DNA from: Desulfobulbaceae bacterium
GTDB lineage: Bacteria > Desulfobacterota > Desulfobulbia > Desulfobulbales > Desulfocapsaceae
DNA length: 50,130 nt
Reading direction: 5' to 3'
Assembly: GCA_008933635.1 (NCBI GenBank)
Contig: WBUQ01000015.1
Location: 1-50,130, forward strand
Shown here: piece by piece, positions 1 through 50,130 of the stretch
Position numbering within the stretch: position 1 is the stretch's first letter
Layout: every line of letters begins with the position of its first letter
Position numbers and translations under genes: made by a program
The notes under the pieces: model-generated
The model's input: the letters and a program-made list of their open reading frames with translations, nothing else
Told to the model about the DNA's origin: nothing
Databases searched by the model: none

Positions 1-540
1 AAAAACGGTGACCGGATAACCCCGTCGCGCCAGCTGGAAGGCGCAACTGAGGCCCGCGGGTCCTGCGCCGACCACGGCTATCTTTTCGGCCATGGTTTCG
101 GTGCTCAGCTTTTTATGCGCAAGGCCTTGGGCGATGCCGTAATCGCCGATCCATCGTTCGAAGGCGGCGATATTGACACCCTGGCCTTCTTTTTGATTAC
201 GATTGCAGGCGGTTTCGCAGGGAAAGGGACAGATCCGACCGCAGCTCGCCGGGAAAGGGGTGGTTTTGCTGGCCTCGTGCCAGGCCAGTTCGTAGGATTC
301 CTGCCGGCTTCGCTTCTTCAGCTCGGTCTGCTTGACCGTGGTCAGCCAGGCGCGGATGTGGTTGCCGGCGGGACAGGCACCGGTGCAGGGGGGAGTCTGC
401 CTGAGATAGACGGGGCATTTGTGGCTATGATCGCCGAAAGCGACGACGCGGGTAAGTCCCGTCTCTTCGCTGAACGGCGGATACTGCCAGTTCCGGCTGG
501 TATCAAGGATTCTCTGTGATTTCTCGAATACATTTTCCAT
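1..540 (-). CDS. dsrL: DsrL-type NAD(P)H/FAD oxidoreductase, N-terminal part (cut by window edge)
   Basis: Reading from an ATG at 540 on the minus strand gives 180 residues that run off the window. The first ~150 residues carry two cysteine groups (CPVYLRQTPPCTGAC and CGRICPFPCETAC), the Fe-S domain typical of glutamate-synthase small-subunit-like proteins. They are followed by a Rossmann FAD motif (VVGAGPAGLSCAFQLARRG). This order right after dsrB identifies DsrL, an iron-sulfur flavoprotein that exchanges electrons between NAD(P)H and DsrAB. An AAGGTGG ribosome site precedes the ATG, and the gap to dsrB is 24 bases, so they are probably co-transcribed. DsrL is best known in reverse-Dsr sulfur oxidisers and occurs as a second type in some Desulfobacterota. 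Other GltD-like proteins cannot be fully excluded because the C-terminal half is missing. Confidence 0.85.
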   Translation of the reverse strand, partial: MENVFEKSQRILDTSRNWQYPPFSEETGLTRVVAFGDHSHKCPVYLRQTPPCTGACPAGNHIRAWLTTVKQTELKKRSRQESYELAWHEASKTTPFPASCGRICPFPCETACNRNQKEGQGVNIAAFERWIGDYGIAQGLAHKKLSTETMAEKIAVVGAGPAGLSCAFQLARRGYPVTVF

Positions 541-564
541 CCGTTCCACCTTTGGGATCAGGTT

Positions 565-1641
565 TTAAAAACGGATATGCGCCGACTGGTTAAAGGTGGT
601 CCGGGCATTGCGGTAGTTGTCGATCATATCCTTTTCGAACTCCAGACCGGTTGCCGCAAAAAAATGTTTCCATCCAACCCGGTCAATCCATTCGCCGATC
701 CGTTCCCACGGTTTGCCTTCTCCGGCGTAGACCTCGAGGATCCGGCGCACCACCGCATTGACCTCCGGCCAGCGCGGCGGGTTGTTGGGAAGGTTCTGCG
801 CCACCAGACAGCCCATGGCCGGCTTCGACCGAGCGTTGGAATTTTTGCCGCCCACCCAGACGCCGATTTTCGAATGCTCGGGATGGCTGATCTCCATAAC
901 CGGACACGCCCCGAAACAGGCGCCGCAATACATGCACTTGGCCGGGTCCACCAACAGCGACGGACGACCGTTGACCACCGTCGGCCGGATTGCCGCCACC
1001 GGACAGCGGGCGACGACTTTCGGCAGCTCACAGGTAGTGGCGAGGATCTCATGGTTCACCCGCGGCGGGCGGGTATGTTTGACGATAATGGCGATATCGG
1101 TCTGGCCGCCGCAGTTGATCGCACAGCAGGAGGTCGATAGCCGGACCTTGGCGGGCAGACGCCAGTTGGTGAAATACTCGTAGAGATTGTCCATCACCGA
1201 CTTCACCACCCCGGAGGCATCGGTGGCCGGGATGTCGCAATGCAGCCAGCCTTGGGTGTGGGCCATGTTGGTAATGCACGGTCCGATACCCCCGACGGGT
1301 AAACCGATGGCCTCAAGAGCCCTGATCATCGGCTCGACATTGCTCTCGTCGGCAGTCATCAGCTCGACATTATTGCGCATCGTGAACCTCAGATACCCGT
1401 CCGCATATTTGTCGGCGATATCGCAGATCTTTCGAATCAGGTCGACGGAATCCTGCCTGGGAGTTCCAGCCCGAACCGTATAGAGGACATCTCCGCTGAA
1501 AGCCGTGTGTTTCAACACCCCCGGCTTCGGTATAACATGAGATTTCCAGGCCCCATAATTCTTTTGTACCACGGGATGCAGCGCCTCCCGGTAATCACGC
1601 GGACCCGACTCGACGGTCTTCCAGGGGATTTTGTCGCTCAT
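565..1641 (-). CDS. dsrB: Dissimilatory sulfite reductase beta subunit
   Basis: The product has about 358 residues, the usual length. It contains the sirohaem/[4Fe-4S] segment with CC..NCGG (about residues 176-182 counted from the upstream start) and a ferredoxin insert CMYCGACFGACP (about 240-251). With DsrA it forms the alpha2beta2 enzyme that interconverts sulfite and DsrC-bound trisulfide in the cytoplasm. The start is set at 1641 because GGAG lies six bases before that ATG; the in-frame ATG at 1653 has no ribosome site. dsrA ends at 1672, so the two are one transcript. dsrD, which usually follows dsrB in sulfate reducers, is not here; dsrL takes that place. Confidence 0.95.
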   Translation of the reverse strand: MSDKIPWKTVESGPRDYREALHPVVQKNYGAWKSHVIPKPGVLKHTAFSGDVLYTVRAGTPRQDSVDLIRKICDIADKYADGYLRFTMRNNVELMTADESNVEPMIRALEAIGLPVGGIGPCITNMAHTQGWLHCDIPATDASGVVKSVMDNLYEYFTNWRLPAKVRLSTSCCAINCGGQTDIAIIVKHTRPPRVNHEILATTCELPKVVARCPVAAIRPTVVNGRPSLLVDPAKCMYCGACFGACPVMEISHPEHSKIGVWVGGKNSNARSKPAMGCLVAQNLPNNPPRWPEVNAVVRRILEVYAGEGKPWERIGEWIDRVGWKHFFAATGLEFEKDMIDNYRNARTTFNQSAHIRF

Positions 1642-1671
1642 CTGTTGCTCCATCTCAGTGTTTTACCGATT

Positions 1672-2910
1672 TCAGTATTCCGATTTGTAATACGGATTGC
1701 TGCGCGGTCGTGTCACCATGTCGACCGAGACCGGCAGGCCGACACCGTCGAGGAAGTGTTTGAGGCCGATCCGTTCGATGGTTTCGCCCACCCTCTCGTG
1801 CTCAAAGCCGTTATCGGTCCACCAGTCGATGATGCTCTGGCTGAGGTCAATGAAGGCAGCGATGTCTTCATCCGTCTCCATTTTCATGAACGGCACGATC
1901 ACCGTGCCGCCCATCGCCCCCACCTTCAAGGTGTTTTTGCCGCCGAGCAGCAAGGCCACGCCTCTCTCCCGGCCAGGGGACAATGCTTCGGTCATGACAT
2001 TGATGCAGTGCATGCAATGGACGCAATTGCCATTATCAATCACCGGCAGCGAATCCAGCAAGGATATGGCCCGGGTGGGACACCGGTTGATGACATTATT
2101 GACCAGATACTCCATGCCGTTGCGGGCGATCCAGGCCGACAGTGCCAGGGAATCCACCTGGATGGTATCCCGCCAGATGCCGATGACCGCCATGTCCGAA
2201 CGGAAGATGGAGTTGGTGCAGTCGTTTGGGCAGCCGGAAAACTTGAACTTGAATTTATAATTGTAGGACGGGCGATGGATATCCCCGGTGAAATGCCTTA
2301 GGACGTCGTAGTGCACCCGCAAGGTGTCGTAGCAGGCGTGCTCGCAGCGGGCGGGCCCGACGCAGGAGGTACCGGTCCGCATGGCCGGGCCGGCGCCGCC
2401 GAGGTCCCAGCCTGCCTGATTGATTTCATCAAAGCACTCCTGGACACTCGCCTCCTTTATCCCCTGCAGCATGATATCGCCGGTCTGCCCATGCAGGGCG
2501 ATGATACCGGAGCCATGTTTCTCCCAGGTGTCGCAGAGCTCGCGCAGCAATCTGGTGTTGTAGTGGAGTCCTGGTGCCGGTTGGACCCGGAGAGTGTGAA
2601 ATTCGTGGGCTTCCGGAAAGCGGTCGGCGATTTTCGAGCGGCGGGTGACAACGCCGCTGCCGTAGCCGCGCACGGTGACCAGTCCGCCCTCCCAGTAGCC
2701 GGTTTTGGTCTGGTACGAATATTCAAGCTGATCGAGAACGCCACGGAGCATCGGCTTGCGGGTTCGTTCCGTCAGTTCCTTGATACCACGGATGAAACTG
2801 GGCCACGGTCCCTTTTCCAATTCGGCAAGCATTGGGGTGGGATATAGGAATGCATTCTTTTCCAGCACAGCATCGTTTTCCGGCTCATTGCCGGTATCAG
2901 AACTGGACAT
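1672..2910 (-). CDS. dsrA: Dissimilatory sulfite reductase alpha subunit
   Basis: The product has 412 residues. The sirohaem-[4Fe-4S] ligands are visible as C183-x5-C189 and C227-x3-C231 within the conserved KFKFKFSGCPNDC block. A ferredoxin domain follows (C277 and CVHCMHC at 296-302). It is the catalytic partner of DsrB. A GGAG ribosome site lies upstream of the ATG at 2910. Whether the enzyme works in the reductive or oxidative direction cannot be told from these motifs; the adjacent dsrL makes an oxidative or disproportionating role possible. An FNR-type palindrome sits about 160 bases upstream. Confidence 0.96.
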   Translation of the reverse strand: MSSSDTGNEPENDAVLEKNAFLYPTPMLAELEKGPWPSFIRGIKELTERTRKPMLRGVLDQLEYSYQTKTGYWEGGLVTVRGYGSGVVTRRSKIADRFPEAHEFHTLRVQPAPGLHYNTRLLRELCDTWEKHGSGIIALHGQTGDIMLQGIKEASVQECFDEINQAGWDLGGAGPAMRTGTSCVGPARCEHACYDTLRVHYDVLRHFTGDIHRPSYNYKFKFKFSGCPNDCTNSIFRSDMAVIGIWRDTIQVDSLALSAWIARNGMEYLVNNVINRCPTRAISLLDSLPVIDNGNCVHCMHCINVMTEALSPGRERGVALLLGGKNTLKVGAMGGTVIVPFMKMETDEDIAAFIDLSQSIIDWWTDNGFEHERVGETIERIGLKHFLDGVGLPVSVDMVTRPRSNPYYKSEY

Positions 2911-3214
2911 AGAGCTACTCCACAGTATGAGAAGCGGATTGTTATGGCTGGATTGATTAATCCAGCGGACTGAGAAAGCTGTTGTTGTCCTCCATCATTG
3001 GCGAATCCTCTTCATTCGCCCGGGATATCCATGCCCTGGCTTATTCAAAGTGAAAGAGGAGCGACTTGGTTTGATTTGAGTCAATTATGCAGCAGATTAT
3101 TTGAATGATGATAACAAAAATATTGATTTTTAGCCAGGGCTCGGCCCCAGAAAGCGATGCTGTCCAGCGACCGCCATCAATTTCCCGCTTCCCAATTTTC
3201 AGGTTACAGCCTGC
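2911..3214. other. dsrAB upstream region, no gene
   Basis: This 304-base gap separates dsrA from the 3' end of the next minus-strand gene. No credible open frame is present. It holds the predicted dsrA promoter and FNR-like box, given separately. The long untranslated leader (about 125 bases if that promoter is right) shows no clear riboswitch. Confidence 0.6.
3043..3084 (-). promoter_or_regulatory. FNR/CRP-type box and predicted dsrA promoter
   Basis: TTGATTTGAGTCAA at 3071-3084 matches the FNR/CRP-family half-site layout TTGA-N6-TCAA. Read on the minus strand, TTGAAT at 3043-3048 lies with its centre exactly 32 bases from the box centre. That is the spacing of a class II activated promoter (box at -41.5, -10 at -12 to -7). 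The -10 matches the consensus at only four of six positions. The regulator could be FNR, Dnr or HcpR-like; none is encoded in the window. Confidence 0.5.
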
Positions 3215-3655
3215 CTATATCCATCTGCGCACCTTGGCCTTGTACCGTCGGTAGGCATCGTCGAATATTGTCTCCATCCGCTTTTCTTCCCGCCGGATAA
3301 AGATGACATCGAACACCATACCAAGCGCCGGGACGGCGAACCAGGGTCCCACCGTGCCGAACAGGCAGGCTATACCCGACAACATTAGAAGAATTCCGAC
3401 ATACATCGGGTTCCGCGTAACGCGGAAAGGACCGCTTGTGACCATTGCCGCCGGAACGCCGTCAGGATTGGAGGTCGTCCTGTTGCGGACGAAGACTAGT
3501 AAGGCATGAAGAATGAGGGCCGCACCGACAAGCAGCGGAACAAGCCCGACAAGATTCCACGGTAACACGAAGATCCGCGCGATCGGCATGCAGGCGTGCG
3601 CAGCCGCCATGGCTACCAACGCTGCCACCACGTAAATAGGCGGCTTCGCTATCAT
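3215..3655 (-). CDS. Isoprenylcysteine methyltransferase-like (ICMT/PEMT family) membrane protein
   Basis: The product is a 146-residue, strongly hydrophobic protein with about four membrane segments. It has the family signature GPFRVTRNPMYVG (about residues 76-88) and a C-terminal basic stretch ending RRYKAKVRRWI. These SAM-dependent enzymes methylate lipids or thiol/carboxyl groups at the membrane; the substrate of the short bacterial members is usually unknown. An AGGAGG ribosome site sits six bases before the ATG. The gene shares its strand with dsrAB but is separated from dsrA by 304 bases, so it need not be functionally linked. Confidence 0.8.
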   Translation of the reverse strand: MIAKPPIYVVAALVAMAAAHACMPIARIFVLPWNLVGLVPLLVGAALILHALLVFVRNRTTSNPDGVPAAMVTSGPFRVTRNPMYVGILLMLSGIACLFGTVGPWFAVPALGMVFDVIFIRREEKRMETIFDDAYRRYKAKVRRWI

Positions 3656-4204
3656 CTTCTTCCTCCTGGTAATTTCCTGAAGTATTACCTGTCTGTCTCA
3701 ACGTCATAAGGATGACGCTGTCAGCAATAATTTTTGTTTCCTTGTGCCCATGGTTGAGGAGATCGGCCGCGTTACCCTAGAGACACGAGTGAATTGAAAG
3801 ATCTCTATTATCCCTGTCCATTGAATGGTATCGTGAAGTTGGGGAAAAAACCAGATTTCACGAGCCACATGCAAGACGGCACCATTGATGCGTGCTCCCT
3901 GTTGATAAAAGAGGAGGTTGAAGCAGCGACATGCCGAAAGGTCTGGATATCTCGGTCTCATCGGAAGCCGGCGGACTTGATGTCGCCATGGGGATGGCGG
4001 CAAAGATACTGCCGCGGTTACCATAAAGCCAAGGCCGGCGAAAAATCGGATTGTTCGCCGGGAAAGTTTATCCGGTAAAACAGCACGTTCTCTCAACACC
4101 TGCATCCTTATCAGAGCACCCAAGACCACTTACTTGGTCAATTGAGCTTGCCGCCGGTTTTCCAGTGATTAGGGTGGTAGCAGTTTACTGACTTGAAAGT
4201 CCAA
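3656..4204. other. Intergenic region without a supported gene
   Basis: Between the membrane methyltransferase and the flavodiiron promoter there are open frames on both strands (3704-4129 minus, 3794-4078 plus) that overlap each other. Neither shows a recognisable domain or a good ribosome site. A 31-codon frame at 3931-4026 on the plus strand (starts MPKGLDISVSSEAGG) follows GAGGAGG by 13 bases and could be a small protein, but nothing else supports it. Confidence 0.4.
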
Positions 4205-4233
4205 TTGTGCAGTCGACCATCGCGGTAGATAAT
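4205..4233 (+). promoter_or_regulatory. Predicted sigma70-type promoter of the flavodiiron gene
   Basis: TTGTGC at 4205-4210 and GATAAT at 4228-4233 are separated by 17 bases and end 56 bases before the start codon at 4289. The -10 is good and the -35 weak, so an activator may help. A short palindrome GACTT-GA-AAGTC lies just upstream, near 4190-4201. Confidence 0.35.
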
Positions 4234-4288
4234 GATGCCAACGATAGGATTGACGCACCAAGCGATTATCAGAAAAGGAGGCAGTCAT

Positions 4289-5470
4289 ATGCATAAGAGG
4301 GAAATAAAAAACAATATTTATTGGATGGGGGCAATCGATTGGGATAGGCGTCTTTTTGACTCTTTGATCCCGCTCCCCGACGGAACGACGTATAACGCAT
4401 ACCTTATTCAAGGAAGCGAGAAAACCGTCCTGATCGATGCGGTTGAACCGGAAATGGTCGAGTTGCTGATGGCCCAACTTGATGAGATTTCCCGGGTGGA
4501 TTATGTGGTCTCCCAACATGCCGAACAAGATCATTCCGGATCGATTCTCCACGTCCTTACACGGTATCCCGAGGCAAAAGTCGTCACAAGTGCCAAAGCC
4601 AAGGCAATGCTTATCGATCTCCTGCACATTGCCGAAGAAAAATTCATCACGGTTGCCGACGGCGAGTCACTTTCTCTAGGTGATAAGACGCTGAAATTTA
4701 TTTTTACACCCTGGGTGCACTGGCCGGAAACAATGGTGACCTACCTCGAAGAGGATCGGATCCTCTTCAGTTGCGATTTCTTCGGCGCACACATTGCCAG
4801 CAGCGATCTTTTTGTGACCGACCAGGGGCGCGTGTATGAGGCCGCAAAACGATATTTTGCCGAGATCATGATGCCTTTCCGGAATGTGATTCAGAAAAAT
4901 ATCGAGAAATTGGTGCCTTACGATATCGACATGATTGCTCCAAGCCACGGTCAGATCTACAACAAGCCGGATTGGATCATCGACGCCTACCAGGACTGGG
5001 CGATCAATCCTCCCCATAACGTCGTGACATTTCCCTTTGTGTCCATGCATGGCAGCACTCGAAAAATGGTCGATTACCTGACAGCATCCCTGACCGAACG
5101 GCAGGTCCGTGTCGAGCTGTTCAACCTGCCCGTTACCGATATCGGCAAGCTCGCGATGTCGCTGGTGGATGCAGGAACAATTGTTATCGGAACTCCCACA
5201 GTTCTGACCGGACCGCATCCGATGGCGGCATATTGCGCTTTTCTGGCGAATGCCCTGCGGCCCAAGGCACGTTATCTATCCATTGTCGGTTCGTATGGAT
5301 GGGGCGGCAAGGTCGTTGAATCTCTCGCAGGGATGATCCCGAACCTCAAAGTTGAAGTGCTCGACCCAATTCTGAGCAAAGGTGTCCCATCACAAAATGA
5401 ATTTGACGCGCTTGACCGATTGGCCGACACCATTGCCGCAAAACACAAAGAGAGTAACTTCAAGATGTAG
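4289..5470 (+). CDS. fprA: A-type flavodiiron protein (NO/O2 reductase)
   Basis: The product has 393 residues. The N-terminal metallo-beta-lactamase domain carries the diiron ligands in order: H-x-E-x-D-H (SQHAEQDHSGS, about residues 77-87), a His in WVHWPETM, an Asp in FSCDFFGAH and a His in APSHGQIY. The C-terminal half is a flavodoxin domain with the FMN loop SMHGSTRKMVDYL. Such proteins reduce O2 to water or NO to N2O in the anaerobe cytoplasm, with electrons from rubredoxin. No rubredoxin domain is fused here. The ATG at 4289 is chosen because AAAAGGAGG precedes it by seven to eight bases; the frame stays open upstream to 4232. hcp follows 86 bases later, which suggests a shared role in nitrosative or oxidative stress. 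Confidence 0.92.
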   Translation: MHKREIKNNIYWMGAIDWDRRLFDSLIPLPDGTTYNAYLIQGSEKTVLIDAVEPEMVELLMAQLDEISRVDYVVSQHAEQDHSGSILHVLTRYPEAKVVTSAKAKAMLIDLLHIAEEKFITVADGESLSLGDKTLKFIFTPWVHWPETMVTYLEEDRILFSCDFFGAHIASSDLFVTDQGRVYEAAKRYFAEIMMPFRNVIQKNIEKLVPYDIDMIAPSHGQIYNKPDWIIDAYQDWAINPPHNVVTFPFVSMHGSTRKMVDYLTASLTERQVRVELFNLPVTDIGKLAMSLVDAGTIVIGTPTVLTGPHPMAAYCAFLANALRPKARYLSIVGSYGWGGKVVESLAGMIPNLKVEVLDPILSKGVPSQNEFDALDRLADTIAAKHKESNFKM

Positions 5471-5556
5471 CAGATTCATAAAAGGGTGATGAACAGCCAG
5501 CTGGCTAAGTAAAAGAAGTGTAATTTCGACAAACAACCATCAAAAGGAGGATCTAC

Positions 5557-7218
5557 ATGTTTTGCTTCCAGTGTCAGGAAACCGCAAAAAACACCGGCTG
5601 CACCGTCAAGGGTGTGTGCGGCAAACCGGAGGAAACAGCCAATCTACAGGATTTGCTTATTTTCGTACTGCGAGGTATCGCCGTATACGGCGAAAAGCTC
5701 AAGGAACTCGGGCAACCGGACCATTCCAATGATGACTTCGTCCTGCAAGGGCTTTTTGCAACTATCACTAACGCCAACTGGGCGAATGAACGTTTTGTCA
5801 GTATGGTCGAGGATGGCCTGGTTCGGCGCGACAAACTGAAGGCAGCCTTCCTGGCCGCCTATAAGGCCAAAAATGGCAAGGATTTTGACGGCGTTCTGCC
5901 GGATGCAGCCACTTGGACCGGTGCGACATCAACATTTGCAGAGAAAGCCAAATCCGTGGGTGTGCTGAGCACGGCGCATGAAGACGTTCGTTCCCTCCGT
6001 GAACTCTTGATCATCGGCCTCAAAGGCATTGCCGCCTATGCCGAACATGCGGCAGTCCTTGGTTTTCGCAAGAGCGAGATCGACGATTTCATGCTTGAAG
6101 CTCTGGCCTCAACGACCAAGGATCTCTCTGTTGATGAGATGATTGCCCTGGTTATGAAGGCCGGCAGTATGGCAGTAACCACGATGGCCCTGCTGGATGA
6201 GGCCAATACCACAACCTATGGCCATCCGGAAATCACCCAGGTCAATATCGGCGTGGGCAAGAATCCAGGTATTCTCATCAGCGGCCATGACTTGAAAGAC
6301 ATGGAGGAACTGCTCAAGCAGACAGAGGGGACCGGCGTCGATGTCTATACCCACGGTGAAATGTTACCGGCCAACTATTATCCTGCCTTCAAGAAATACC
6401 CGCACTTTGTCGGAAACTACGGCGGCTCGTGGTGGCATCAGAATGTCGAGTTTGAATCTTTTAACGGACCGATGCTGTTGACCACCAACTGCCTGGTACC
6501 ACTCAAAAAGGACAACACCTATCTTGATCGTCTCTATACTACCGGAATTGTCGGTTATGATGGGGCAAAATACATTCCTTTCAGGACATCTGGTGGAGCA
6601 AAGGATTTCTCGGCTATGATCAGCCAGGCCAAGGCCTGTAAGCCTCCAACGGAAATTGAAACAGGTTCCATCGTCGGTGGATTTGCCCACCATCAGGTTC
6701 TGGCCCTGGCCGATAAGGTAGTGGATGCGGTCAAGTCGGGAGCCATCAAGCGCTTTGTAGTCATGGCCGGCTGCGATGGCCGTCATACTTCGCGGAATTA
6801 TTATACCGAAGTGGCTGAAAATCTTCCCAAGGACACGGTCATTCTCACCGCCGGTTGTGCCAAGTTCCGTTATAACAAGCTCAATCTCGGTGATATTGGC
6901 GGCATTCCCCGGGTACTTGATGCAGGTCAGTGCAATGATTCCTATTCCCTGGCAATTATTGCCCTCAAACTGAAAGAGGTTTTCGGCCTTGCCGACATCA
7001 ATGAGCTGCCCGTTTCCTACGATATTGCCTGGTATGAGCAGAAGGCCGTGGCGGTGCTGCTTGCATTACTCTTTCTTGGCGTGAAAGGCATCCGTCTCGG
7101 ACCGACCCTGCCGGCCTTTCTGTCACCCAATGTAGCCAAGGTTCTTGTCGATAACTTTAACATCAAGCCAATTGGCACAGTACAAGAGGATATCGCTGCA
7201 ATGATGGCCGGCAGGTAG
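5557..7218 (+). CDS. hcp: Hybrid cluster protein (hydroxylamine/NO reductase)
   Basis: The 553-residue product begins with the N-terminal cluster motif C3-x2-C6-x8-C15-x5-C21, the spacing of the class I/II proteins of anaerobes. It also contains the hybrid Fe-S-O cluster ligands in [46 protein letters not shown] and [10 protein letters not shown]. Hcp reduces hydroxylamine in vitro and NO to N2O in vivo. AAAGGAGG precedes the ATG. It lies behind fprA and in front of a strong terminator, so the two probably form an operon. No separate hcr reductase gene is adjacent. Confidence 0.96.
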
Positions 7219-7352
7219 GAGACCTTGCTTCTCTTCGGAGATAAAGCGGAACGTCCTGTGCTGCCTGGTCAATCAGCCTGGACTGAGAACCAGGGATGGA
7301 GGGGTGCTTCTCAGCGAATCAAACGGACAATATTATAAGGGGTTCCCGCCAA

Positions 7353-7395
7353 GGGCGAGCCTGCTCCAGTTGGAGAGCAGGCTCGCCCTGTTTTG
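7353..7395 (+). terminator. Rho-independent terminator after hcp
   Basis: Arms GGGCGAGCCTGCT (7353-7365) and AGCAGGCTCGCCC (7376-7388) form a perfect 13-bp stem with a ten-base loop, followed by TGTTTT. It lies 135 bases after the hcp stop, before the convergent cytochrome gene. Confidence 0.9.
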
Positions 7396-7488
7396 CTGCC
7401 CGTATTGCATTCATTGAAGAAATGTTGGTGCTCGTTTTTGATCGCTACGCGCGGAATACATCAATCGTAAACTCTGCGTGGTGTGTGT

Positions 7489-8781
7489 TTATTTTTTTTC
7501 AGTATGCGTTGCTCGCATAGTTTTCGCCAACTCCTTGATTTCCCCGAGATCCTTGGTCATCTCATTCCAGCCGTACCAGTAGGCGTAATCTGGATTGACA
7601 TGGAAAAATGCCTGATAGGCACGCATTCGATGCTTCATGTACATCTGCACCAGAACCTGGTCGATGAAGGAGAGATCGTCGAGCTTTTCATTCCAGTTCG
7701 CACCGTTGGTATGCATGAATGTCAACAGGAAGGGGTAATTGAAGGGATACCCTTCAGGCTTTTTGATAATGCCTTCCTTATACAGCGCGGCAACCGTTCC
7801 AATGGCATCAGCCATGAGCCTGTCCGATTTCTGCAAAATGGCATCGCCCATTTCCAGCTGTTCCCTGGCATATTTTTCTGAATGGCAACCCGCGCAGGTC
7901 TTTATCATCGTGTTGCGATGCTTCTCCCAGGATTCCTGATCAAGCCTGACCATGTCGACGGCCTTGACGGCATCGAGGATCGGTGTAGCCTCGCCGGTCT
8001 CAGGGTTGAGCACACCAAGAGCCTTGAGTATTGTCACCCTGTCGGCAGCTGCCTGCTTGTCCTCGGGCAGGGGCAGCCGCACACCGAGAAACCCCCAGGC
8101 AGTATGATTGGCATGATTCCCGTCAGGCATATGACATTGCTGGCAACTCGGAGCGGCCGCCTCATTCGGTAGATCACCTTCTTTTTGGATGTAGTAGCGC
8201 GCCCCGTGTTTGGAACTGGACCACATTTCCCATTGCGGATGGTCGTATCCCATGTGGCATTGCTGACACGCCCTGGGATTCATTGCTTCTTTCTTAGAGA
8301 AGGCGTGACGGGTATGGCATTCATCGCAGGAGTTGGTCTGGTATCGATACCCCTTGTCTCGCAGCTCTTTTTTCTGCTCCTCGGTTTTGATTCCCATGTT
8401 GTGGCAACCGCCGCATCCTCTTCCGCCTTCGATGAGCTCGTCCGGGGCGAAGTGAGTGGCCGGAATCGCATTCAGGGATGTCCATCCGTAATTATGCTTG
8501 CCGCTGGCAAACTGGTTAAACTGATCTTCATGGCATTCAGCACACACCTTTTCATCAGGCATCTGCGCCAGTTTGGCGTCTTCTGCCTTCATGTGCTTGT
8601 CGCCATGGCAGGTCGAGCAGGTCACGTCACTGCCGGAATGCTTGCTGACCTGCCAATCCTTGACCTGGCCGGGGGAAATCGTGGTATGACAGTCGACACA
8701 GGGGTCGCCGGCAAACACCCCCCCTGTGTAGCCCAGCACTGCCATGGACATTAAACTGATTGCCGCCATCTTCATGTGCAT
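7489..8781 (-). CDS. Octaheme hydroxylamine-oxidoreductase-like cytochrome c
   Basis: The 430-residue protein has a signal peptide (about residues 1-24, ending VFAG). It has exactly eight CxxCH haem-binding motifs: CVDCH, CSTCH, CAECH, CGGCH, CDECH, CQQCH twice and CAGCH. Motif order and the C-terminal helical region (ending near HVNPDYAYWYGWNEMTKDL) fit the HAO/octaheme family. Members of this family in Campylobacterota and Desulfobacterota are thought to reduce nitrite or hydroxylamine in the periplasm. AAAGGAGG precedes the ATG at 8781. It is convergent with fprA-hcp, whose products also handle NO and hydroxylamine. The direction depends on the protein-haem Tyr crosslink, which was not settled by eye. 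Confidence 0.85.
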   Translation of the reverse strand: MHMKMAAISLMSMAVLGYTGGVFAGDPCVDCHTTISPGQVKDWQVSKHSGSDVTCSTCHGDKHMKAEDAKLAQMPDEKVCAECHEDQFNQFASGKHNYGWTSLNAIPATHFAPDELIEGGRGCGGCHNMGIKTEEQKKELRDKGYRYQTNSCDECHTRHAFSKKEAMNPRACQQCHMGYDHPQWEMWSSSKHGARYYIQKEGDLPNEAAAPSCQQCHMPDGNHANHTAWGFLGVRLPLPEDKQAAADRVTILKALGVLNPETGEATPILDAVKAVDMVRLDQESWEKHRNTMIKTCAGCHSEKYAREQLEMGDAILQKSDRLMADAIGTVAALYKEGIIKKPEGYPFNYPFLLTFMHTNGANWNEKLDDLSFIDQVLVQMYMKHRMRAYQAFFHVNPDYAYWYGWNEMTKDLGEIKELAKTMRATHTEKK

Positions 8782-9005
8782 TCTGCATCCTCCTTTGAGA
8801 TACGTACAACAATGTTCTCATAGGGCAGCAACACTGGGATAAATCCGAATTGGTTCAGGTGTTCACCAGCAAAATGCCTGATGGCGCCAGGAAATCACCC
8901 GGCTTCATCCTTTTGGCCACACGCCCCGCCCCCAGGCAATCTGCCTGTTCCCGGTCTGGCATATCAATCCCTTCCTTGTATTGACGATTGAATCCCTAAC
9001 ACAAT

Positions 9006-9035
9006 ATCTTATCTTCAAGTATGTTTTGAAGTCAA
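9006..9035 (-). promoter_or_regulatory. Predicted promoter of the octaheme cytochrome
   Basis: On the minus strand TTGACT (9030-9035) and TAAGAT (9006-9011) are separated by 18 bases. A six-base inverted repeat CTTCAA/TTGAAG spans 9013-9031 inside the promoter and could be an operator. The leader to the start codon would be about 220 bases. Confidence 0.4.
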
Positions 9036-9096
9036 GCCGGCGCAGTTGGAACATGTCGATCTCCTTTCTCGAAACCTCGGAAGCTGGAAATGGGCA

Positions 9097-9459
9097 TCAG
9101 CTTGGAGTGGATATCCAAGGATACCGGCCGAAGCGGCAAAAATAGTATTTATATCCTCTTGTCAGCATGGACCAATCTGCAGGTCGGGTCGCCCGAATTA
9201 CAGCTATGCCACTTTGTATTTCCATGGGGATCCAGAACAATAGCTCGGCTATCTCAACGGCGTTTTCCACGGTCTTCCTTTTGTCCGGATTCACCTGGCA
9301 GCACGTCACCGGCGGCAGCATGCCCTGGCTGAGGATCTGTTCGATATCGATGCCGCTTCTACCTCTTTGTTGCCATATCCCGTCCGGTTCCATCTTCAGA
9401 AATTCGAGGCGCTCTTTCTTTGGCAAACACTTCATTGCCGAATGGGACTCTACCCCCAT
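9097..9459 (-). CDS. Hypothetical protein, uncertain
   Basis: This is an open frame of 120 residues (or 112 from the ATG at 9435) between the cytochrome and the molybdoenzyme operon. The N-terminal two thirds show codon use like a real gene, with G or C in most third positions. The sequence is mixed charged and helical (for example VNPDKRKTVENAVEIAELL). The C-terminal third looks less gene-like. No domain is recognised, the ribosome site is weak, and overlapping frames exist on the other strand. It may be a decayed gene. Confidence 0.3.
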   Translation of the reverse strand: MGVESHSAMKCLPKKERLEFLKMEPDGIWQQRGRSGIDIEQILSQGMLPPVTCCQVNPDKRKTVENAVEIAELLFWIPMEIQSGIAVIRATRPADWSMLTRGYKYYFCRFGRYPWISTPS

Positions 9460-9549
9460 ACCTGCATACCTACCCGGTTGAAGTATCTTTTAATCGATGC
9501 GCTGCGGGAGATTAGGAATTATTCATAACAAAATAAATGAGCAGTAAGA

Positions 9550-9591
9550 TTGACTTAGATCAAGTATCTTGCCAATTCTCTTTGGTAGAAT
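9550..9591 (+). promoter_or_regulatory. FNR-type class II promoter of the molybdoenzyme operon
   Basis: TTGACTTAGATCAA (9550-9563) differs from the FNR consensus TTGAT-N4-ATCAA at one core base. TAGAAT at 9586-9591 has its centre exactly 32 bases downstream of the box centre, the geometry of an FNR box at -41.5. Transcription would start near 9598, about 68 bases before the first gene. The site suggests activation under anoxia or by an N-oxide-sensing FNR relative. Confidence 0.65.
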
Positions 9592-9665
9592 GGAGGAAAT
9601 GGTGCATGCGTTCTCGAAGTTGGAGATGACTTTTGTGGTATCTACCTGGAAAGGAGAATATCGAG

Positions 9666-12200
9666 ATGAAAATCGACAGACGTGATTTTTTGCGGGGAGC
9701 AGTCAGCACGGGCTGTGCCCTGGCGCTGGGCCTGCGTTTCTTCCATTTCTCGGACGATCCGGCGCAGGCGGCGGAGATCGAGCAGTTCGTCCGCTCGACC
9801 TGTTCGCCGAACTGCACCGGGGCCTGCGGCTTCAAGGCCAGGGTTACCAACGGCCGGATCAGCACCCTGATCCAGGCGGCGGACTACCCCGAGGATTCCT
9901 ACAATCCGCGCGGCTGCCTGCGCGGATTGTCGATGATGGACCTGATATACGGCAAGGACCGGCTGAAATACCCGCTGATCCGCACCGGCGCCCGCGGCAG
10001 CGGCGAGTTCCGGCGGGCCTCATGGGACGAGGCCCTTGACTACGCCGCAGAAAAACTCAAAGAGATCGCCGGCAAATATGGCCCGGAGGCGATTGCCGCC
10101 ACGATCCAGGTACCCGGCACCGGCTATGTCCAGAAGGGGGCGCTGGTGGCCCTTACCGGTCTGGCCCGCTGGACCATGCACCACGGCTATGACCAGAACG
10201 GCGACCTGCCGATGTTCTGGCCGATGACCTTCGGAGTCCAGAGCGAGGAACTGGAATCGCTGGAATGGGTCAACGCCCGGACCACGATGATCTTCGGCTC
10301 GAACGTGATCCAGACCCGCCTTCCCGATGCCCATCACCTGATCGAAGCAAAGCGGAGGGGTCGGGTGGTGGTCGTCGATCCCGATTTCTGCAGCACCGCC
10401 GCCAAGGCCGACGAGTGGCTGCCGATCAAGGCCGACACCGATGCCGCCCTGGCGCTCGGCATGGCAAAGGTCATCATCGAACGTCAACTCTACGATGCGG
10501 AGTTTCTCCGCGACTTCACCGATTTTCCCATCCTGGTCCGCCAGGACAACGGCAAACGGCTGCTGGCCGGCGATGTCGCCGATCTGGCAATGGAGGCTTC
10601 AACCAGGACCATTCCCGATTACCGCCGGCTCTTCGTGATCAGCAGCGGCGGCGGCTTCCGCATCCTCGACCCCGAGAACCTGGCGGCGACTGCAGCCGAG
10701 CTCGAGGGTGAGTTTGAGGTGACGCTGGCGGACGGCAGCTCCGTCAAGGTTCATACGGTTCTCACCGCCCTCAAAAAAGTGCTGGCCGACTACGATCTCG
10801 ACACGGTGGCATCGATCACCGGACTGGAGGCGAAGCAGATCGAACGGGTGGCCGTCGACGCCGCGACCAATACGCCGATCCATATCATCTACGGGGCCAG
10901 CAACTACCAGTGGTACAACGGCGATCTCAAGGGCCGGGCTCTGTCGCTTTTGCCGGTGCTGACCGGCAGCATCGGCAAGAGCGGGGCCGGCATCTCCACC
11001 TATGCCGGTCAGTACCGCATCCGCTTCGACCTGAAGAGCTGGTGGTTCCCGGAGGACGGCAAACTCAACTGGGTGGCTTATCTCCATTTCCTGCAGGGCA
11101 AGGGGCCGAATTACCCGAAGAACGGTATCAAGGCGATGGTCGGGGCCTGGGGCAACCCCTTCGACCAGCACAACATGAGCAACATCCTGAAAGACCGGGC
11201 CGCCTCGGGCGAACTGGAATTCATCATGACCACCGATTTCCAGATGACCACCAGCTGCCTGTGGTCCGACGTGGTCTTCCCCGCCCCGTCCTGGTACGAG
11301 AAGCATGATCTCACCGCCACCATCCTCCACCCCTACCTGCAGCTGCAGCAGCCGGCGATCAAGCCGCTGTTCGAGAGCAGGAGCGAACTGTGGATCTTCC
11401 GCGAACTGGCCAAACGACTGAATCCGGCCTTTGCAAAGCATTTCTTCCCGGAGCTTGATGAGAACCAGGCGGCGCTCAAGGTCATCGAGATGCTGCTGGC
11501 GAACGGCGGCATGGAAACCGAAGGCATAACGCTCTCGATGCTGCAGAAGGGACCGGTGCGTCTGCACTCCCCGGCCCCGGGCGACCGTCAGGTGCCGTTT
11601 TACGAACAGGTTGCCCACCGCAAGCCCTTCCCGCCGCTCAGTTATCCGGCCCCGATCAAGGCCACCGGCCAGTTCCTGCGCAGCGGCCGGATCGAATTCT
11701 ACAAGGACGAGGACTTGTTCATCGCCGAAGGCGAACAGCTGCCTGTGCATAAGGAGTCCTACATCGACACCGAGTACAAGGTCAACCCGAAGGCTCGCGA
11801 ACTCTACAAACTGCGCTACGTCACCAAGAATTCCCTTTACCGGGTGCATTCCACCCACTCCAACAACGGCATCCTCCTCGAGCTGCAGGACAACAAGGCC
11901 AAGGTCTTCCTCAACGCCGGCGATGCCGATGCGCGCGGCATCAAGGACGGCGACCTGGTGCAGATCCACAACGATCGCGGCAAGACCCGGGCCTACGCCA
12001 TAATCGATCCCGGTTGCAGCGCCGGCACGGCGATCTTCGAGGAAGGCTGGTGGTCGCGCTATCTGGCGGGGGAAGGATACAACACGCTGACCTTCCCCTG
12101 GATCAAACCGCTGCATGAAATCTATTTCGTCCCCGGCATGTGGTCGCCGACCACGGTGTGGAACGAATGCCTGGTGGACGTGAGGAGGATGAGCGCATGA
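9666..12200 (+). CDS. Tat-exported type II molybdoenzyme, catalytic subunit (NarG/SerA-like)
   Basis: The 844-residue protein starts with a twin-arginine signal (RRDFLRG, residues 5-11), so it acts in the periplasm. Four cysteines C46-x3-C50-x3-C54-x29-C84 bind the proximal [4Fe-4S] cluster. In YDQNGDLP the Asp180 aligns with the NarG molybdenum ligand. The following GSNVIQTRLPDAHHLIEAK and later SCLWSDVVFPAPSWYEKHD also resemble NarG. This places it in the type II branch (nitrate, selenate, chlorate reductases, DMS and ethylbenzene dehydrogenases) rather than the Cys/SeCys branch of PsrA/PhsA. The ATG at 9666 has AAGGAG upstream; the frame is open from 9633 but the signal peptide fits 9666. 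Substrate unknown; an N-, Se- or Cl-oxyanion is the best guess. Confidence 0.85.
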   Translation: MKIDRRDFLRGAVSTGCALALGLRFFHFSDDPAQAAEIEQFVRSTCSPNCTGACGFKARVTNGRISTLIQAADYPEDSYNPRGCLRGLSMMDLIYGKDRLKYPLIRTGARGSGEFRRASWDEALDYAAEKLKEIAGKYGPEAIAATIQVPGTGYVQKGALVALTGLARWTMHHGYDQNGDLPMFWPMTFGVQSEELESLEWVNARTTMIFGSNVIQTRLPDAHHLIEAKRRGRVVVVDPDFCSTAAKADEWLPIKADTDAALALGMAKVIIERQLYDAEFLRDFTDFPILVRQDNGKRLLAGDVADLAMEASTRTIPDYRRLFVISSGGGFRILDPENLAATAAELEGEFEVTLADGSSVKVHTVLTALKKVLADYDLDTVASITGLEAKQIERVAVDAATNTPIHIIYGASNYQWYNGDLKGRALSLLPVLTGSIGKSGAGISTYAGQYRIRFDLKSWWFPEDGKLNWVAYLHFLQGKGPNYPKNGIKAMVGAWGNPFDQHNMSNILKDRAASGELEFIMTTDFQMTTSCLWSDVVFPAPSWYEKHDLTATILHPYLQLQQPAIKPLFESRSELWIFRELAKRLNPAFAKHFFPELDENQAALKVIEMLLANGGMETEGITLSMLQKGPVRLHSPAPGDRQVPFYEQVAHRKPFPPLSYPAPIKATGQFLRSGRIEFYKDEDLFIAEGEQLPVHKESYIDTEYKVNPKARELYKLRYVTKNSLYRVHSTHSNNGILLELQDNKAKVFLNAGDADARGIKDGDLVQIHNDRGKTRAYAIIDPGCSAGTAIFEEGWWSRYLAGEGYNTLTFPWIKPLHEIYFVPGMWSPTTVWNECLVDVRRMSA

Positions 12201-12871
12201 AAATGGGAATGGTGATCGATCTCGAGAAATGTATCGGCTGCCGGTCGTGCATGGTGGCCTGCAAGCAGCACAACGCCCAGCCGCCGCAGACCTGGTGGAA
12301 CCGGGTCTTCACCCCCGGCAGCCACCGGCATCTCACGCCGCCGGCCTTAGGGGTCGAGTTCTTCCTGCCGGTGCACTGTCAGCATTGCGAGAACGCCCCC
12401 TGCGAGAAGGTCTGCCCGGTTGGCGCCACCTACCATGCCGAGGACGGGGCGGTGCTGATCGACTACGAGCGCTGCATCGGCTGCCGTTACTGCATGTCAG
12501 CCTGCCCCTACGGAGTCCGCCAGTTCAACTGGGAAGACCCGGAGAAAGCGCATGCCCGCTCAGAATACCAGGAGAAATACCATTACGGCTACCCTGAGGA
12601 CCACCGGCACGAAGGGCGCCTGGTCTACAGCCCGCTGCGGCCGAAGGGCATCGTCGAAAAATGCACCTTCTGCGCCCAGTACCGCGATAAGGGAGAACTG
12701 CCGGCCTGTGTCCGGGGATGCCCCGGCAAGGCGCGTTTCGTCGGCGACCTCGATGATCCCGACAGCGACGTCAGCAGGTTGATCAAGAGCCGCAATGCCT
12801 TCACCCTGCTGCCGGAAAAGGGCACCAAGCCCACCGTCTTCTACCTGCCGCCCAAGGCCAAGGAGGTATGA
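12197..12871 (+). CDS. Four-[4Fe-4S] ferredoxin subunit of the molybdoenzyme
   Basis: The 224-residue protein has four cysteine groups: CIGCRSCMVAC, CQHCENAPCEKVC, CIGCRYCMSAC and CTFCAQ...ACVRGC. All sixteen positions are Cys, as in PsrB/DmsB, without the Trp substitution seen in NarH-type subunits. It passes electrons between the membrane subunit and the catalytic subunit and, lacking its own signal, would be exported with the catalytic subunit. Its ATG overlaps the upstream stop (ATGA). A frame open from 12140 is ignored because it lies inside the catalytic gene. Confidence 0.92.
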   Translation: MKMGMVIDLEKCIGCRSCMVACKQHNAQPPQTWWNRVFTPGSHRHLTPPALGVEFFLPVHCQHCENAPCEKVCPVGATYHAEDGAVLIDYERCIGCRYCMSACPYGVRQFNWEDPEKAHARSEYQEKYHYGYPEDHRHEGRLVYSPLRPKGIVEKCTFCAQYRDKGELPACVRGCPGKARFVGDLDDPDSDVSRLIKSRNAFTLLPEKGTKPTVFYLPPKAKEV

Positions 12872-12873
12872 CC

Positions 12874-14103
12874 ATGTCTCTGAAAATGCGACTCGGCCTG
12901 GTGTTCAGCGGCGCGCTCTTTCTCGTCGCCGTCGCTGCCTGGATCTATCAGCTGAAGGAAGGCCTGATCCTCACCAACATGCAGAATTCCTACAGCTGGG
13001 GGCTCTATATCTCCGGCCTGGCCTTTTTTGTCGGCAATGCCGCCGGCGGCCTGGTGCTGACCTCGTCGATCTACCTGTTCGGGGTCAAGAAACTCAAGCC
13101 GCTGGCCAAACTCGGCGCCCTGACCGCCTTCGCCAATGTTACCGCGGCGATGCTGATCGTCCTGCCGGACATCGGCAAGCCGATCCGGCTATACAACATG
13201 CTGCTGCATCCCAACTGGATGTCGCCGCTGGTCTGGGACGTGATCGTCCTCAACCTCTACGCCGCCGCCGCGGCGATCTACCTCTATATCCTGATGCTGC
13301 CCGAACTGACCGGCAGACTCGGCTGGCTGGCGATCAGGGTAGACGATCCCCACGCCTTCTCGGAACGCTGGGCAAAACGGATCGCGCCGGTGGCCCTGCT
13401 CTTTGCCATCGGCATCCACGTGGTCACGGCCTGGATCTTCTCCACCCAGGGCGCCAGGGATTGGTGGTTTTCGCCGGTGATGGCCCCGGACTTCGTCTCG
13501 GTCGCCATCGCCGTCGGCACCACCGTCGTCCTGCTGGCCGCGGCCCTGGCCTATGGCACCGGCGAAAAATACCAGGAGGCCTACCGTGCCCTCGGCCTGA
13601 TCATCTTCATGGCGACCTGCGTCCATCTTTTCCTGATGGCCAACGACCTGGTCATCCATTCCTGGTACGGCAATGCCGAGACCCATCGGATCATGGATAT
13701 CGCCTGGGGCGATTTCGGCCCCGCCCATCTCTTCGAGGTGGCGGCCCCCCTGCTCGGCGCCTGGCTGCTGATGCGGCCGCAGATCCTCGGCTCGCTGCCG
13801 CGACTGCTTGCAAGCTCGGCCCTGCTGATCGCGGGCGTATTCGTGCACCGGTTCCTGATCATGCCGGCAGCGTACAACAATATCCCGATGACGATGACCC
13901 CCTTCGGCCTGCCGGAGAGCCACTGGTCCCTGCCGATCGCCTCGGGCCGGTTCCTGCCGGGGATGGGGACTTTTCTCGACCAGTATGCCTACTTTCCCTC
14001 CCTGGTCGAGGTGGCCATCCTCATCGGCATCATGGCCTACGCCGTCTTTCTGGTCCTGCTGGCCATCGCCCGGCTGCCGATCCTTGCCAGGGAGAACCAG
14101 TGA
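12874..14103 (+). CDS. NrfD/PsrC-type quinone-interacting membrane subunit
   Basis: The product has about 409 residues with nine to ten hydrophobic segments and no haem or Fe-S motif, typical of NrfD/PsrC integral subunits that exchange electrons with quinone. The start at 12874 is preferred because AGGAGG ends seven bases before it. An ATG at 12868 overlaps the previous stop but is too close to the ribosome site. Type II molybdoenzymes normally use a b-haem gamma subunit or NarI, so an NrfD partner is uncommon for a NarG-like catalytic subunit. Confidence 0.9.
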   Translation: MSLKMRLGLVFSGALFLVAVAAWIYQLKEGLILTNMQNSYSWGLYISGLAFFVGNAAGGLVLTSSIYLFGVKKLKPLAKLGALTAFANVTAAMLIVLPDIGKPIRLYNMLLHPNWMSPLVWDVIVLNLYAAAAAIYLYILMLPELTGRLGWLAIRVDDPHAFSERWAKRIAPVALLFAIGIHVVTAWIFSTQGARDWWFSPVMAPDFVSVAIAVGTTVVLLAAALAYGTGEKYQEAYRALGLIIFMATCVHLFLMANDLVIHSWYGNAETHRIMDIAWGDFGPAHLFEVAAPLLGAWLLMRPQILGSLPRLLASSALLIAGVFVHRFLIMPAAYNNIPMTMTPFGLPESHWSLPIASGRFLPGMGTFLDQYAYFPSLVEVAILIGIMAYAVFLVLLAIARLPILARENQ

Positions 14104-14624
14104 TGCCTGAAGCCAACCGCCACAACGGCCTGCAGACTATTTCCCTGCTGTTCAGTTATCCTGATCGTAAGTGGGCATCGACGCCGATCCCTCAGGGCCT
14201 GGCGGAAGATGCCCGGACGCTGATCGCCGAGATGCGCGCACTTGATCCCGTTGCACTGGAAAACGAGTATATCCGGCTCTTCGTCAACTCGATGCCGGAA
14301 GTGCCCTGTGCGCCGTACGGTTCGGTCTACCTCGAAGGCACGGTGATGGGCGAGTCGACGCTGAAGGTCGCCGATATCTACCGGCAACATGGACTTGTTC
14401 CCGAGGAGATGGCCGACCATATTGCCGTGGAGGCCGAATTCCTGGCCTGGCTGTCTGACAGAATCGATGAAGCCGAGGAGAACAGGAAACACTTCGGCTT
14501 TCTCCTCGGCCATCTGCAGAAATGGACGGCTGATTTCTTCGCACGGGTCGAGCGGCATGACCGCCTGGGCTGCTACCGGCAGTCCGCCCGGATTGCCAGG
14601 GAAATCCTGGCCAAGATCGGCTGA
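14103..14624 (+). CDS. TorD/DmsD-family molybdoenzyme chaperone
   Basis: The 173-residue cytoplasmic protein has the family signature EYIRLFVN followed by CAPYGSVYLEG, then a helical region (VEAEFLAWLSDRIDEAEEN). Such chaperones bind the Tat signal of the catalytic subunit and help insert the molybdenum cofactor. Its ATG overlaps the stop of the membrane subunit (TGATG), which completes a four-gene operon. Confidence 0.9.
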   Translation: MPEANRHNGLQTISLLFSYPDRKWASTPIPQGLAEDARTLIAEMRALDPVALENEYIRLFVNSMPEVPCAPYGSVYLEGTVMGESTLKVADIYRQHGLVPEEMADHIAVEAEFLAWLSDRIDEAEENRKHFGFLLGHLQKWTADFFARVERHDRLGCYRQSARIAREILAKIG

Positions 14625-14662
14625 GGGTTGCTTTTGTGTCGTCGCGAAAGGAGGAGATTACC

Positions 14663-15208
14663 ATGACTGCCATACGTTCATCTGCAACACACTGGTCCGG
14701 AGCGCACATCATTCTTGTCCTGACGATGGCGCTGCTGTGGAGTGCACCGACTTCCGAAGCCTTGAGTGAAGCGGAGACGCTCAGAGACGCCTGTACGTTG
14801 CTGAGCAAGGCTGAAGTCGAACAACTCACCGGCTCCTCCGTTCTGGAGCCCGTACCTGAGAGCTCACCGCCGACCCTGACCTGCTACTACGGCGCCCCCG
14901 GCTCGCCGCTCCTCAACAACCGGCCGCTCGACAGCCTAGCAACAGTCACCATAACCAGCGGAGCTGAAGGGGAATACTTTGCCGGTCCGGACGCCCAGGC
15001 GAAAGACGCCTTCGCGATGATCAAGGATGGTGCCGCCGAACCGGAATCCGTCGACGGCATCGGCGATGACGCCTTCTGGGATGCGACATTCAAATCGCTG
15101 CACGTCCTCAGGGGCAAGTTTGTAATCGATATCACGGTCTCTTCTGAAACCGCAGGACTCGAAACTGGGAAAGCTATAGCCCAGATCGTGGTCGGCAGGC
15201 TGCCCTGA
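14663..15208 (+). CDS. Secreted DUF3558-like protein
   Basis: The 181-residue product has a signal peptide (hydrophobic core IILVLTMALLW, cleavage near SEA). A mature domain begins with DACTLLSKAEVEQLTGSSV and a later Cys in TCYYGAP, the pattern of DUF3558 proteins, which often carry a disulfide. Function unknown. AAAGGAGGAG precedes the ATG at 14663. It lies 38 bases after the chaperone gene and may be carried on the same transcript. Confidence 0.7.
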   Translation: MTAIRSSATHWSGAHIILVLTMALLWSAPTSEALSEAETLRDACTLLSKAEVEQLTGSSVLEPVPESSPPTLTCYYGAPGSPLLNNRPLDSLATVTITSGAEGEYFAGPDAQAKDAFAMIKDGAAEPESVDGIGDDAFWDATFKSLHVLRGKFVIDITVSSETAGLETGKAIAQIVVGRLP

Positions 15209-15282
15209 TCAGCATTGCAGCCAGGCACGTCGATTGTTACAGCTGACAGCTTGCTCGCTCGTGATAATTGGAGAATCCGACC

Positions 15283-15969
15283 ATGCGTATTCATTCTATC
15301 CAGCATGTGCCATTTGAAGGACTGGGCAGCATCAAGGATTGGGTCCAACAAAACGCCCATGACCTGACGTCTACACGAACCTACCTAGGTGAAGATTTCC
15401 CGGCTGCCGATGGCCTCGACCTCCTGATCATCATGGGTGGGCCGATGAGCGTACATGACGAGAAGCAGCATCCCTGGCTGTCGGCGGAAAAACGATGTGT
15501 CGAGCAGGCAATTGAACGGGGCAGGAATGTGCTGGGGATCTGTCTTGGGGCGCAGTTGATCGCCTCGGTTCTCGGCGCCTCTGTCTACGCAAACAAAGAG
15601 AAGGAAATCGGCTGGTTCCCGGTGGAAACGACCGATGCGGCGGCGGGAAATGCAATTTTCGATGTCTTTCCGCGTTCCATCGAAGCCTTCCACTGGCATG
15701 GCGAAACCTTCGATCTGCCGCGGGGAGCGATCCACACGGTGCGCAGCCCGGCCTGCGAACACCAGGCCTTTGTCGTGGAGGACCGCATCGTCGGACTGCA
15801 ATTTCACCTGGAAACAACCCCGGAAAGTGCCCGGCAACTCATTCTCAACTGTGTCGGGGAAATCGTTCCTGGTCGCTACATTCAGGACGCTCCGACATTG
15901 GAGGGAAACACGCTGCGATTCGACGCAATCAGGCCAGTGATGCACGATTTGCTGGATGCACTGGCATAG
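15283..15969 (+). CDS. Class I glutamine amidotransferase-like protein
   Basis: The 228-residue protein resembles the GATase domain of GMP synthase. The nucleophile Cys sits in LGICLGAQL (about residue 88) and the catalytic His in LQFHLETTPES. It lacks a synthetase domain, so it belongs to the stand-alone family of uncertain substrate (gamma-glutamyl hydrolysis or transfer). The ATG at 15283 is used because a TTGGAGA ribosome site precedes it; the frame is open from 15268. Confidence 0.85.
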   Translation: MRIHSIQHVPFEGLGSIKDWVQQNAHDLTSTRTYLGEDFPAADGLDLLIIMGGPMSVHDEKQHPWLSAEKRCVEQAIERGRNVLGICLGAQLIASVLGASVYANKEKEIGWFPVETTDAAAGNAIFDVFPRSIEAFHWHGETFDLPRGAIHTVRSPACEHQAFVVEDRIVGLQFHLETTPESARQLILNCVGEIVPGRYIQDAPTLEGNTLRFDAIRPVMHDLLDALA

Positions 15970-16081
15970 TGCCGGGTTGGCGATGCCGGAGAGTCCCTGA
16001 ATTATTTCCACCCGCTCCGTCCAGTTCACCCGAAGAAATTGACAGTGAACGTCCATAGCGATACCGGCAGGGAGGTCCATC

Positions 16082-16912
16082 ATGCAGCAGCATATGTCGA
16101 GGGGCATAAAGGATATTATTGCAGAGTTCCCTCAGATCGCGCGGATCCTCGAAGAATACGGCATCAACTGCGGTTCATGCGGAGTCGGCATTTGCGAGCT
16201 GAAGGATATTCTTGAGATTCACAAGCTTTCCCCTGAAGCGGCGAAAGAATTGACGCGCCGCATCGAAGCGGCGATTCACTCAGGAGAAACGCCTGCAATG
16301 CCGCCGCGTCATGCCGGCGGTAGACAGGATCGCCCACTCCTGTCAGCCCCCTTGCAGGTACTCGTCGATGAGCACCGCCTCATCATTCGCCTGTTGGCTC
16401 AGATCCCAACCCTGACTGCCGGTCTTAACCTGAACTCGACTACGGTAAGACAGACGATCGAAGGTGTGCTCGAGTTCATCCGTTTCTATGCCGACCAGCG
16501 GCATCACGGCAAGGAAGAGGATATTCTCTTTTCCCGTTTCGATGTCAGCGGAGACATCTTCAGGGCTTTCTACGAGGAGCATCGCAAAGGCCGGCAATTC
16601 TTTCAGGATATGCAACAGGCTCTTGCCAAAGGAAATGCGGCTCTGCTCTCCTGTCGTTTGCTGGAATATGCCGCACTGCTGCATGAGCATATCCAGAAAG
16701 AAGACCAGGTGCTCTTCCCGTGGCTGGATGGGAGGTTATCGGATCAGGAACGAAAAGAGATTTTTGCCGAATTTATCATTACCGATGGCAGGCCGGAAAT
16801 GGACGATGCCAGGCACCGGACTCTGGTTGAGCAACTCGAGACCTTATTTCCATTAGGAAAACCCCCGGCTTTGCCGGGGGACTATAACAGTTTGACAGTT
16901 CCAGAAAAATGA
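16082..16912 (+). CDS. ScdA_N-hemerythrin (RIC/YtfE-like) di-iron protein, 3' end altered by IS insertion
   Basis: The product has 276 residues as it stands. Residues ~1-70 are a ScdA_N/DUF542 domain with the Cys pair INCGSCGVGIC. From about residue 90 there is a hemerythrin-like helical bundle with iron-ligand candidates in DEHRLI, HHGKEED, EEHRK and HEHIQKEDQVLFPW. RIC proteins repair Fe-S clusters after nitrosative or oxidative damage, which fits the Hcp, flavodiiron and cytochrome genes nearby. The last ~17 codons (from GKPPALPG) lie in the left end of the IS200-type element, so the native C-terminus has been replaced. An open tail continues past the element to TAA at 17548-17550. Confidence 0.85.
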   Translation: MQQHMSRGIKDIIAEFPQIARILEEYGINCGSCGVGICELKDILEIHKLSPEAAKELTRRIEAAIHSGETPAMPPRHAGGRQDRPLLSAPLQVLVDEHRLIIRLLAQIPTLTAGLNLNSTTVRQTIEGVLEFIRFYADQRHHGKEEDILFSRFDVSGDIFRAFYEEHRKGRQFFQDMQQALAKGNAALLSCRLLEYAALLHEHIQKEDQVLFPWLDGRLSDQERKEIFAEFIITDGRPEMDDARHRTLVEQLETLFPLGKPPALPGDYNSLTVPEK

Positions 16913-17490
16913 AGAAGCCTCCGTTCCCGTGGACCGGTCAAAGTTACGAGAAGGAGGCTTCATGAACAACACTCAATGTCTAAGCCACTCCAAGTGGGAA
17001 TGCAAGTATCACGTGGTGTGGATACCGAAATGTCGCAAGGAAACTCTTTATGGCCAGTTGCGAAAGCACCTTGGTGAAATGTTTCACGAGTTGGCTAGAC
17101 AGAAGGAGAGCAAAGTGCTGGAAGGGCATCTCCAGCCGGATCACATTCACATGCTGATCTCAATACCACCGAAATATGCTGTTTCCCAAGTAGTGGGGTA
17201 TATGAAAGGGAAAAGCGCAATACACATTGCGCGTACCTACCTTGGTCAGAAGAAGAACTACAATGGGATGCATTTTTGGGCACGAGCCTATTTTGTATCA
17301 ACTGTAGGCACCGACGAGGAGGTTGTTCGAGGATATATCCGAGACCAGGAAAAGGAAGATCATCGCCTCGAACAGTTAGTGCTCTTTAAATAGGTGACCA
17401 CCGAATGGTGGTCAGTAAATCTTTTTAACATACCGCTTTGAGCGGTCCACAATCTAAAGCCACCGGCTTTGCCGGTGGTTACTTACTGAA
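16858..17490 (+). mobile_element. IS200/IS605-family element (tnpA only)
   Basis: The left end has a perfect hairpin CCCCCGGC-TTT-GCCGGGGG (16862-16880). The right end has CCACCGGC-TTT-GCCGGTGG (17460-17478). These subterminal palindromes with a three-base loop are what TnpA recognises as single strands. Two more hairpins follow tnpA (near 17398-17415 and 17433-17445). There are no terminal inverted repeats and no target duplication, as expected for this family. Exact ends are estimates, because the cleavage sites need an uninterrupted relative. Confidence 0.85.
16962..17393 (+). CDS. tnpA: IS200/IS605-family HUH transposase TnpA
   Basis: The 143-residue protein has the metal-binding HUH motif (PDHIHML, about residues 58-64). 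The catalytic-Tyr helix region is present near the C-terminus (WARAYFVSTVG...YIRDQEKED). It cuts and joins single-stranded DNA at the element ends. AAGGAGG precedes the ATG by six bases. All key parts appear intact, so the element could be active. Confidence 0.95.
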   Translation: MNNTQCLSHSKWECKYHVVWIPKCRKETLYGQLRKHLGEMFHELARQKESKVLEGHLQPDHIHMLISIPPKYAVSQVVGYMKGKSAIHIARTYLGQKKNYNGMHFWARAYFVSTVGTDEEVVRGYIRDQEKEDHRLEQLVLFK

Positions 17491-17849
17491 ATAGAAGAGG
17501 TGGCCGCAGCAGTCGTCAATATGCCGGAATCCGCTTCGGAAGTATCTTAACCTGCATTTTGGCGATAGTGATTGAGCCTTTCCAGTGACAGCTTCTTTCT
17601 TCCCCGGACTTGCCCTCGCAATCTTTCAGCCCATTCTTGGGTTAGAAGAAGATTGAGATTATCGCGCCGTCTTGTGTCCTCACAATTGATGGATTGCGTT
17701 GCTGTTGTATTTGCAATCACCATCAACATCTAGTCCATGAGTTCGATCCGCCCGTCCGGCCACCGAAACAATCTTGGTCAACACCGGAAATGCCAGTAAA
17801 AAGAGACAAAATGCTGAACATTAAAGATTTTCCATGACACTTTGACTTC
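17491..17849. other. Gap after the IS element; hemerythrin tail and an uncertain small frame
   Basis: Positions ~17488-17550 continue as an open frame reading EIEEVAAAVVNMPESASEVS to a TAA, the likely displaced 3' end of the hemerythrin gene. On the minus strand 17547-17729 encodes 60 residues with a basic helical C-terminus (GQVRGRKKLSLERLNHYRQ) but no ribosome site or known domain. The rest, to 17849, shows nothing recognisable and no clear terminator for either side. Confidence 0.45.
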
Positions 17850-20800
17850 TTATGCGAGATGACATAGAAGCCCTTCCCGGGGTCGCATGGTCAGCCCTTT
17901 GAACAGGGTTACCGAATCAGCCTTGGTCCAGAGGCCGAGATAGCCGGCCAAGCTGCGTTCCGCCTGGTACTCCAGAATCTGCCGGTCGTTCAGCAGAGCA
18001 CGGATTTGCTGCCCTTGGATTTCGATGCGCAGCCGATGCCATTGAGTGTGGGGAACAGGTATTTCGACACACTGCCGCTCGAATCGTTTGCCGTTTCTGA
18101 ATTCGAACAGGATGGCGTTGTCTTCAAGGGCATTGATCCGGAAGACAAAATAATTGGCCCAGTCCCGGATGGCGAAGGCCAGTCCGGCGGCCTGATCGAT
18201 GATACCGGCCACAGGCTTGGCCCAGACCTCGGCGCTGCCGTCGCCCATGCTGCTCTCCTTGGCGATGATCAGCGGGAAATAACAGTATGCCTCGATGTTG
18301 TCGAGAAACTCCTGATACCGTTTGCCCATGAACCGGGCCATGGTCTGAGTGACACTGACGGAGAGCGACGAGACGAAACGGGAGCCATCCTGAAGGATGC
18401 CGGGCTCCATGCCGGGATCGCTGTTTTTCCAGTCACCGGTGATCAGGAAGAAGTTGGCTGGTGCATCCGGGCGTTCTGGTTCGAGAAAATCATATCGGCC
18501 CTGGAAAAACGATTCGGTGAGGTTCACAACCTGTTCCGGCGTCTTCAGGGCCATGTCGAGCAAACGGCTGGTGCCCAGCAGCCGGCCCAACTGATCGAGT
18601 GCCGTTTCCATTGCCGGCTGGTCAAGACGCATCAGCGAGGCCTCGATCATGTCGCCCTTGATGGTGATCTCGAACCCGAGCCGGGTCAGGACATCGGCCA
18701 GAAACTGGATGCGCAGCGACCGGCCATGGTAGGTCCCGGCCCCGCCGGCAAAGCTCAGGGTGACGTAATTGTGTTCGATGTCGGCGCCGCAGAGGGCGTC
18801 CACCGTGGCAAAATGATAACCGAAACGGACATTGAGGTTGAGATAGTCGCCGGAGAGGATGGCGTAGCTTGCGCCTCCGAGCCGGCTGTTGTCCTGCGGC
18901 CGCGCGCCTGCCGCCATCAGCGACATGAACCCCTGGGCGCCCACGGCCACGGCGCTGCTCCAGTTGATGCCGGGATAACTGAAGCCCCGCCAGAGGGCGG
19001 TAAACGGTACACTGGTAACATCATGGGCATTGATTTCATCGCAGGTGGTCAGGCCGGGGCGTAGGCCGTCGCCCATGTCGAGGGCAAAGAGGATGATCGG
19101 GATATTCACCTTGAGCCGCACTGCGTTACGGGTGTGGCCGATGGTCTCGCCGAGGTTGAACATTTGGCGGACCGAGAGCTCATGGCAATAACGAATGATA
19201 TCGTGGACGGTCCGGCAATGTTCCGGTGAGAAATCGGCTGCGTTGGGATCCGTCAGGTTGAGGGGCGAAATCAGATCGAGCAATCGCTGCAGGCGCAGAT
19301 GGGCTGGCGTGTTAAAAATGGGGCGCTTGACCTGATGTATCCCCCGCACGAGTTCCTGCACGGTTCCCCGATACACTCGTTCCTGGCTTGCCCAGAGGGT
19401 GATCTCTTCACCGTCTTGCAGAATCGAGGTCGCGGTTTTGGTGTCGAACAGTGCAGGGACTCCGAACTCCCTGGCCACCGAGGCGAGATGGCTGGCTGTC
19501 CCGCCAACGTCGGTGATGATGCCCCGAACCTTACTCACCAACGGAGTAAAGGTGGTGGAGGCCGTCCTGGCGACGAGAATGGTATCCGGTTCAAGCGACG
19601 GGGCGCTGTTTCCCAGCTCAATTGCAGTTTTGAGCAGGACACGTCCGCTCACCACCCCTCCGGCGGCACACTTGCCGCCATGAAGAAGTAGGGGGTGATC
19701 GGGGTATTCCAAGGCATGCTCTTCGTTTTTGGGATCCTCTTCGGTCACCACCAGCAAGGGTCGAACCTGCAGGATGAAAATCTGATCCGATTGATCGACC
19801 GCCCATTCGATATCGAGCGGTCGTTGATAGTGCTCTTCCATGCGCAGGGCATGACCAGCCAGTTCCCGCAGAAATCCTGATGGATCGGGATCTGCAAGCC
19901 CTCTGGTTTCCAGGATAGCAAGGGTCTTTTTGTCGAGACGGAACATCTCCTCCGGCGAGGCGTCACCCCCGACCAGCTGGTCGCCAAGGCCGGCAACGGC
20001 GCTGATTCTGATACTGTCAAGGTCATCACCGGTGGGATCGGCAGTGTAGAGTACACCGCTGTATTGCGGTTGCACCATGGCCAGGATCAGAACGCCCATC
20101 GGGGTTTCCCGGTCATCCAGCCCATGGTGTATGCGATAGGAGAGGGCAGAGGCGGAGTAGAGGCTGGCGATGACTTGCCGGTAGGCATGGGATAGATCCG
20201 GGACGGCAACTTTGAGAACCGAGGTATACTGGCCGGCAAAGGAGATTTCTCCATCCTCGCCGATGGCGGAACTGCGGACAGCAAATCGCTGACCGGGCGA
20301 GAAATGGCCGGCAGCAGCCTGCAGGGCCTGGTCGATACCCTGGGGCAGCGGGGTCGCCAGGATCCGTTCACCAAGATGATGACTGACGGTTTCCAGACGT
20401 GCCGGATCGTCATCGACGAGATCTGCCAACAGGTTGTCGATCTCCTCGGCAAGTCCGGTCTCCTGCAGAAACTTATGGCAGGCGATGGTGGTCACCGCGA
20501 AGCCCTGCGGCGTCGGCAGCTGCAGATTCCTGCCGATATGAGCGAGATTGGCGGCCTTTGCCCCCACCACCGACATCTGCTCCAGACCGATGTCGGCAAG
20601 CGGCATGACCAGGTTGTCGGTGGGGTGCCGATGCAGCCCCGCCCACTCATGATGCACCGATCGCTCAATACTGCGCAACACGCCGAACAGCGGGTCGTAA
20701 TCCTTGCCAGTCATTCCCGAAAGGGCATTGACCATGCCGTCGACCTCCAGCAGCAGTTGCCGGCTCTTTTTTTCTACCATCTGCGGCACGAACGGCCGGT

Positions 20801-20960
20801 TGTCGTAGTAGATCTGTTCCAGGTCGGCCTGCAGGGCCAGGGCGGTCCGGTTATGTTCGAGAAGCCGGCGAAACCGCCGATACCGGTTGGTTTGTTCTGC
20901 ATCCAGGGCCGGCAGCAACCGGCAGGCATCACCGGTTTTCCACTTTTTGAACAATGGCAT
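17850..20960 (-). CDS. PPDK/PEP-synthase-like protein with novel C-terminal half (paralogue 1)
   Basis: The product has 1036 residues. After ~120 helical residues comes a PEP/pyruvate-kinase ATP-grasp domain (about 120-420) with AVRSSAIGEDGEISFAGQY, SGVLYTADP, VAGLGDQLVGG and DIEWAVDQ...LQVRPL. The swivelling phospho-His domain follows (about 440-545), with the His in DVGGTASHLASVAREFGVP. The PEP/pyruvate TIM barrel is absent. It is replaced by ~270 unrecognised residues (GGASYAILSGDYLNLN..FGYHFATVDA) and a C-terminal beta domain like DUF1080/LamG folds (NYFVFRINALEDNAILFEF). It probably transfers phosphate from ATP via His to an unknown substrate. It is the last gene of the chrB operon, 40 bases after the MFS gene; AAAGGTG precedes its ATG. 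Confidence 0.75.
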   Translation of the reverse strand: MPLFKKWKTGDACRLLPALDAEQTNRYRRFRRLLEHNRTALALQADLEQIYYDNRPFVPQMVEKKSRQLLLEVDGMVNALSGMTGKDYDPLFGVLRSIERSVHHEWAGLHRHPTDNLVMPLADIGLEQMSVVGAKAANLAHIGRNLQLPTPQGFAVTTIACHKFLQETGLAEEIDNLLADLVDDDPARLETVSHHLGERILATPLPQGIDQALQAAAGHFSPGQRFAVRSSAIGEDGEISFAGQYTSVLKVAVPDLSHAYRQVIASLYSASALSYRIHHGLDDRETPMGVLILAMVQPQYSGVLYTADPTGDDLDSIRISAVAGLGDQLVGGDASPEEMFRLDKKTLAILETRGLADPDPSGFLRELAGHALRMEEHYQRPLDIEWAVDQSDQIFILQVRPLLVVTEEDPKNEEHALEYPDHPLLLHGGKCAAGGVVSGRVLLKTAIELGNSAPSLEPDTILVARTASTTFTPLVSKVRGIITDVGGTASHLASVAREFGVPALFDTKTATSILQDGEEITLWASQERVYRGTVQELVRGIHQVKRPIFNTPAHLRLQRLLDLISPLNLTDPNAADFSPEHCRTVHDIIRYCHELSVRQMFNLGETIGHTRNAVRLKVNIPIILFALDMGDGLRPGLTTCDEINAHDVTSVPFTALWRGFSYPGINWSSAVAVGAQGFMSLMAAGARPQDNSRLGGASYAILSGDYLNLNVRFGYHFATVDALCGADIEHNYVTLSFAGGAGTYHGRSLRIQFLADVLTRLGFEITIKGDMIEASLMRLDQPAMETALDQLGRLLGTSRLLDMALKTPEQVVNLTESFFQGRYDFLEPERPDAPANFFLITGDWKNSDPGMEPGILQDGSRFVSSLSVSVTQTMARFMGKRYQEFLDNIEAYCYFPLIIAKESSMGDGSAEVWAKPVAGIIDQAAGLAFAIRDWANYFVFRINALEDNAILFEFRNGKRFERQCVEIPVPHTQWHRLRIEIQGQQIRALLNDRQILEYQAERSLAGYLGLWTKADSVTLFKGLTMRPREGLLCHLA

Positions 20961-21000
20961 GATGTCACCTTTCCGAGAAAATCAGCCCATAGGAGGCTGT

Positions 21001-22221
21001 TTACTCCTCCATATCCTTGAAGAGCTGGTACAGCATCACATCGTAGATGATCTTCAGACCCCCAGCGACAAAGAATGGCGCGGAAAACAGCAGGGGATTG
21101 GCCATGAACAGACCACCGAGCAGCGGCGCCACGGCCGCGCCCACCGACCGGGCCACCGTGGTGATGCCCGAGGCGGCCGACCGTTCGTCCGGGGAGACCA
21201 CCGCCATGGTGTAGGACTGGCGCGCCGGCACATCCATCTGGGAGATGGAGGCCCTGAGCAGCAGGACGATGATGGCCAGCGAGAAATTGGGCATCAGCGG
21301 CACCAGGCAGAGCAGGATGTTCGAGGGAATGTGGGTGTAGACCATGGTGCGGATCAGGCCGATCCTGTCGGCCAGCCTGGTGGCCAGCAGCGCCGATATC
21401 CCGGCCAGCAGGTTGGCCCCGAAGAACAGGGTGCCGAGCATACCCTCGTCGACCCCGTAACGGATATGGAGCCACCAGGCGATCATGCTCTGGACCACGA
21501 AGCCGCCGGCAAAGGCATCGAGGGCAAAGAGGGAACTGAGCCTGAATACTACCGCTTTTGAGCGGTGCAGGCCCATGGTTTTTTTGATTGTCCCCCCGCC
21601 TGTCTCCGCAACCGGAGCCACCTCCGCGTGCCGGGACAAAAAGATGAAGAACAGCATCAGTGCCAGGCCACAACCGGCATATCCACCCATGATGACCCGA
21701 TACGCCTCCAGCCCGCTCCAGCCGCCGATTGTCTGCAGCCATTGGGCCAGCCAGCCGCCGGCCAGGGCGCCGGCGGCGGTGGCGAACGACCCGGCGAGGT
21801 TGTACCAGCCGAAGACCCTGGTGCGCCGGCCGTCGGGGACCAGTTGGGAGAGCGCCGCCTGTTCGATGGAGAGAAACGGACCGATCTCGCCGCCGCTGGG
21901 GCTGACGATGCCGATGATTGCCGCCAGGGTGATCCAGACCGGATCGGTGGTGATAAGAAAGACCAGGCCGGCCAGGATCATCAGGGCCGCACCGAAGAGC
22001 AGCATGTTCCTGCGACCGATCCGGTCGGCCACCATGGTCACCCAGAGGGAGACGAGGATATCGCCGGCCAGCGTCGCGCTGAGAATGGCGCCGACGCCGG
22101 ACGCACTCAGACCGGTGGCGGAAAGATAAAGCGCCAGCACAACCGAGATGAACCCGTAGGCGAACAGCCGGATGATTCTGGCGGCAAAGAGGAGAATGAT
22201 GTCCGTGGTGACGATATGCAT
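21001..22221 (-). CDS. Major facilitator superfamily transporter
   Basis: The 406-residue protein has about twelve hydrophobic segments and the MFS motif A between helices 2 and 3 (VADRIGRRNML), with a partial repeat in the second half (LADRIGLIRTM). Its place between chrB/HD genes and a phosphotransferase-like gene suggests export of chromate or another oxyanion or toxicant, in the position often taken by ChrA. That substrate is inferred from context only. It begins 51 bases after the HD-domain gene. Confidence 0.85.
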   Translation of the reverse strand: MHIVTTDIILLFAARIIRLFAYGFISVVLALYLSATGLSASGVGAILSATLAGDILVSLWVTMVADRIGRRNMLLFGAALMILAGLVFLITTDPVWITLAAIIGIVSPSGGEIGPFLSIEQAALSQLVPDGRRTRVFGWYNLAGSFATAAGALAGGWLAQWLQTIGGWSGLEAYRVIMGGYAGCGLALMLFFIFLSRHAEVAPVAETGGGTIKKTMGLHRSKAVVFRLSSLFALDAFAGGFVVQSMIAWWLHIRYGVDEGMLGTLFFGANLLAGISALLATRLADRIGLIRTMVYTHIPSNILLCLVPLMPNFSLAIIVLLLRASISQMDVPARQSYTMAVVSPDERSAASGITTVARSVGAAVAPLLGGLFMANPLLFSAPFFVAGGLKIIYDVMLYQLFKDMEE

Positions 22222-22272
22222 GGCGTCATTTGCCCTGTCCCCGGAACCGGCTGGCTCCGGAGAAGAGGTGCA

Positions 22273-23010
22273 TCAGGCCATCCAGCCCTGGATTTCCCCA
22301 TGCAGGGTCAGGTAGCGCTGCAGGGTGGTCGGATTCTTGCCGTACTTCTCGTAGTTCCGGAGAATCTCGGCATAGTGCTCTTCCGCCTTCTTCTCGTCCG
22401 TATCCGGAACAATGCCGTCGGTGTAGATATCCACCATCCGGTCGGCATAGATGACGATCTTCTCTTCCGGCGTCCGCAGGGTGTAATCCCGAACCGGCAA
22501 GCCCAGCTCCTTGGCCTCGGCCTCGGTGAGCCCGCCCCGGATGTGCTTGAGGATGATCTGGCGGATTTCCTCCTCCAGGCCCAGTTCTTCGGCCATCTTG
22601 GCACCGATCTCGCCGTGCTCCATGCCGTAGGTTCTGGCCTTGCCCAGATCATGGAAAATCGCGCCGCGGGCCAGCAACTGTCTGTTATGCGGGATCTTCA
22701 CCCGGCTGGCGATTTCCAGGGACTTGCGCGCCACCTCCAGGCTGTGCTGCACCGCTTCATCGGGACAACCTGCTCCCTGCAGTATCGCGATTTCCTTCAT
22801 CAGCAGATCCTCGGCAACATGGAGAAAAAACTCGCTGACCGCTTCCTCGCCCCAGGTCTCGTTGACATAGGCCCTGTTTGCAGCGAGCGCGGCCAGGTCG
22901 TGGCGGGCCGCCTTGTGGTCGGGATGGTTGTCCAGCCAGTCGTGCATCTGCTGGTGGTCGTTGCCGGTTCGCTGAGCGCTGGTTTCGAGATGTTTTGCGT
23001 AGGGAGGCAT
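22273..23010 (-). CDS. HD-domain phosphohydrolase
   Basis: The 245-residue protein has a metal-binding HD domain: H in KIPHNRQLL, then HD in AIFHDLGKARTYGMEH, a distal His in ILKHIRGG and Asp in IYADRMVDIY. HD enzymes hydrolyse phosphate esters or nucleotides. AAGGAG precedes the ATG by seven bases. It lies between chrB and the transporter in one operon (59- and 51-base gaps). Confidence 0.8.
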   Translation of the reverse strand: MPPYAKHLETSAQRTGNDHQQMHDWLDNHPDHKAARHDLAALAANRAYVNETWGEEAVSEFFLHVAEDLLMKEIAILQGAGCPDEAVQHSLEVARKSLEIASRVKIPHNRQLLARGAIFHDLGKARTYGMEHGEIGAKMAEELGLEEEIRQIILKHIRGGLTEAEAKELGLPVRDYTLRTPEEKIVIYADRMVDIYTDGIVPDTDEKKAEEHYAEILRNYEKYGKNPTTLQRYLTLHGEIQGWMA

Positions 23011-23069
23011 GATGGTTCTCCTTGTTAAAGTTATGAATGAATTGAATTATGGTTGAGTAGCGACCGGGT

Positions 23070-24038
23070 TTATGGTGCTTCTCCCTGAACTGTTTTGGCA
23101 TAGCCCGCGTGGAGGGCGTCAAAGAGCAGTGTAGCGCGATCCAGGAGCTGATGGTCGTCGGCGGTCAGTCCGACCAGTCCGTCGAGCAGGATCTTCAGCA
23201 GGGCGGCATCCTCGGGCAGCGCACCCTCCTGGACATCGATACATTTGACCAGTTCGCTGATCTTGGCCAGGGCCTGGTCGTGCAGGGCAAAATCCCGCAG
23301 CAGGACCTCGAAGGTGATCAGCTCTCCCTGATGGGTGAAGTCGCCCAGTGCCATGTCAAAGGGCAGTTCGCCCTGGTGAAGGTCCGCGGTTTCCCCGGGA
23401 AGGAGAAAACGAAACCGGGCCTGGGGGTCGATGAATCGCTCGATGAGCCAGGCAGAACCCAAGCGGTCGATATAGGGCCGGGCACGGGTGACCCAGGTTC
23501 TGCCCTGGTACTGAGAACGATCGAGCCTGGCAGCCGGCAGTCCGACCTGTTCCGGCCGGCGCAGCCGCTCCGAGATGGAGTCGAGCACCTTCAAGGTCTT
23601 GGCTGCCGCTCCGGAGGGGAAAAAGTCGCGTCCCCGCACCGCCTCGCATCGTTTGCGCAGCTTGCGCAGGGCAGCCGACAGTTCCTTGGCGCCCCCGACT
23701 TCCCCCATAACGTCCGCCGTGGCAAGCAACGCCCCGGCTTCGGCCTGGATCTGCTCAAACTCGGGATCGACCTGGGCCTGAAACAACTGCTCGATCTGCT
23801 GTTCGGTCATACCTTCGACCCGGTCGCACTGGAGAGCGATGGCCTCGCCTCCCAGGGCGGTGACCTCGCCGATCAGCCAGGTGATATTCTCCTGCAGATC
23901 CTCACGATGAGGCAGAATCTGGAGACCGGTCTTCAGCTGTGCAGCGCCGGTGGCCGAGATGCGCCGCCAGGTCCGCATCCGCGCCTTGGCATTGGCGGCG
24001 GGAATCGAATATGAGAAGAGAATCCATTTGTTTTTCAT
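23070..24038 (-). CDS. chrB: ChrB-like chromate resistance protein
   Basis: The 322-residue protein has the ChrB N-terminal region (WILFSYSIPAANAKARMRTWRRI) and the C-terminal domain with TWVTRARPYIDRLGSAWLIERFIDPQARF. ChrB proteins act as chromate-responsive regulators or auxiliaries of chromate efflux. The start at 24038 is chosen by family N-terminus, although the frame is open to 24281. No ribosome site is visible; the predicted -10 ends only nine bases before the ATG, so the transcript may be nearly leaderless. It leads the operon chrB, HD, MFS, PPDK-like. Confidence 0.85.
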   Translation of the reverse strand: MKNKWILFSYSIPAANAKARMRTWRRISATGAAQLKTGLQILPHREDLQENITWLIGEVTALGGEAIALQCDRVEGMTEQQIEQLFQAQVDPEFEQIQAEAGALLATADVMGEVGGAKELSAALRKLRKRCEAVRGRDFFPSGAAAKTLKVLDSISERLRRPEQVGLPAARLDRSQYQGRTWVTRARPYIDRLGSAWLIERFIDPQARFRFLLPGETADLHQGELPFDMALGDFTHQGELITFEVLLRDFALHDQALAKISELVKCIDVQEGALPEDAALLKILLDGLVGLTADDHQLLDRATLLFDALHAGYAKTVQGEAP

Positions 24039-24047
24039 AGTGAACAG

Positions 24048-24098
24048 AAAATATGTTACACATGTTTCATTGTCAAGAAGTAAAAATAGAATTAGTAT
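24048..24098. promoter_or_regulatory. Overlapping divergent promoters of chrB and PPDK-like paralogue 2
   Basis: For chrB (minus strand): TTGACA (24071-24076) and TATTTT (24048-24053) with a 17-base spacer. For the plus-strand gene: TTGTCA (24070-24075) and TAGTAT (24093-24098), also with 17 bases. The two -35 elements overlap by five bases, so RNA polymerase could serve only one direction at a time. A regulator bound here, possibly ChrB itself, would control both transcripts. Confidence 0.65.
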
Positions 24099-24162
24099 TG
24101 AACGACCGGCAAATGACAGCCTCATCAGATTTGCAACCGGCTCAACCCTACGGAGTACGACA

Positions 24163-27100
24163 ATGAAAGGATTATTGCGGATGTTCACCCAGAAGGACCG
24201 ATGCACTCCCTTGACCGGAGCCTCTGGAATGCATGTGAAAAAGTTCGGGTACTTCAGGGAGTTTCTCGTCGGCAACCGCAACGCCCTGCGCGCCCTGGCC
24301 CAGTTGGAGATGCTCTATTACAGCGGGCAATCCTTCACCGCCGCCGATATTGCCTTTCACTACGAGCAGCTGTTCGGCCAGGTACGCGGACTGATCGATG
24401 CGTTGAACGACTTGTCGGAGCGTCGGTATGCATCGCTGCATCAGCAGGCCGATGCCATCAACGCGCAGATTCGGAAGGTTTTCCGTCCCCCGGTGATCCG
24501 GCACGATCTGCTGCCGGTGGTGTCGCTGGCCGATTTACCCGCTGCCGCCATCGGTGACGCCGGCGGCAAGGCGGTCAGTCTGGCGCGGATCGCCCGGGAT
24601 ACCGATCTACCGGTACCGCCGGGATTCGTGGTCACCGTCAGCGGCTACGAGCTCTTTCTCAAGGCCAACCGGCTCGAGCAGCTGATCCTCGACGAGCTGG
24701 CAGAATTGTCTCCCGGCGACTCCCGGCTGGCTGAAGTCAGTGACCGCCTCGTCAACCTGATCCTGAATGCCGCTGTTCCCGAAGAACTGGTGGCCTCGAT
24801 GCAGACCCATTACCGGGCCATCGAGCAGCTGACCAGGCCCGGTATCCGGCTGGCCATGCGCAGCAGCGCAGTGCGGGAGGATTCCGACGCGTCCTTTGCC
24901 GGTCAGTACCGTTCGGTGCTCAATGTGAGCGGTGATGGTTTGGCCGATGCCTACAGGGAAGTGGTGGCCAGTTCCTTTTCACCCAGGGCCATCACCTATC
25001 GCCAGATGGCCGGTATTGACATCGCCGAGACGCCGATGTGCGTGCTTGGCCTGGCCATGGTCGACGTGGCGGCCAGTGGCGTGCTCTACACCGCCGATCC
25101 CGCCAACGGCCAGGCGCATACGATGCAGATCAGCGCCATCCATGGGCTGGGTGAAATGCTGGTCAGCGGCAACGTCACCGCCGACAGTCTTGTCTACGAT
25201 CGGGAAGGTGGCACAATCATTCGTCGGGAGATCGCGATCAAGGCAGCGCGCCTGGACGCAGTCCAAAGCGGCATCGAGGAGCACGAAGTAGCGGCGGGCG
25301 AGGCGGAACAACTGGCGATCAGCGATGAGGAAGCGGTCCGTCTGGCCCAGGCGGGCAGCCGACTGGAGGCCTTGTTCGACGGTCCACAGGACATCGAGTG
25401 GGCCATCGACCGGCAAAGACAGCTGGTCATCCTCCAGAGCCGCCCCCTGCAGGTAGCGATAAAGGCGACTGAGCCGATTCCCGAACCGAATGTGTCGCCC
25501 ATACTGCAAGGTGGCCAGTGCGCATCTCAAGGTATTGCCGCCGGAAAGGTGCAGATCGTTGGCGTCCGGACCGATCTCTCGTCAGTACCAGATCATGCCA
25601 TCGTGGTGGCGAAAACCGCCGCCCCGCGCTATGCCGAAATCATGGGTCGCATCAACGGCCTGATCACCGAGGTCGGCAGCACCACCTGTCATCTGGCTTC
25701 AGTGGCCCGGGAGTTCGGAATGCCCATGGCAGTGAATGTCACCGGGGCTGTCGAGCTCTTGGAGAAGGAGACCGAGATCACCCTCTTTGTTCAGGAACGG
25801 CCGGCAGTCTTTAGCGGATTGTTGATCGATCATCATCCGGTCAAGCGCCGGATCATGGACAGCTCGGTGCACAGGATGCTGCGGGCCGTCCTCGACCTCA
25901 TCTCACCGCTCCATCTCACAGATCCTAATGCTCCTTTTTTCCGGCCGGAGAATTGTGCCTCGATCCACGACATCATCCGCTTCGCCCATGAACAGGCGGT
26001 ACGCGAAATGTTCACTCTATCGACCGAAGCCGAATCAGAAGCGGTTTCGATTCGCTTGACCACCCATATCCCCTTGGTGCTCAACCTGATCGACCTCGGT
26101 GGCGGCCTCAAACCCGGTCTCTCAACCTGCGATGTGGTGACTGCCGACCACTTCGCCTCAGCACCGATCCAGGCCCTCTGGCGCGGCTTCACCCATCCTG
26201 GCATCAACTGGCATGGCACCGTACAATTTGACGGCAGTCGGTTCCTCACCCGCCTGGCAGCCTCGGCAACCTCGGAGTTCGGCCCGGAACCCGGCGGCGA
26301 CAGCTACGCCCTGATCGGAACCGACTATCTCAATCTCTCTGCCAAGTTCGGCTACCACTTCGCCACGCTCGACACCTTCTGCGGCGACGAACCTGATCAG
26401 AACTACCTCAGCCTCCAGTTTTCCGGTGGTGCCGGCTCCTTGTTCGGCAAGACCCTGCGCCTGCAGTTCCTGGGGAAAGTGCTGAGCGATTTAGGATGCA
26501 CGGTGACCATCCAGGGTGACCTGCTCGAAGCCACACTTAATCGCCATGGCCGTGACGACATGCTGGACCGGCTCGATCAGCTCGGACGCCTCCTCGCCAG
26601 CAGCCGTCTGCTCGACATGGCGATCACCAACCAGGAGGATGTCGATGCCGTAGCCGCCGAGTTCATGGCCGGCAATTACGATCTACTCAATCGAAAGGAA
26701 CAGATACCGCTGCAGGAATTTTATACCCACCTCGGCCATTGGCGACAGGTTGAGGAAGAAGGGGAAGTCTGCTGGATGGTCGACGGCTCGCAAGGGATGG
26801 GCACACTCGCCGCCGGTGTCTCCGGCCTGTTGTCCATGGCTCTAGGGAAATCTTATCAGGAACTGCTCGACACCATCGGCGCCTACTACTACTTTCCTCT
26901 GGCCATCAGCAAAAGCGGCGAGATGGATGATGGTGTGATCTCTTTCAACATCAAGCCACTTCATGGCAGCATCGATCAGGCAGGCGGGCTGGTATTTGGC
27001 CTGCGGGACATCGGCAATTATTTTGTCTTCCGCATCAATGCCCTTGAAGACAATGCCATTCTCTTTGAATTCGTCAACAATAACCGTGTAGAACGGGCCC

Positions 27101-27279
27101 GATATGAACTGCCCGTGTTCAGGGACCGATGGTATGGGTTGGAAGTAAAAATAGCGGGTAATTCGGCTTCATGTTTGGTCAATGGAGCGGATGTGTTCGA
27201 TTATCAGGCCGAGAGGAGCCTCCATGGCCATTTCGGGTTATGGGCAAAGGCCGATTCTATAACCCTGTTTAAGAAATGA
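24163..27279 (+). CDS. PPDK/PEP-synthase-like protein with novel C-terminal half (paralogue 2)
   Basis: The product has 1038 residues with the same layout as the 17850-20960 protein: helical N-terminus, ATP-grasp (AMRSSAVREDSDASFAGQY, SGVLYTADP, DIEWAIDRQRQ), phospho-His domain (EVGSTTCHLASVAREFGMP), the unrecognised middle (GGDSYALIGTDYLNLSAKFGYHFATLD) and the C-terminal beta domain (NYFVFRINALEDNAILFEF). The TIM barrel is again missing. The two are clearly paralogues but differ in many surface positions, so they may form a heteromer or act on different substrates. The ATG at 24163 is preferred because upstream sequence in frame overlaps the divergent promoter and chrB. Confidence 0.75.
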   Translation: MKGLLRMFTQKDRCTPLTGASGMHVKKFGYFREFLVGNRNALRALAQLEMLYYSGQSFTAADIAFHYEQLFGQVRGLIDALNDLSERRYASLHQQADAINAQIRKVFRPPVIRHDLLPVVSLADLPAAAIGDAGGKAVSLARIARDTDLPVPPGFVVTVSGYELFLKANRLEQLILDELAELSPGDSRLAEVSDRLVNLILNAAVPEELVASMQTHYRAIEQLTRPGIRLAMRSSAVREDSDASFAGQYRSVLNVSGDGLADAYREVVASSFSPRAITYRQMAGIDIAETPMCVLGLAMVDVAASGVLYTADPANGQAHTMQISAIHGLGEMLVSGNVTADSLVYDREGGTIIRREIAIKAARLDAVQSGIEEHEVAAGEAEQLAISDEEAVRLAQAGSRLEALFDGPQDIEWAIDRQRQLVILQSRPLQVAIKATEPIPEPNVSPILQGGQCASQGIAAGKVQIVGVRTDLSSVPDHAIVVAKTAAPRYAEIMGRINGLITEVGSTTCHLASVAREFGMPMAVNVTGAVELLEKETEITLFVQERPAVFSGLLIDHHPVKRRIMDSSVHRMLRAVLDLISPLHLTDPNAPFFRPENCASIHDIIRFAHEQAVREMFTLSTEAESEAVSIRLTTHIPLVLNLIDLGGGLKPGLSTCDVVTADHFASAPIQALWRGFTHPGINWHGTVQFDGSRFLTRLAASATSEFGPEPGGDSYALIGTDYLNLSAKFGYHFATLDTFCGDEPDQNYLSLQFSGGAGSLFGKTLRLQFLGKVLSDLGCTVTIQGDLLEATLNRHGRDDMLDRLDQLGRLLASSRLLDMAITNQEDVDAVAAEFMAGNYDLLNRKEQIPLQEFYTHLGHWRQVEEEGEVCWMVDGSQGMGTLAAGVSGLLSMALGKSYQELLDTIGAYYYFPLAISKSGEMDDGVISFNIKPLHGSIDQAGGLVFGLRDIGNYFVFRINALEDNAILFEFVNNNRVERARYELPVFRDRWYGLEVKIAGNSASCLVNGADVFDYQAERSLHGHFGLWAKADSITLFKK

Positions 27280-28777
27280 ATTTGAATTGAGATATTGCAA
27301 TTGAACGGCAACGTAGAGTGATGATTACGGGGTAGCGTATCAGCTACGAGCTGTCTTTTTGAAAAACTATTACAAACAGGTGTCAATAATATTGAGCCTT
27401 TCGTGTCCATTATTGACAGATGGCACCATTACGTAAGGATTTCCAGTTTCAATATCAAGATTTCATTCTTGTTCAAAGTTGAAGAGATCTACTGTTCACT
27501 GAACATCCCCTGGCGAGGGGATCCTGTTGATCTCCGCGACGTGAAAGGAGATTCGCGACGACAAGGGATGCTGGGAGCAATTAGGGGCCTATGTCTCAAG
27601 ACAGGCCGATGCCCAGTATGCCACAGTATCTGTCCGGACTGCATGAAAAAAAAGGTCATGAAAGATATGGATGGCTTATTGCCTTGTGATTGGCGAGGGC
27701 CGGTCGTGGAAGAGGATAGAAAATTTTCTGCAGATAAACCCATCAAGTCAAAAAGGGGAATCAATGTCTGATCCCCCTTCCTTTCAGCCCCGCAATGCCC
27801 GAGCGGGCGACTTACAGATTCGAATTTTCTTTTCACCAGACGATACACCTTGCGCAGAAGACATATAGTCTGGTTCCTGTTTGTCCCCCCCCTATAATCG
27901 GTTTTGCTCAGTGCATCCGTTTGGAGAGCAGGAGGTTGATATGGCTGATATCTGCCCATCTCTCCTAGGCCGAAGTGAAATCGAACCTGAGATCGTTAAC
28001 TTGATGGTAGCGGTTCGCTTATGAAAAAGCAAATCTCCCAGCCAAGGTGAATTTTCTGCTTTGCGTTACTCGCCCAACCTTCAACGTTAAAACGGTACAA
28101 GAAGTACTTTTTGTCTATATCAATTAGACGTAAAATTGAAAATTCTGCAACCAGCTCCACTTTCTGGAGGTGATACAGGATAACGCGCTTTCTTCATATG
28201 ATGCCACGGCATGCAACAGGCTAGTTCGAGTATCTGGTCGATGCACATTTCCAGCATGCAGATCTATGACTCCTTGGAAATACCCACCAAACAGTATTGA
28301 TTTTTCTCCTTGCCTTTTTCAATTTTTCGTAGCACGATAGCTATTAATATTCCGGCTCATTTCCCAATGAGATATCCCTTTCCAGGGTTTAGCTGAACAC
28401 ATATCTTTGTGTTCTTGAATTACAGGCTTGAGAGTTGTGGAGTGTTTCCAAGCAGAGGAGTTTAATCGCGGTGGCGAACGCCCTTGTTTGAACTGGAAAT
28501 CTACGCAACCGGCAATTTAATCAATCAATTGAATCCCTTCTCTGTTTATCTATTGCATCTCTTTTTGCTTTTTCAACCGCAATCAATTTCCAAACCTATC
28601 TTTATATTTTTCATGGACTTCGCTGCAATACTACTTTGAGTCCTGAAGCTTCAGGTCCATAGCTCTTATCTGCATACATAGCCCAACACCACCACACCCA
28701 TAAAACGGGAGCGAAACGATCTCTGCTCCCTTTGGGGCATTGTTGTTTCATTCCCACTACCCACAGGAGGAACAACA
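27280..28777. other. 1.5 kb region without a convincing gene
   Basis: A weak terminator (GTAGC/GCTAC stem at 27332-27347, then CTTTTT) ends the PPDK-like gene. An open frame at 27403-27771 on the plus strand contains CPVCHSICPDC, a possible zinc-binding pair, but has a GTG start with no ribosome site and overlaps an open minus frame (27489-27959). From 28000 to 28700 both strands are full of stops. A perfect 14-base palindrome CCTGAAGCTTCAGG lies at 28642-28655. This gap may contain the boundary between the metabolic region and the accessory island. Confidence 0.4.
28707..28733 (+). terminator. Leader hairpin upstream of the Rad52-like gene
   Basis: GGGAGC (28707-28712) pairs with GCTCCC (28725-28730), followed by TTT. 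It lies 47 bases before the start codon. The next two genes have similarly placed hairpins, so it could be an attenuator, a terminator or a translational control element. Confidence 0.4.
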
Positions 28778-29434
28778 ATGGCAGCAACATTTCATGAAAA
28801 GATCAACCTGATCAACGAACGATTGCGATCTCTCGGTATCGAGGCGGTCCAGGAAATCAAAATGACCGACAAGGACGGCAAGGTCATCGGCCAGGTGAAA
28901 TACGGCTATCGGCCTCAGTATGTCTTTGATTGCGTCAATGAATTTCTAGGCCCGGAAAACTGGCGATATGAACTGACGAAGGAGGAAATATTCGAAAACC
29001 AAGCGGTTTCCGAGGTGAAGCTCTTTCTTAAAGTCGATGACGGTTGGCTCTGCAAAGGTTCGCAGAAAGGCCAAATGCAGATTGTCAAAGGCAATGTTGG
29101 CGATGCCCAAAAAGGTGCGATCACCGATGCGATTCAGAAATGCATGTCACTTCTGTCAATCGGCTGCGATTCCTACAAGGGTCTGCTTAAAAATGTCTAT
29201 CAGAAGAATTCCCAGAAGCCCCCGGTCGATAAAAAGCAAACTGGCAAACAACCTGTTGCTGAAACTAGACAACCTGCGACCACCATGCCCAAGATTGCCG
29301 GAGTCACCTTTGAAGACCGTCAAGGTGTCATCGTCGCCATCGGCGAGCGTTTGTTCGATAAAAAAGAACTGCTCAAGGCCGCTGGTTTTCAATGGGATAC
29401 AACCGAGAAATCCTGGATGAAAAAAGCAGCATGA
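28778..29434 (+). CDS. Rad52-family single-strand annealing protein
   Basis: The 218-residue product has the Rad52/Rad22 core in residues ~1-130: YGYRPQYVFDCVNEFLGP, a central SEVKLFLKVDDGW strand and the family hallmark GDAQKGAITDAIQKCMSLLSIG. A linker rich in Lys, Gln and Pro follows. The ~40-residue C-terminal tail contains an independent small motif (LLKAAGFQWDTTEKSWMKK). Such proteins anneal complementary single strands in phage and conjugative-element recombination. It is followed by a Cas4/RecB-like nuclease, a standard annealase-exonuclease pairing. ACAGGAGG precedes the ATG. Confidence 0.82.
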   Translation: MAATFHEKINLINERLRSLGIEAVQEIKMTDKDGKVIGQVKYGYRPQYVFDCVNEFLGPENWRYELTKEEIFENQAVSEVKLFLKVDDGWLCKGSQKGQMQIVKGNVGDAQKGAITDAIQKCMSLLSIGCDSYKGLLKNVYQKNSQKPPVDKKQTGKQPVAETRQPATTMPKIAGVTFEDRQGVIVAIGERLFDKKELLKAAGFQWDTTEKSWMKKAA

Positions 29435-29473
29435 GCACACATCCCCACACACCAACCCAGAGGGAGCGATACC

Positions 29474-29491
29474 ATTTCCCTCAAGGGAAAT
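29474..29491 (+). terminator. Leader hairpin upstream of the RecB-like nuclease gene
   Basis: ATTTCCCT-CA-AGGGAAAT is a perfect eight-base inverted repeat, 40 bases before the ATG at 29532. There is no long T run, so a role other than termination is possible. Confidence 0.4.
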
Positions 29492-29531
29492 CTGTGTATC
29501 CTCCCCTTAACATTCAACCAAGGAGGATACT

Positions 29532-30503
29532 ATGTCAGAACAGTTAATGATCACCCTGCAGGCCGCCCTGCAACAGTTGGCCCATCAGCAAACCGTTGAA
29601 ACACTTGGCGACCGTAGCACCTACCTCGGGGCATCCGATATCGGAGCCTGTCCACGTAAAACAATCCTGACCAAACTCAATCCCCCGGCAGCCGATCTGG
29701 TAACTCTGCTTCGTTTTCGACGTGGCCACATGGCCGAGGATATCGTCGCAGCAGCATTCACTGCCGCAGGATTCTGCAATTTCAAACGACAAGTCGAAGT
29801 GAGATACCCGGGTGTTGTCCCGGTCACTGCCCATATCGATTTTGTCTTCATTTCCGAAGCCCGCAAATCAATGGCTGTGCTGGAAGTAAAATCACCGGAA
29901 AGCATGCCGGAAGGTCCCTACGGCTCCTGGGAAACCCAGCTCTATTTGCAAATGGGACTCCTGGCCGCCAACTATCCTGACTACAGGGTTGAAAAAGGCG
30001 CCATTCTGGCTGTCAACTTTGGGGCACAGGGTATGCAATTGTTTAACGGCTACATGCCGCAAACGATGATCTATGAAGGATTGATCGACCGGGCGACCGC
30101 GATTTGGCACGATTACCAGAAATATGCGGCAGGTGAACTGACCTCTCTGGTCATGGAAGCCGGGCCGCTCTGCGGGTTTTGCCCGTTTGTCGCTGGTTGT
30201 CCGAAATTTGCGGCGGAAGAGGTTCAGGAACTCAACGAAACTGTTGAGATCCTCACTGAACTACAGAAACAACAGAAGGCGTTAGAAGATGACATCACTA
30301 TCCGCAAAAACAATCTGCTGGCTATTGTCTCTGCACGAGGCCCTTTGAAGGCTCATGGTAGGTTTCTGCAGAAGGCGGTGCGTAACAGAAAGGTTCTCGA
30401 TGCGGATCGGTTGAACGATTTTCTCAAAGGCTATGGCCAGTCTTTAACAGACTTCCAGACGACCACCTCCTACTCCTTTCTGGAAATCAGAAAAGCTGCG
30501 TAG
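29532..30503 (+). CDS. PD-(D/E)XK nuclease with Fe-S cluster (Cas4/RecB-like)
   Basis: The 323-residue protein has nuclease motifs HIDFVF (Asp) and VLEVKSPES (ExK), with a Gln helix ETQLYLQMGL. A Cys in DIGACPRK and three in CGFCPFVAGC are positioned to hold a [4Fe-4S] cluster, as in Cas4 and AddB. The C-terminal ~90 residues are coiled (ELQKQQKALEDDITIRKNN). It probably resects DNA ends to provide single strands for the adjacent Rad52-like protein. AAGGAGG precedes the ATG. Confidence 0.82.
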   Translation: MSEQLMITLQAALQQLAHQQTVETLGDRSTYLGASDIGACPRKTILTKLNPPAADLVTLLRFRRGHMAEDIVAAAFTAAGFCNFKRQVEVRYPGVVPVTAHIDFVFISEARKSMAVLEVKSPESMPEGPYGSWETQLYLQMGLLAANYPDYRVEKGAILAVNFGAQGMQLFNGYMPQTMIYEGLIDRATAIWHDYQKYAAGELTSLVMEAGPLCGFCPFVAGCPKFAAEEVQELNETVEILTELQKQQKALEDDITIRKNNLLAIVSARGPLKAHGRFLQKAVRNRKVLDADRLNDFLKGYGQSLTDFQTTTSYSFLEIRKAA

Positions 30504-30528
30504 GTTCATTGTTTTTCTCAAGCAACTA

Positions 30529-30573
30529 TCCCACCAGGGGAAGCTCGTTCCCCAATGGTGGGAGATAGCTTTT
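30529..30573 (+). terminator. Strong hairpin between nuclease gene and ssb fragment
   Basis: TCCCACCA (30529-30536) pairs with TGGTGGGA (30556-30563), and inside it GGGGAA pairs with TTCCCC. A CTTTTT run follows. It can terminate the nuclease transcript. It ends 39 bases before the next ATG, like the two hairpins upstream. Confidence 0.6.
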
Positions 30574-30602
30574 TCCTGGCACAAATCCCAAGGAGAACGA
30601 CC

Positions 30603-30776
30603 ATGTTGAATAAAACCATGTTGATCGGCAACTTAGGCGCTGATGTAGAAACCCGTTACACCAAGAGCGAAGTAGCAATCGCCAATTTCCGGGCATCCCC
30701 TGGGCTAAACCTTGGAATGCGGCTCAGCATGGGGTCTTCCGGAATGCCATCACCAACCGACCCTATCGCGGTCTGA
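30603..30776 (+). pseudogene. ssb: Truncated ssb, fused out of frame to ardC
   Basis: The first ~29 residues (MLNKTMLIGNLGADVETRYT and following KSEVAIANF) are the start of a single-stranded DNA-binding protein. At about 30690 the sequence switches to the middle of an ardC N-terminal domain, but in another frame, so the product becomes a short nonsense tail ending at 30776. The OB-fold is lost. AAGGAG lies upstream of the ATG, so the expression signals of ssb remain. Confidence 0.8.
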
Positions 30777-31546
30777 ACATCATGCTGCTGAACCTGGTAG
30801 CAATGCTGAAGGGCTTTGTCGATCCCCGCTGGCTCACTTTCAGAAATGCTGAAAAGCTCGGCGGCAATATCAGGAAAGGGGAGAAGGGCGTGCAGGTCAT
30901 CTTCTGGAAGTTCCTGCCCACGCAGAGTCTCAAGGAGGATGGTGAATTGGATCCGGATACAGATGCGACTGATGATAAAGAACGGAAAGTCATCCCATTC
31001 GCCAGGGCCTATACCGTGTTCAACGTCGAGCAGTGTGAGGGGCTTGATCTTCCCAACCTTGAGGTCGATGATAGGGAGATACTGGAGATGAACGAGTTGG
31101 CGGAAAAGATCCTGGCCCTGCCGGTCATGAAACATGGTGGTGGTCGGGCCTGTTATACGCCGATTACTGATCGGATCTTCATGCCGAACCGAGCCACCTT
31201 TGATAATCTCGATTTTTACTACGCAACCGCCTATCATGAGGTCGTGCATTGGACCGGGCACCCTGATCGACTCGCCCGTACCTTTGGCCAGCGGTTCGGT
31301 GACCAGAATTACGCCTTCGAAGAACTGGTGGCCGAGATTGGTGCTGCTTTCCTCGGTGCTCACACCGCCATCCCTTTTGCGGAAATGCGCCACCCGGAGT
31401 ATATCAACTCCTGGCTGCAGATCCTGCATGCGGATAGCAAGGCGATCTTCACTGCTGCCGCCAAGGCCCAGAGCGCTGCCGACTTTGTCCTGGACAAGGC
31501 CGGTATCATCGACTGTCACGAAACGCCTCTGCCGGCAGCGGCGTAG
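30692..31546 (+). pseudogene. ardC: ArdC-like antirestriction protein lacking its 5' end
   Basis: From 30692 the third frame reads GIPWAKPWNAAQHG..RNAITNRPYRGLN, the conserved ArdC N-terminal domain, missing roughly the first 20 residues and its start codon. It continues intact through WLTFRNAEKLGG and GEKGVQVIFW to the zincin domain with HEVVH (YHEVVHWTGH) and EELVAEIGAAFLG, ending at 31546. The first in-frame ATG is at 30782, inside the domain and without a ribosome site. ArdC proteins bind single-stranded DNA and protect incoming plasmids from restriction. It could be expressed from 30782 (254 residues), but is most likely damaged by the ssb-ardC deletion. Confidence 0.75.
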
Positions 31547-31610
31547 GCTGAACTAAGCTTGTATAACGCAAACGGCTGTCTCAACCTTCGGGGTTGGGCA
31601 GCCGTTTTTT
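31382..31610 (+). repeat. Direct repeat copy 1: ardC 3' end plus terminator
   Basis: This stretch (from ATGCGCCACCCGGAGTAT through the ardC stop and the hairpin AACGGCTG...CAGCCGTT with T run) is repeated, diverged, at 36745-36970. The terminator stem lies at 31570-31607. Confidence 0.85.
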
Positions 31611-31618
31611 CTTGTCAG

Positions 31619-31666
31619 TATAATCTATACTGTATATCTAGTATAGACTATATATACAGTATATAC
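31619..31666. promoter_or_regulatory. parA promoter/operator repeats
   Basis: TATACTGTATAT (31626-31637) and ATATACAGTATA (31652-31663) form a 12-base inverted repeat with a 14-base spacer. A TATAAT box at 31619-31624 touches it. Partition operons are commonly autoregulated through such sites, which may also act as the centromere. They lie 20-60 bases before parA. Confidence 0.6.
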
Positions 31667-31684
31667 TAATCTACGGAGTGTGTC

Positions 31685-32332
31685 ATGAGCATAACAGTTT
31701 TTGGTGGAGAGAAGGGAGGTACCGGCAAGACGACATTGGCAACCAATATCGCGGCCATGCTGGCCCTGAAGGGAAAAGACGTGCTGCTGCTCGATACCGA
31801 CCGTCAGGGGACAGCCTCCTTCTGGGCCACGGTCCGGGAAGAGGAAAACATCGAACCCCGGGTGGCCTGTGTCCAGAAATTCGGCAAAGGCCTGCCCGCC
31901 CAGGTGCGAGATCTGGCCGGGCGCTACGATGAGATTATCATCGATGCCGGTGGTCGCGATTCGATGGAATTGCGCTATGCCCTTGGTGTCGCAGACCGTC
32001 TTTATATCCCGATGCAACCCTTTCAGTTCGATATCTGGACGATTCGCCAGATGGATACCCTGGTGGAGATGGCTAAAGGCTTGAATGAAGATCTCTCCGC
32101 CTTCATCGTCCTCAATCGGGTTGCCACCAATCCGGTCATCAAAGAAGATCGGGAGGCCCGGGATTTCATTACCGGGGGGAATTTTCAACATCTGGCCCTG
32201 GCCGAATCCATGGCCCGGGACCGTATCGCCTTTCGCAAGGCCGCCCGAGATGGTCTGGCGGTGATCGAGTACGGCGACAGCAAGGCGGTCAACGAAATGA
32301 ATCAACTGTACGAGGAGATTTATGGTGACTAA
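31685..32332 (+). CDS. parA: ParA-family partition ATPase
   Basis: The 215-residue protein has the deviant Walker A GEKGGTGKTTLA (about residues 8-19), a Walker A' region LLLDTDRQGTASFW and Walker B EIIIDAGGRDS. It lacks a long N-terminal DNA-binding domain, like small type Ib ParA/ParF proteins. It would position plasmid or integrative-element DNA with its partner encoded just downstream, whose start overlaps the parA end by 11 bases. A CGGAGTG ribosome site precedes the ATG. Confidence 0.88.
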   Translation: MSITVFGGEKGGTGKTTLATNIAAMLALKGKDVLLLDTDRQGTASFWATVREEENIEPRVACVQKFGKGLPAQVRDLAGRYDEIIIDAGGRDSMELRYALGVADRLYIPMQPFQFDIWTIRQMDTLVEMAKGLNEDLSAFIVLNRVATNPVIKEDREARDFITGGNFQHLALAESMARDRIAFRKAARDGLAVIEYGDSKAVNEMNQLYEEIYGD

Positions 32333-32633
32333 AAAGAAGAGCAACCCCCTGCGCGGCGTACCGGGAACCACGGACAAGGATGCGGCCCTGGAGGCCTTTG
32401 CCGCAGGCGCCGGCCAGCCCGCAGCGCCGGCAAACGAAACGGTGTACCCATGGGAAGACCCTTATGTGCGCGAGGATGTCATGAAACAGGTCCTCCTTAA
32501 GATGCCGGAGCCCTTGTATCTTAAACTCAAACATATCACCAACTATAGCCCCTATAACATGACTTCCTTCATCCTTGAAAAGATCGCACCCGAGATTGAA
32601 AAGGAAATTGCCAGGATGACGGGACGGGGGTGA
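32322..32633 (+). CDS. Small partition partner protein (ParG/ParB-like role)
   Basis: The 103-residue protein has a flexible N-terminus rich in Ala, Gly and Pro and a C-terminal strand-helix-helix region (VLLKMPEPLYLKLKHITNYSPYNMTSFILEKI) compatible with a ribbon-helix-helix fold. Overlap with parA and small size fit the centromere-binding partner of a type Ib partition pair. No specific family was recognised, so the role comes from context. Confidence 0.65.
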   Translation: MVTKKKSNPLRGVPGTTDKDAALEAFAAGAGQPAAPANETVYPWEDPYVREDVMKQVLLKMPEPLYLKLKHITNYSPYNMTSFILEKIAPEIEKEIARMTGRG

Positions 32634-33144
32634 GGCTTGATTGTAAATGCTTCAGCGCGCTGAGTGAGCCGGGAGTAGATGCAGGTAAAGAAACAAAAAA
32701 ATCGCCTCCGGCTTGAAGAAAGCATAAAGAAAGAAGAAACGGCGTGAATGAAGAAACGAAGAAACAAACAATCGTAAATACACACAGAGGTAAACAAATA
32801 GCAAAACATAGGATCAGGTAATTTGGATGATCTCAAAACGGGTGAAGCGGGGCATCGCAATGGTTTCATGTTCGGCCGCCCCTAATGCGCCTACATTTGA
32901 ATCCGCGCTATAATGTTTGCGAAAGCAGACTTGAGTGAGTAGTGTTAAAATATTGCTTCCGATTGCTCTTAGTTAGAAGGAAAAAATTAAGGAGCCTCAA
33001 AGAAAGATTGGTTGCCTATTGGCATAGCGGTGGGGCTGCAAACCTTGCAAGACGTATTGTACTTACTGGAATGTTTGTGGATTGGAGCATTGCCTTTATT
33101 CCGGATTCCACCCATACAATGCGCCAAAAATATTGGAGCAATAG
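32634..33144. other. Gap between partition genes and ietA
   Basis: This 511-base stretch holds no supported gene; an open frame at 32942-33232 overlaps the true start of ietA. Positions ~32690-32770 are purine-rich and include AGAAGAAACGGCGTG (32732-32746), which recurs at 39021-39035. The ietA promoter probably lies in its last 200 bases but no strong match is seen. Confidence 0.5.
32732..32746 (+). repeat. Purine-rich repeat AGAAGAAACGGCGTG, copy 1
   Basis: This exact 15-mer sits in a purine-rich tract about 100 bases after the partition genes. The second copy, in a similar tract, is at 39021-39035, about 80 bases after the abiE genes. Confidence 0.6.
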
Positions 33145-34185
33145 ATGGCTAGCGCGGACCAACTCAAAGCCTTGCTTAAGTCACACATCGAGGGTGATCA
33201 AGGTCGTTTTTTCTCGGTTGCTATGCAGGTAGCAGCGCATGAAGCCAAACTAGGTCATGGCAAGTTGGCGGAAGAACTCCGGGATATGATCGATGCCGCA
33301 AAGCGCCTTGGACAGACGTCTGGCGCGGCGAGCAATCTCGTACCTATCAACAAACCGCGCGGTGAACTATCCGGACTCTTGACTGTGTCTTATCCCAAGT
33401 CACGCTTGTCCAACATGATTCTTGATGATACCGTTTCCGAGAAGTTGAAGCGTACCATCAAGGAACAGCGGTTTTTTACCAAACTGCAAGAACACGGTCT
33501 TTCTCCCAGACGGAAACTGTTACTGGTAGGGTTACCAGGTACGGGCAAGACAATGACTGCCTCAGCCCTGGCTGGAGAATTGGGAATACCGCTATTTCTG
33601 GTCCGCCTCGATTCCCTGATTACCAAATTCATGGGCGAAACTGCCGCCAAATTACGCCAGGTATTTGATGCTGTGAGTAATGTACACGGTATCTATTTTT
33701 TCGATGAATTCGATGCCATCGGCTCACAACGTGGGTTGGCCAATGACGTGGGCGAGATTCGTCGGGTGCTCAACAGCTTTTTGCAGATGATCGAAGAGGA
33801 TCAATCCAATAGCGTGATCATCGCAGCCACTAACCACCCTGAGGTTCTCGACTACGCGCTTTTCCGCCGTTTTGACGACGTCATCGAATATGGTCTGCCC
33901 AATCAAGAGCAAATAATCGCACTGCTAAAGAATCGCCTGGTGGGTTTTAAACCAGTGCGCTCGATTTGGAACAAAGCATCCCTACAAGCTGTAGGTTTGA
34001 GCTACGCGGAAATCGTCAAAGCAGCCGATGAAGCTATCAAGCATGCTATCATTCACGAACAGAGGCAGATAGCCGAGGTAGATCTGCTTCGTACTTTGAC
34101 TGAATGGAAACAGATGAGTGCCAGGCTTACAGGCAATAAAGAGCACGGGAGATCAACCAAACATGCCGGATCAAGTTCAACGTGA
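33145..34185 (+). CDS. ietA: IetA-like AAA+ ATPase of an IetAS defence system
   Basis: The 346-residue protein has an N-terminal helical region (~1-100), then one AAA+ module: Walker A GLPGTGKT (about 129-136), Walker B IYFFDEFDAI, sensor 1 IIAATNHPE and the Arg-finger segment ALFRRFDDVIEY. TTGGAG precedes the ATG. It overlaps the subtilase gene by 23 bases. An AAA ATPase paired with a subtilisin-like protease is the known anti-phage pair IetAS (Gao and colleagues, 2020). The assignment rests on gene pairing and domains, not on alignment. Confidence 0.82.
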   Translation: MASADQLKALLKSHIEGDQGRFFSVAMQVAAHEAKLGHGKLAEELRDMIDAAKRLGQTSGAASNLVPINKPRGELSGLLTVSYPKSRLSNMILDDTVSEKLKRTIKEQRFFTKLQEHGLSPRRKLLLVGLPGTGKTMTASALAGELGIPLFLVRLDSLITKFMGETAAKLRQVFDAVSNVHGIYFFDEFDAIGSQRGLANDVGEIRRVLNSFLQMIEEDQSNSVIIAATNHPEVLDYALFRRFDDVIEYGLPNQEQIIALLKNRLVGFKPVRSIWNKASLQAVGLSYAEIVKAADEAIKHAIIHEQRQIAEVDLLRTLTEWKQMSARLTGNKEHGRSTKHAGSSST

Positions 34186-36652
34186 TAATCGACCTCACCT
34201 TGTTTTAACCAACACCGCCCAGACTCAAGCATTCACCGCTCATTCTCCACGCCACTCCAAGAAGAGCATACTCCCCGAATTGAATCGTTCCCACCACGGC
34301 ACCACACTGCAAACTCAACTCTTGGCCATGAAGGAAGTAGCCCAAGAGTCGGCTACCAAACAAAATGAAATCGGCTTGGAGAGCGGCTTGGGCCTGCAAA
34401 TTCAATTTCGCAGCCTGCCCGATGTTGTGTTGGCTTATGAAAGCCTACATAACGAACCTACCCATATCGAACTGTTGAGCATTCATACGGAAGGCGAATA
34501 CACATTTGCCAACGTGTTCGTCCCGGATGGCGAATTGGGCCATTTCGAGAAATATGTAGTGGAGTACCTTGAGGAGAAAAAAGACAGGAACGGTAAATCT
34601 AGAGATCATAAAGCACTTTTGAACACCATCGAATCCATTCGTACCGCCGAACTTCGCGCTCTGTGGACTGATGAGCCTGACTTACTCCCTGAGAACCCAG
34701 ATGAAGTGTTCTGGTGGGAAGTTTGGTTACCCGTGCGCGGCCAGCGTGTCCAGGTGATGGAAGATTTCCGCAAATTAACAGAGTTGGTGGGCTGTGAGGT
34801 AGGCGACGAACATGTGGATTTCCCTGAGCGAACTGTCATGCTCATGCGTGGATCGCAACGCCAGTTCTCTCAGTCCGTGATGACTCTCAATTGCGTGGCG
34901 GAACTGCGCCGGGCCAAGGAAACGGCGGAGTTCTTCGATGGCATGAACGCCAAGGAACAATATGCCTGGAAGGATGATCTCTTGGCCCGATCCAGCTTTC
35001 CATCTCATGAAAATGATGTGCCTCGCGTGTGTTTACTCGACAGCGGCGTCAATCGCGCCCATCCATTACTGGAACCCCTGTTGGAAGGGTCGGACTTGCA
35101 TAGCGTCGAGCCGGTTTGGGGCGTTCATGATGAAGTTAACCACGGCACGGGATTAGCCGGTATTGCCGCTTATGGCGACTTGACCGATGCACTTGCCGAC
35201 GCCGGCCCTTTCCGGATTGATCATCTGTTGGAGTCCGTGAAACTACTTCAACTACAGGGCGGGAACGCAGGAAGTGCCGAATTCCATGCCAACCGTTTTG
35301 GAGACGCGGTCAGCCAACCTGAAGTATCTTTTCCCCATCGTCCACGGGTATTCAGTTCCGCTGCGACCACATCAGATTACCGTGACCGGGGGCGTCCGTC
35401 CTCCTGGTCATCTGCGGTGGATCGGTTGGCCTCCGATGCAGATGGAAACGGAGAGTTTCCCCGCTTGTTCATTCAATCTGCTGGCAACATTGATGATCAA
35501 CATGCCTGGCTGGACTATCCAGCTAGCCTGAGCACCAACCTGATTCACGACCCTGGCCAGGCATGGAATGCCCTGACTGTGGGTGCATACACGGACAAGG
35601 TCAATACTGAAGACCTTGCCCTTCATCCCGTGGCGGGGGAAGGTGAGCCCAGTCCATTCACCACTACTTCAGCAACCTGGGATAAGGCATGGCCGCTCAA
35701 GCCCGACGTGGTTTTTGAGGGAGGCAATGTCAGCCGGAGCGGTAACTTCGTCGGTACGCAACCTAGCCTCAACTTGCTTACAACACATCACAAACCTCAC
35801 GAACGATTGTTCACCACAAGCAACGCCACGAGCGCAGCATCGGCCCTGTGCAGCCGCATGGCTGCACAACTTATGGTGGCTTACCCTCAACTGAGACCGG
35901 AGACGATCCGGGCGCTGATAGTCCACTCTGCGGAATGGACCGATGCCATGCGGCAGATGTACCCACTGATTACAAAGAAAGATTATGTCTACCTCATCCG
36001 ACATTGTGGTTGGGGTGTCCCGAACCTGGAACGTGCCCGCTGGAGTCTAGCCAACTCGTTAACGCTGATAATAGAAGGCGCTCTCCATCCTTACAGGAAA
36101 GATAAAGGTGCCATCAAGACTCGTGATATGCACCTGCACGAATTGCCATGGCCCAAAGATGAACTGGAAGCCTTGGGTGAGACCAATGTGGAAATGCGGG
36201 TCACGTTATCATATTTCATCGAACCCAACCCTTCCGCGCGCGGTACGGCTTCAAGGTTTCATTACCCTTCTCATCGCCTGCGTTTTGATGTCCGCAGACC
36301 ACTGGAAACGACCGATGATTTCCTCGCCCGAGTAAATGCGGCGGCGGCTTTGGAGGAAGATGAACAAGCCATCAATCCAAAAGACCCGAACTGGTGGCTG
36401 GGTAGCCAGCAACGACACAAAGGTTCCATCCATCAAGATGTATGGACCGGTACCGCCGCCGACTTGGCCAGCCGGGGTTTTCTGGCGGTTTATCCCGCTA
36501 TGGGTTGGTGGCGCACCCGACCAAAGTTAGATCGCTTTAATCTCCCAGCCCGTTACAGCCTAATCGTTTCCATCCGCACCCCGGAAACCGAGATCGATAT
36601 TTACAACGCTGTCGCCGCGCAAATTATCGCGCCAGTGGCTATCGAAACCTGA
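34163..36652 (+). CDS. ietS: IetS-like subtilisin-family (S8) protease
   Basis: The 829-residue protein has about 290 N-terminal residues of unknown fold, then the S8 catalytic triad in order: Asp in CLLDSGVNRAHPLL, His in NHGTGLAGIAAYG and Ser in TSNATSAASALCSRMAA. The oxyanion Asn lies in IQSAGNIDD. The C-terminal ~230 residues (RVTLSYFIEPNP...) form a beta-rich extension. No signal peptide is visible, so it acts in the cytoplasm, where ietA presumably controls its proteolysis on infection. The ATG at 34163 has GGGAG upstream; the frame is open from 34118 within ietA. Confidence 0.85.
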   Translation: MPDQVQRDNRPHLVLTNTAQTQAFTAHSPRHSKKSILPELNRSHHGTTLQTQLLAMKEVAQESATKQNEIGLESGLGLQIQFRSLPDVVLAYESLHNEPTHIELLSIHTEGEYTFANVFVPDGELGHFEKYVVEYLEEKKDRNGKSRDHKALLNTIESIRTAELRALWTDEPDLLPENPDEVFWWEVWLPVRGQRVQVMEDFRKLTELVGCEVGDEHVDFPERTVMLMRGSQRQFSQSVMTLNCVAELRRAKETAEFFDGMNAKEQYAWKDDLLARSSFPSHENDVPRVCLLDSGVNRAHPLLEPLLEGSDLHSVEPVWGVHDEVNHGTGLAGIAAYGDLTDALADAGPFRIDHLLESVKLLQLQGGNAGSAEFHANRFGDAVSQPEVSFPHRPRVFSSAATTSDYRDRGRPSSWSSAVDRLASDADGNGEFPRLFIQSAGNIDDQHAWLDYPASLSTNLIHDPGQAWNALTVGAYTDKVNTEDLALHPVAGEGEPSPFTTTSATWDKAWPLKPDVVFEGGNVSRSGNFVGTQPSLNLLTTHHKPHERLFTTSNATSAASALCSRMAAQLMVAYPQLRPETIRALIVHSAEWTDAMRQMYPLITKKDYVYLIRHCGWGVPNLERARWSLANSLTLIIEGALHPYRKDKGAIKTRDMHLHELPWPKDELEALGETNVEMRVTLSYFIEPNPSARGTASRFHYPSHRLRFDVRRPLETTDDFLARVNAAAALEEDEQAINPKDPNWWLGSQQRHKGSIHQDVWTGTAADLASRGFLAVYPAMGWWRTRPKLDRFNLPARYSLIVSIRTPETEIDIYNAVAAQIIAPVAIET

Positions 36653-36744
36653 ATTGCGAGATCTAGGTACTGCTCAGGAAATCCAGGTATTCGGCGACCA
36701 TGCCAAGATGTCCCTCCATTTGGGCACTCCCTTATTTTCACGGA

Positions 36745-36970
36745 TATGCGCCACCCGGAGTATCAACTCTTGGCTGCAGATCCTGAAAACCGACACCAAA
36801 ACCATTTTCACCGCTGCCGCCAAAGCCCAGAACGCTGCTGGCTTTGTCCTGGATAAGGCTGGCATCAGCGACTATCACGAAGCGCCTCTGCCGGCTGCGA
36901 CATAGGCTGAATCAAGGCTTATCACGCAAACGGCTGTCTCAACCTTTGGGGTTGGCGGCAGCCTTTTTTT
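36745..36970 (+). repeat. Direct repeat copy 2: ardC 3' remnant plus terminator
   Basis: This stretch matches 31382-31610 through the last ~55 codons of ardC, the stop, the following GGCTGAA...AACGGCTGTCTCAACC and the terminator with seven Ts. It has many base changes and lacks two bases after GAGTAT, which breaks the ardC frame. The surviving open frame (36654-36905) reads INSWLQILKTDTKTIFTAAAK and ends HEAPLPAAT. It is a remnant, not a gene. Confidence 0.85.
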
Positions 36971-37171
36971 GTTTGTTCTATCTATATCGACGGTAACCAG
37001 TCGTCGCCAGTATCACGATATTGAATCGGCTCGACTTGAAGATATGATGAGTAACACATAAAAATCCGTGGGTTACTCGTGTTATCTATTAAAAAGTTTT
37101 ACTTGATAAAAAATTAAATAACCCATAAAATAACTATGGGTTAGGTGAACGTATATCAAATTGATTTTACC
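36971..37171. other. abiE promoter region
   Basis: A short AT-rich gap between the ardC remnant terminator and abiEi. It carries two inverted repeats described separately. Confidence 0.5.
37051..37143. promoter_or_regulatory. Paired operator inverted repeats upstream of abiE
   Basis: IR1: GTAACACA (37051-37058) with TGGGTTAC (37069-37076), seven of eight bases paired. IR2: TAACCCATA (37119-37127) with TATGGGTTA (37135-37143), perfect with a seven-base spacer. Both share the half-site TAACCCA. AbiEi antitoxins are known to repress their own operon by binding two inverted repeats, so these are the likely sites. Confidence 0.75.
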
Positions 37172-37978
37172 ATGAAACACGAAGATTTTTTCCGAAAACA
37201 TCCGGTGTTCACTGGCGAAGAACTGGAAAGGCACCTGTCAGGCACAGGAAAATCAGGCCACAGAACCAGAGAATCCCTGCTGAATTATCACCGGAAAACA
37301 GGACACGTCGTTCTCATACGTCGTGGGCTGTATGCAGTCATCCCACCAGGAGCCGATCCGGATCTGTACCCGGTCGATCCTTTTCTGGTTGCCACAAAGT
37401 TGACCAAGGACGCCGTGCTGTCATACCATACGGCCATGGAAGTGCATGGACGCGCCTATTCTGTACGGGAACACCTTACGTATTCGGCGGCCCGCCCTGT
37501 AGCACCTGTGACTTTTCGTTCCCGATTTTTTCGCGGTGTCAAGTTTCCCCAGGCACTCAGTCGCGCAGGGAGAGAAGATTTTGCTGTCGTCAATGTTGAT
37601 CGTGCCGGTTTGGAAGTCCGGCTAACCAGCCTTGAGCGGACACTGGTGGATGTTCTGGACCGACCGGATCTCTCGGGAAGTTGGGAGGAAATATGGCGTT
37701 CTCTGGAGTCAGTGGAATTCTTCGATCTCGATAAGGTTGTGGAATATACGCTCCTGCTCGGCAATGCGACGACAACAGCAAAGGTTGGCTTCTTTCTCGA
37801 ACAACACCGTGAATCCTTGATGGTAGAAGAATACCATCTCAAATCGCTTCATGATCATCGCCCGCGGCAGCCACATTACCTTGATAGTTCAAGCAGGAAA
37901 TCCGGGAAACTCGTCGCGGATTGGAATCTGATAGTACCTGTTGCCTTAATCGAACGGACTTGGGGAGAAGTTCTGTGA
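37172..37978 (+). CDS. abiEi: AbiEi type IV antitoxin and repressor
   Basis: The product has about 268 residues. An N-terminal winged-helix region (RTRESLLNYHRKTGHVVLIRRGLYAV) is followed by the AbiEi C-terminal domain (VLSYHTAMEVHGRAYSV, RLTSLERTLVDVLDRPD). It represses the operon and counteracts the AbiEii toxin. The ATG at 37172 is preferred; a GTG at 37145 is in frame but lies one base after the operator and neither start has a good ribosome site. The stop overlaps the abiEii start. Confidence 0.88.
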   Translation: MKHEDFFRKHPVFTGEELERHLSGTGKSGHRTRESLLNYHRKTGHVVLIRRGLYAVIPPGADPDLYPVDPFLVATKLTKDAVLSYHTAMEVHGRAYSVREHLTYSAARPVAPVTFRSRFFRGVKFPQALSRAGREDFAVVNVDRAGLEVRLTSLERTLVDVLDRPDLSGSWEEIWRSLESVEFFDLDKVVEYTLLLGNATTTAKVGFFLEQHRESLMVEEYHLKSLHDHRPRQPHYLDSSSRKSGKLVADWNLIVPVALIERTWGEVL

Positions 37979-38943
37979 AAATCTCTCGTGAAAAGCTGGC
38001 AGCCCAAGCGGAAGCGACAGGATTCAGGCCGGATATACTGGAAAAGGTAGCTCACCTGCTGGGATTGCTCGAAGCCCTTGGCAGCCATCCTTTTTTAAAA
38101 GGCAAACTGGCCCTTAAAGGGGGGACAGCCCTGAATCTTTTTGTCTTTGATATTCCCAGGCTTTCCGTTGATATTGATCTGAACTACGTAGGTGCCGAGG
38201 ACCGGGAAGCCATGCTTGCCGAACGCCCCAAGATCGAGCAGGCGATCCAGGCAGTATTTTCGAGGGAGGAGTTCACTGTCAGGCGCATGCCGGAAGAGCA
38301 CGCCGGCGGCAAATGGTTATTACGGTATCAAAGTGCTGCCGGTCAGGGCGGCAACCTTGAAGTGGACCTCAACTTCATGTACAGGGTCCCGTTGTGGCCG
38401 GTCATGAAATCGGATTCTCATTCGGTTGGTGCTTGGCAGGCTACCCGAATACCTATAATAGATATCCATGAGTTGGCGGCGGGAAAACTGGCGGCTTTGC
38501 TGGCACGCAGGCAGGCGAGAGATTTATTCGACAGTCATGGCATTCTGCATATGGGAAATCTCGACCAGGATCGTCTGCGCATAGCCTTTGTTGTTTACGG
38601 TGCCATGAACCGCAAGGACTGGAGAACGGTTTCTGTTGACGATGTGAATTTTGACGCGGAGGAATTAGCCCGGCAACTGATTCCGACCTTGCGCATTCAT
38701 TCATCCGAAGAACAAAAAACATTTACCGAATACGGTAAACGTCTCGTGGAAGAATGCCGGAGGGCCTTGTCGATCGTACTCCCTCTCTCGGTAGCTGAAA
38801 GAGACTTTCTGGATCTGCTGCTCGAACATGGCAAAATCGATTCGACGATCCTGACCGTTGACTCCACCCTGCAGCAGCGCATTGAAAAACAACCTCTTCT
38901 TGAGTGGAAGGCCGTCAATGTCCGGAAACATAAGGGACTGTAA
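37975..38943 (+). CDS. abiEii: AbiEii nucleotidyltransferase toxin
   Basis: The 322-residue protein has the nucleotidyltransferase signature LALKGGTALNLF (about residues 44-55) with the metal-binding DID in RLSVDIDLNYVG and later DLNFMY, then a helical C-terminal half. AbiEii toxins transfer nucleotides to RNA or other targets and cause abortive infection when unrepressed. The start is GTG at 37975, overlapping the antitoxin stop (GTGA), so translation is coupled. All visible catalytic residues are present. Confidence 0.88.
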   Translation: MKISREKLAAQAEATGFRPDILEKVAHLLGLLEALGSHPFLKGKLALKGGTALNLFVFDIPRLSVDIDLNYVGAEDREAMLAERPKIEQAIQAVFSREEFTVRRMPEEHAGGKWLLRYQSAAGQGGNLEVDLNFMYRVPLWPVMKSDSHSVGAWQATRIPIIDIHELAAGKLAALLARRQARDLFDSHGILHMGNLDQDRLRIAFVVYGAMNRKDWRTVSVDDVNFDAEELARQLIPTLRIHSSEEQKTFTEYGKRLVEECRRALSIVLPLSVAERDFLDLLLEHGKIDSTILTVDSTLQQRIEKQPLLEWKAVNVRKHKGL

Positions 38944-39263
38944 CGAAGTAACGATGGCAAGAACGCCATTTCGTATCCGAAGGAAGAAAAAATGAAGAAA
39001 CTGGTCAAAGAGTGAAAGATAGAAGAAACGGCGTGTTTGAAGAGAGAAAGAAGCTGAAGACAGCTCATCACTAACTTAACAAAACCTATGATGCCATGCC
39101 GATTGATTGACCTGCCAGGACAAATTGGTAGTATCAGAGATGCTAGTTGGCCAACAATATTGTTAAGAGAATGAGTGAAGTCTTAATGATATTTTGACTC
39201 TAATTGCCCTGATATCAAAGCAAAAACCTTGACATAATCTAGCAGTGTTAAACGGAGGAGACG
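38944..39263. other. Gap between abiE and the Mrr-OLD-Mod-Res operon
   Basis: No gene is visible. The first 120 bases are purine-rich and contain the second copy of AGAAGAAACGGCGTG (39021-39035). The remainder is AT-rich and must hold the operon promoter; a CATAAT at 39233-39238 is a possible -10 but has no well-spaced -35. Confidence 0.5.
39021..39035 (+). repeat. Purine-rich repeat AGAAGAAACGGCGTG, copy 2
   Basis: Exact 15-base match to 32732-32746, in the same purine-rich setting downstream of a two-gene cassette. Confidence 0.6.
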
Positions 39264-40184
39264 GTGGCAATTCCTGATTTTCAGTCATTCTTTTTACCGA
39301 TGCTGAGATTAGCTAACGACAATAAGGTTCATACTCTCAGAGAAGCTTGTTCAAGCCTAGCAGAGCATTTCCGGCTCAGTGAAAATGAACTCAAAGAAAT
39401 TTTACCGAGTGGGACGCAGGCTATATATAAAAACCGTATCGCATGGGCGCGAACATATCTTGCCAAAGCACTGCTTCTTGAAAGCCCGAAGCGTGGGGCA
39501 TTTTGCATAACAGAACGAGGTCGTGACTTGCTTGCCGGAAACCCGGTGGAGCTTCGGGTCAAGCAACTGAAGGCTTATCCTGAATTTGTTGCCTTCCATA
39601 GTCAAGGCAAAGAAGCCTCTGAAGATACGGGTGACTGCCAAAACGAGACCACCAACGATAAGTCACAAACTCCAGACGAGCTCTTCGAAATGGCGTATCA
39701 GGAACTTCGTTCTGGGCTCTCGGTAGAACTACTGTCTCTGGTATCCAACAACTCACCCGAGTTTTTCGAACAGCTCGTAATCAAGCTGCTCGTCAGATTG
39801 GGATACGGTGGTTCAATCAAAGACGCTGGTCAAGCCATAGGTCGCTCAGGCGATGAAGGCATTGATGGAATTATCAAAGAAGACAAGCTTGGTTTAGATG
39901 TCATATATATCCAGGCCAAGCGGTGGCAGGGTTCGGTTGGAAGGCCGGAAATCCAGAAGTTCGTCGGTGCCCTTCAGGGACAGCGAGCTAAGAAAGGTGT
40001 ATTCATCACCACCGGTAGTTTTACCAAAGATGCTCATCAGTATATTGCCACAATTGATCCTAAAGTTGTGCTGATAGATGGCAAACGGTTGGTTGAACTT
40101 ATGATTGACTATGGATTAGGTGTCTCGGTGGCCGACATATATGAGATAAAAAGGATAGACTCTGACTTCTTTATTGAGGATTAG
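39264..40184 (+). CDS. mrr: Mrr-family restriction endonuclease
   Basis: The 306-residue protein has an N-terminal Mrr_N winged-helix domain (LPSGTQAIYKNRIAWARTYL) and a C-terminal PD-(D/E)XK nuclease domain with GDEGIDGII and VIYIQAKRW (Q-x-K), about residues 190-225. Mrr cleaves methylated foreign DNA. The start is GTG at 39264 behind a good GGAGGA ribosome site. OLD follows after seven bases, so it is co-transcribed with the methylase and helicase genes. Confidence 0.9.
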   Translation: MAIPDFQSFFLPMLRLANDNKVHTLREACSSLAEHFRLSENELKEILPSGTQAIYKNRIAWARTYLAKALLLESPKRGAFCITERGRDLLAGNPVELRVKQLKAYPEFVAFHSQGKEASEDTGDCQNETTNDKSQTPDELFEMAYQELRSGLSVELLSLVSNNSPEFFEQLVIKLLVRLGYGGSIKDAGQAIGRSGDEGIDGIIKEDKLGLDVIYIQAKRWQGSVGRPEIQKFVGALQGQRAKKGVFITTGSFTKDAHQYIATIDPKVVLIDGKRLVELMIDYGLGVSVADIYEIKRIDSDFFIED

Positions 40185-40191
40185 TGAATAA

Positions 40192-41982
40192 ATGCATCGA
40201 CTAAGTGAGTTGCATATAAAAAATTTCCGAGCTTGCAAAAACGTCTCTCTTCCCTTGGAAGGCTATACTCCACTAGTGGGACAAAATAATACTGGCAAAT
40301 CGACAATTCTTGAAGCTATCAAATGGGTGCTGAAGCCCTTTGCATTATCTGAAAGTGATTTTGGAAACTCAGGTCAGCCCGTCGTTATTAGTGCTCGTGT
40401 CGAGGGTATTTCATCGGACATTTTGAGTCTTGTGCCGAACGCAAAGCATCGTGCAGCGATCGAACCGTTTTGTGTCGATGGATTTCTATGGATTCGAGCG
40501 GTTGCGTCGGAAGCTGGCACTGGTGCGAAAAAAATTGAAAAGCAGGTCTATGACCCGAGCCAATATTCAGGTGTAGGGCTCCCTGCGGATGACGGTTGGA
40601 GAGAGTACCCGACTGGGCTACCGCAAGCAGTCTCTGCCTTGTTACCAGAAGCTCTGCATATTGAAGCGATGGATGACGTGGGGGAAGATCTGGGGAAGTC
40701 CAAAAGTGGGAGTACGATCAAAAACTTACTTGATGAAATCATGGGCCCTGTTCTGCAAGCCCATGATGATCTGAGCGAAGCACTTAGCACGATCAGACAC
40801 ATTTTGACCACGGATGGGTCAAATCGCTCCAGCCATTTACAGACATTTGACGAACAAGCCTCCAAAACTCTCAACGATTTCTTTCCTGGTCTGTCTATTT
40901 CTCTTGATCTTCAGGTTGTAGATATAAAGGAGTTTTTTAAGGCTGGGGATCTCCACATAACAGACAAGCTAACCGGAGACCGACGTCGGTTTGATCAATT
41001 GGGAACAGGTGCTCAGCGATCCATTCAGATGTCGCTTATCCGTTATCTTGCGGAAGTCAAATCTGCTACGCAAGAGAATCCGGCTCGGAGGTTGCTGTTA
41101 ATAGATGAACCAGAACTTTATCTCCATCCTCAGGGAATTCGTCGTCTGAGGGAAGCTCTGGATAAGTTGTCTCAGAAAGGTTTTCAGATAGTTTTTTCAA
41201 CTCATTCACCTTTGATGCTGAACCGGGAAAATGCTGCGGATACAGTTATCGTGCGAAAAAAGAAGGAGGAGGGAGTCATTACCCAGAAACCGCTTCGCAG
41301 AGCTGTCCAAGCGGCATTAAGTGATGCACCTTCACAATCGAGAACCATTTTTGAGTTGGGAAATGTTGCTGAAATTTATTTTTCTGATCGGGTTATTATC
41401 TGTGAAGGCAAGACAGATTCACGCTTGCTGCCTCTGGCCTATGAGCGTATAAATGGCTACCCGATGGAGTTGGATCAAACAACCATGATTTCTTTGGGCG
41501 GGTGCGAAAATATTCCCAAGGCAATGAAAGTACTTGATTCAATGGGTATTGCTGCTTGTGCAATTGCTGATTTGGATTTTGCGTTTACTGGAGCCAGGAA
41601 AAGTGGGATGTTGCCGAAAGATGGTGACGATTTGATTCAAGCGAGAGCTGTATTGCAACGCCTGCAGCCAGAGCATGGGTTTTTTATTGCCGGTAACGGT
41701 TTGCCACAGAATAAGGGGGAATGGACGGCGGCTGATGCTTGGGCGGTAGTTGCTCATGACAGCGAAGGGAGAAAAATTGCTGACTATGTTCATACTGAAC
41801 TAAAGGGATGCAAGGTCTGGGTTTGGCCCACTGGCGATATCGAGCGAGTTACCGGATCTTCTGAAAAGGGAGAGGATGCAATTATCAAGCAGGAAGAACA
41901 GCTTAGAGCGATGTCCTGTGATCAAATTGTCGACAAGATGCCGTATTTAAAGGCATGTTTCGAGTGGATAAGGAATTTGTAG
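40192..41982 (+). CDS. OLD-family ATPase-TOPRIM nuclease
   Basis: The 596-residue protein has an ABC-type ATPase with Walker A GQNNTGKST (about residues 29-37), Walker B LLLIDEPELYLHP and the H-loop FSTHSPLML. A TOPRIM domain follows, with the Glu in VIICEGKTDS and the DxD in AIADLDFAF. OLD nucleases act in anti-phage defence, alone or as GajA of Gabija, but no UvrD-like GajB helicase is next to it. Its stop is two bases before the Mod start, and mrr ends seven bases upstream, so it is built into a restriction operon. Confidence 0.9.
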   Translation: MHRLSELHIKNFRACKNVSLPLEGYTPLVGQNNTGKSTILEAIKWVLKPFALSESDFGNSGQPVVISARVEGISSDILSLVPNAKHRAAIEPFCVDGFLWIRAVASEAGTGAKKIEKQVYDPSQYSGVGLPADDGWREYPTGLPQAVSALLPEALHIEAMDDVGEDLGKSKSGSTIKNLLDEIMGPVLQAHDDLSEALSTIRHILTTDGSNRSSHLQTFDEQASKTLNDFFPGLSISLDLQVVDIKEFFKAGDLHITDKLTGDRRRFDQLGTGAQRSIQMSLIRYLAEVKSATQENPARRLLLIDEPELYLHPQGIRRLREALDKLSQKGFQIVFSTHSPLMLNRENAADTVIVRKKKEEGVITQKPLRRAVQAALSDAPSQSRTIFELGNVAEIYFSDRVIICEGKTDSRLLPLAYERINGYPMELDQTTMISLGGCENIPKAMKVLDSMGIAACAIADLDFAFTGARKSGMLPKDGDDLIQARAVLQRLQPEHGFFIAGNGLPQNKGEWTAADAWAVVAHDSEGRKIADYVHTELKGCKVWVWPTGDIERVTGSSEKGEDAIIKQEEQLRAMSCDQIVDKMPYLKACFEWIRNL

Positions 41983-41984
41983 AA

Positions 41985-43805
41985 ATGCCTACATTGGAAT
42001 TCAAAGGAAAACAGTTTGTCTATTCCCACCATTTAAGTGTGCCATTCCGTGAGTTGGAAATAGATGCGGATAAATCTTTGCCTGCAGAAGGTCGACAACC
42101 CTCACTGGATGACAATCTGATCATACATGGGGATAACCTTGAGGCCCTAAAGGCCATTCTCCCAACTCACGCCGGCAAGATAGACTGTATCTTTATTGAT
42201 CCGCCGTATAACACTGGCAATGAAGGCTGGTGTTATAACGATAACGTTCGTTCACCTTTGATGCAGGAGTGGTTGAAGCAGTCGGCCAATCCGGTGGATA
42301 AAGAGGACCTGGAACGGCATGATAAATGGCTGTGCATGATGTGGCCGCGGTTGTGTTTATTGCGGGAGCTACTTTCGGAAAACGGTAGTTTGTGGGTGAC
42401 ACTCGATGATAACGAGGTTCACCGGGCACGAGGCATTTTAGATGAGCTTTTCGGTGAACATAATTTCATAGCCTGTTGTATCTGGCGAAAAAACTATGCA
42501 CCGAAAAGCAGTGCCAGACATTTTTCAGAAGACCACGACTACATCTTGATTTATGCAAAAAATGCGGCCGGTTGGACTCCAAATATGCTGGCCCGTACTG
42601 AAGCGCAAGACTCTGTATACAGAGATACCGGTGATCCACGCGGCCCATGGCGGCCAAACAATCTTTCAGCGCGGAACTTTTACAGCAAGGGCACATATTC
42701 CATTAAATGTCCAGGTGGCCGGCTGATTGAGAAACCACCGCAGGGAAGGTATTGGTTGGTATCAGAAGATAAATTCTGGGAGATGGATCGGGATGGGCGT
42801 ATCTGGTGGGGTGAGGACGGCAATAACATCCCTGCCCCCAAAATCTTCCTCTCTGAGGTTAAGGCTGGTCGTGTGCCGCAAACGTTTTGGGATTGGCCAG
42901 ATGTAGGGCACACTCAGGATGCTAAAAAAGAATTAATCTCCATTCTCAACTTTGGCAATTCGGAAGATGTGTTCATTACTCCAAAACCAGTGCGATTATT
43001 AGAAAGGGTTTTGGATCTTGCTTCTGATCAAAACTCCATCATCCTAGACTCCTTCGCTGGTTCTGGTACCACCGCTCACGCCGTGCTCGAAGCCAATCGG
43101 AAAGACGGCGGTAAACGCCGTTTCATCTTGGTCGAATGCGAAGAGTATGCCGACACCCTGACAGCAGAGCGGGTACGCCGAATCATCAACGGCTATGCCT
43201 TCACCGGCACCCAACGGCAGGAACTGTATAGCGAGATGATCACCTGGAGCACCTTCACCAAAAAGCACCAACAGATCCTCCTGCAGGTGGAGCATTTTGA
43301 AAAGAAGGCGGCTGGCTCTTTTGACAAGGTCAAAAAGGAGATCAAGGACGGTGTGCTCACCGTTACCGGCGAGCGTAAGATTAAAGAGAAGGTGTCGGGC
43401 CTGGGTGGCAGTTTCACCTTCTGCGCCCTGGGTGAACCGATAGCGGTGGAAAGTCTGCTCACCGGGCAGGGGCTTCCCGCCTTCGAGGCCCTGGCCCGTT
43501 ATGTGTTCTACACCGCTACCGGTCGGTCACTTGAGAAGGTGTCCAAGCCGTCAGCTGACGGATTTATCGGTGAGACAGATCTTTTCCGCATTCATCTCTT
43601 TTATCAGCCGGACCCGACCTGGCTTCGTTCCAATGAGTCGGCCTTGAATGCTGATAGGGTGGACGCTGTTGCCCGGGGCAACCAGAACGGCAAGCGGGCC
43701 ATCGTCTTTGCTGTGGCCAAGTTTATGAGCCAGAAGGAACTGACCAAAAAACGCATCGAGTTCTGTCAGTTGCCCTACGCCGTGCATCGGATTCTCGGGG
43801 GTTGA
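41985..43805 (+). CDS. mod: Type III-like adenine-specific DNA methyltransferase (Mod)
   Basis: The 606-residue protein has the catalytic motif IDPPYNTGNEG (about residues 65-75) before the SAM-binding motif DSFAGSGTTAH, the order of beta-class N6-adenine enzymes. A target-recognition region lies between them. The ~240 C-terminal residues continue beyond the methylase core. It protects host DNA from the Res subunit encoded three bases downstream. The ATG at 41985 lies two bases after the OLD stop. Base composition looks AT-richer before about 43,030 and GC-richer after, which could mark a swapped recognition half. Confidence 0.87.
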   Translation: MPTLEFKGKQFVYSHHLSVPFRELEIDADKSLPAEGRQPSLDDNLIIHGDNLEALKAILPTHAGKIDCIFIDPPYNTGNEGWCYNDNVRSPLMQEWLKQSANPVDKEDLERHDKWLCMMWPRLCLLRELLSENGSLWVTLDDNEVHRARGILDELFGEHNFIACCIWRKNYAPKSSARHFSEDHDYILIYAKNAAGWTPNMLARTEAQDSVYRDTGDPRGPWRPNNLSARNFYSKGTYSIKCPGGRLIEKPPQGRYWLVSEDKFWEMDRDGRIWWGEDGNNIPAPKIFLSEVKAGRVPQTFWDWPDVGHTQDAKKELISILNFGNSEDVFITPKPVRLLERVLDLASDQNSIILDSFAGSGTTAHAVLEANRKDGGKRRFILVECEEYADTLTAERVRRIINGYAFTGTQRQELYSEMITWSTFTKKHQQILLQVEHFEKKAAGSFDKVKKEIKDGVLTVTGERKIKEKVSGLGGSFTFCALGEPIAVESLLTGQGLPAFEALARYVFYTATGRSLEKVSKPSADGFIGETDLFRIHLFYQPDPTWLRSNESALNADRVDAVARGNQNGKRAIVFAVAKFMSQKELTKKRIEFCQLPYAVHRILGG

Positions 43806-43808
43806 TGC

Positions 43809-46466
43809 ATGGAACTGAAAGAGTATCAGCAGGGGGTTCTTCAGAAAATTGACCGTTATCTGGGGGTGCTCGCTGAAAAAAAGGAAGACGCCGAGGCCTT
43901 TGTCACGTTTCAGAAAGGCCGCGGGAAGATGGTTGAATTGGCGGATTATTGCCGCGACGCCTGGGATCATTTAAATACGGAAGGGCGGCTTCCAACTCTA
44001 CGCGACCAGGACGGCAAGGTCTTTATCGCCCCCTATCTCTCCCGATATGACGGGCTGCATCGGGCCATCCCCAGTGTTTGCTTGAAGGTGCCGACTGGCG
44101 GTGGAAAGACCCTGCTTGCCGCCTGCACTCTGGAACGTATCCAGACCGATTATTTCAAGAGCCAGACCGGCTTTATCCTCTGGGTGGTGCCTTCCGATGC
44201 CATCTATCGCCAGACATGGAAACAGCTTGCCAACCGGGAGCACCCGTATCGACAGATCCTGGAGCGTGCCTCTGGTGGCCGAGTCAAGGTCCTGGAAAAA
44301 GGAGATGCCTTCGCCCGGCACGACGTGGAGGGACAACTCTGCGTTATGCTGTTGATGTTGCCTTCGGCGGCCCGCAAGTCAAAGGAGACCTTGAGGCTCT
44401 TCCGCGACAGTGGCCGCTTTACATCGTTTTTCCCTCCGGAAGACGATAGTATGGCTAACAAGAAGATGCTGGATGCAGTGCGTAACTTGGATGTCAACGA
44501 TCTTTCAAGCACTGGGTGGATGGAAGTCATTGCATTGAGCGCTCTTTCTATTAAACAAAGCTTGGGTAATGTCCTGAGATTGGTGCGACCGGTGATTATC
44601 GTCGATGAGGGGCATAAGGCCTATTCAGAGACAGCACGGGCTACGCTCTGCGGCTTTAACCCCCGGTTTATTGTTGAGCTTTCCGCCACCCCCAATACCA
44701 ACGGTAGACATCAATCCAATGTGCTGGTCAGTGTGCCCGGCACGGATCTGAAAGACGAGGAGATGATCAAGCTGCCGATCAACGTCATCAATGAGGAAAA
44801 GGGCGGCTGGAAACATACCTTAACCATCGCCCACGCCGAGCTGGAAAAACTTGCAGGTGAAGCGGCTGCATTCCAGACCGAAAGTGGACGCTATATCCGA
44901 CCAATTATGCTGGTCCGGGTGGAACGCACCGGCAAGGATCAGCGAGACTCGGCCTTTGTTCATGCGGAGGATGCCCGGGAATATCTGCTCGAAAAACTTG
45001 GGGTACGGGATGAAGAGATCCGGCTCAAGACCTCGGAAAATGACGAGTTAGGCGGTGAAGACCTCTTGGTCGAGACCTGTGCTGTGCGGTACATCATCAC
45101 CAAGGACGCCCTGCGCGAAGGCTGGGACTGCCCTTTTGCCTATATCTTGACGATTCTTTCCAAGACCACGGCCAATACGGCTTTGACCCAGATGATCGGG
45201 CGGGTGTTGCGGCAACCCCATGCCCAACTGACCCACCGCACCTCATTGGATGAGTGCTATGTTTTTACCTTTGACCAGGATGTACGGAACGCGGTAGACG
45301 GGGTTCGCAAGGGACTGGAAGATGAGGGCATGGCCGACCTTGCCGCAAGTGTCAAGATAGCAGATGGTGAAGGGGGTGTCGGCAGAATAACCCGCCGTGA
45401 AACCATAGGCCGGAATGCAGCTTTTGTCGAATTGCACACGATTTTCCTGCCGCGGATACTGCATCGTGATGAGAGACGGGCCGGTAAATACAGGCTGCTT
45501 GATTACGACCGCGATATTCTGGGGCATCTGGACTGGGAGGAATTTCATTTTTTCCAGGCCGATAACGTGAGTGTCGATGCCGATGAAAAACTGAGCCGGA
45601 CCATTGCCCGCATAGATATCGATCGGACCGACGAGGAGGCGGACCGAACCTTGATTGAGGTCATACAAGAACAGATGGCGGGGCTTCCCGAGGAAGGACT
45701 TGAATCAGCCTTTCTTGTGAGGCAATTGCTCGACGTGATTCCCAACCCTTGGCAAGGTATGCGCATTCTGAGCGAAACGCTGGATACATTAAGGCAGAGG
45801 GGAGTGAGCGAAGAAAGGATCTATGCCAATAGGCTTGACCTGATAAGATCCATGCGGCTTGACTTGCGCGAGCAGGTCAACAGGGAGGCAGAGGCTCTTT
45901 TTCTTGAGAAGCTGACGAGCGGTGCTATTGCTCTTCGTTTGGTGGCGTCCCAGAATGAGGAACTCAACTGGGCCTTGGCACAAACTCTGGAAATTGAAGT
46001 CTCGGATGACGACCGGATTCTCTATCGAAAGGATGGGAGCCTGCTTGAAAAAACGCTTTTTGAAAAGGTGTATGGGCGGGACTTTAACCTGCTGGAAAAA
46101 GAAACCGCCTGGTATCTGGATTCCCGGTCTTGTGTATATTGGTGGCATCGGATCGCTGTGAATCAGCAATCGTATGGGCTGCAGGGCTGGCAGAGGCAGA
46201 AGGTTTATCCGGATTTGCTTGCCTGCCTGCACGGTACTGAAGAGGGAAAATTCCGCTTCTCGGTGCTAGAGACCAAGGGTGAACATCTGAAGGGGAACGA
46301 TGATACCGAATACAAACGGAAATTGTTCGAGCTTTTGACCGATTATACCGACAAGGCAATACATGCCGGGCAGCTTAATCTTTATGAGGGTACTCAGGGA
46401 ATGACATTTACCATACTTATGGAAGACAGCTGGAAAGATGATCTAAGTAAAATTGGTATTAAATAG
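43809..46466 (+). CDS. res: Type III-like restriction subunit (Res), helicase-nuclease
   Basis: The 885-residue protein has superfamily 2 helicase motifs: VPTGGGKT (about residues 93-100), IIVDEGHKAYSE, VELSATP and QMIGRVLRQPH. Near the C-terminus the PD-(D/E)XK nuclease motif appears as YPDLLAC and VLETKGEH. With Mod it should form a restriction complex that translocates and cuts unmethylated DNA. It starts three bases after mod and is followed by a terminator, closing the four-gene operon mrr, OLD, mod, res. Confidence 0.9.
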   Translation: MELKEYQQGVLQKIDRYLGVLAEKKEDAEAFVTFQKGRGKMVELADYCRDAWDHLNTEGRLPTLRDQDGKVFIAPYLSRYDGLHRAIPSVCLKVPTGGGKTLLAACTLERIQTDYFKSQTGFILWVVPSDAIYRQTWKQLANREHPYRQILERASGGRVKVLEKGDAFARHDVEGQLCVMLLMLPSAARKSKETLRLFRDSGRFTSFFPPEDDSMANKKMLDAVRNLDVNDLSSTGWMEVIALSALSIKQSLGNVLRLVRPVIIVDEGHKAYSETARATLCGFNPRFIVELSATPNTNGRHQSNVLVSVPGTDLKDEEMIKLPINVINEEKGGWKHTLTIAHAELEKLAGEAAAFQTESGRYIRPIMLVRVERTGKDQRDSAFVHAEDAREYLLEKLGVRDEEIRLKTSENDELGGEDLLVETCAVRYIITKDALREGWDCPFAYILTILSKTTANTALTQMIGRVLRQPHAQLTHRTSLDECYVFTFDQDVRNAVDGVRKGLEDEGMADLAASVKIADGEGGVGRITRRETIGRNAAFVELHTIFLPRILHRDERRAGKYRLLDYDRDILGHLDWEEFHFFQADNVSVDADEKLSRTIARIDIDRTDEEADRTLIEVIQEQMAGLPEEGLESAFLVRQLLDVIPNPWQGMRILSETLDTLRQRGVSEERIYANRLDLIRSMRLDLREQVNREAEALFLEKLTSGAIALRLVASQNEELNWALAQTLEIEVSDDDRILYRKDGSLLEKTLFEKVYGRDFNLLEKETAWYLDSRSCVYWWHRIAVNQQSYGLQGWQRQKVYPDLLACLHGTEEGKFRFSVLETKGEHLKGNDDTEYKRKLFELLTDYTDKAIHAGQLNLYEGTQGMTFTILMEDSWKDDLSKIGIK

Positions 46467-46852
46467 ACTCGGAAACAATTAACTTTCATAGAAGACTGGT
46501 CGCAGTGAATAGTTAAGAAAATGCTTATTTTCTTAACAATAATACAAAGTGTGCAATTAGTTAGGTTGCAATCAATATCCTGCATACTCTTGAATGGTTG
46601 TCTCAATTCCGTGAATCGCTTCTCTCGCCAAATCGTTTTTAAATCGTAAACTACGAATAATTATTCTTTCATCTCCCTCGCCTTGACAAAACAGGGCCTT
46701 TTGGCTGCGACACTACCTTGTTGCCACTATGTTAAAAAACTGTAAATAATCAAAGGCATGGGTCAGATTCATTTTGACATTTTCGATTTTTCAGCTACTA
46801 ATCCTTAAAAGGCGTCTCAAACCATTATCACAATGGCAACAGGTAAAAGTTG
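46467..46852. other. Gap between res and the HU-like gene
   Basis: It contains the res terminator and then ~300 AT-rich bases with no open frame of note. The promoter of the HU-like gene is probably near the end but is not clear. Confidence 0.5.
46512..46537 (+). terminator. Hairpin terminator after res
   Basis: GTTAAGAAAA (46512-46521) and TTTTCTTAAC (46528-46537) form a perfect ten-base stem with a six-base loop, 45 bases after the res stop. The T run is inside the stem, so it can work in both directions. Confidence 0.6.
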
Positions 46853-47140
46853 ATGACTATTACGAAAGCAGATCTGGTCCACCGGGTATATAAAAACCAT
46901 CACGATCTCACCAAACCTCAGGCAAGCGATGCCGTTGAGGCATTTCTTCGCCTGTCAAAAAATACGCTCATTAATGGTTCCGATCTCCTCTTGACTGGAT
47001 TTGGAAAATTTAACATCAGAGATAAGAAACCACGCCGGGGGCGAAATCCCCAAACAGGTGATGATCTTATACTCAGTGCACGAAGGGTGGTGACCTTTAA
47101 GCCGTCCGGGATTTTACGTGATAAGATTAATGGAGAGTGA
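46853..47140 (+). CDS. HU/IHF-family DNA-binding protein
   Basis: The 95-residue protein has the family pattern: MTITKADLVHRVYKN, a dimer core LLLTGFGKFNIRDKKPRRGRNPQTGDDL with the DNA-intercalating RNPQTG arm, and a C-terminal VTFKPSGILRDKING. It is closer to IHF-alpha than to HU by eye. It bends DNA, useful for recombination or regulation on mobile islands. The ATG at 46853 is chosen over a TTG three bases upstream. Confidence 0.92.
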   Translation: MTITKADLVHRVYKNHHDLTKPQASDAVEAFLRLSKNTLINGSDLLLTGFGKFNIRDKKPRRGRNPQTGDDLILSARRVVTFKPSGILRDKINGE

Positions 47141-47309
47141 GTCGATGAAAAATTGCCGTGGATTGCAAGATTGACTTCTTTTCATGCGTATTTTGCGGCG
47201 ATTGGTATTGATAGAAATGTTTTGCTCTCCACTGCTGCAATCGCCGATGACGGTATTTGCCCCACGCTGATCTTTTGTTTCTGATCTCAGCACTTTGGAT
47301 GGTGATATC

Positions 47310-47895
47310 GTGGCCTATATACGATCGAAAGGAATTCTCACCAAATGGCTCGATAACAAGGGCTTCTGGGTTCGTAACGCCTGAAAAGGATAAAAAAGAA
47401 GTTTTTGTCCATATCTCTTCATTTGCTAAAAATCTTCCACGACGACCACAAATCGGCGACACGGTCTTTTTCTACGTTCAGAAAGACGAGAAGGGGCAAA
47501 TCAAAGCGGTTGATGTGATCATTGAAGGTGTTGCGCCTGTCACCAAAACTGTTGTCTCCCGAAGAAGACCCATGGATGTAGAACGGAGCTCCAGGGGTAG
47601 TTGGAGACTACTCGTTTTTTGTGTCATTCTCATCATTTGGGGTGGTGCTACCATCTATGACAAATTCTTCTCTAACCATGGTCAGCAGATGCCAGCGTTT
47701 TCTCGAATATCTACTGGATCGAGTGCTCCTCAGAAAGCTGTACAATCGTCACCAAGATATACCTGCGCTGGAAAGACCAGATGTTCACAGATGAGCTCTT
47801 GCGAGGAGGCGACATTCTATCAGCAAAATTGCCCAGGAACTTTGATGGATGGTGATGGCGATGGGGTACCTTGCGAAAGGCAGCATTGCAATTGA
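47310..47895 (+). pseudogene. Cold-shock/transmembrane/excalibur protein with frameshift
   Basis: From a GTG at 47310 one frame reads SKGILTKWLDNKGFW, the first strands of a cold-shock domain. At 47367-47370 (TGGG) one extra base moves the rest, FVTPEKDKKEVFVHISSF and on, into the frame of 47257-47895. That frame then has a transmembrane helix (LLVFCVILIIWGGATIY) and an excalibur calcium-binding domain (DGDGDGVPCERQHC). Such three-part proteins are common on mobile elements, of unknown role. The gene is broken unless the extra base is a sequencing error or is corrected by slippage. Confidence 0.7.
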
Positions 47896-48194
47896 GTTAC
47901 CACTCTGTAGTTTGTTATTATCCTAGCACTCAGGAATTGTTCAACTTCAGAAAATCAGCCGAACCTCATGCTTACCAGTGAACAAGTTCTCCACCTGGGG
48001 AGCATCATGTTCCGTCCAAAATAGTCTGGGAAAATCTTCTGTCTGCCGCTGCATATTTAAGTTATGATGTTTTGGAAGTATGTGGACTAGTTAATATTCC
48101 TGTTAAGGTATAATAATCAAAAAACCATTTTTACTTCTGCATAACACAGATCTATGCAGCAGGGCCCCAACCCTAGACTAGCGCTTACTCAATT
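47896..48194. other. Gap before the NTPase-nuclease gene
   Basis: These 299 AT-rich bases show no open frame with support and no terminator. The promoter of the following gene is presumably here. Confidence 0.4.
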
Positions 48195-50048
48195 GTGAAT
48201 AAAATGGATACGAAATCCATCTTCGATTCTAGCTACGAGTTTATCGAACTCCACAGGACATTCCATGAACTGTCGGAACATAGCGGTGAAAACTCCGACA
48301 TAGATATCAGCCGGACATATAGTCTTGGCAATCCTCTCCGCTGGCCAGACCTTATCAAGGAGTACCGCCTGATCATTTTATCCGAGGCCGGCTCTGGCAA
48401 AACTGCCGAAATCTTCAACGTCGCGTGCACCCTTAAGGAACAGGGAAGGCCTGCGTTTTTTCTTCGCCTGGAAAGTATCCCTGGAGATTTTGAGGATGCC
48501 TTTGAGGTAGGAACATACGAGGTCTTTGAAGAATGGCTGGCCTCCGGCGAGGATGGATGGCTTTTCTTGGACTCCGTTGATGAAGCACGTCTCCGAAATC
48601 CAGGTGACTTTGAACTCGCGATCCGCAAGGTGGGTAGAAAGATCAAAACAGCCAAAGACCGGACGCATATAGTTTTAACCGGTCGGACGACAGCATGGCG
48701 GCCCAAAACAGATCTTTCTTACTGTACTTATCACCTGCCTTATTCCCTGATGGTCACATCGGAAAGTGATTCGCAAGATGAGGATGACGCACCTGAAGGA
48801 AGTGTGCAGACCAAAACTGAAACGCAGAATACGCCAAAAACACCATTCAAAATTGTTGCACTCGATGATCTTACAACCGATCAGATTGCGGTGTTTGCTA
48901 AAGCCCGAGGAATCTGTAACAGCAAAGCCCTTCTCGACGCCGTGGAACGCGCAGACGCCTGGTCGTTCACGTCACGCCCTCAGGACCTGGAGGAGCTTAC
49001 CGACTTCTGGATCGCCAAAGGTAGGATTGGAAACCGTCTCGAGATAATGCAAAATAGCATCGAACGGAGGCTGGCTGAGCGTGACCAAGGTCGCGCCGAG
49101 GCTCGCCCACTTGCCGCAGAACGTGCTCGCAAGGGAGCAAGGCTCCTGGCAGCTGCTACGACCTTGGTTCAAGACCCGACAATCAGAGTTCCAGACGGAA
49201 TGGAGAACTCCAAAGGTATCGCAGTTCAAACCGTGCTTTTCGACTGGGATGATGGGATTGAAATTCGACAAGCGTATAAAACACCTCAGTACTTGAAGTC
49301 ACTTTACCTGCTGATGCACGAGCACATCCGACGCAATGAGGATATTGACCGGATTGGAACTGGCGCGTATTCACCAGGATTGCGAGACAACGCGCAGGAG
49401 GCGCGGAACAACCTCTTTGAGTTGTTGATCAAGATTCCCGGCAAGGAATCATTTTTGGCGCTGAAGGACATAGCCATGGCTTATCCTGTTGAAGAGCACC
49501 GCCCATGGATGATGCATCACGCCAAAACAAAAGCCGAAGAGGATGGCGATCTTGCGCCTTGGTCACCTGCGCAAGTTAAAGATTTCAACGAAGAGTCAGA
49601 ATGTACTCCACGTAACCACAGGGAGTTGGCCGAACTTGCTATTCTGCGGCTTCGCGATCTCAAAGATGATTTGGAAAACGGTGACAGTAGCATCGCGGGC
49701 ATTCTGCAAACCGTTAAGCAAGAAACCGAAATCCGCAAATTTATTGGCCGGGAACTGCGCGAGAAAGCATTTGGACGATATTCGATTCCACAGGAAGAGG
49801 AATTTGCCGATGCCAAAAAGCCAGACTTGAGGTTCCATGGGGTAGGTTTCGATGAACCGGTCCCTGTCGAATTAAAGCTCGCAGACAATTGGACTGGCCC
49901 AGAACTATTCGAGCGCCTCGAAAACCAGCTTTGCGGTGACTATCTGCGCGACAACCGCTCAAGACGAGGCATCTTTATTCTCGTATATTGGCCAGCAACC
50001 TTATCAGGAAGTATACGTAACAAAAATGAAGATGTACCTATGATATAA
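48195..50048 (+). CDS. STAND-like P-loop NTPase with C-terminal PD-(D/E)XK nuclease, probably truncated
   Basis: The 617-residue product has Walker A SEAGSGKT (63-70) and Walker B GWLFLDSVDEAR (121-132), the pattern of NACHT/STAND-type signalling ATPases. A long helical region follows. Near the end a nuclease-like motif appears: PD (543-544) and VELK (558-561) with a conserved-looking LENQLCGDYLRD helix. After ILVYW the sequence turns into low-complexity residues and a stop, as if the normal end were cut by an insertion near 50,000. It resembles defence NTPases coupled to nucleases. The GTG at 48195 and the ATG at 48204 are both possible starts; neither has a clear ribosome site. Confidence 0.6.
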   Translation: MNKMDTKSIFDSSYEFIELHRTFHELSEHSGENSDIDISRTYSLGNPLRWPDLIKEYRLIILSEAGSGKTAEIFNVACTLKEQGRPAFFLRLESIPGDFEDAFEVGTYEVFEEWLASGEDGWLFLDSVDEARLRNPGDFELAIRKVGRKIKTAKDRTHIVLTGRTTAWRPKTDLSYCTYHLPYSLMVTSESDSQDEDDAPEGSVQTKTETQNTPKTPFKIVALDDLTTDQIAVFAKARGICNSKALLDAVERADAWSFTSRPQDLEELTDFWIAKGRIGNRLEIMQNSIERRLAERDQGRAEARPLAAERARKGARLLAAATTLVQDPTIRVPDGMENSKGIAVQTVLFDWDDGIEIRQAYKTPQYLKSLYLLMHEHIRRNEDIDRIGTGAYSPGLRDNAQEARNNLFELLIKIPGKESFLALKDIAMAYPVEEHRPWMMHHAKTKAEEDGDLAPWSPAQVKDFNEESECTPRNHRELAELAILRLRDLKDDLENGDSSIAGILQTVKQETEIRKFIGRELREKAFGRYSIPQEEEFADAKKPDLRFHGVGFDEPVPVELKLADNWTGPELFERLENQLCGDYLRDNRSRRGIFILVYWPATLSGSIRNKNEDVPMI

Positions 50049-50097
50049 TCAGGTCATTAACATCCTGTTTTTTCTGAAAAAGAAAAAGGAGGTATGT

Positions 50098-50130
50098 ATG
50101 ACCACATCAATGGGTTCATTTAATGATTAC
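50098..50130 (+). CDS. Start of a further CDS, cut by the window end
   Basis: AAAGGAGG at 50085-50092 is followed five bases later by ATG at 50098 and an open frame MTTSMGSFNDY to the window edge. A TATAAT at 50044-50049 lies upstream. The break in the NTPase gene just before it suggests an insertion sequence and its transposase, but eleven residues cannot identify it. Confidence 0.45.
   Translation, partial: MTTSMGSFNDY

Follow-up and report, generated by a model that had tools for sequence, protein, structure and literature searches.

The window, the whole 50,130-nt stretch of Desulfobulbaceae DNA analysed here, holds two copies of a conserved non-coding element, which we name M, and the two copies mark a joint that carries alternative anti-virus gene sets in a family of mobile elements of sulphur-cycling bacteria. 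M is conserved in sequence and position, is followed by variable cargo, and has breaks of homology on both of its sides. We see an even chance that M is the fixed point at which the left backbone of a Desulfobulbales family of ICE-like elements meets exchangeable defence cargo, with crossovers occurring there, likely through the elements' annealing system. As a boundary M is well supported; the exchange mechanism, with M as the crossover point and the annealing system as its agent, we infer. Mobile elements place different defence systems at fixed sites with sharp borders; the M joints suggest a way in which entire systems may be swapped at such a site.

Sequence and conservation of element M

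The purine-rich 15-mer AGAAGAAACGGCGTG is found at 32732-32746 and 39021-39035 and at no other place in the 4.55-Mb genome, in agreement with the original prediction that it is present twice; the reversed pattern has no place in the same genome. Among the relatives, the 15-mer occurs at 10 places in 7 of 193 genomes, the reversed control at none. The longest word common to the two non-coding stretches is 15 nt, and the maximum common word is 12 in dinucleotide shuffles of both stretches (n=300) and 14 when only the 120-nt purine-rich windows are shuffled (n=1000). The counts in the genome and its relatives, the reversed control and the shuffles rule out a chance origin of the match, which the prediction had named as a way for it to fail. 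A search allowing one mismatch is too noisy to be used (81 of 257 genomes, many with reversed-control matches).

The 15-mer is the core of an element of about 64 bp. Both copies lie on the plus strand, copy 1 at 32722-32766 (model R1, 36-39 bits) and copy 2 at 38999-39056 (model R1, 46.3 bits over 39003-39054). Searching the order with the model, we find M at E<1e-7 in 14 of 257 Desulfobulbales genomes, at 20 places in six families; eight of these places are not among the model rows, one of the eight being the identical second copy in genome G061. The phylum-wide search gives matches in 7 of 395 genomes at E<=0.001, three of them within Desulfobulbales, and the remaining four (20-22 bits) are treated as chance. 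The open-licence papers searched contain no description of M or of such Desulfobulbales elements, an Rfam scan of the window gives nothing at gathering scores, and the window contains no tRNA that could be an attachment site.

At the M core the identity is 0.93 over 17 pairs; for these pairs the four-fold sites of ardC give 0.56. Most model rows came from the exact 15-mer search, which inflates the core conservation, and therefore we also give the value with the 15 bait positions left out, 0.88. Homology alone fails to account for this conservation, so that some factor probably reads the M sequence. It is possible, though we rather doubt it, that M serves a different purpose, as an insulator or as a site to which a protein binds. 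It might, for example, block antisense transcripts that run from the cargo into the backbone, or bind a protein of segregation or replication, while ordinary recombination anywhere swaps the cargo; only exchanges sparing M would survive, and breaks would therefore accumulate beside it. The constraint on the core, far over that at four-fold sites, fits such a site, as do the iterated AAGAAAC motifs in M (spacings 17 and 8 bp), which resemble iterated protein sites, and a small minus-strand hairpin, its tail resembling that of a terminator, which lies at M or next to it in locus L027 and in the window. The hairpin, however, is absent from copy 2 of the window and from L024. Six of seven folds do not outperform shuffled sequences (z -0.49 to +0.77) and the seventh has z -1.99, the seven being five stretches on the plus strand and two of these on the minus strand too; an RNA-structure reading of M is rejected, with no convincing fold among them.

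Genes and homology on the two sides of M

The defence genes within 4 kb past M differ between loci and include IetAS, Mrr-OLD-Mod, Gabija, BREX, DRT1a and HKD+Snf2. In the window, where all of these genes are on the plus strand, copy 1 is followed by the adjacent AAA ATPase and subtilase genes that make up IetAS, ietA at 33145-34185 (PADLOC IetA 6.5e-78) and ietS at 34118-36652 (PADLOC IetS 8.6e-39, Pfam Peptidase_S8 3.2e-54). Copy 2 is followed by genes for an Mrr-type (type IV) restriction enzyme at 39264-40184 (Mrr_cat 6.2e-38, Mrr_N 6.4e-29, PADLOC mREase_IV 1.3e-92), an OLD-family nuclease/ATPase at 40192-41982 (PADLOC Old 2.8e-217) and a type III methyltransferase, Mod, at 41955-43805 (PADLOC MTase_III 9.6e-241), and then by an open reading frame of 885 aa at 43809-46466, a candidate for what the original prediction called Res. 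A known or candidate defence gene stands within 4 kb after M in 9 of the 11 M loci and 5 of the 6 weaker M-like loci tested; the ORFs given to PADLOC were large ones near M, chosen by hand, non-random and sometimes not the nearest, and its matches supply names, not functional evidence. Three tested loci (L022, G173b, L153) have no strong defence match after M and are places to seek new defence genes, for which M may serve as bait.

The two sides of M can be compared in two families of copies. In f12 (n=6), the DNA upstream of M is common to 15 of 15 pairs and the DNA downstream to one of 15. In f3 (five copies from three genomes), the downstream DNA is common to 10 of 10 pairs, beginning 0-5 bp from M, and eight of the 10 pairs have no common DNA in the 600 bp upstream. 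On these alignments homology stops at M on either side, the cargo differing in one family and the preceding genes in the other. The breaks support the proposal of modular growth by recombination at shared flanks, of which the recombination itself is the part that we infer.

Integron gene cassettes also have a short conserved site that ends each cargo unit, the core box motif of their attC sites being GTTRRRY, and the tandem M-abiE-M array of G092 is comparable to their arrays of units and sites. We consider it improbable that a dedicated site-specific recombination system of this kind acts at M, with gene-M cassettes moved by an unrecognised recombinase. The G092 array, the Fic genes close to M in G062 and G192b, the parA-M and abiE-M units, the conservation of the core across families and the breaks on both sides are consistent with such cassettes. 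However, no M is found at the right end or border of the cargo, the ICE integrase is the sole recombinase among ten G151 genes scanned, none of 13 M rows has an attC-type box on either strand, and the cargo consists of whole operons in either orientation. The nearest tested gene after M points antisense, towards M, in G151, G214, G192 and L022, an arrangement that would suit an insulator. A second segment of conserved DNA lies 15-30 kb further on in five elements.

The ardC flank and the two slots of the window

The ardC 3' end with its intrinsic terminator is present twice on the plus strand of the window, as predicted, at 31375-31613 and 36736-36973 (about 83% identical). Pairwise alignment of 31380-31613 with 36741-36973 gives 83.5% identity over 236 columns, and a repeat search of the window recovers the pair too. 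Copy 2 is a remnant that retains only the final 170 bp or so of the gene and is frameshifted because 2 nt are missing (GAGTATATC against GAGTATC). The predicted layout of two units stands as regards the recurring pair of flanks and has to be corrected as regards ardC copy 1 (30782-31546, plus strand), which is broken as well: its 5' part is gone and it is fused out of frame, at about 30690, to the start of ssb (about 30 codons). This ssb remnant lies at 30603-30693 on the plus strand, placed by blastn to the ssb regions of L029 and L035 and by reading the frames, and 30782 is the first in-frame start codon remaining in ardC. Copy 1 has both domains of an intact ArdC, the metalloprotease (Pfam MPTase-PolyVal 1.3e-41) and ArdcN (1.9e-18), but the ArdcN match begins at profile position 50 of 123, and the gene is thus truncated.

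Since the two ardC 3' copies have the same orientation and are 83% identical, they could be the relic of a single local duplication whose contents were then replaced. We hold this to be very improbable, because the truncated ardC of copy 2 has its left junction identically placed in G002, another genome of the same genus, and copy 2 with abiE is closer to G002 (92.5% identical) than to copy 1. Other genomes, moreover, show the ardC/ParA/M order again. A plasmid search for the ardC 3' end found none.

In other genomes the ardC terminator is followed by abiE, by M directly, or by a ParA pair, which is either the one of the window or a different one. The content at the ardC end thus varies between genomes, as the prediction of a cargo slot requires; the defence slot, however, begins after M, with ParA or AbiE on the backbone side. 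In the window, all on the plus strand, M copy 1 is preceded by a ParA-like ATPase at 31685-32332 (Pfam AAA_31 1.1e-16, CbiA 8.3e-16) and its 103-aa partner at 32322-32633 (no Pfam match; conserved beside ParA in G061, G173, L022 and others), and copy 2 by abiEi at 37145-37978 (PADLOC AbiEi 7.7e-120) and abiEii at 37975-38943 (PADLOC AbiEii 8.3e-116, Pfam 2e-32). ParA/AbiE and the defence operons occupy two different slots, which the predicted units had joined into one. A ParA pair often stands close before M, which would suit a binding site for a segregation protein, but two different pairs do so in different loci, and a homologue of either is absent from the retrieved parts of M loci G151, G142, G192, G112 and G039; M as the centromere of the adjoining pair is weakened accordingly. 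Nor does a binding or insulating role need the tandem M-abiE-M.

The left backbone and the exchange of cargo

In loci with readable context, M usually stands at the end of an ICE-like element's left backbone, and a ParA pair or AbiE may precede it. The backbone gene order is conserved across loci; in G151 it comprises an integrase, a coupling protein, a Rad52-like annealing protein, a RecE/YqaJ-type exonuclease, SSB, RadC and ArdC, with integrase and conjugation genes confirmed (Phage_integrase 4.2e-37, TraG-D_C 1.9e-17, TrwB 2.8e-13). The flanks of the two window units appear to belong to such an ICE-like element. The first stretch of the window alignable to the family's left backbone around the annealing-protein gene is 28345-28500 (plus strand; blastn to G192, G151 and G142, 75-78% identity). 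It is followed by the gene of a 218-aa protein at 28778-29434 (plus strand), whose AlphaFold model, built with eight homologues, has a mean pLDDT of 58 (60-83 by blocks of ten in the first 120 residues or so). Foldseek against the PDB gives 23 matches at E<=0.001, all RAD52 or Mgm101, with low TM-scores by query length (0.25-0.38), and a PHROG search with the homologue L035:3852-4544 gives a weak Erf-like match (E 0.0018). The protein is thus predicted to have the Rad52 fold, in a model of moderate confidence. The exonuclease of PD-(D/E)XK / YqaJ / RecE type (323 aa, 29532-30503, plus strand) is named from its 64% aa identity to L035:4643-5608, which matches phrog_434 RecE-like (E 5e-11) and, both under the Pfam cut-off, PDDEXK_1 (E 6.6e-4) and YqaJ (E 1.3e-3); a Pfam scan of the window's own protein gives no match.

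At 20 loci with the annealing-protein gene, eight M-like matches occur in six loci, all downstream of the gene and on its strand, and upstream there are none at any of the 20; three of the six positive loci had previously given M or a one-mismatch 15-mer, and the check was to that extent not blind. Tblastn finds no integrase or coupling protein within the window. Contig C158 of the same genome has both (47% and 86% aa identity, respectively), and its first 212 bp match the first 212 bp of the window in inverted orientation (95%), which makes it less likely that the window is a decayed remnant lacking transfer genes. The window as a whole, with its two M joints, is a partly broken element.

For M as a joint, the exchange may proceed as follows. 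Two related elements would enter one cell, and crossovers at short conserved stretches, M and the neighbouring ardC-terminator, would swap the cargo. Ends made by the element's RecE/YqaJ-type exonuclease would most likely be annealed by the Rad52-like protein, RecA being the alternative. The same exchange could leave successive joints, such as M-abiE-M in G092 and M-ietAS-(ardC remnant-abiE)-M in the window. A further suggestion, which we regard as unlikely, is that an undescribed cassette-exchange system of Desulfobulbales conjugative elements, dedicated to defence operons, recognises M as a sequence-specific joint, read by an element protein, where whole defence systems are added or replaced.

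Counted against the joint are the conservation of M beyond what homology alone would need, the missing right-end copy, the 6 of 22 M loci with no upstream backbone gene found in the retrieved DNA (G181, G206, G192b, G062, G064 and G071, the last with 85 bp only), the 14 of 20 annealing-gene loci, several on short contigs, with no M-like match downstream, and that no crossover product was observed. A plasmid search for the Rad52-like protein gives one distant match, in Thermovibrio.

Hotspots 1-5 of the SXT/R391 ICEs, to go by the available text of the two reports, similarly hold variable cargo between conserved backbone segments with precise common borders, in elements that encode their own annealing protein and exonuclease (PMC2791158, PMC2786100). 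There these two genes promote the formation of hybrid ICEs (PMC2786100), and for the precise borders such recombination was tentatively put forward as the cause, the authors leaving both recombination and selection possible (PMC2791158). The comparison covers the logic of the hotspots, and the annealing protein here is Rad52-like. Whereas the SXT borders, as described, are distinct for each hotspot, one non-coding element recurs here across bacterial families, follows different gene neighbourhoods and can be present twice within one locus. Defence hotspots of Pseudomonas genomic islands are likewise modular slots of ICE-like islands that hold different defence systems and may persist in degenerate islands, but they are defined by flanking protein genes, and the available part of that source mentions no common DNA element (PMC12629846). 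Because the border here is a short conserved DNA element, found across families and in double copies, the origin of such sharp borders can be put to the test in a cloned system.

Repeated flanks and the conserved element M

We begin with the original prediction, which described a repeated cargo slot in the window, with the ardC 3' end and a purine-rich 15-mer each occurring twice and a defence island growing in modules at these shared flanks. Both duplications hold. The ardC 3' end with its terminator lies at 31375-31613 and again at 36736-36973 (83.5% identical over 236 columns), and the 15-mer has two sites, 32732-32746 and 39021-39035, and no others in the 4.55-Mb genome. Chance is ruled out for the 15-mer: the two non-coding stretches have no longer word in common, and dinucleotide shuffles reach at most 12 (n=300) and 14 (n=1000). 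Among 193 relatives (own genome counted), 7 carry it, at 10 places in total; the reversed pattern, taken as a control, is absent.

The second ardC copy and abiE are 92.5% identical to a contig of G002, another genome of the genus (G numbers denote relatives' genomes and L numbers stretches of their DNA), where a nearby gene encodes cysteine-synthase and cysteinyl-tRNA-synthetase domains. The same ~20 bp precede the truncated ardC in both genomes, with divergence beyond. Because both genomes have these bases, the truncation predates the separation of the two contexts, which argues against a local duplication within the window. By eye, the stretch ahead of the truncated ardC resembles one before an ardC-type terminator in G206 (window 36716-36740, L036:2482-2500 and L097 near 1000 were compared), and it may represent one end of an insertion element that truncated ardC.

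When the surroundings of 13 copies are aligned, the 15-mer extends into M, a non-coding element of ~64 bp with copies M1 (32722..32766) and M2 (38999..39056) in the window. Most copies, though not window copy 2 or L024, have a short hairpin; then come AAGAAAGAAGAAACGGCGTG, which varies little, three variable positions and GAAGAAACGAAGAAAC. AAGAAAC is repeated within M at spacings of mostly 17 and 8 bp. Searching 257 genomes of the order with a sequence model of M (R1) finds it in 25 at E<=0.01. The strong places (E<1e-7) number 20, in 14 genomes and 6 families; 8 of them are not among the model rows, one being an identical second copy in G061. Among 395 genomes of the phylum, R1 finds 7 at E<=0.001, 3 from this order and 4 scoring 20-22 bits, the latter taken as chance. 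The window's genome shares its order with G156, and NCBI taxonomy assigns Desulfobulbaceae to Desulfobulbales. A degenerate 20-mer matches 8 stretches in a named genome collection, by record title three Desulfobulbus, one Deltaproteobacteria, two from one Proteobacteria MAG (identical to G173 contigs), one Desulforudis with the same ardC-ParA block, and one Lachnoclostridium lacking the rest of the element.

Two further observations concern single genomes. A 6.3-kb block (L027:8572-14907 and L028:1-6337) is 99.9% identical on two G061 contigs; it holds the ParA pair, abiE, M and part of a Schlafen/AlbA-type gene, terminates in a 441-aa ORF, and is either a recent duplication or an assembly repeat. 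One G192 copy, at L031:9840-9893 and flanked by an epimerase-type gene and a Fic gene, has its core repeated with a 17-bp period and no backbone gene (a gene of the ICE-like element before M) in the fetched stretch around it.

Identity in the core of M averages 0.93, and at the four-fold degenerate sites of ardC 0.56 (17 of 21 genome pairs, ardC DNA <80% identical); when the 15 bait positions are left out, the core stays at 0.88 (347/393). On this difference from the four-fold sites, M is probably read by something and is more than spare homology.

Flanks and cargo of M

The flanks of 22 M copies are compared over up to 600 bp per side; only matches exceeding the highest of 200 shuffled pairs are counted. 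In one group (f12; n=6: G151, G156, G214, G142, G192a, G206), upstream DNA is common to 15/15 pairs and downstream DNA to 1/15, and the last match ends 0-7 bp from the right edge of M in pairs such as L026/L029, L026/L030 and L029/L030. In a second group (f3; n=5: G061, three of G173, G181), which comes from three genomes and so from few independent lineages, downstream DNA is common to 10/10 pairs, beginning 0-5 bp from M, and 8/10 are without common upstream DNA. Since f12 pairs match upstream and f3 pairs downstream, homology ends at M on either side; on these alignments, M is a joint between differing flanks.

A backbone gene (ArdC, ParA partner or AbiE) precedes M in 16/22 copies, counting G039 with RadC and, by eye, an apparent abiEii remnant. 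None is found before M in G181, G206 (terminator only), G192b, G062, G064 and G071 (85 bp available). What comes after the ardC terminator varies: the window's ParA pair in the window, G061, G173 and L022, another ParA pair in G092, abiE in G002 and window copy 2, and M directly in f12.

On the cargo side, the downstream ORFs of 17 loci (11 M, 6 weaker M-like) were searched for PADLOC matches at E<=1e-30. Such a match follows M in 9/11 loci: IetAS and Mrr-OLD-Mod (window), GajA (G151), GajB (G214), BrxL (G192), BrxP 3.1 kb after M (G092), Drt1a (G112), HKD+Snf2 C3a139 (G039) and a helicase model 3.8 kb after M (G142). The L022 ORF has no match, and the Schlafen/AlbA-type ORF of G173b (L034) matches only at 1.6e-12. 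Five of the six weaker loci also match: C3a139 (G001), CBASS cyclase (G117), BrxC/PglX (G200), PDC-S05 (G059) and PD-DExK nuclease (second G112 element); L153 (G044) has none at this threshold. The matching ORF is not always closest to M, as in G092 and in G142, where an ORF tested earlier had no match. The tested ORFs without a strong match, L022:2215-6738, L034:2798-4120 and L153:278-1228, are candidate unknown defence genes.

The mobile element and a proposed cargo exchange at M

In G151, a single-contig genome, the order of the element is tyrosine integrase, coupling protein (TraG/TrwB type), ImuB-type polymerase, DNA polymerase III alpha, 230-aa-type protein, YqaJ/RecE-type exonuclease, SSB, DUF6094 methyltransferase, SNF2 helicase, RadC, ArdC, terminator and M, the domain names of the later genes being taken from homologues in L030 and L035. 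Past M come 15-30 kb of cargo and then a second conserved segment (G151, G192, G142, G112, G039). On the strength of its integrase and coupling protein genes, we class the element as a putative ICE. Its 230-aa-type annealing protein is Rad52-like by structure prediction: the window's model has a mean pLDDT of 58 (60-83 over the first ~120 residues), and all 23 PDB hits at E<=0.001 are RAD52 or Mgm101, although their TM-scores, normalised by query length, reach only 0.25-0.38. A distant plasmid homologue carries a Rad52/Rad22 annotation.

The annealing-protein gene occurs in 36/257 genomes at E<=1e-10. Around 20 of its loci in 16 genomes, up to 15 kb each side was searched with R1. The downstream side (221.5 kb) gives 8 hits at E<=1 in 6/20 loci, all on the gene's strand, and the upstream side (213.7 kb) gives hits in 0/20; the check is not blind, with 3 of the 6 positive loci (G112, G001, G044) already known for M or a one-mismatch 15-mer, and several of the 14 hit-free loci lie on short contigs. 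The three newly found sites are weak (E 0.14-0.46). The M-like sites gain support because each follows a ParA partner gene (5-204 bp 3' of it in 5/6 loci) or, in the sixth, a fragment of one at 48 bp.

Cargo is most likely exchanged at M by the element's exonuclease and the Rad52-like protein or RecA. Two related elements in one cell would have M and the ardC-terminator region in common; the exonuclease would process ends, the Rad52-like protein (or RecA) would anneal them, and left and right parts would be joined at M or the ardC terminator, so that the cargo changes and the backbone is kept. Alternatively, M may insulate or bind a protein and be conserved for that, and exchange would have to spare it. 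Insulation is consistent with a hairpin on the minus strand at M in L027, which has a T-rich tail, and with antisense cargo in several elements, and a binding site with the repeated spacing in M and its ParA neighbours. For exchange by annealing there is a parallel in the SXT/R391 ICEs, where s065/s066 (annealing protein, putative exonuclease) promote hybrid elements, as one report describes (PMC2786100), and where bet/exo recombination is tentatively proposed for the precise hotspot borders, with selection as the alternative, in another (PMC2791158). In the Desulfobulbales elements, the border has become, or contains, constrained sequence. While ICE defence hotspots with sharp borders are already known, a short non-coding border element that recurs across bacterial families as a homology joint on both sides appears to be new, as does its doubling where two cargo blocks stand in succession; the open-licence literature searched, at the level of titles and listings, yielded no description of such an element.

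Layout of the window

The window aligns to the ICE from 28345 onward, with the annealing protein (28778-29434) and the exonuclease (29532-30503) retained. Its ssb breaks off some 30 codons in and is fused out of frame to an ardC without its own start (junction 30603-30782). Because these points are separated by 5.8 kb in G151 and about 2 kb in G092, a deletion probably took out the genes between them. After ardC follow the ParA pair, M1, ietAS, the ardC remnant, terminator, abiE, M2 and Mrr-OLD-Mod. An AT-rich inverted repeat directly 5' of parA (31621-31668, arms 86% complementary) may serve as an operator or centromere.

The integrase and coupling protein of G151 are not found in the window. 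Contig C158 of the same genome has both in the G151 arrangement (coupling protein 86%, integrase 47% aa identity), and no M; its first 212 bp (L195) match window 1-212 inverted at 95% identity. The window possibly belongs to a larger element, its two contigs being linked by metabolic genes, or it may stand as an isolated fragment; in either case its element is at least partly broken. Metabolic domains are found in 8/9 left-hand ORFs tested and no domain in the ninth, and the metabolic genes at 1-28 kb may lie inside the larger element. Two PEP-synthase-like genes (PPDK_N + PEP-utilizers; 17850-20960 on the minus and 23950-27279 on the plus strand) form a divergent pair and an inverted repeat. 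At the right cargo end, a small ORF (46850-47140) resembles, by eye, an HU/IHF-type DNA-binding protein.
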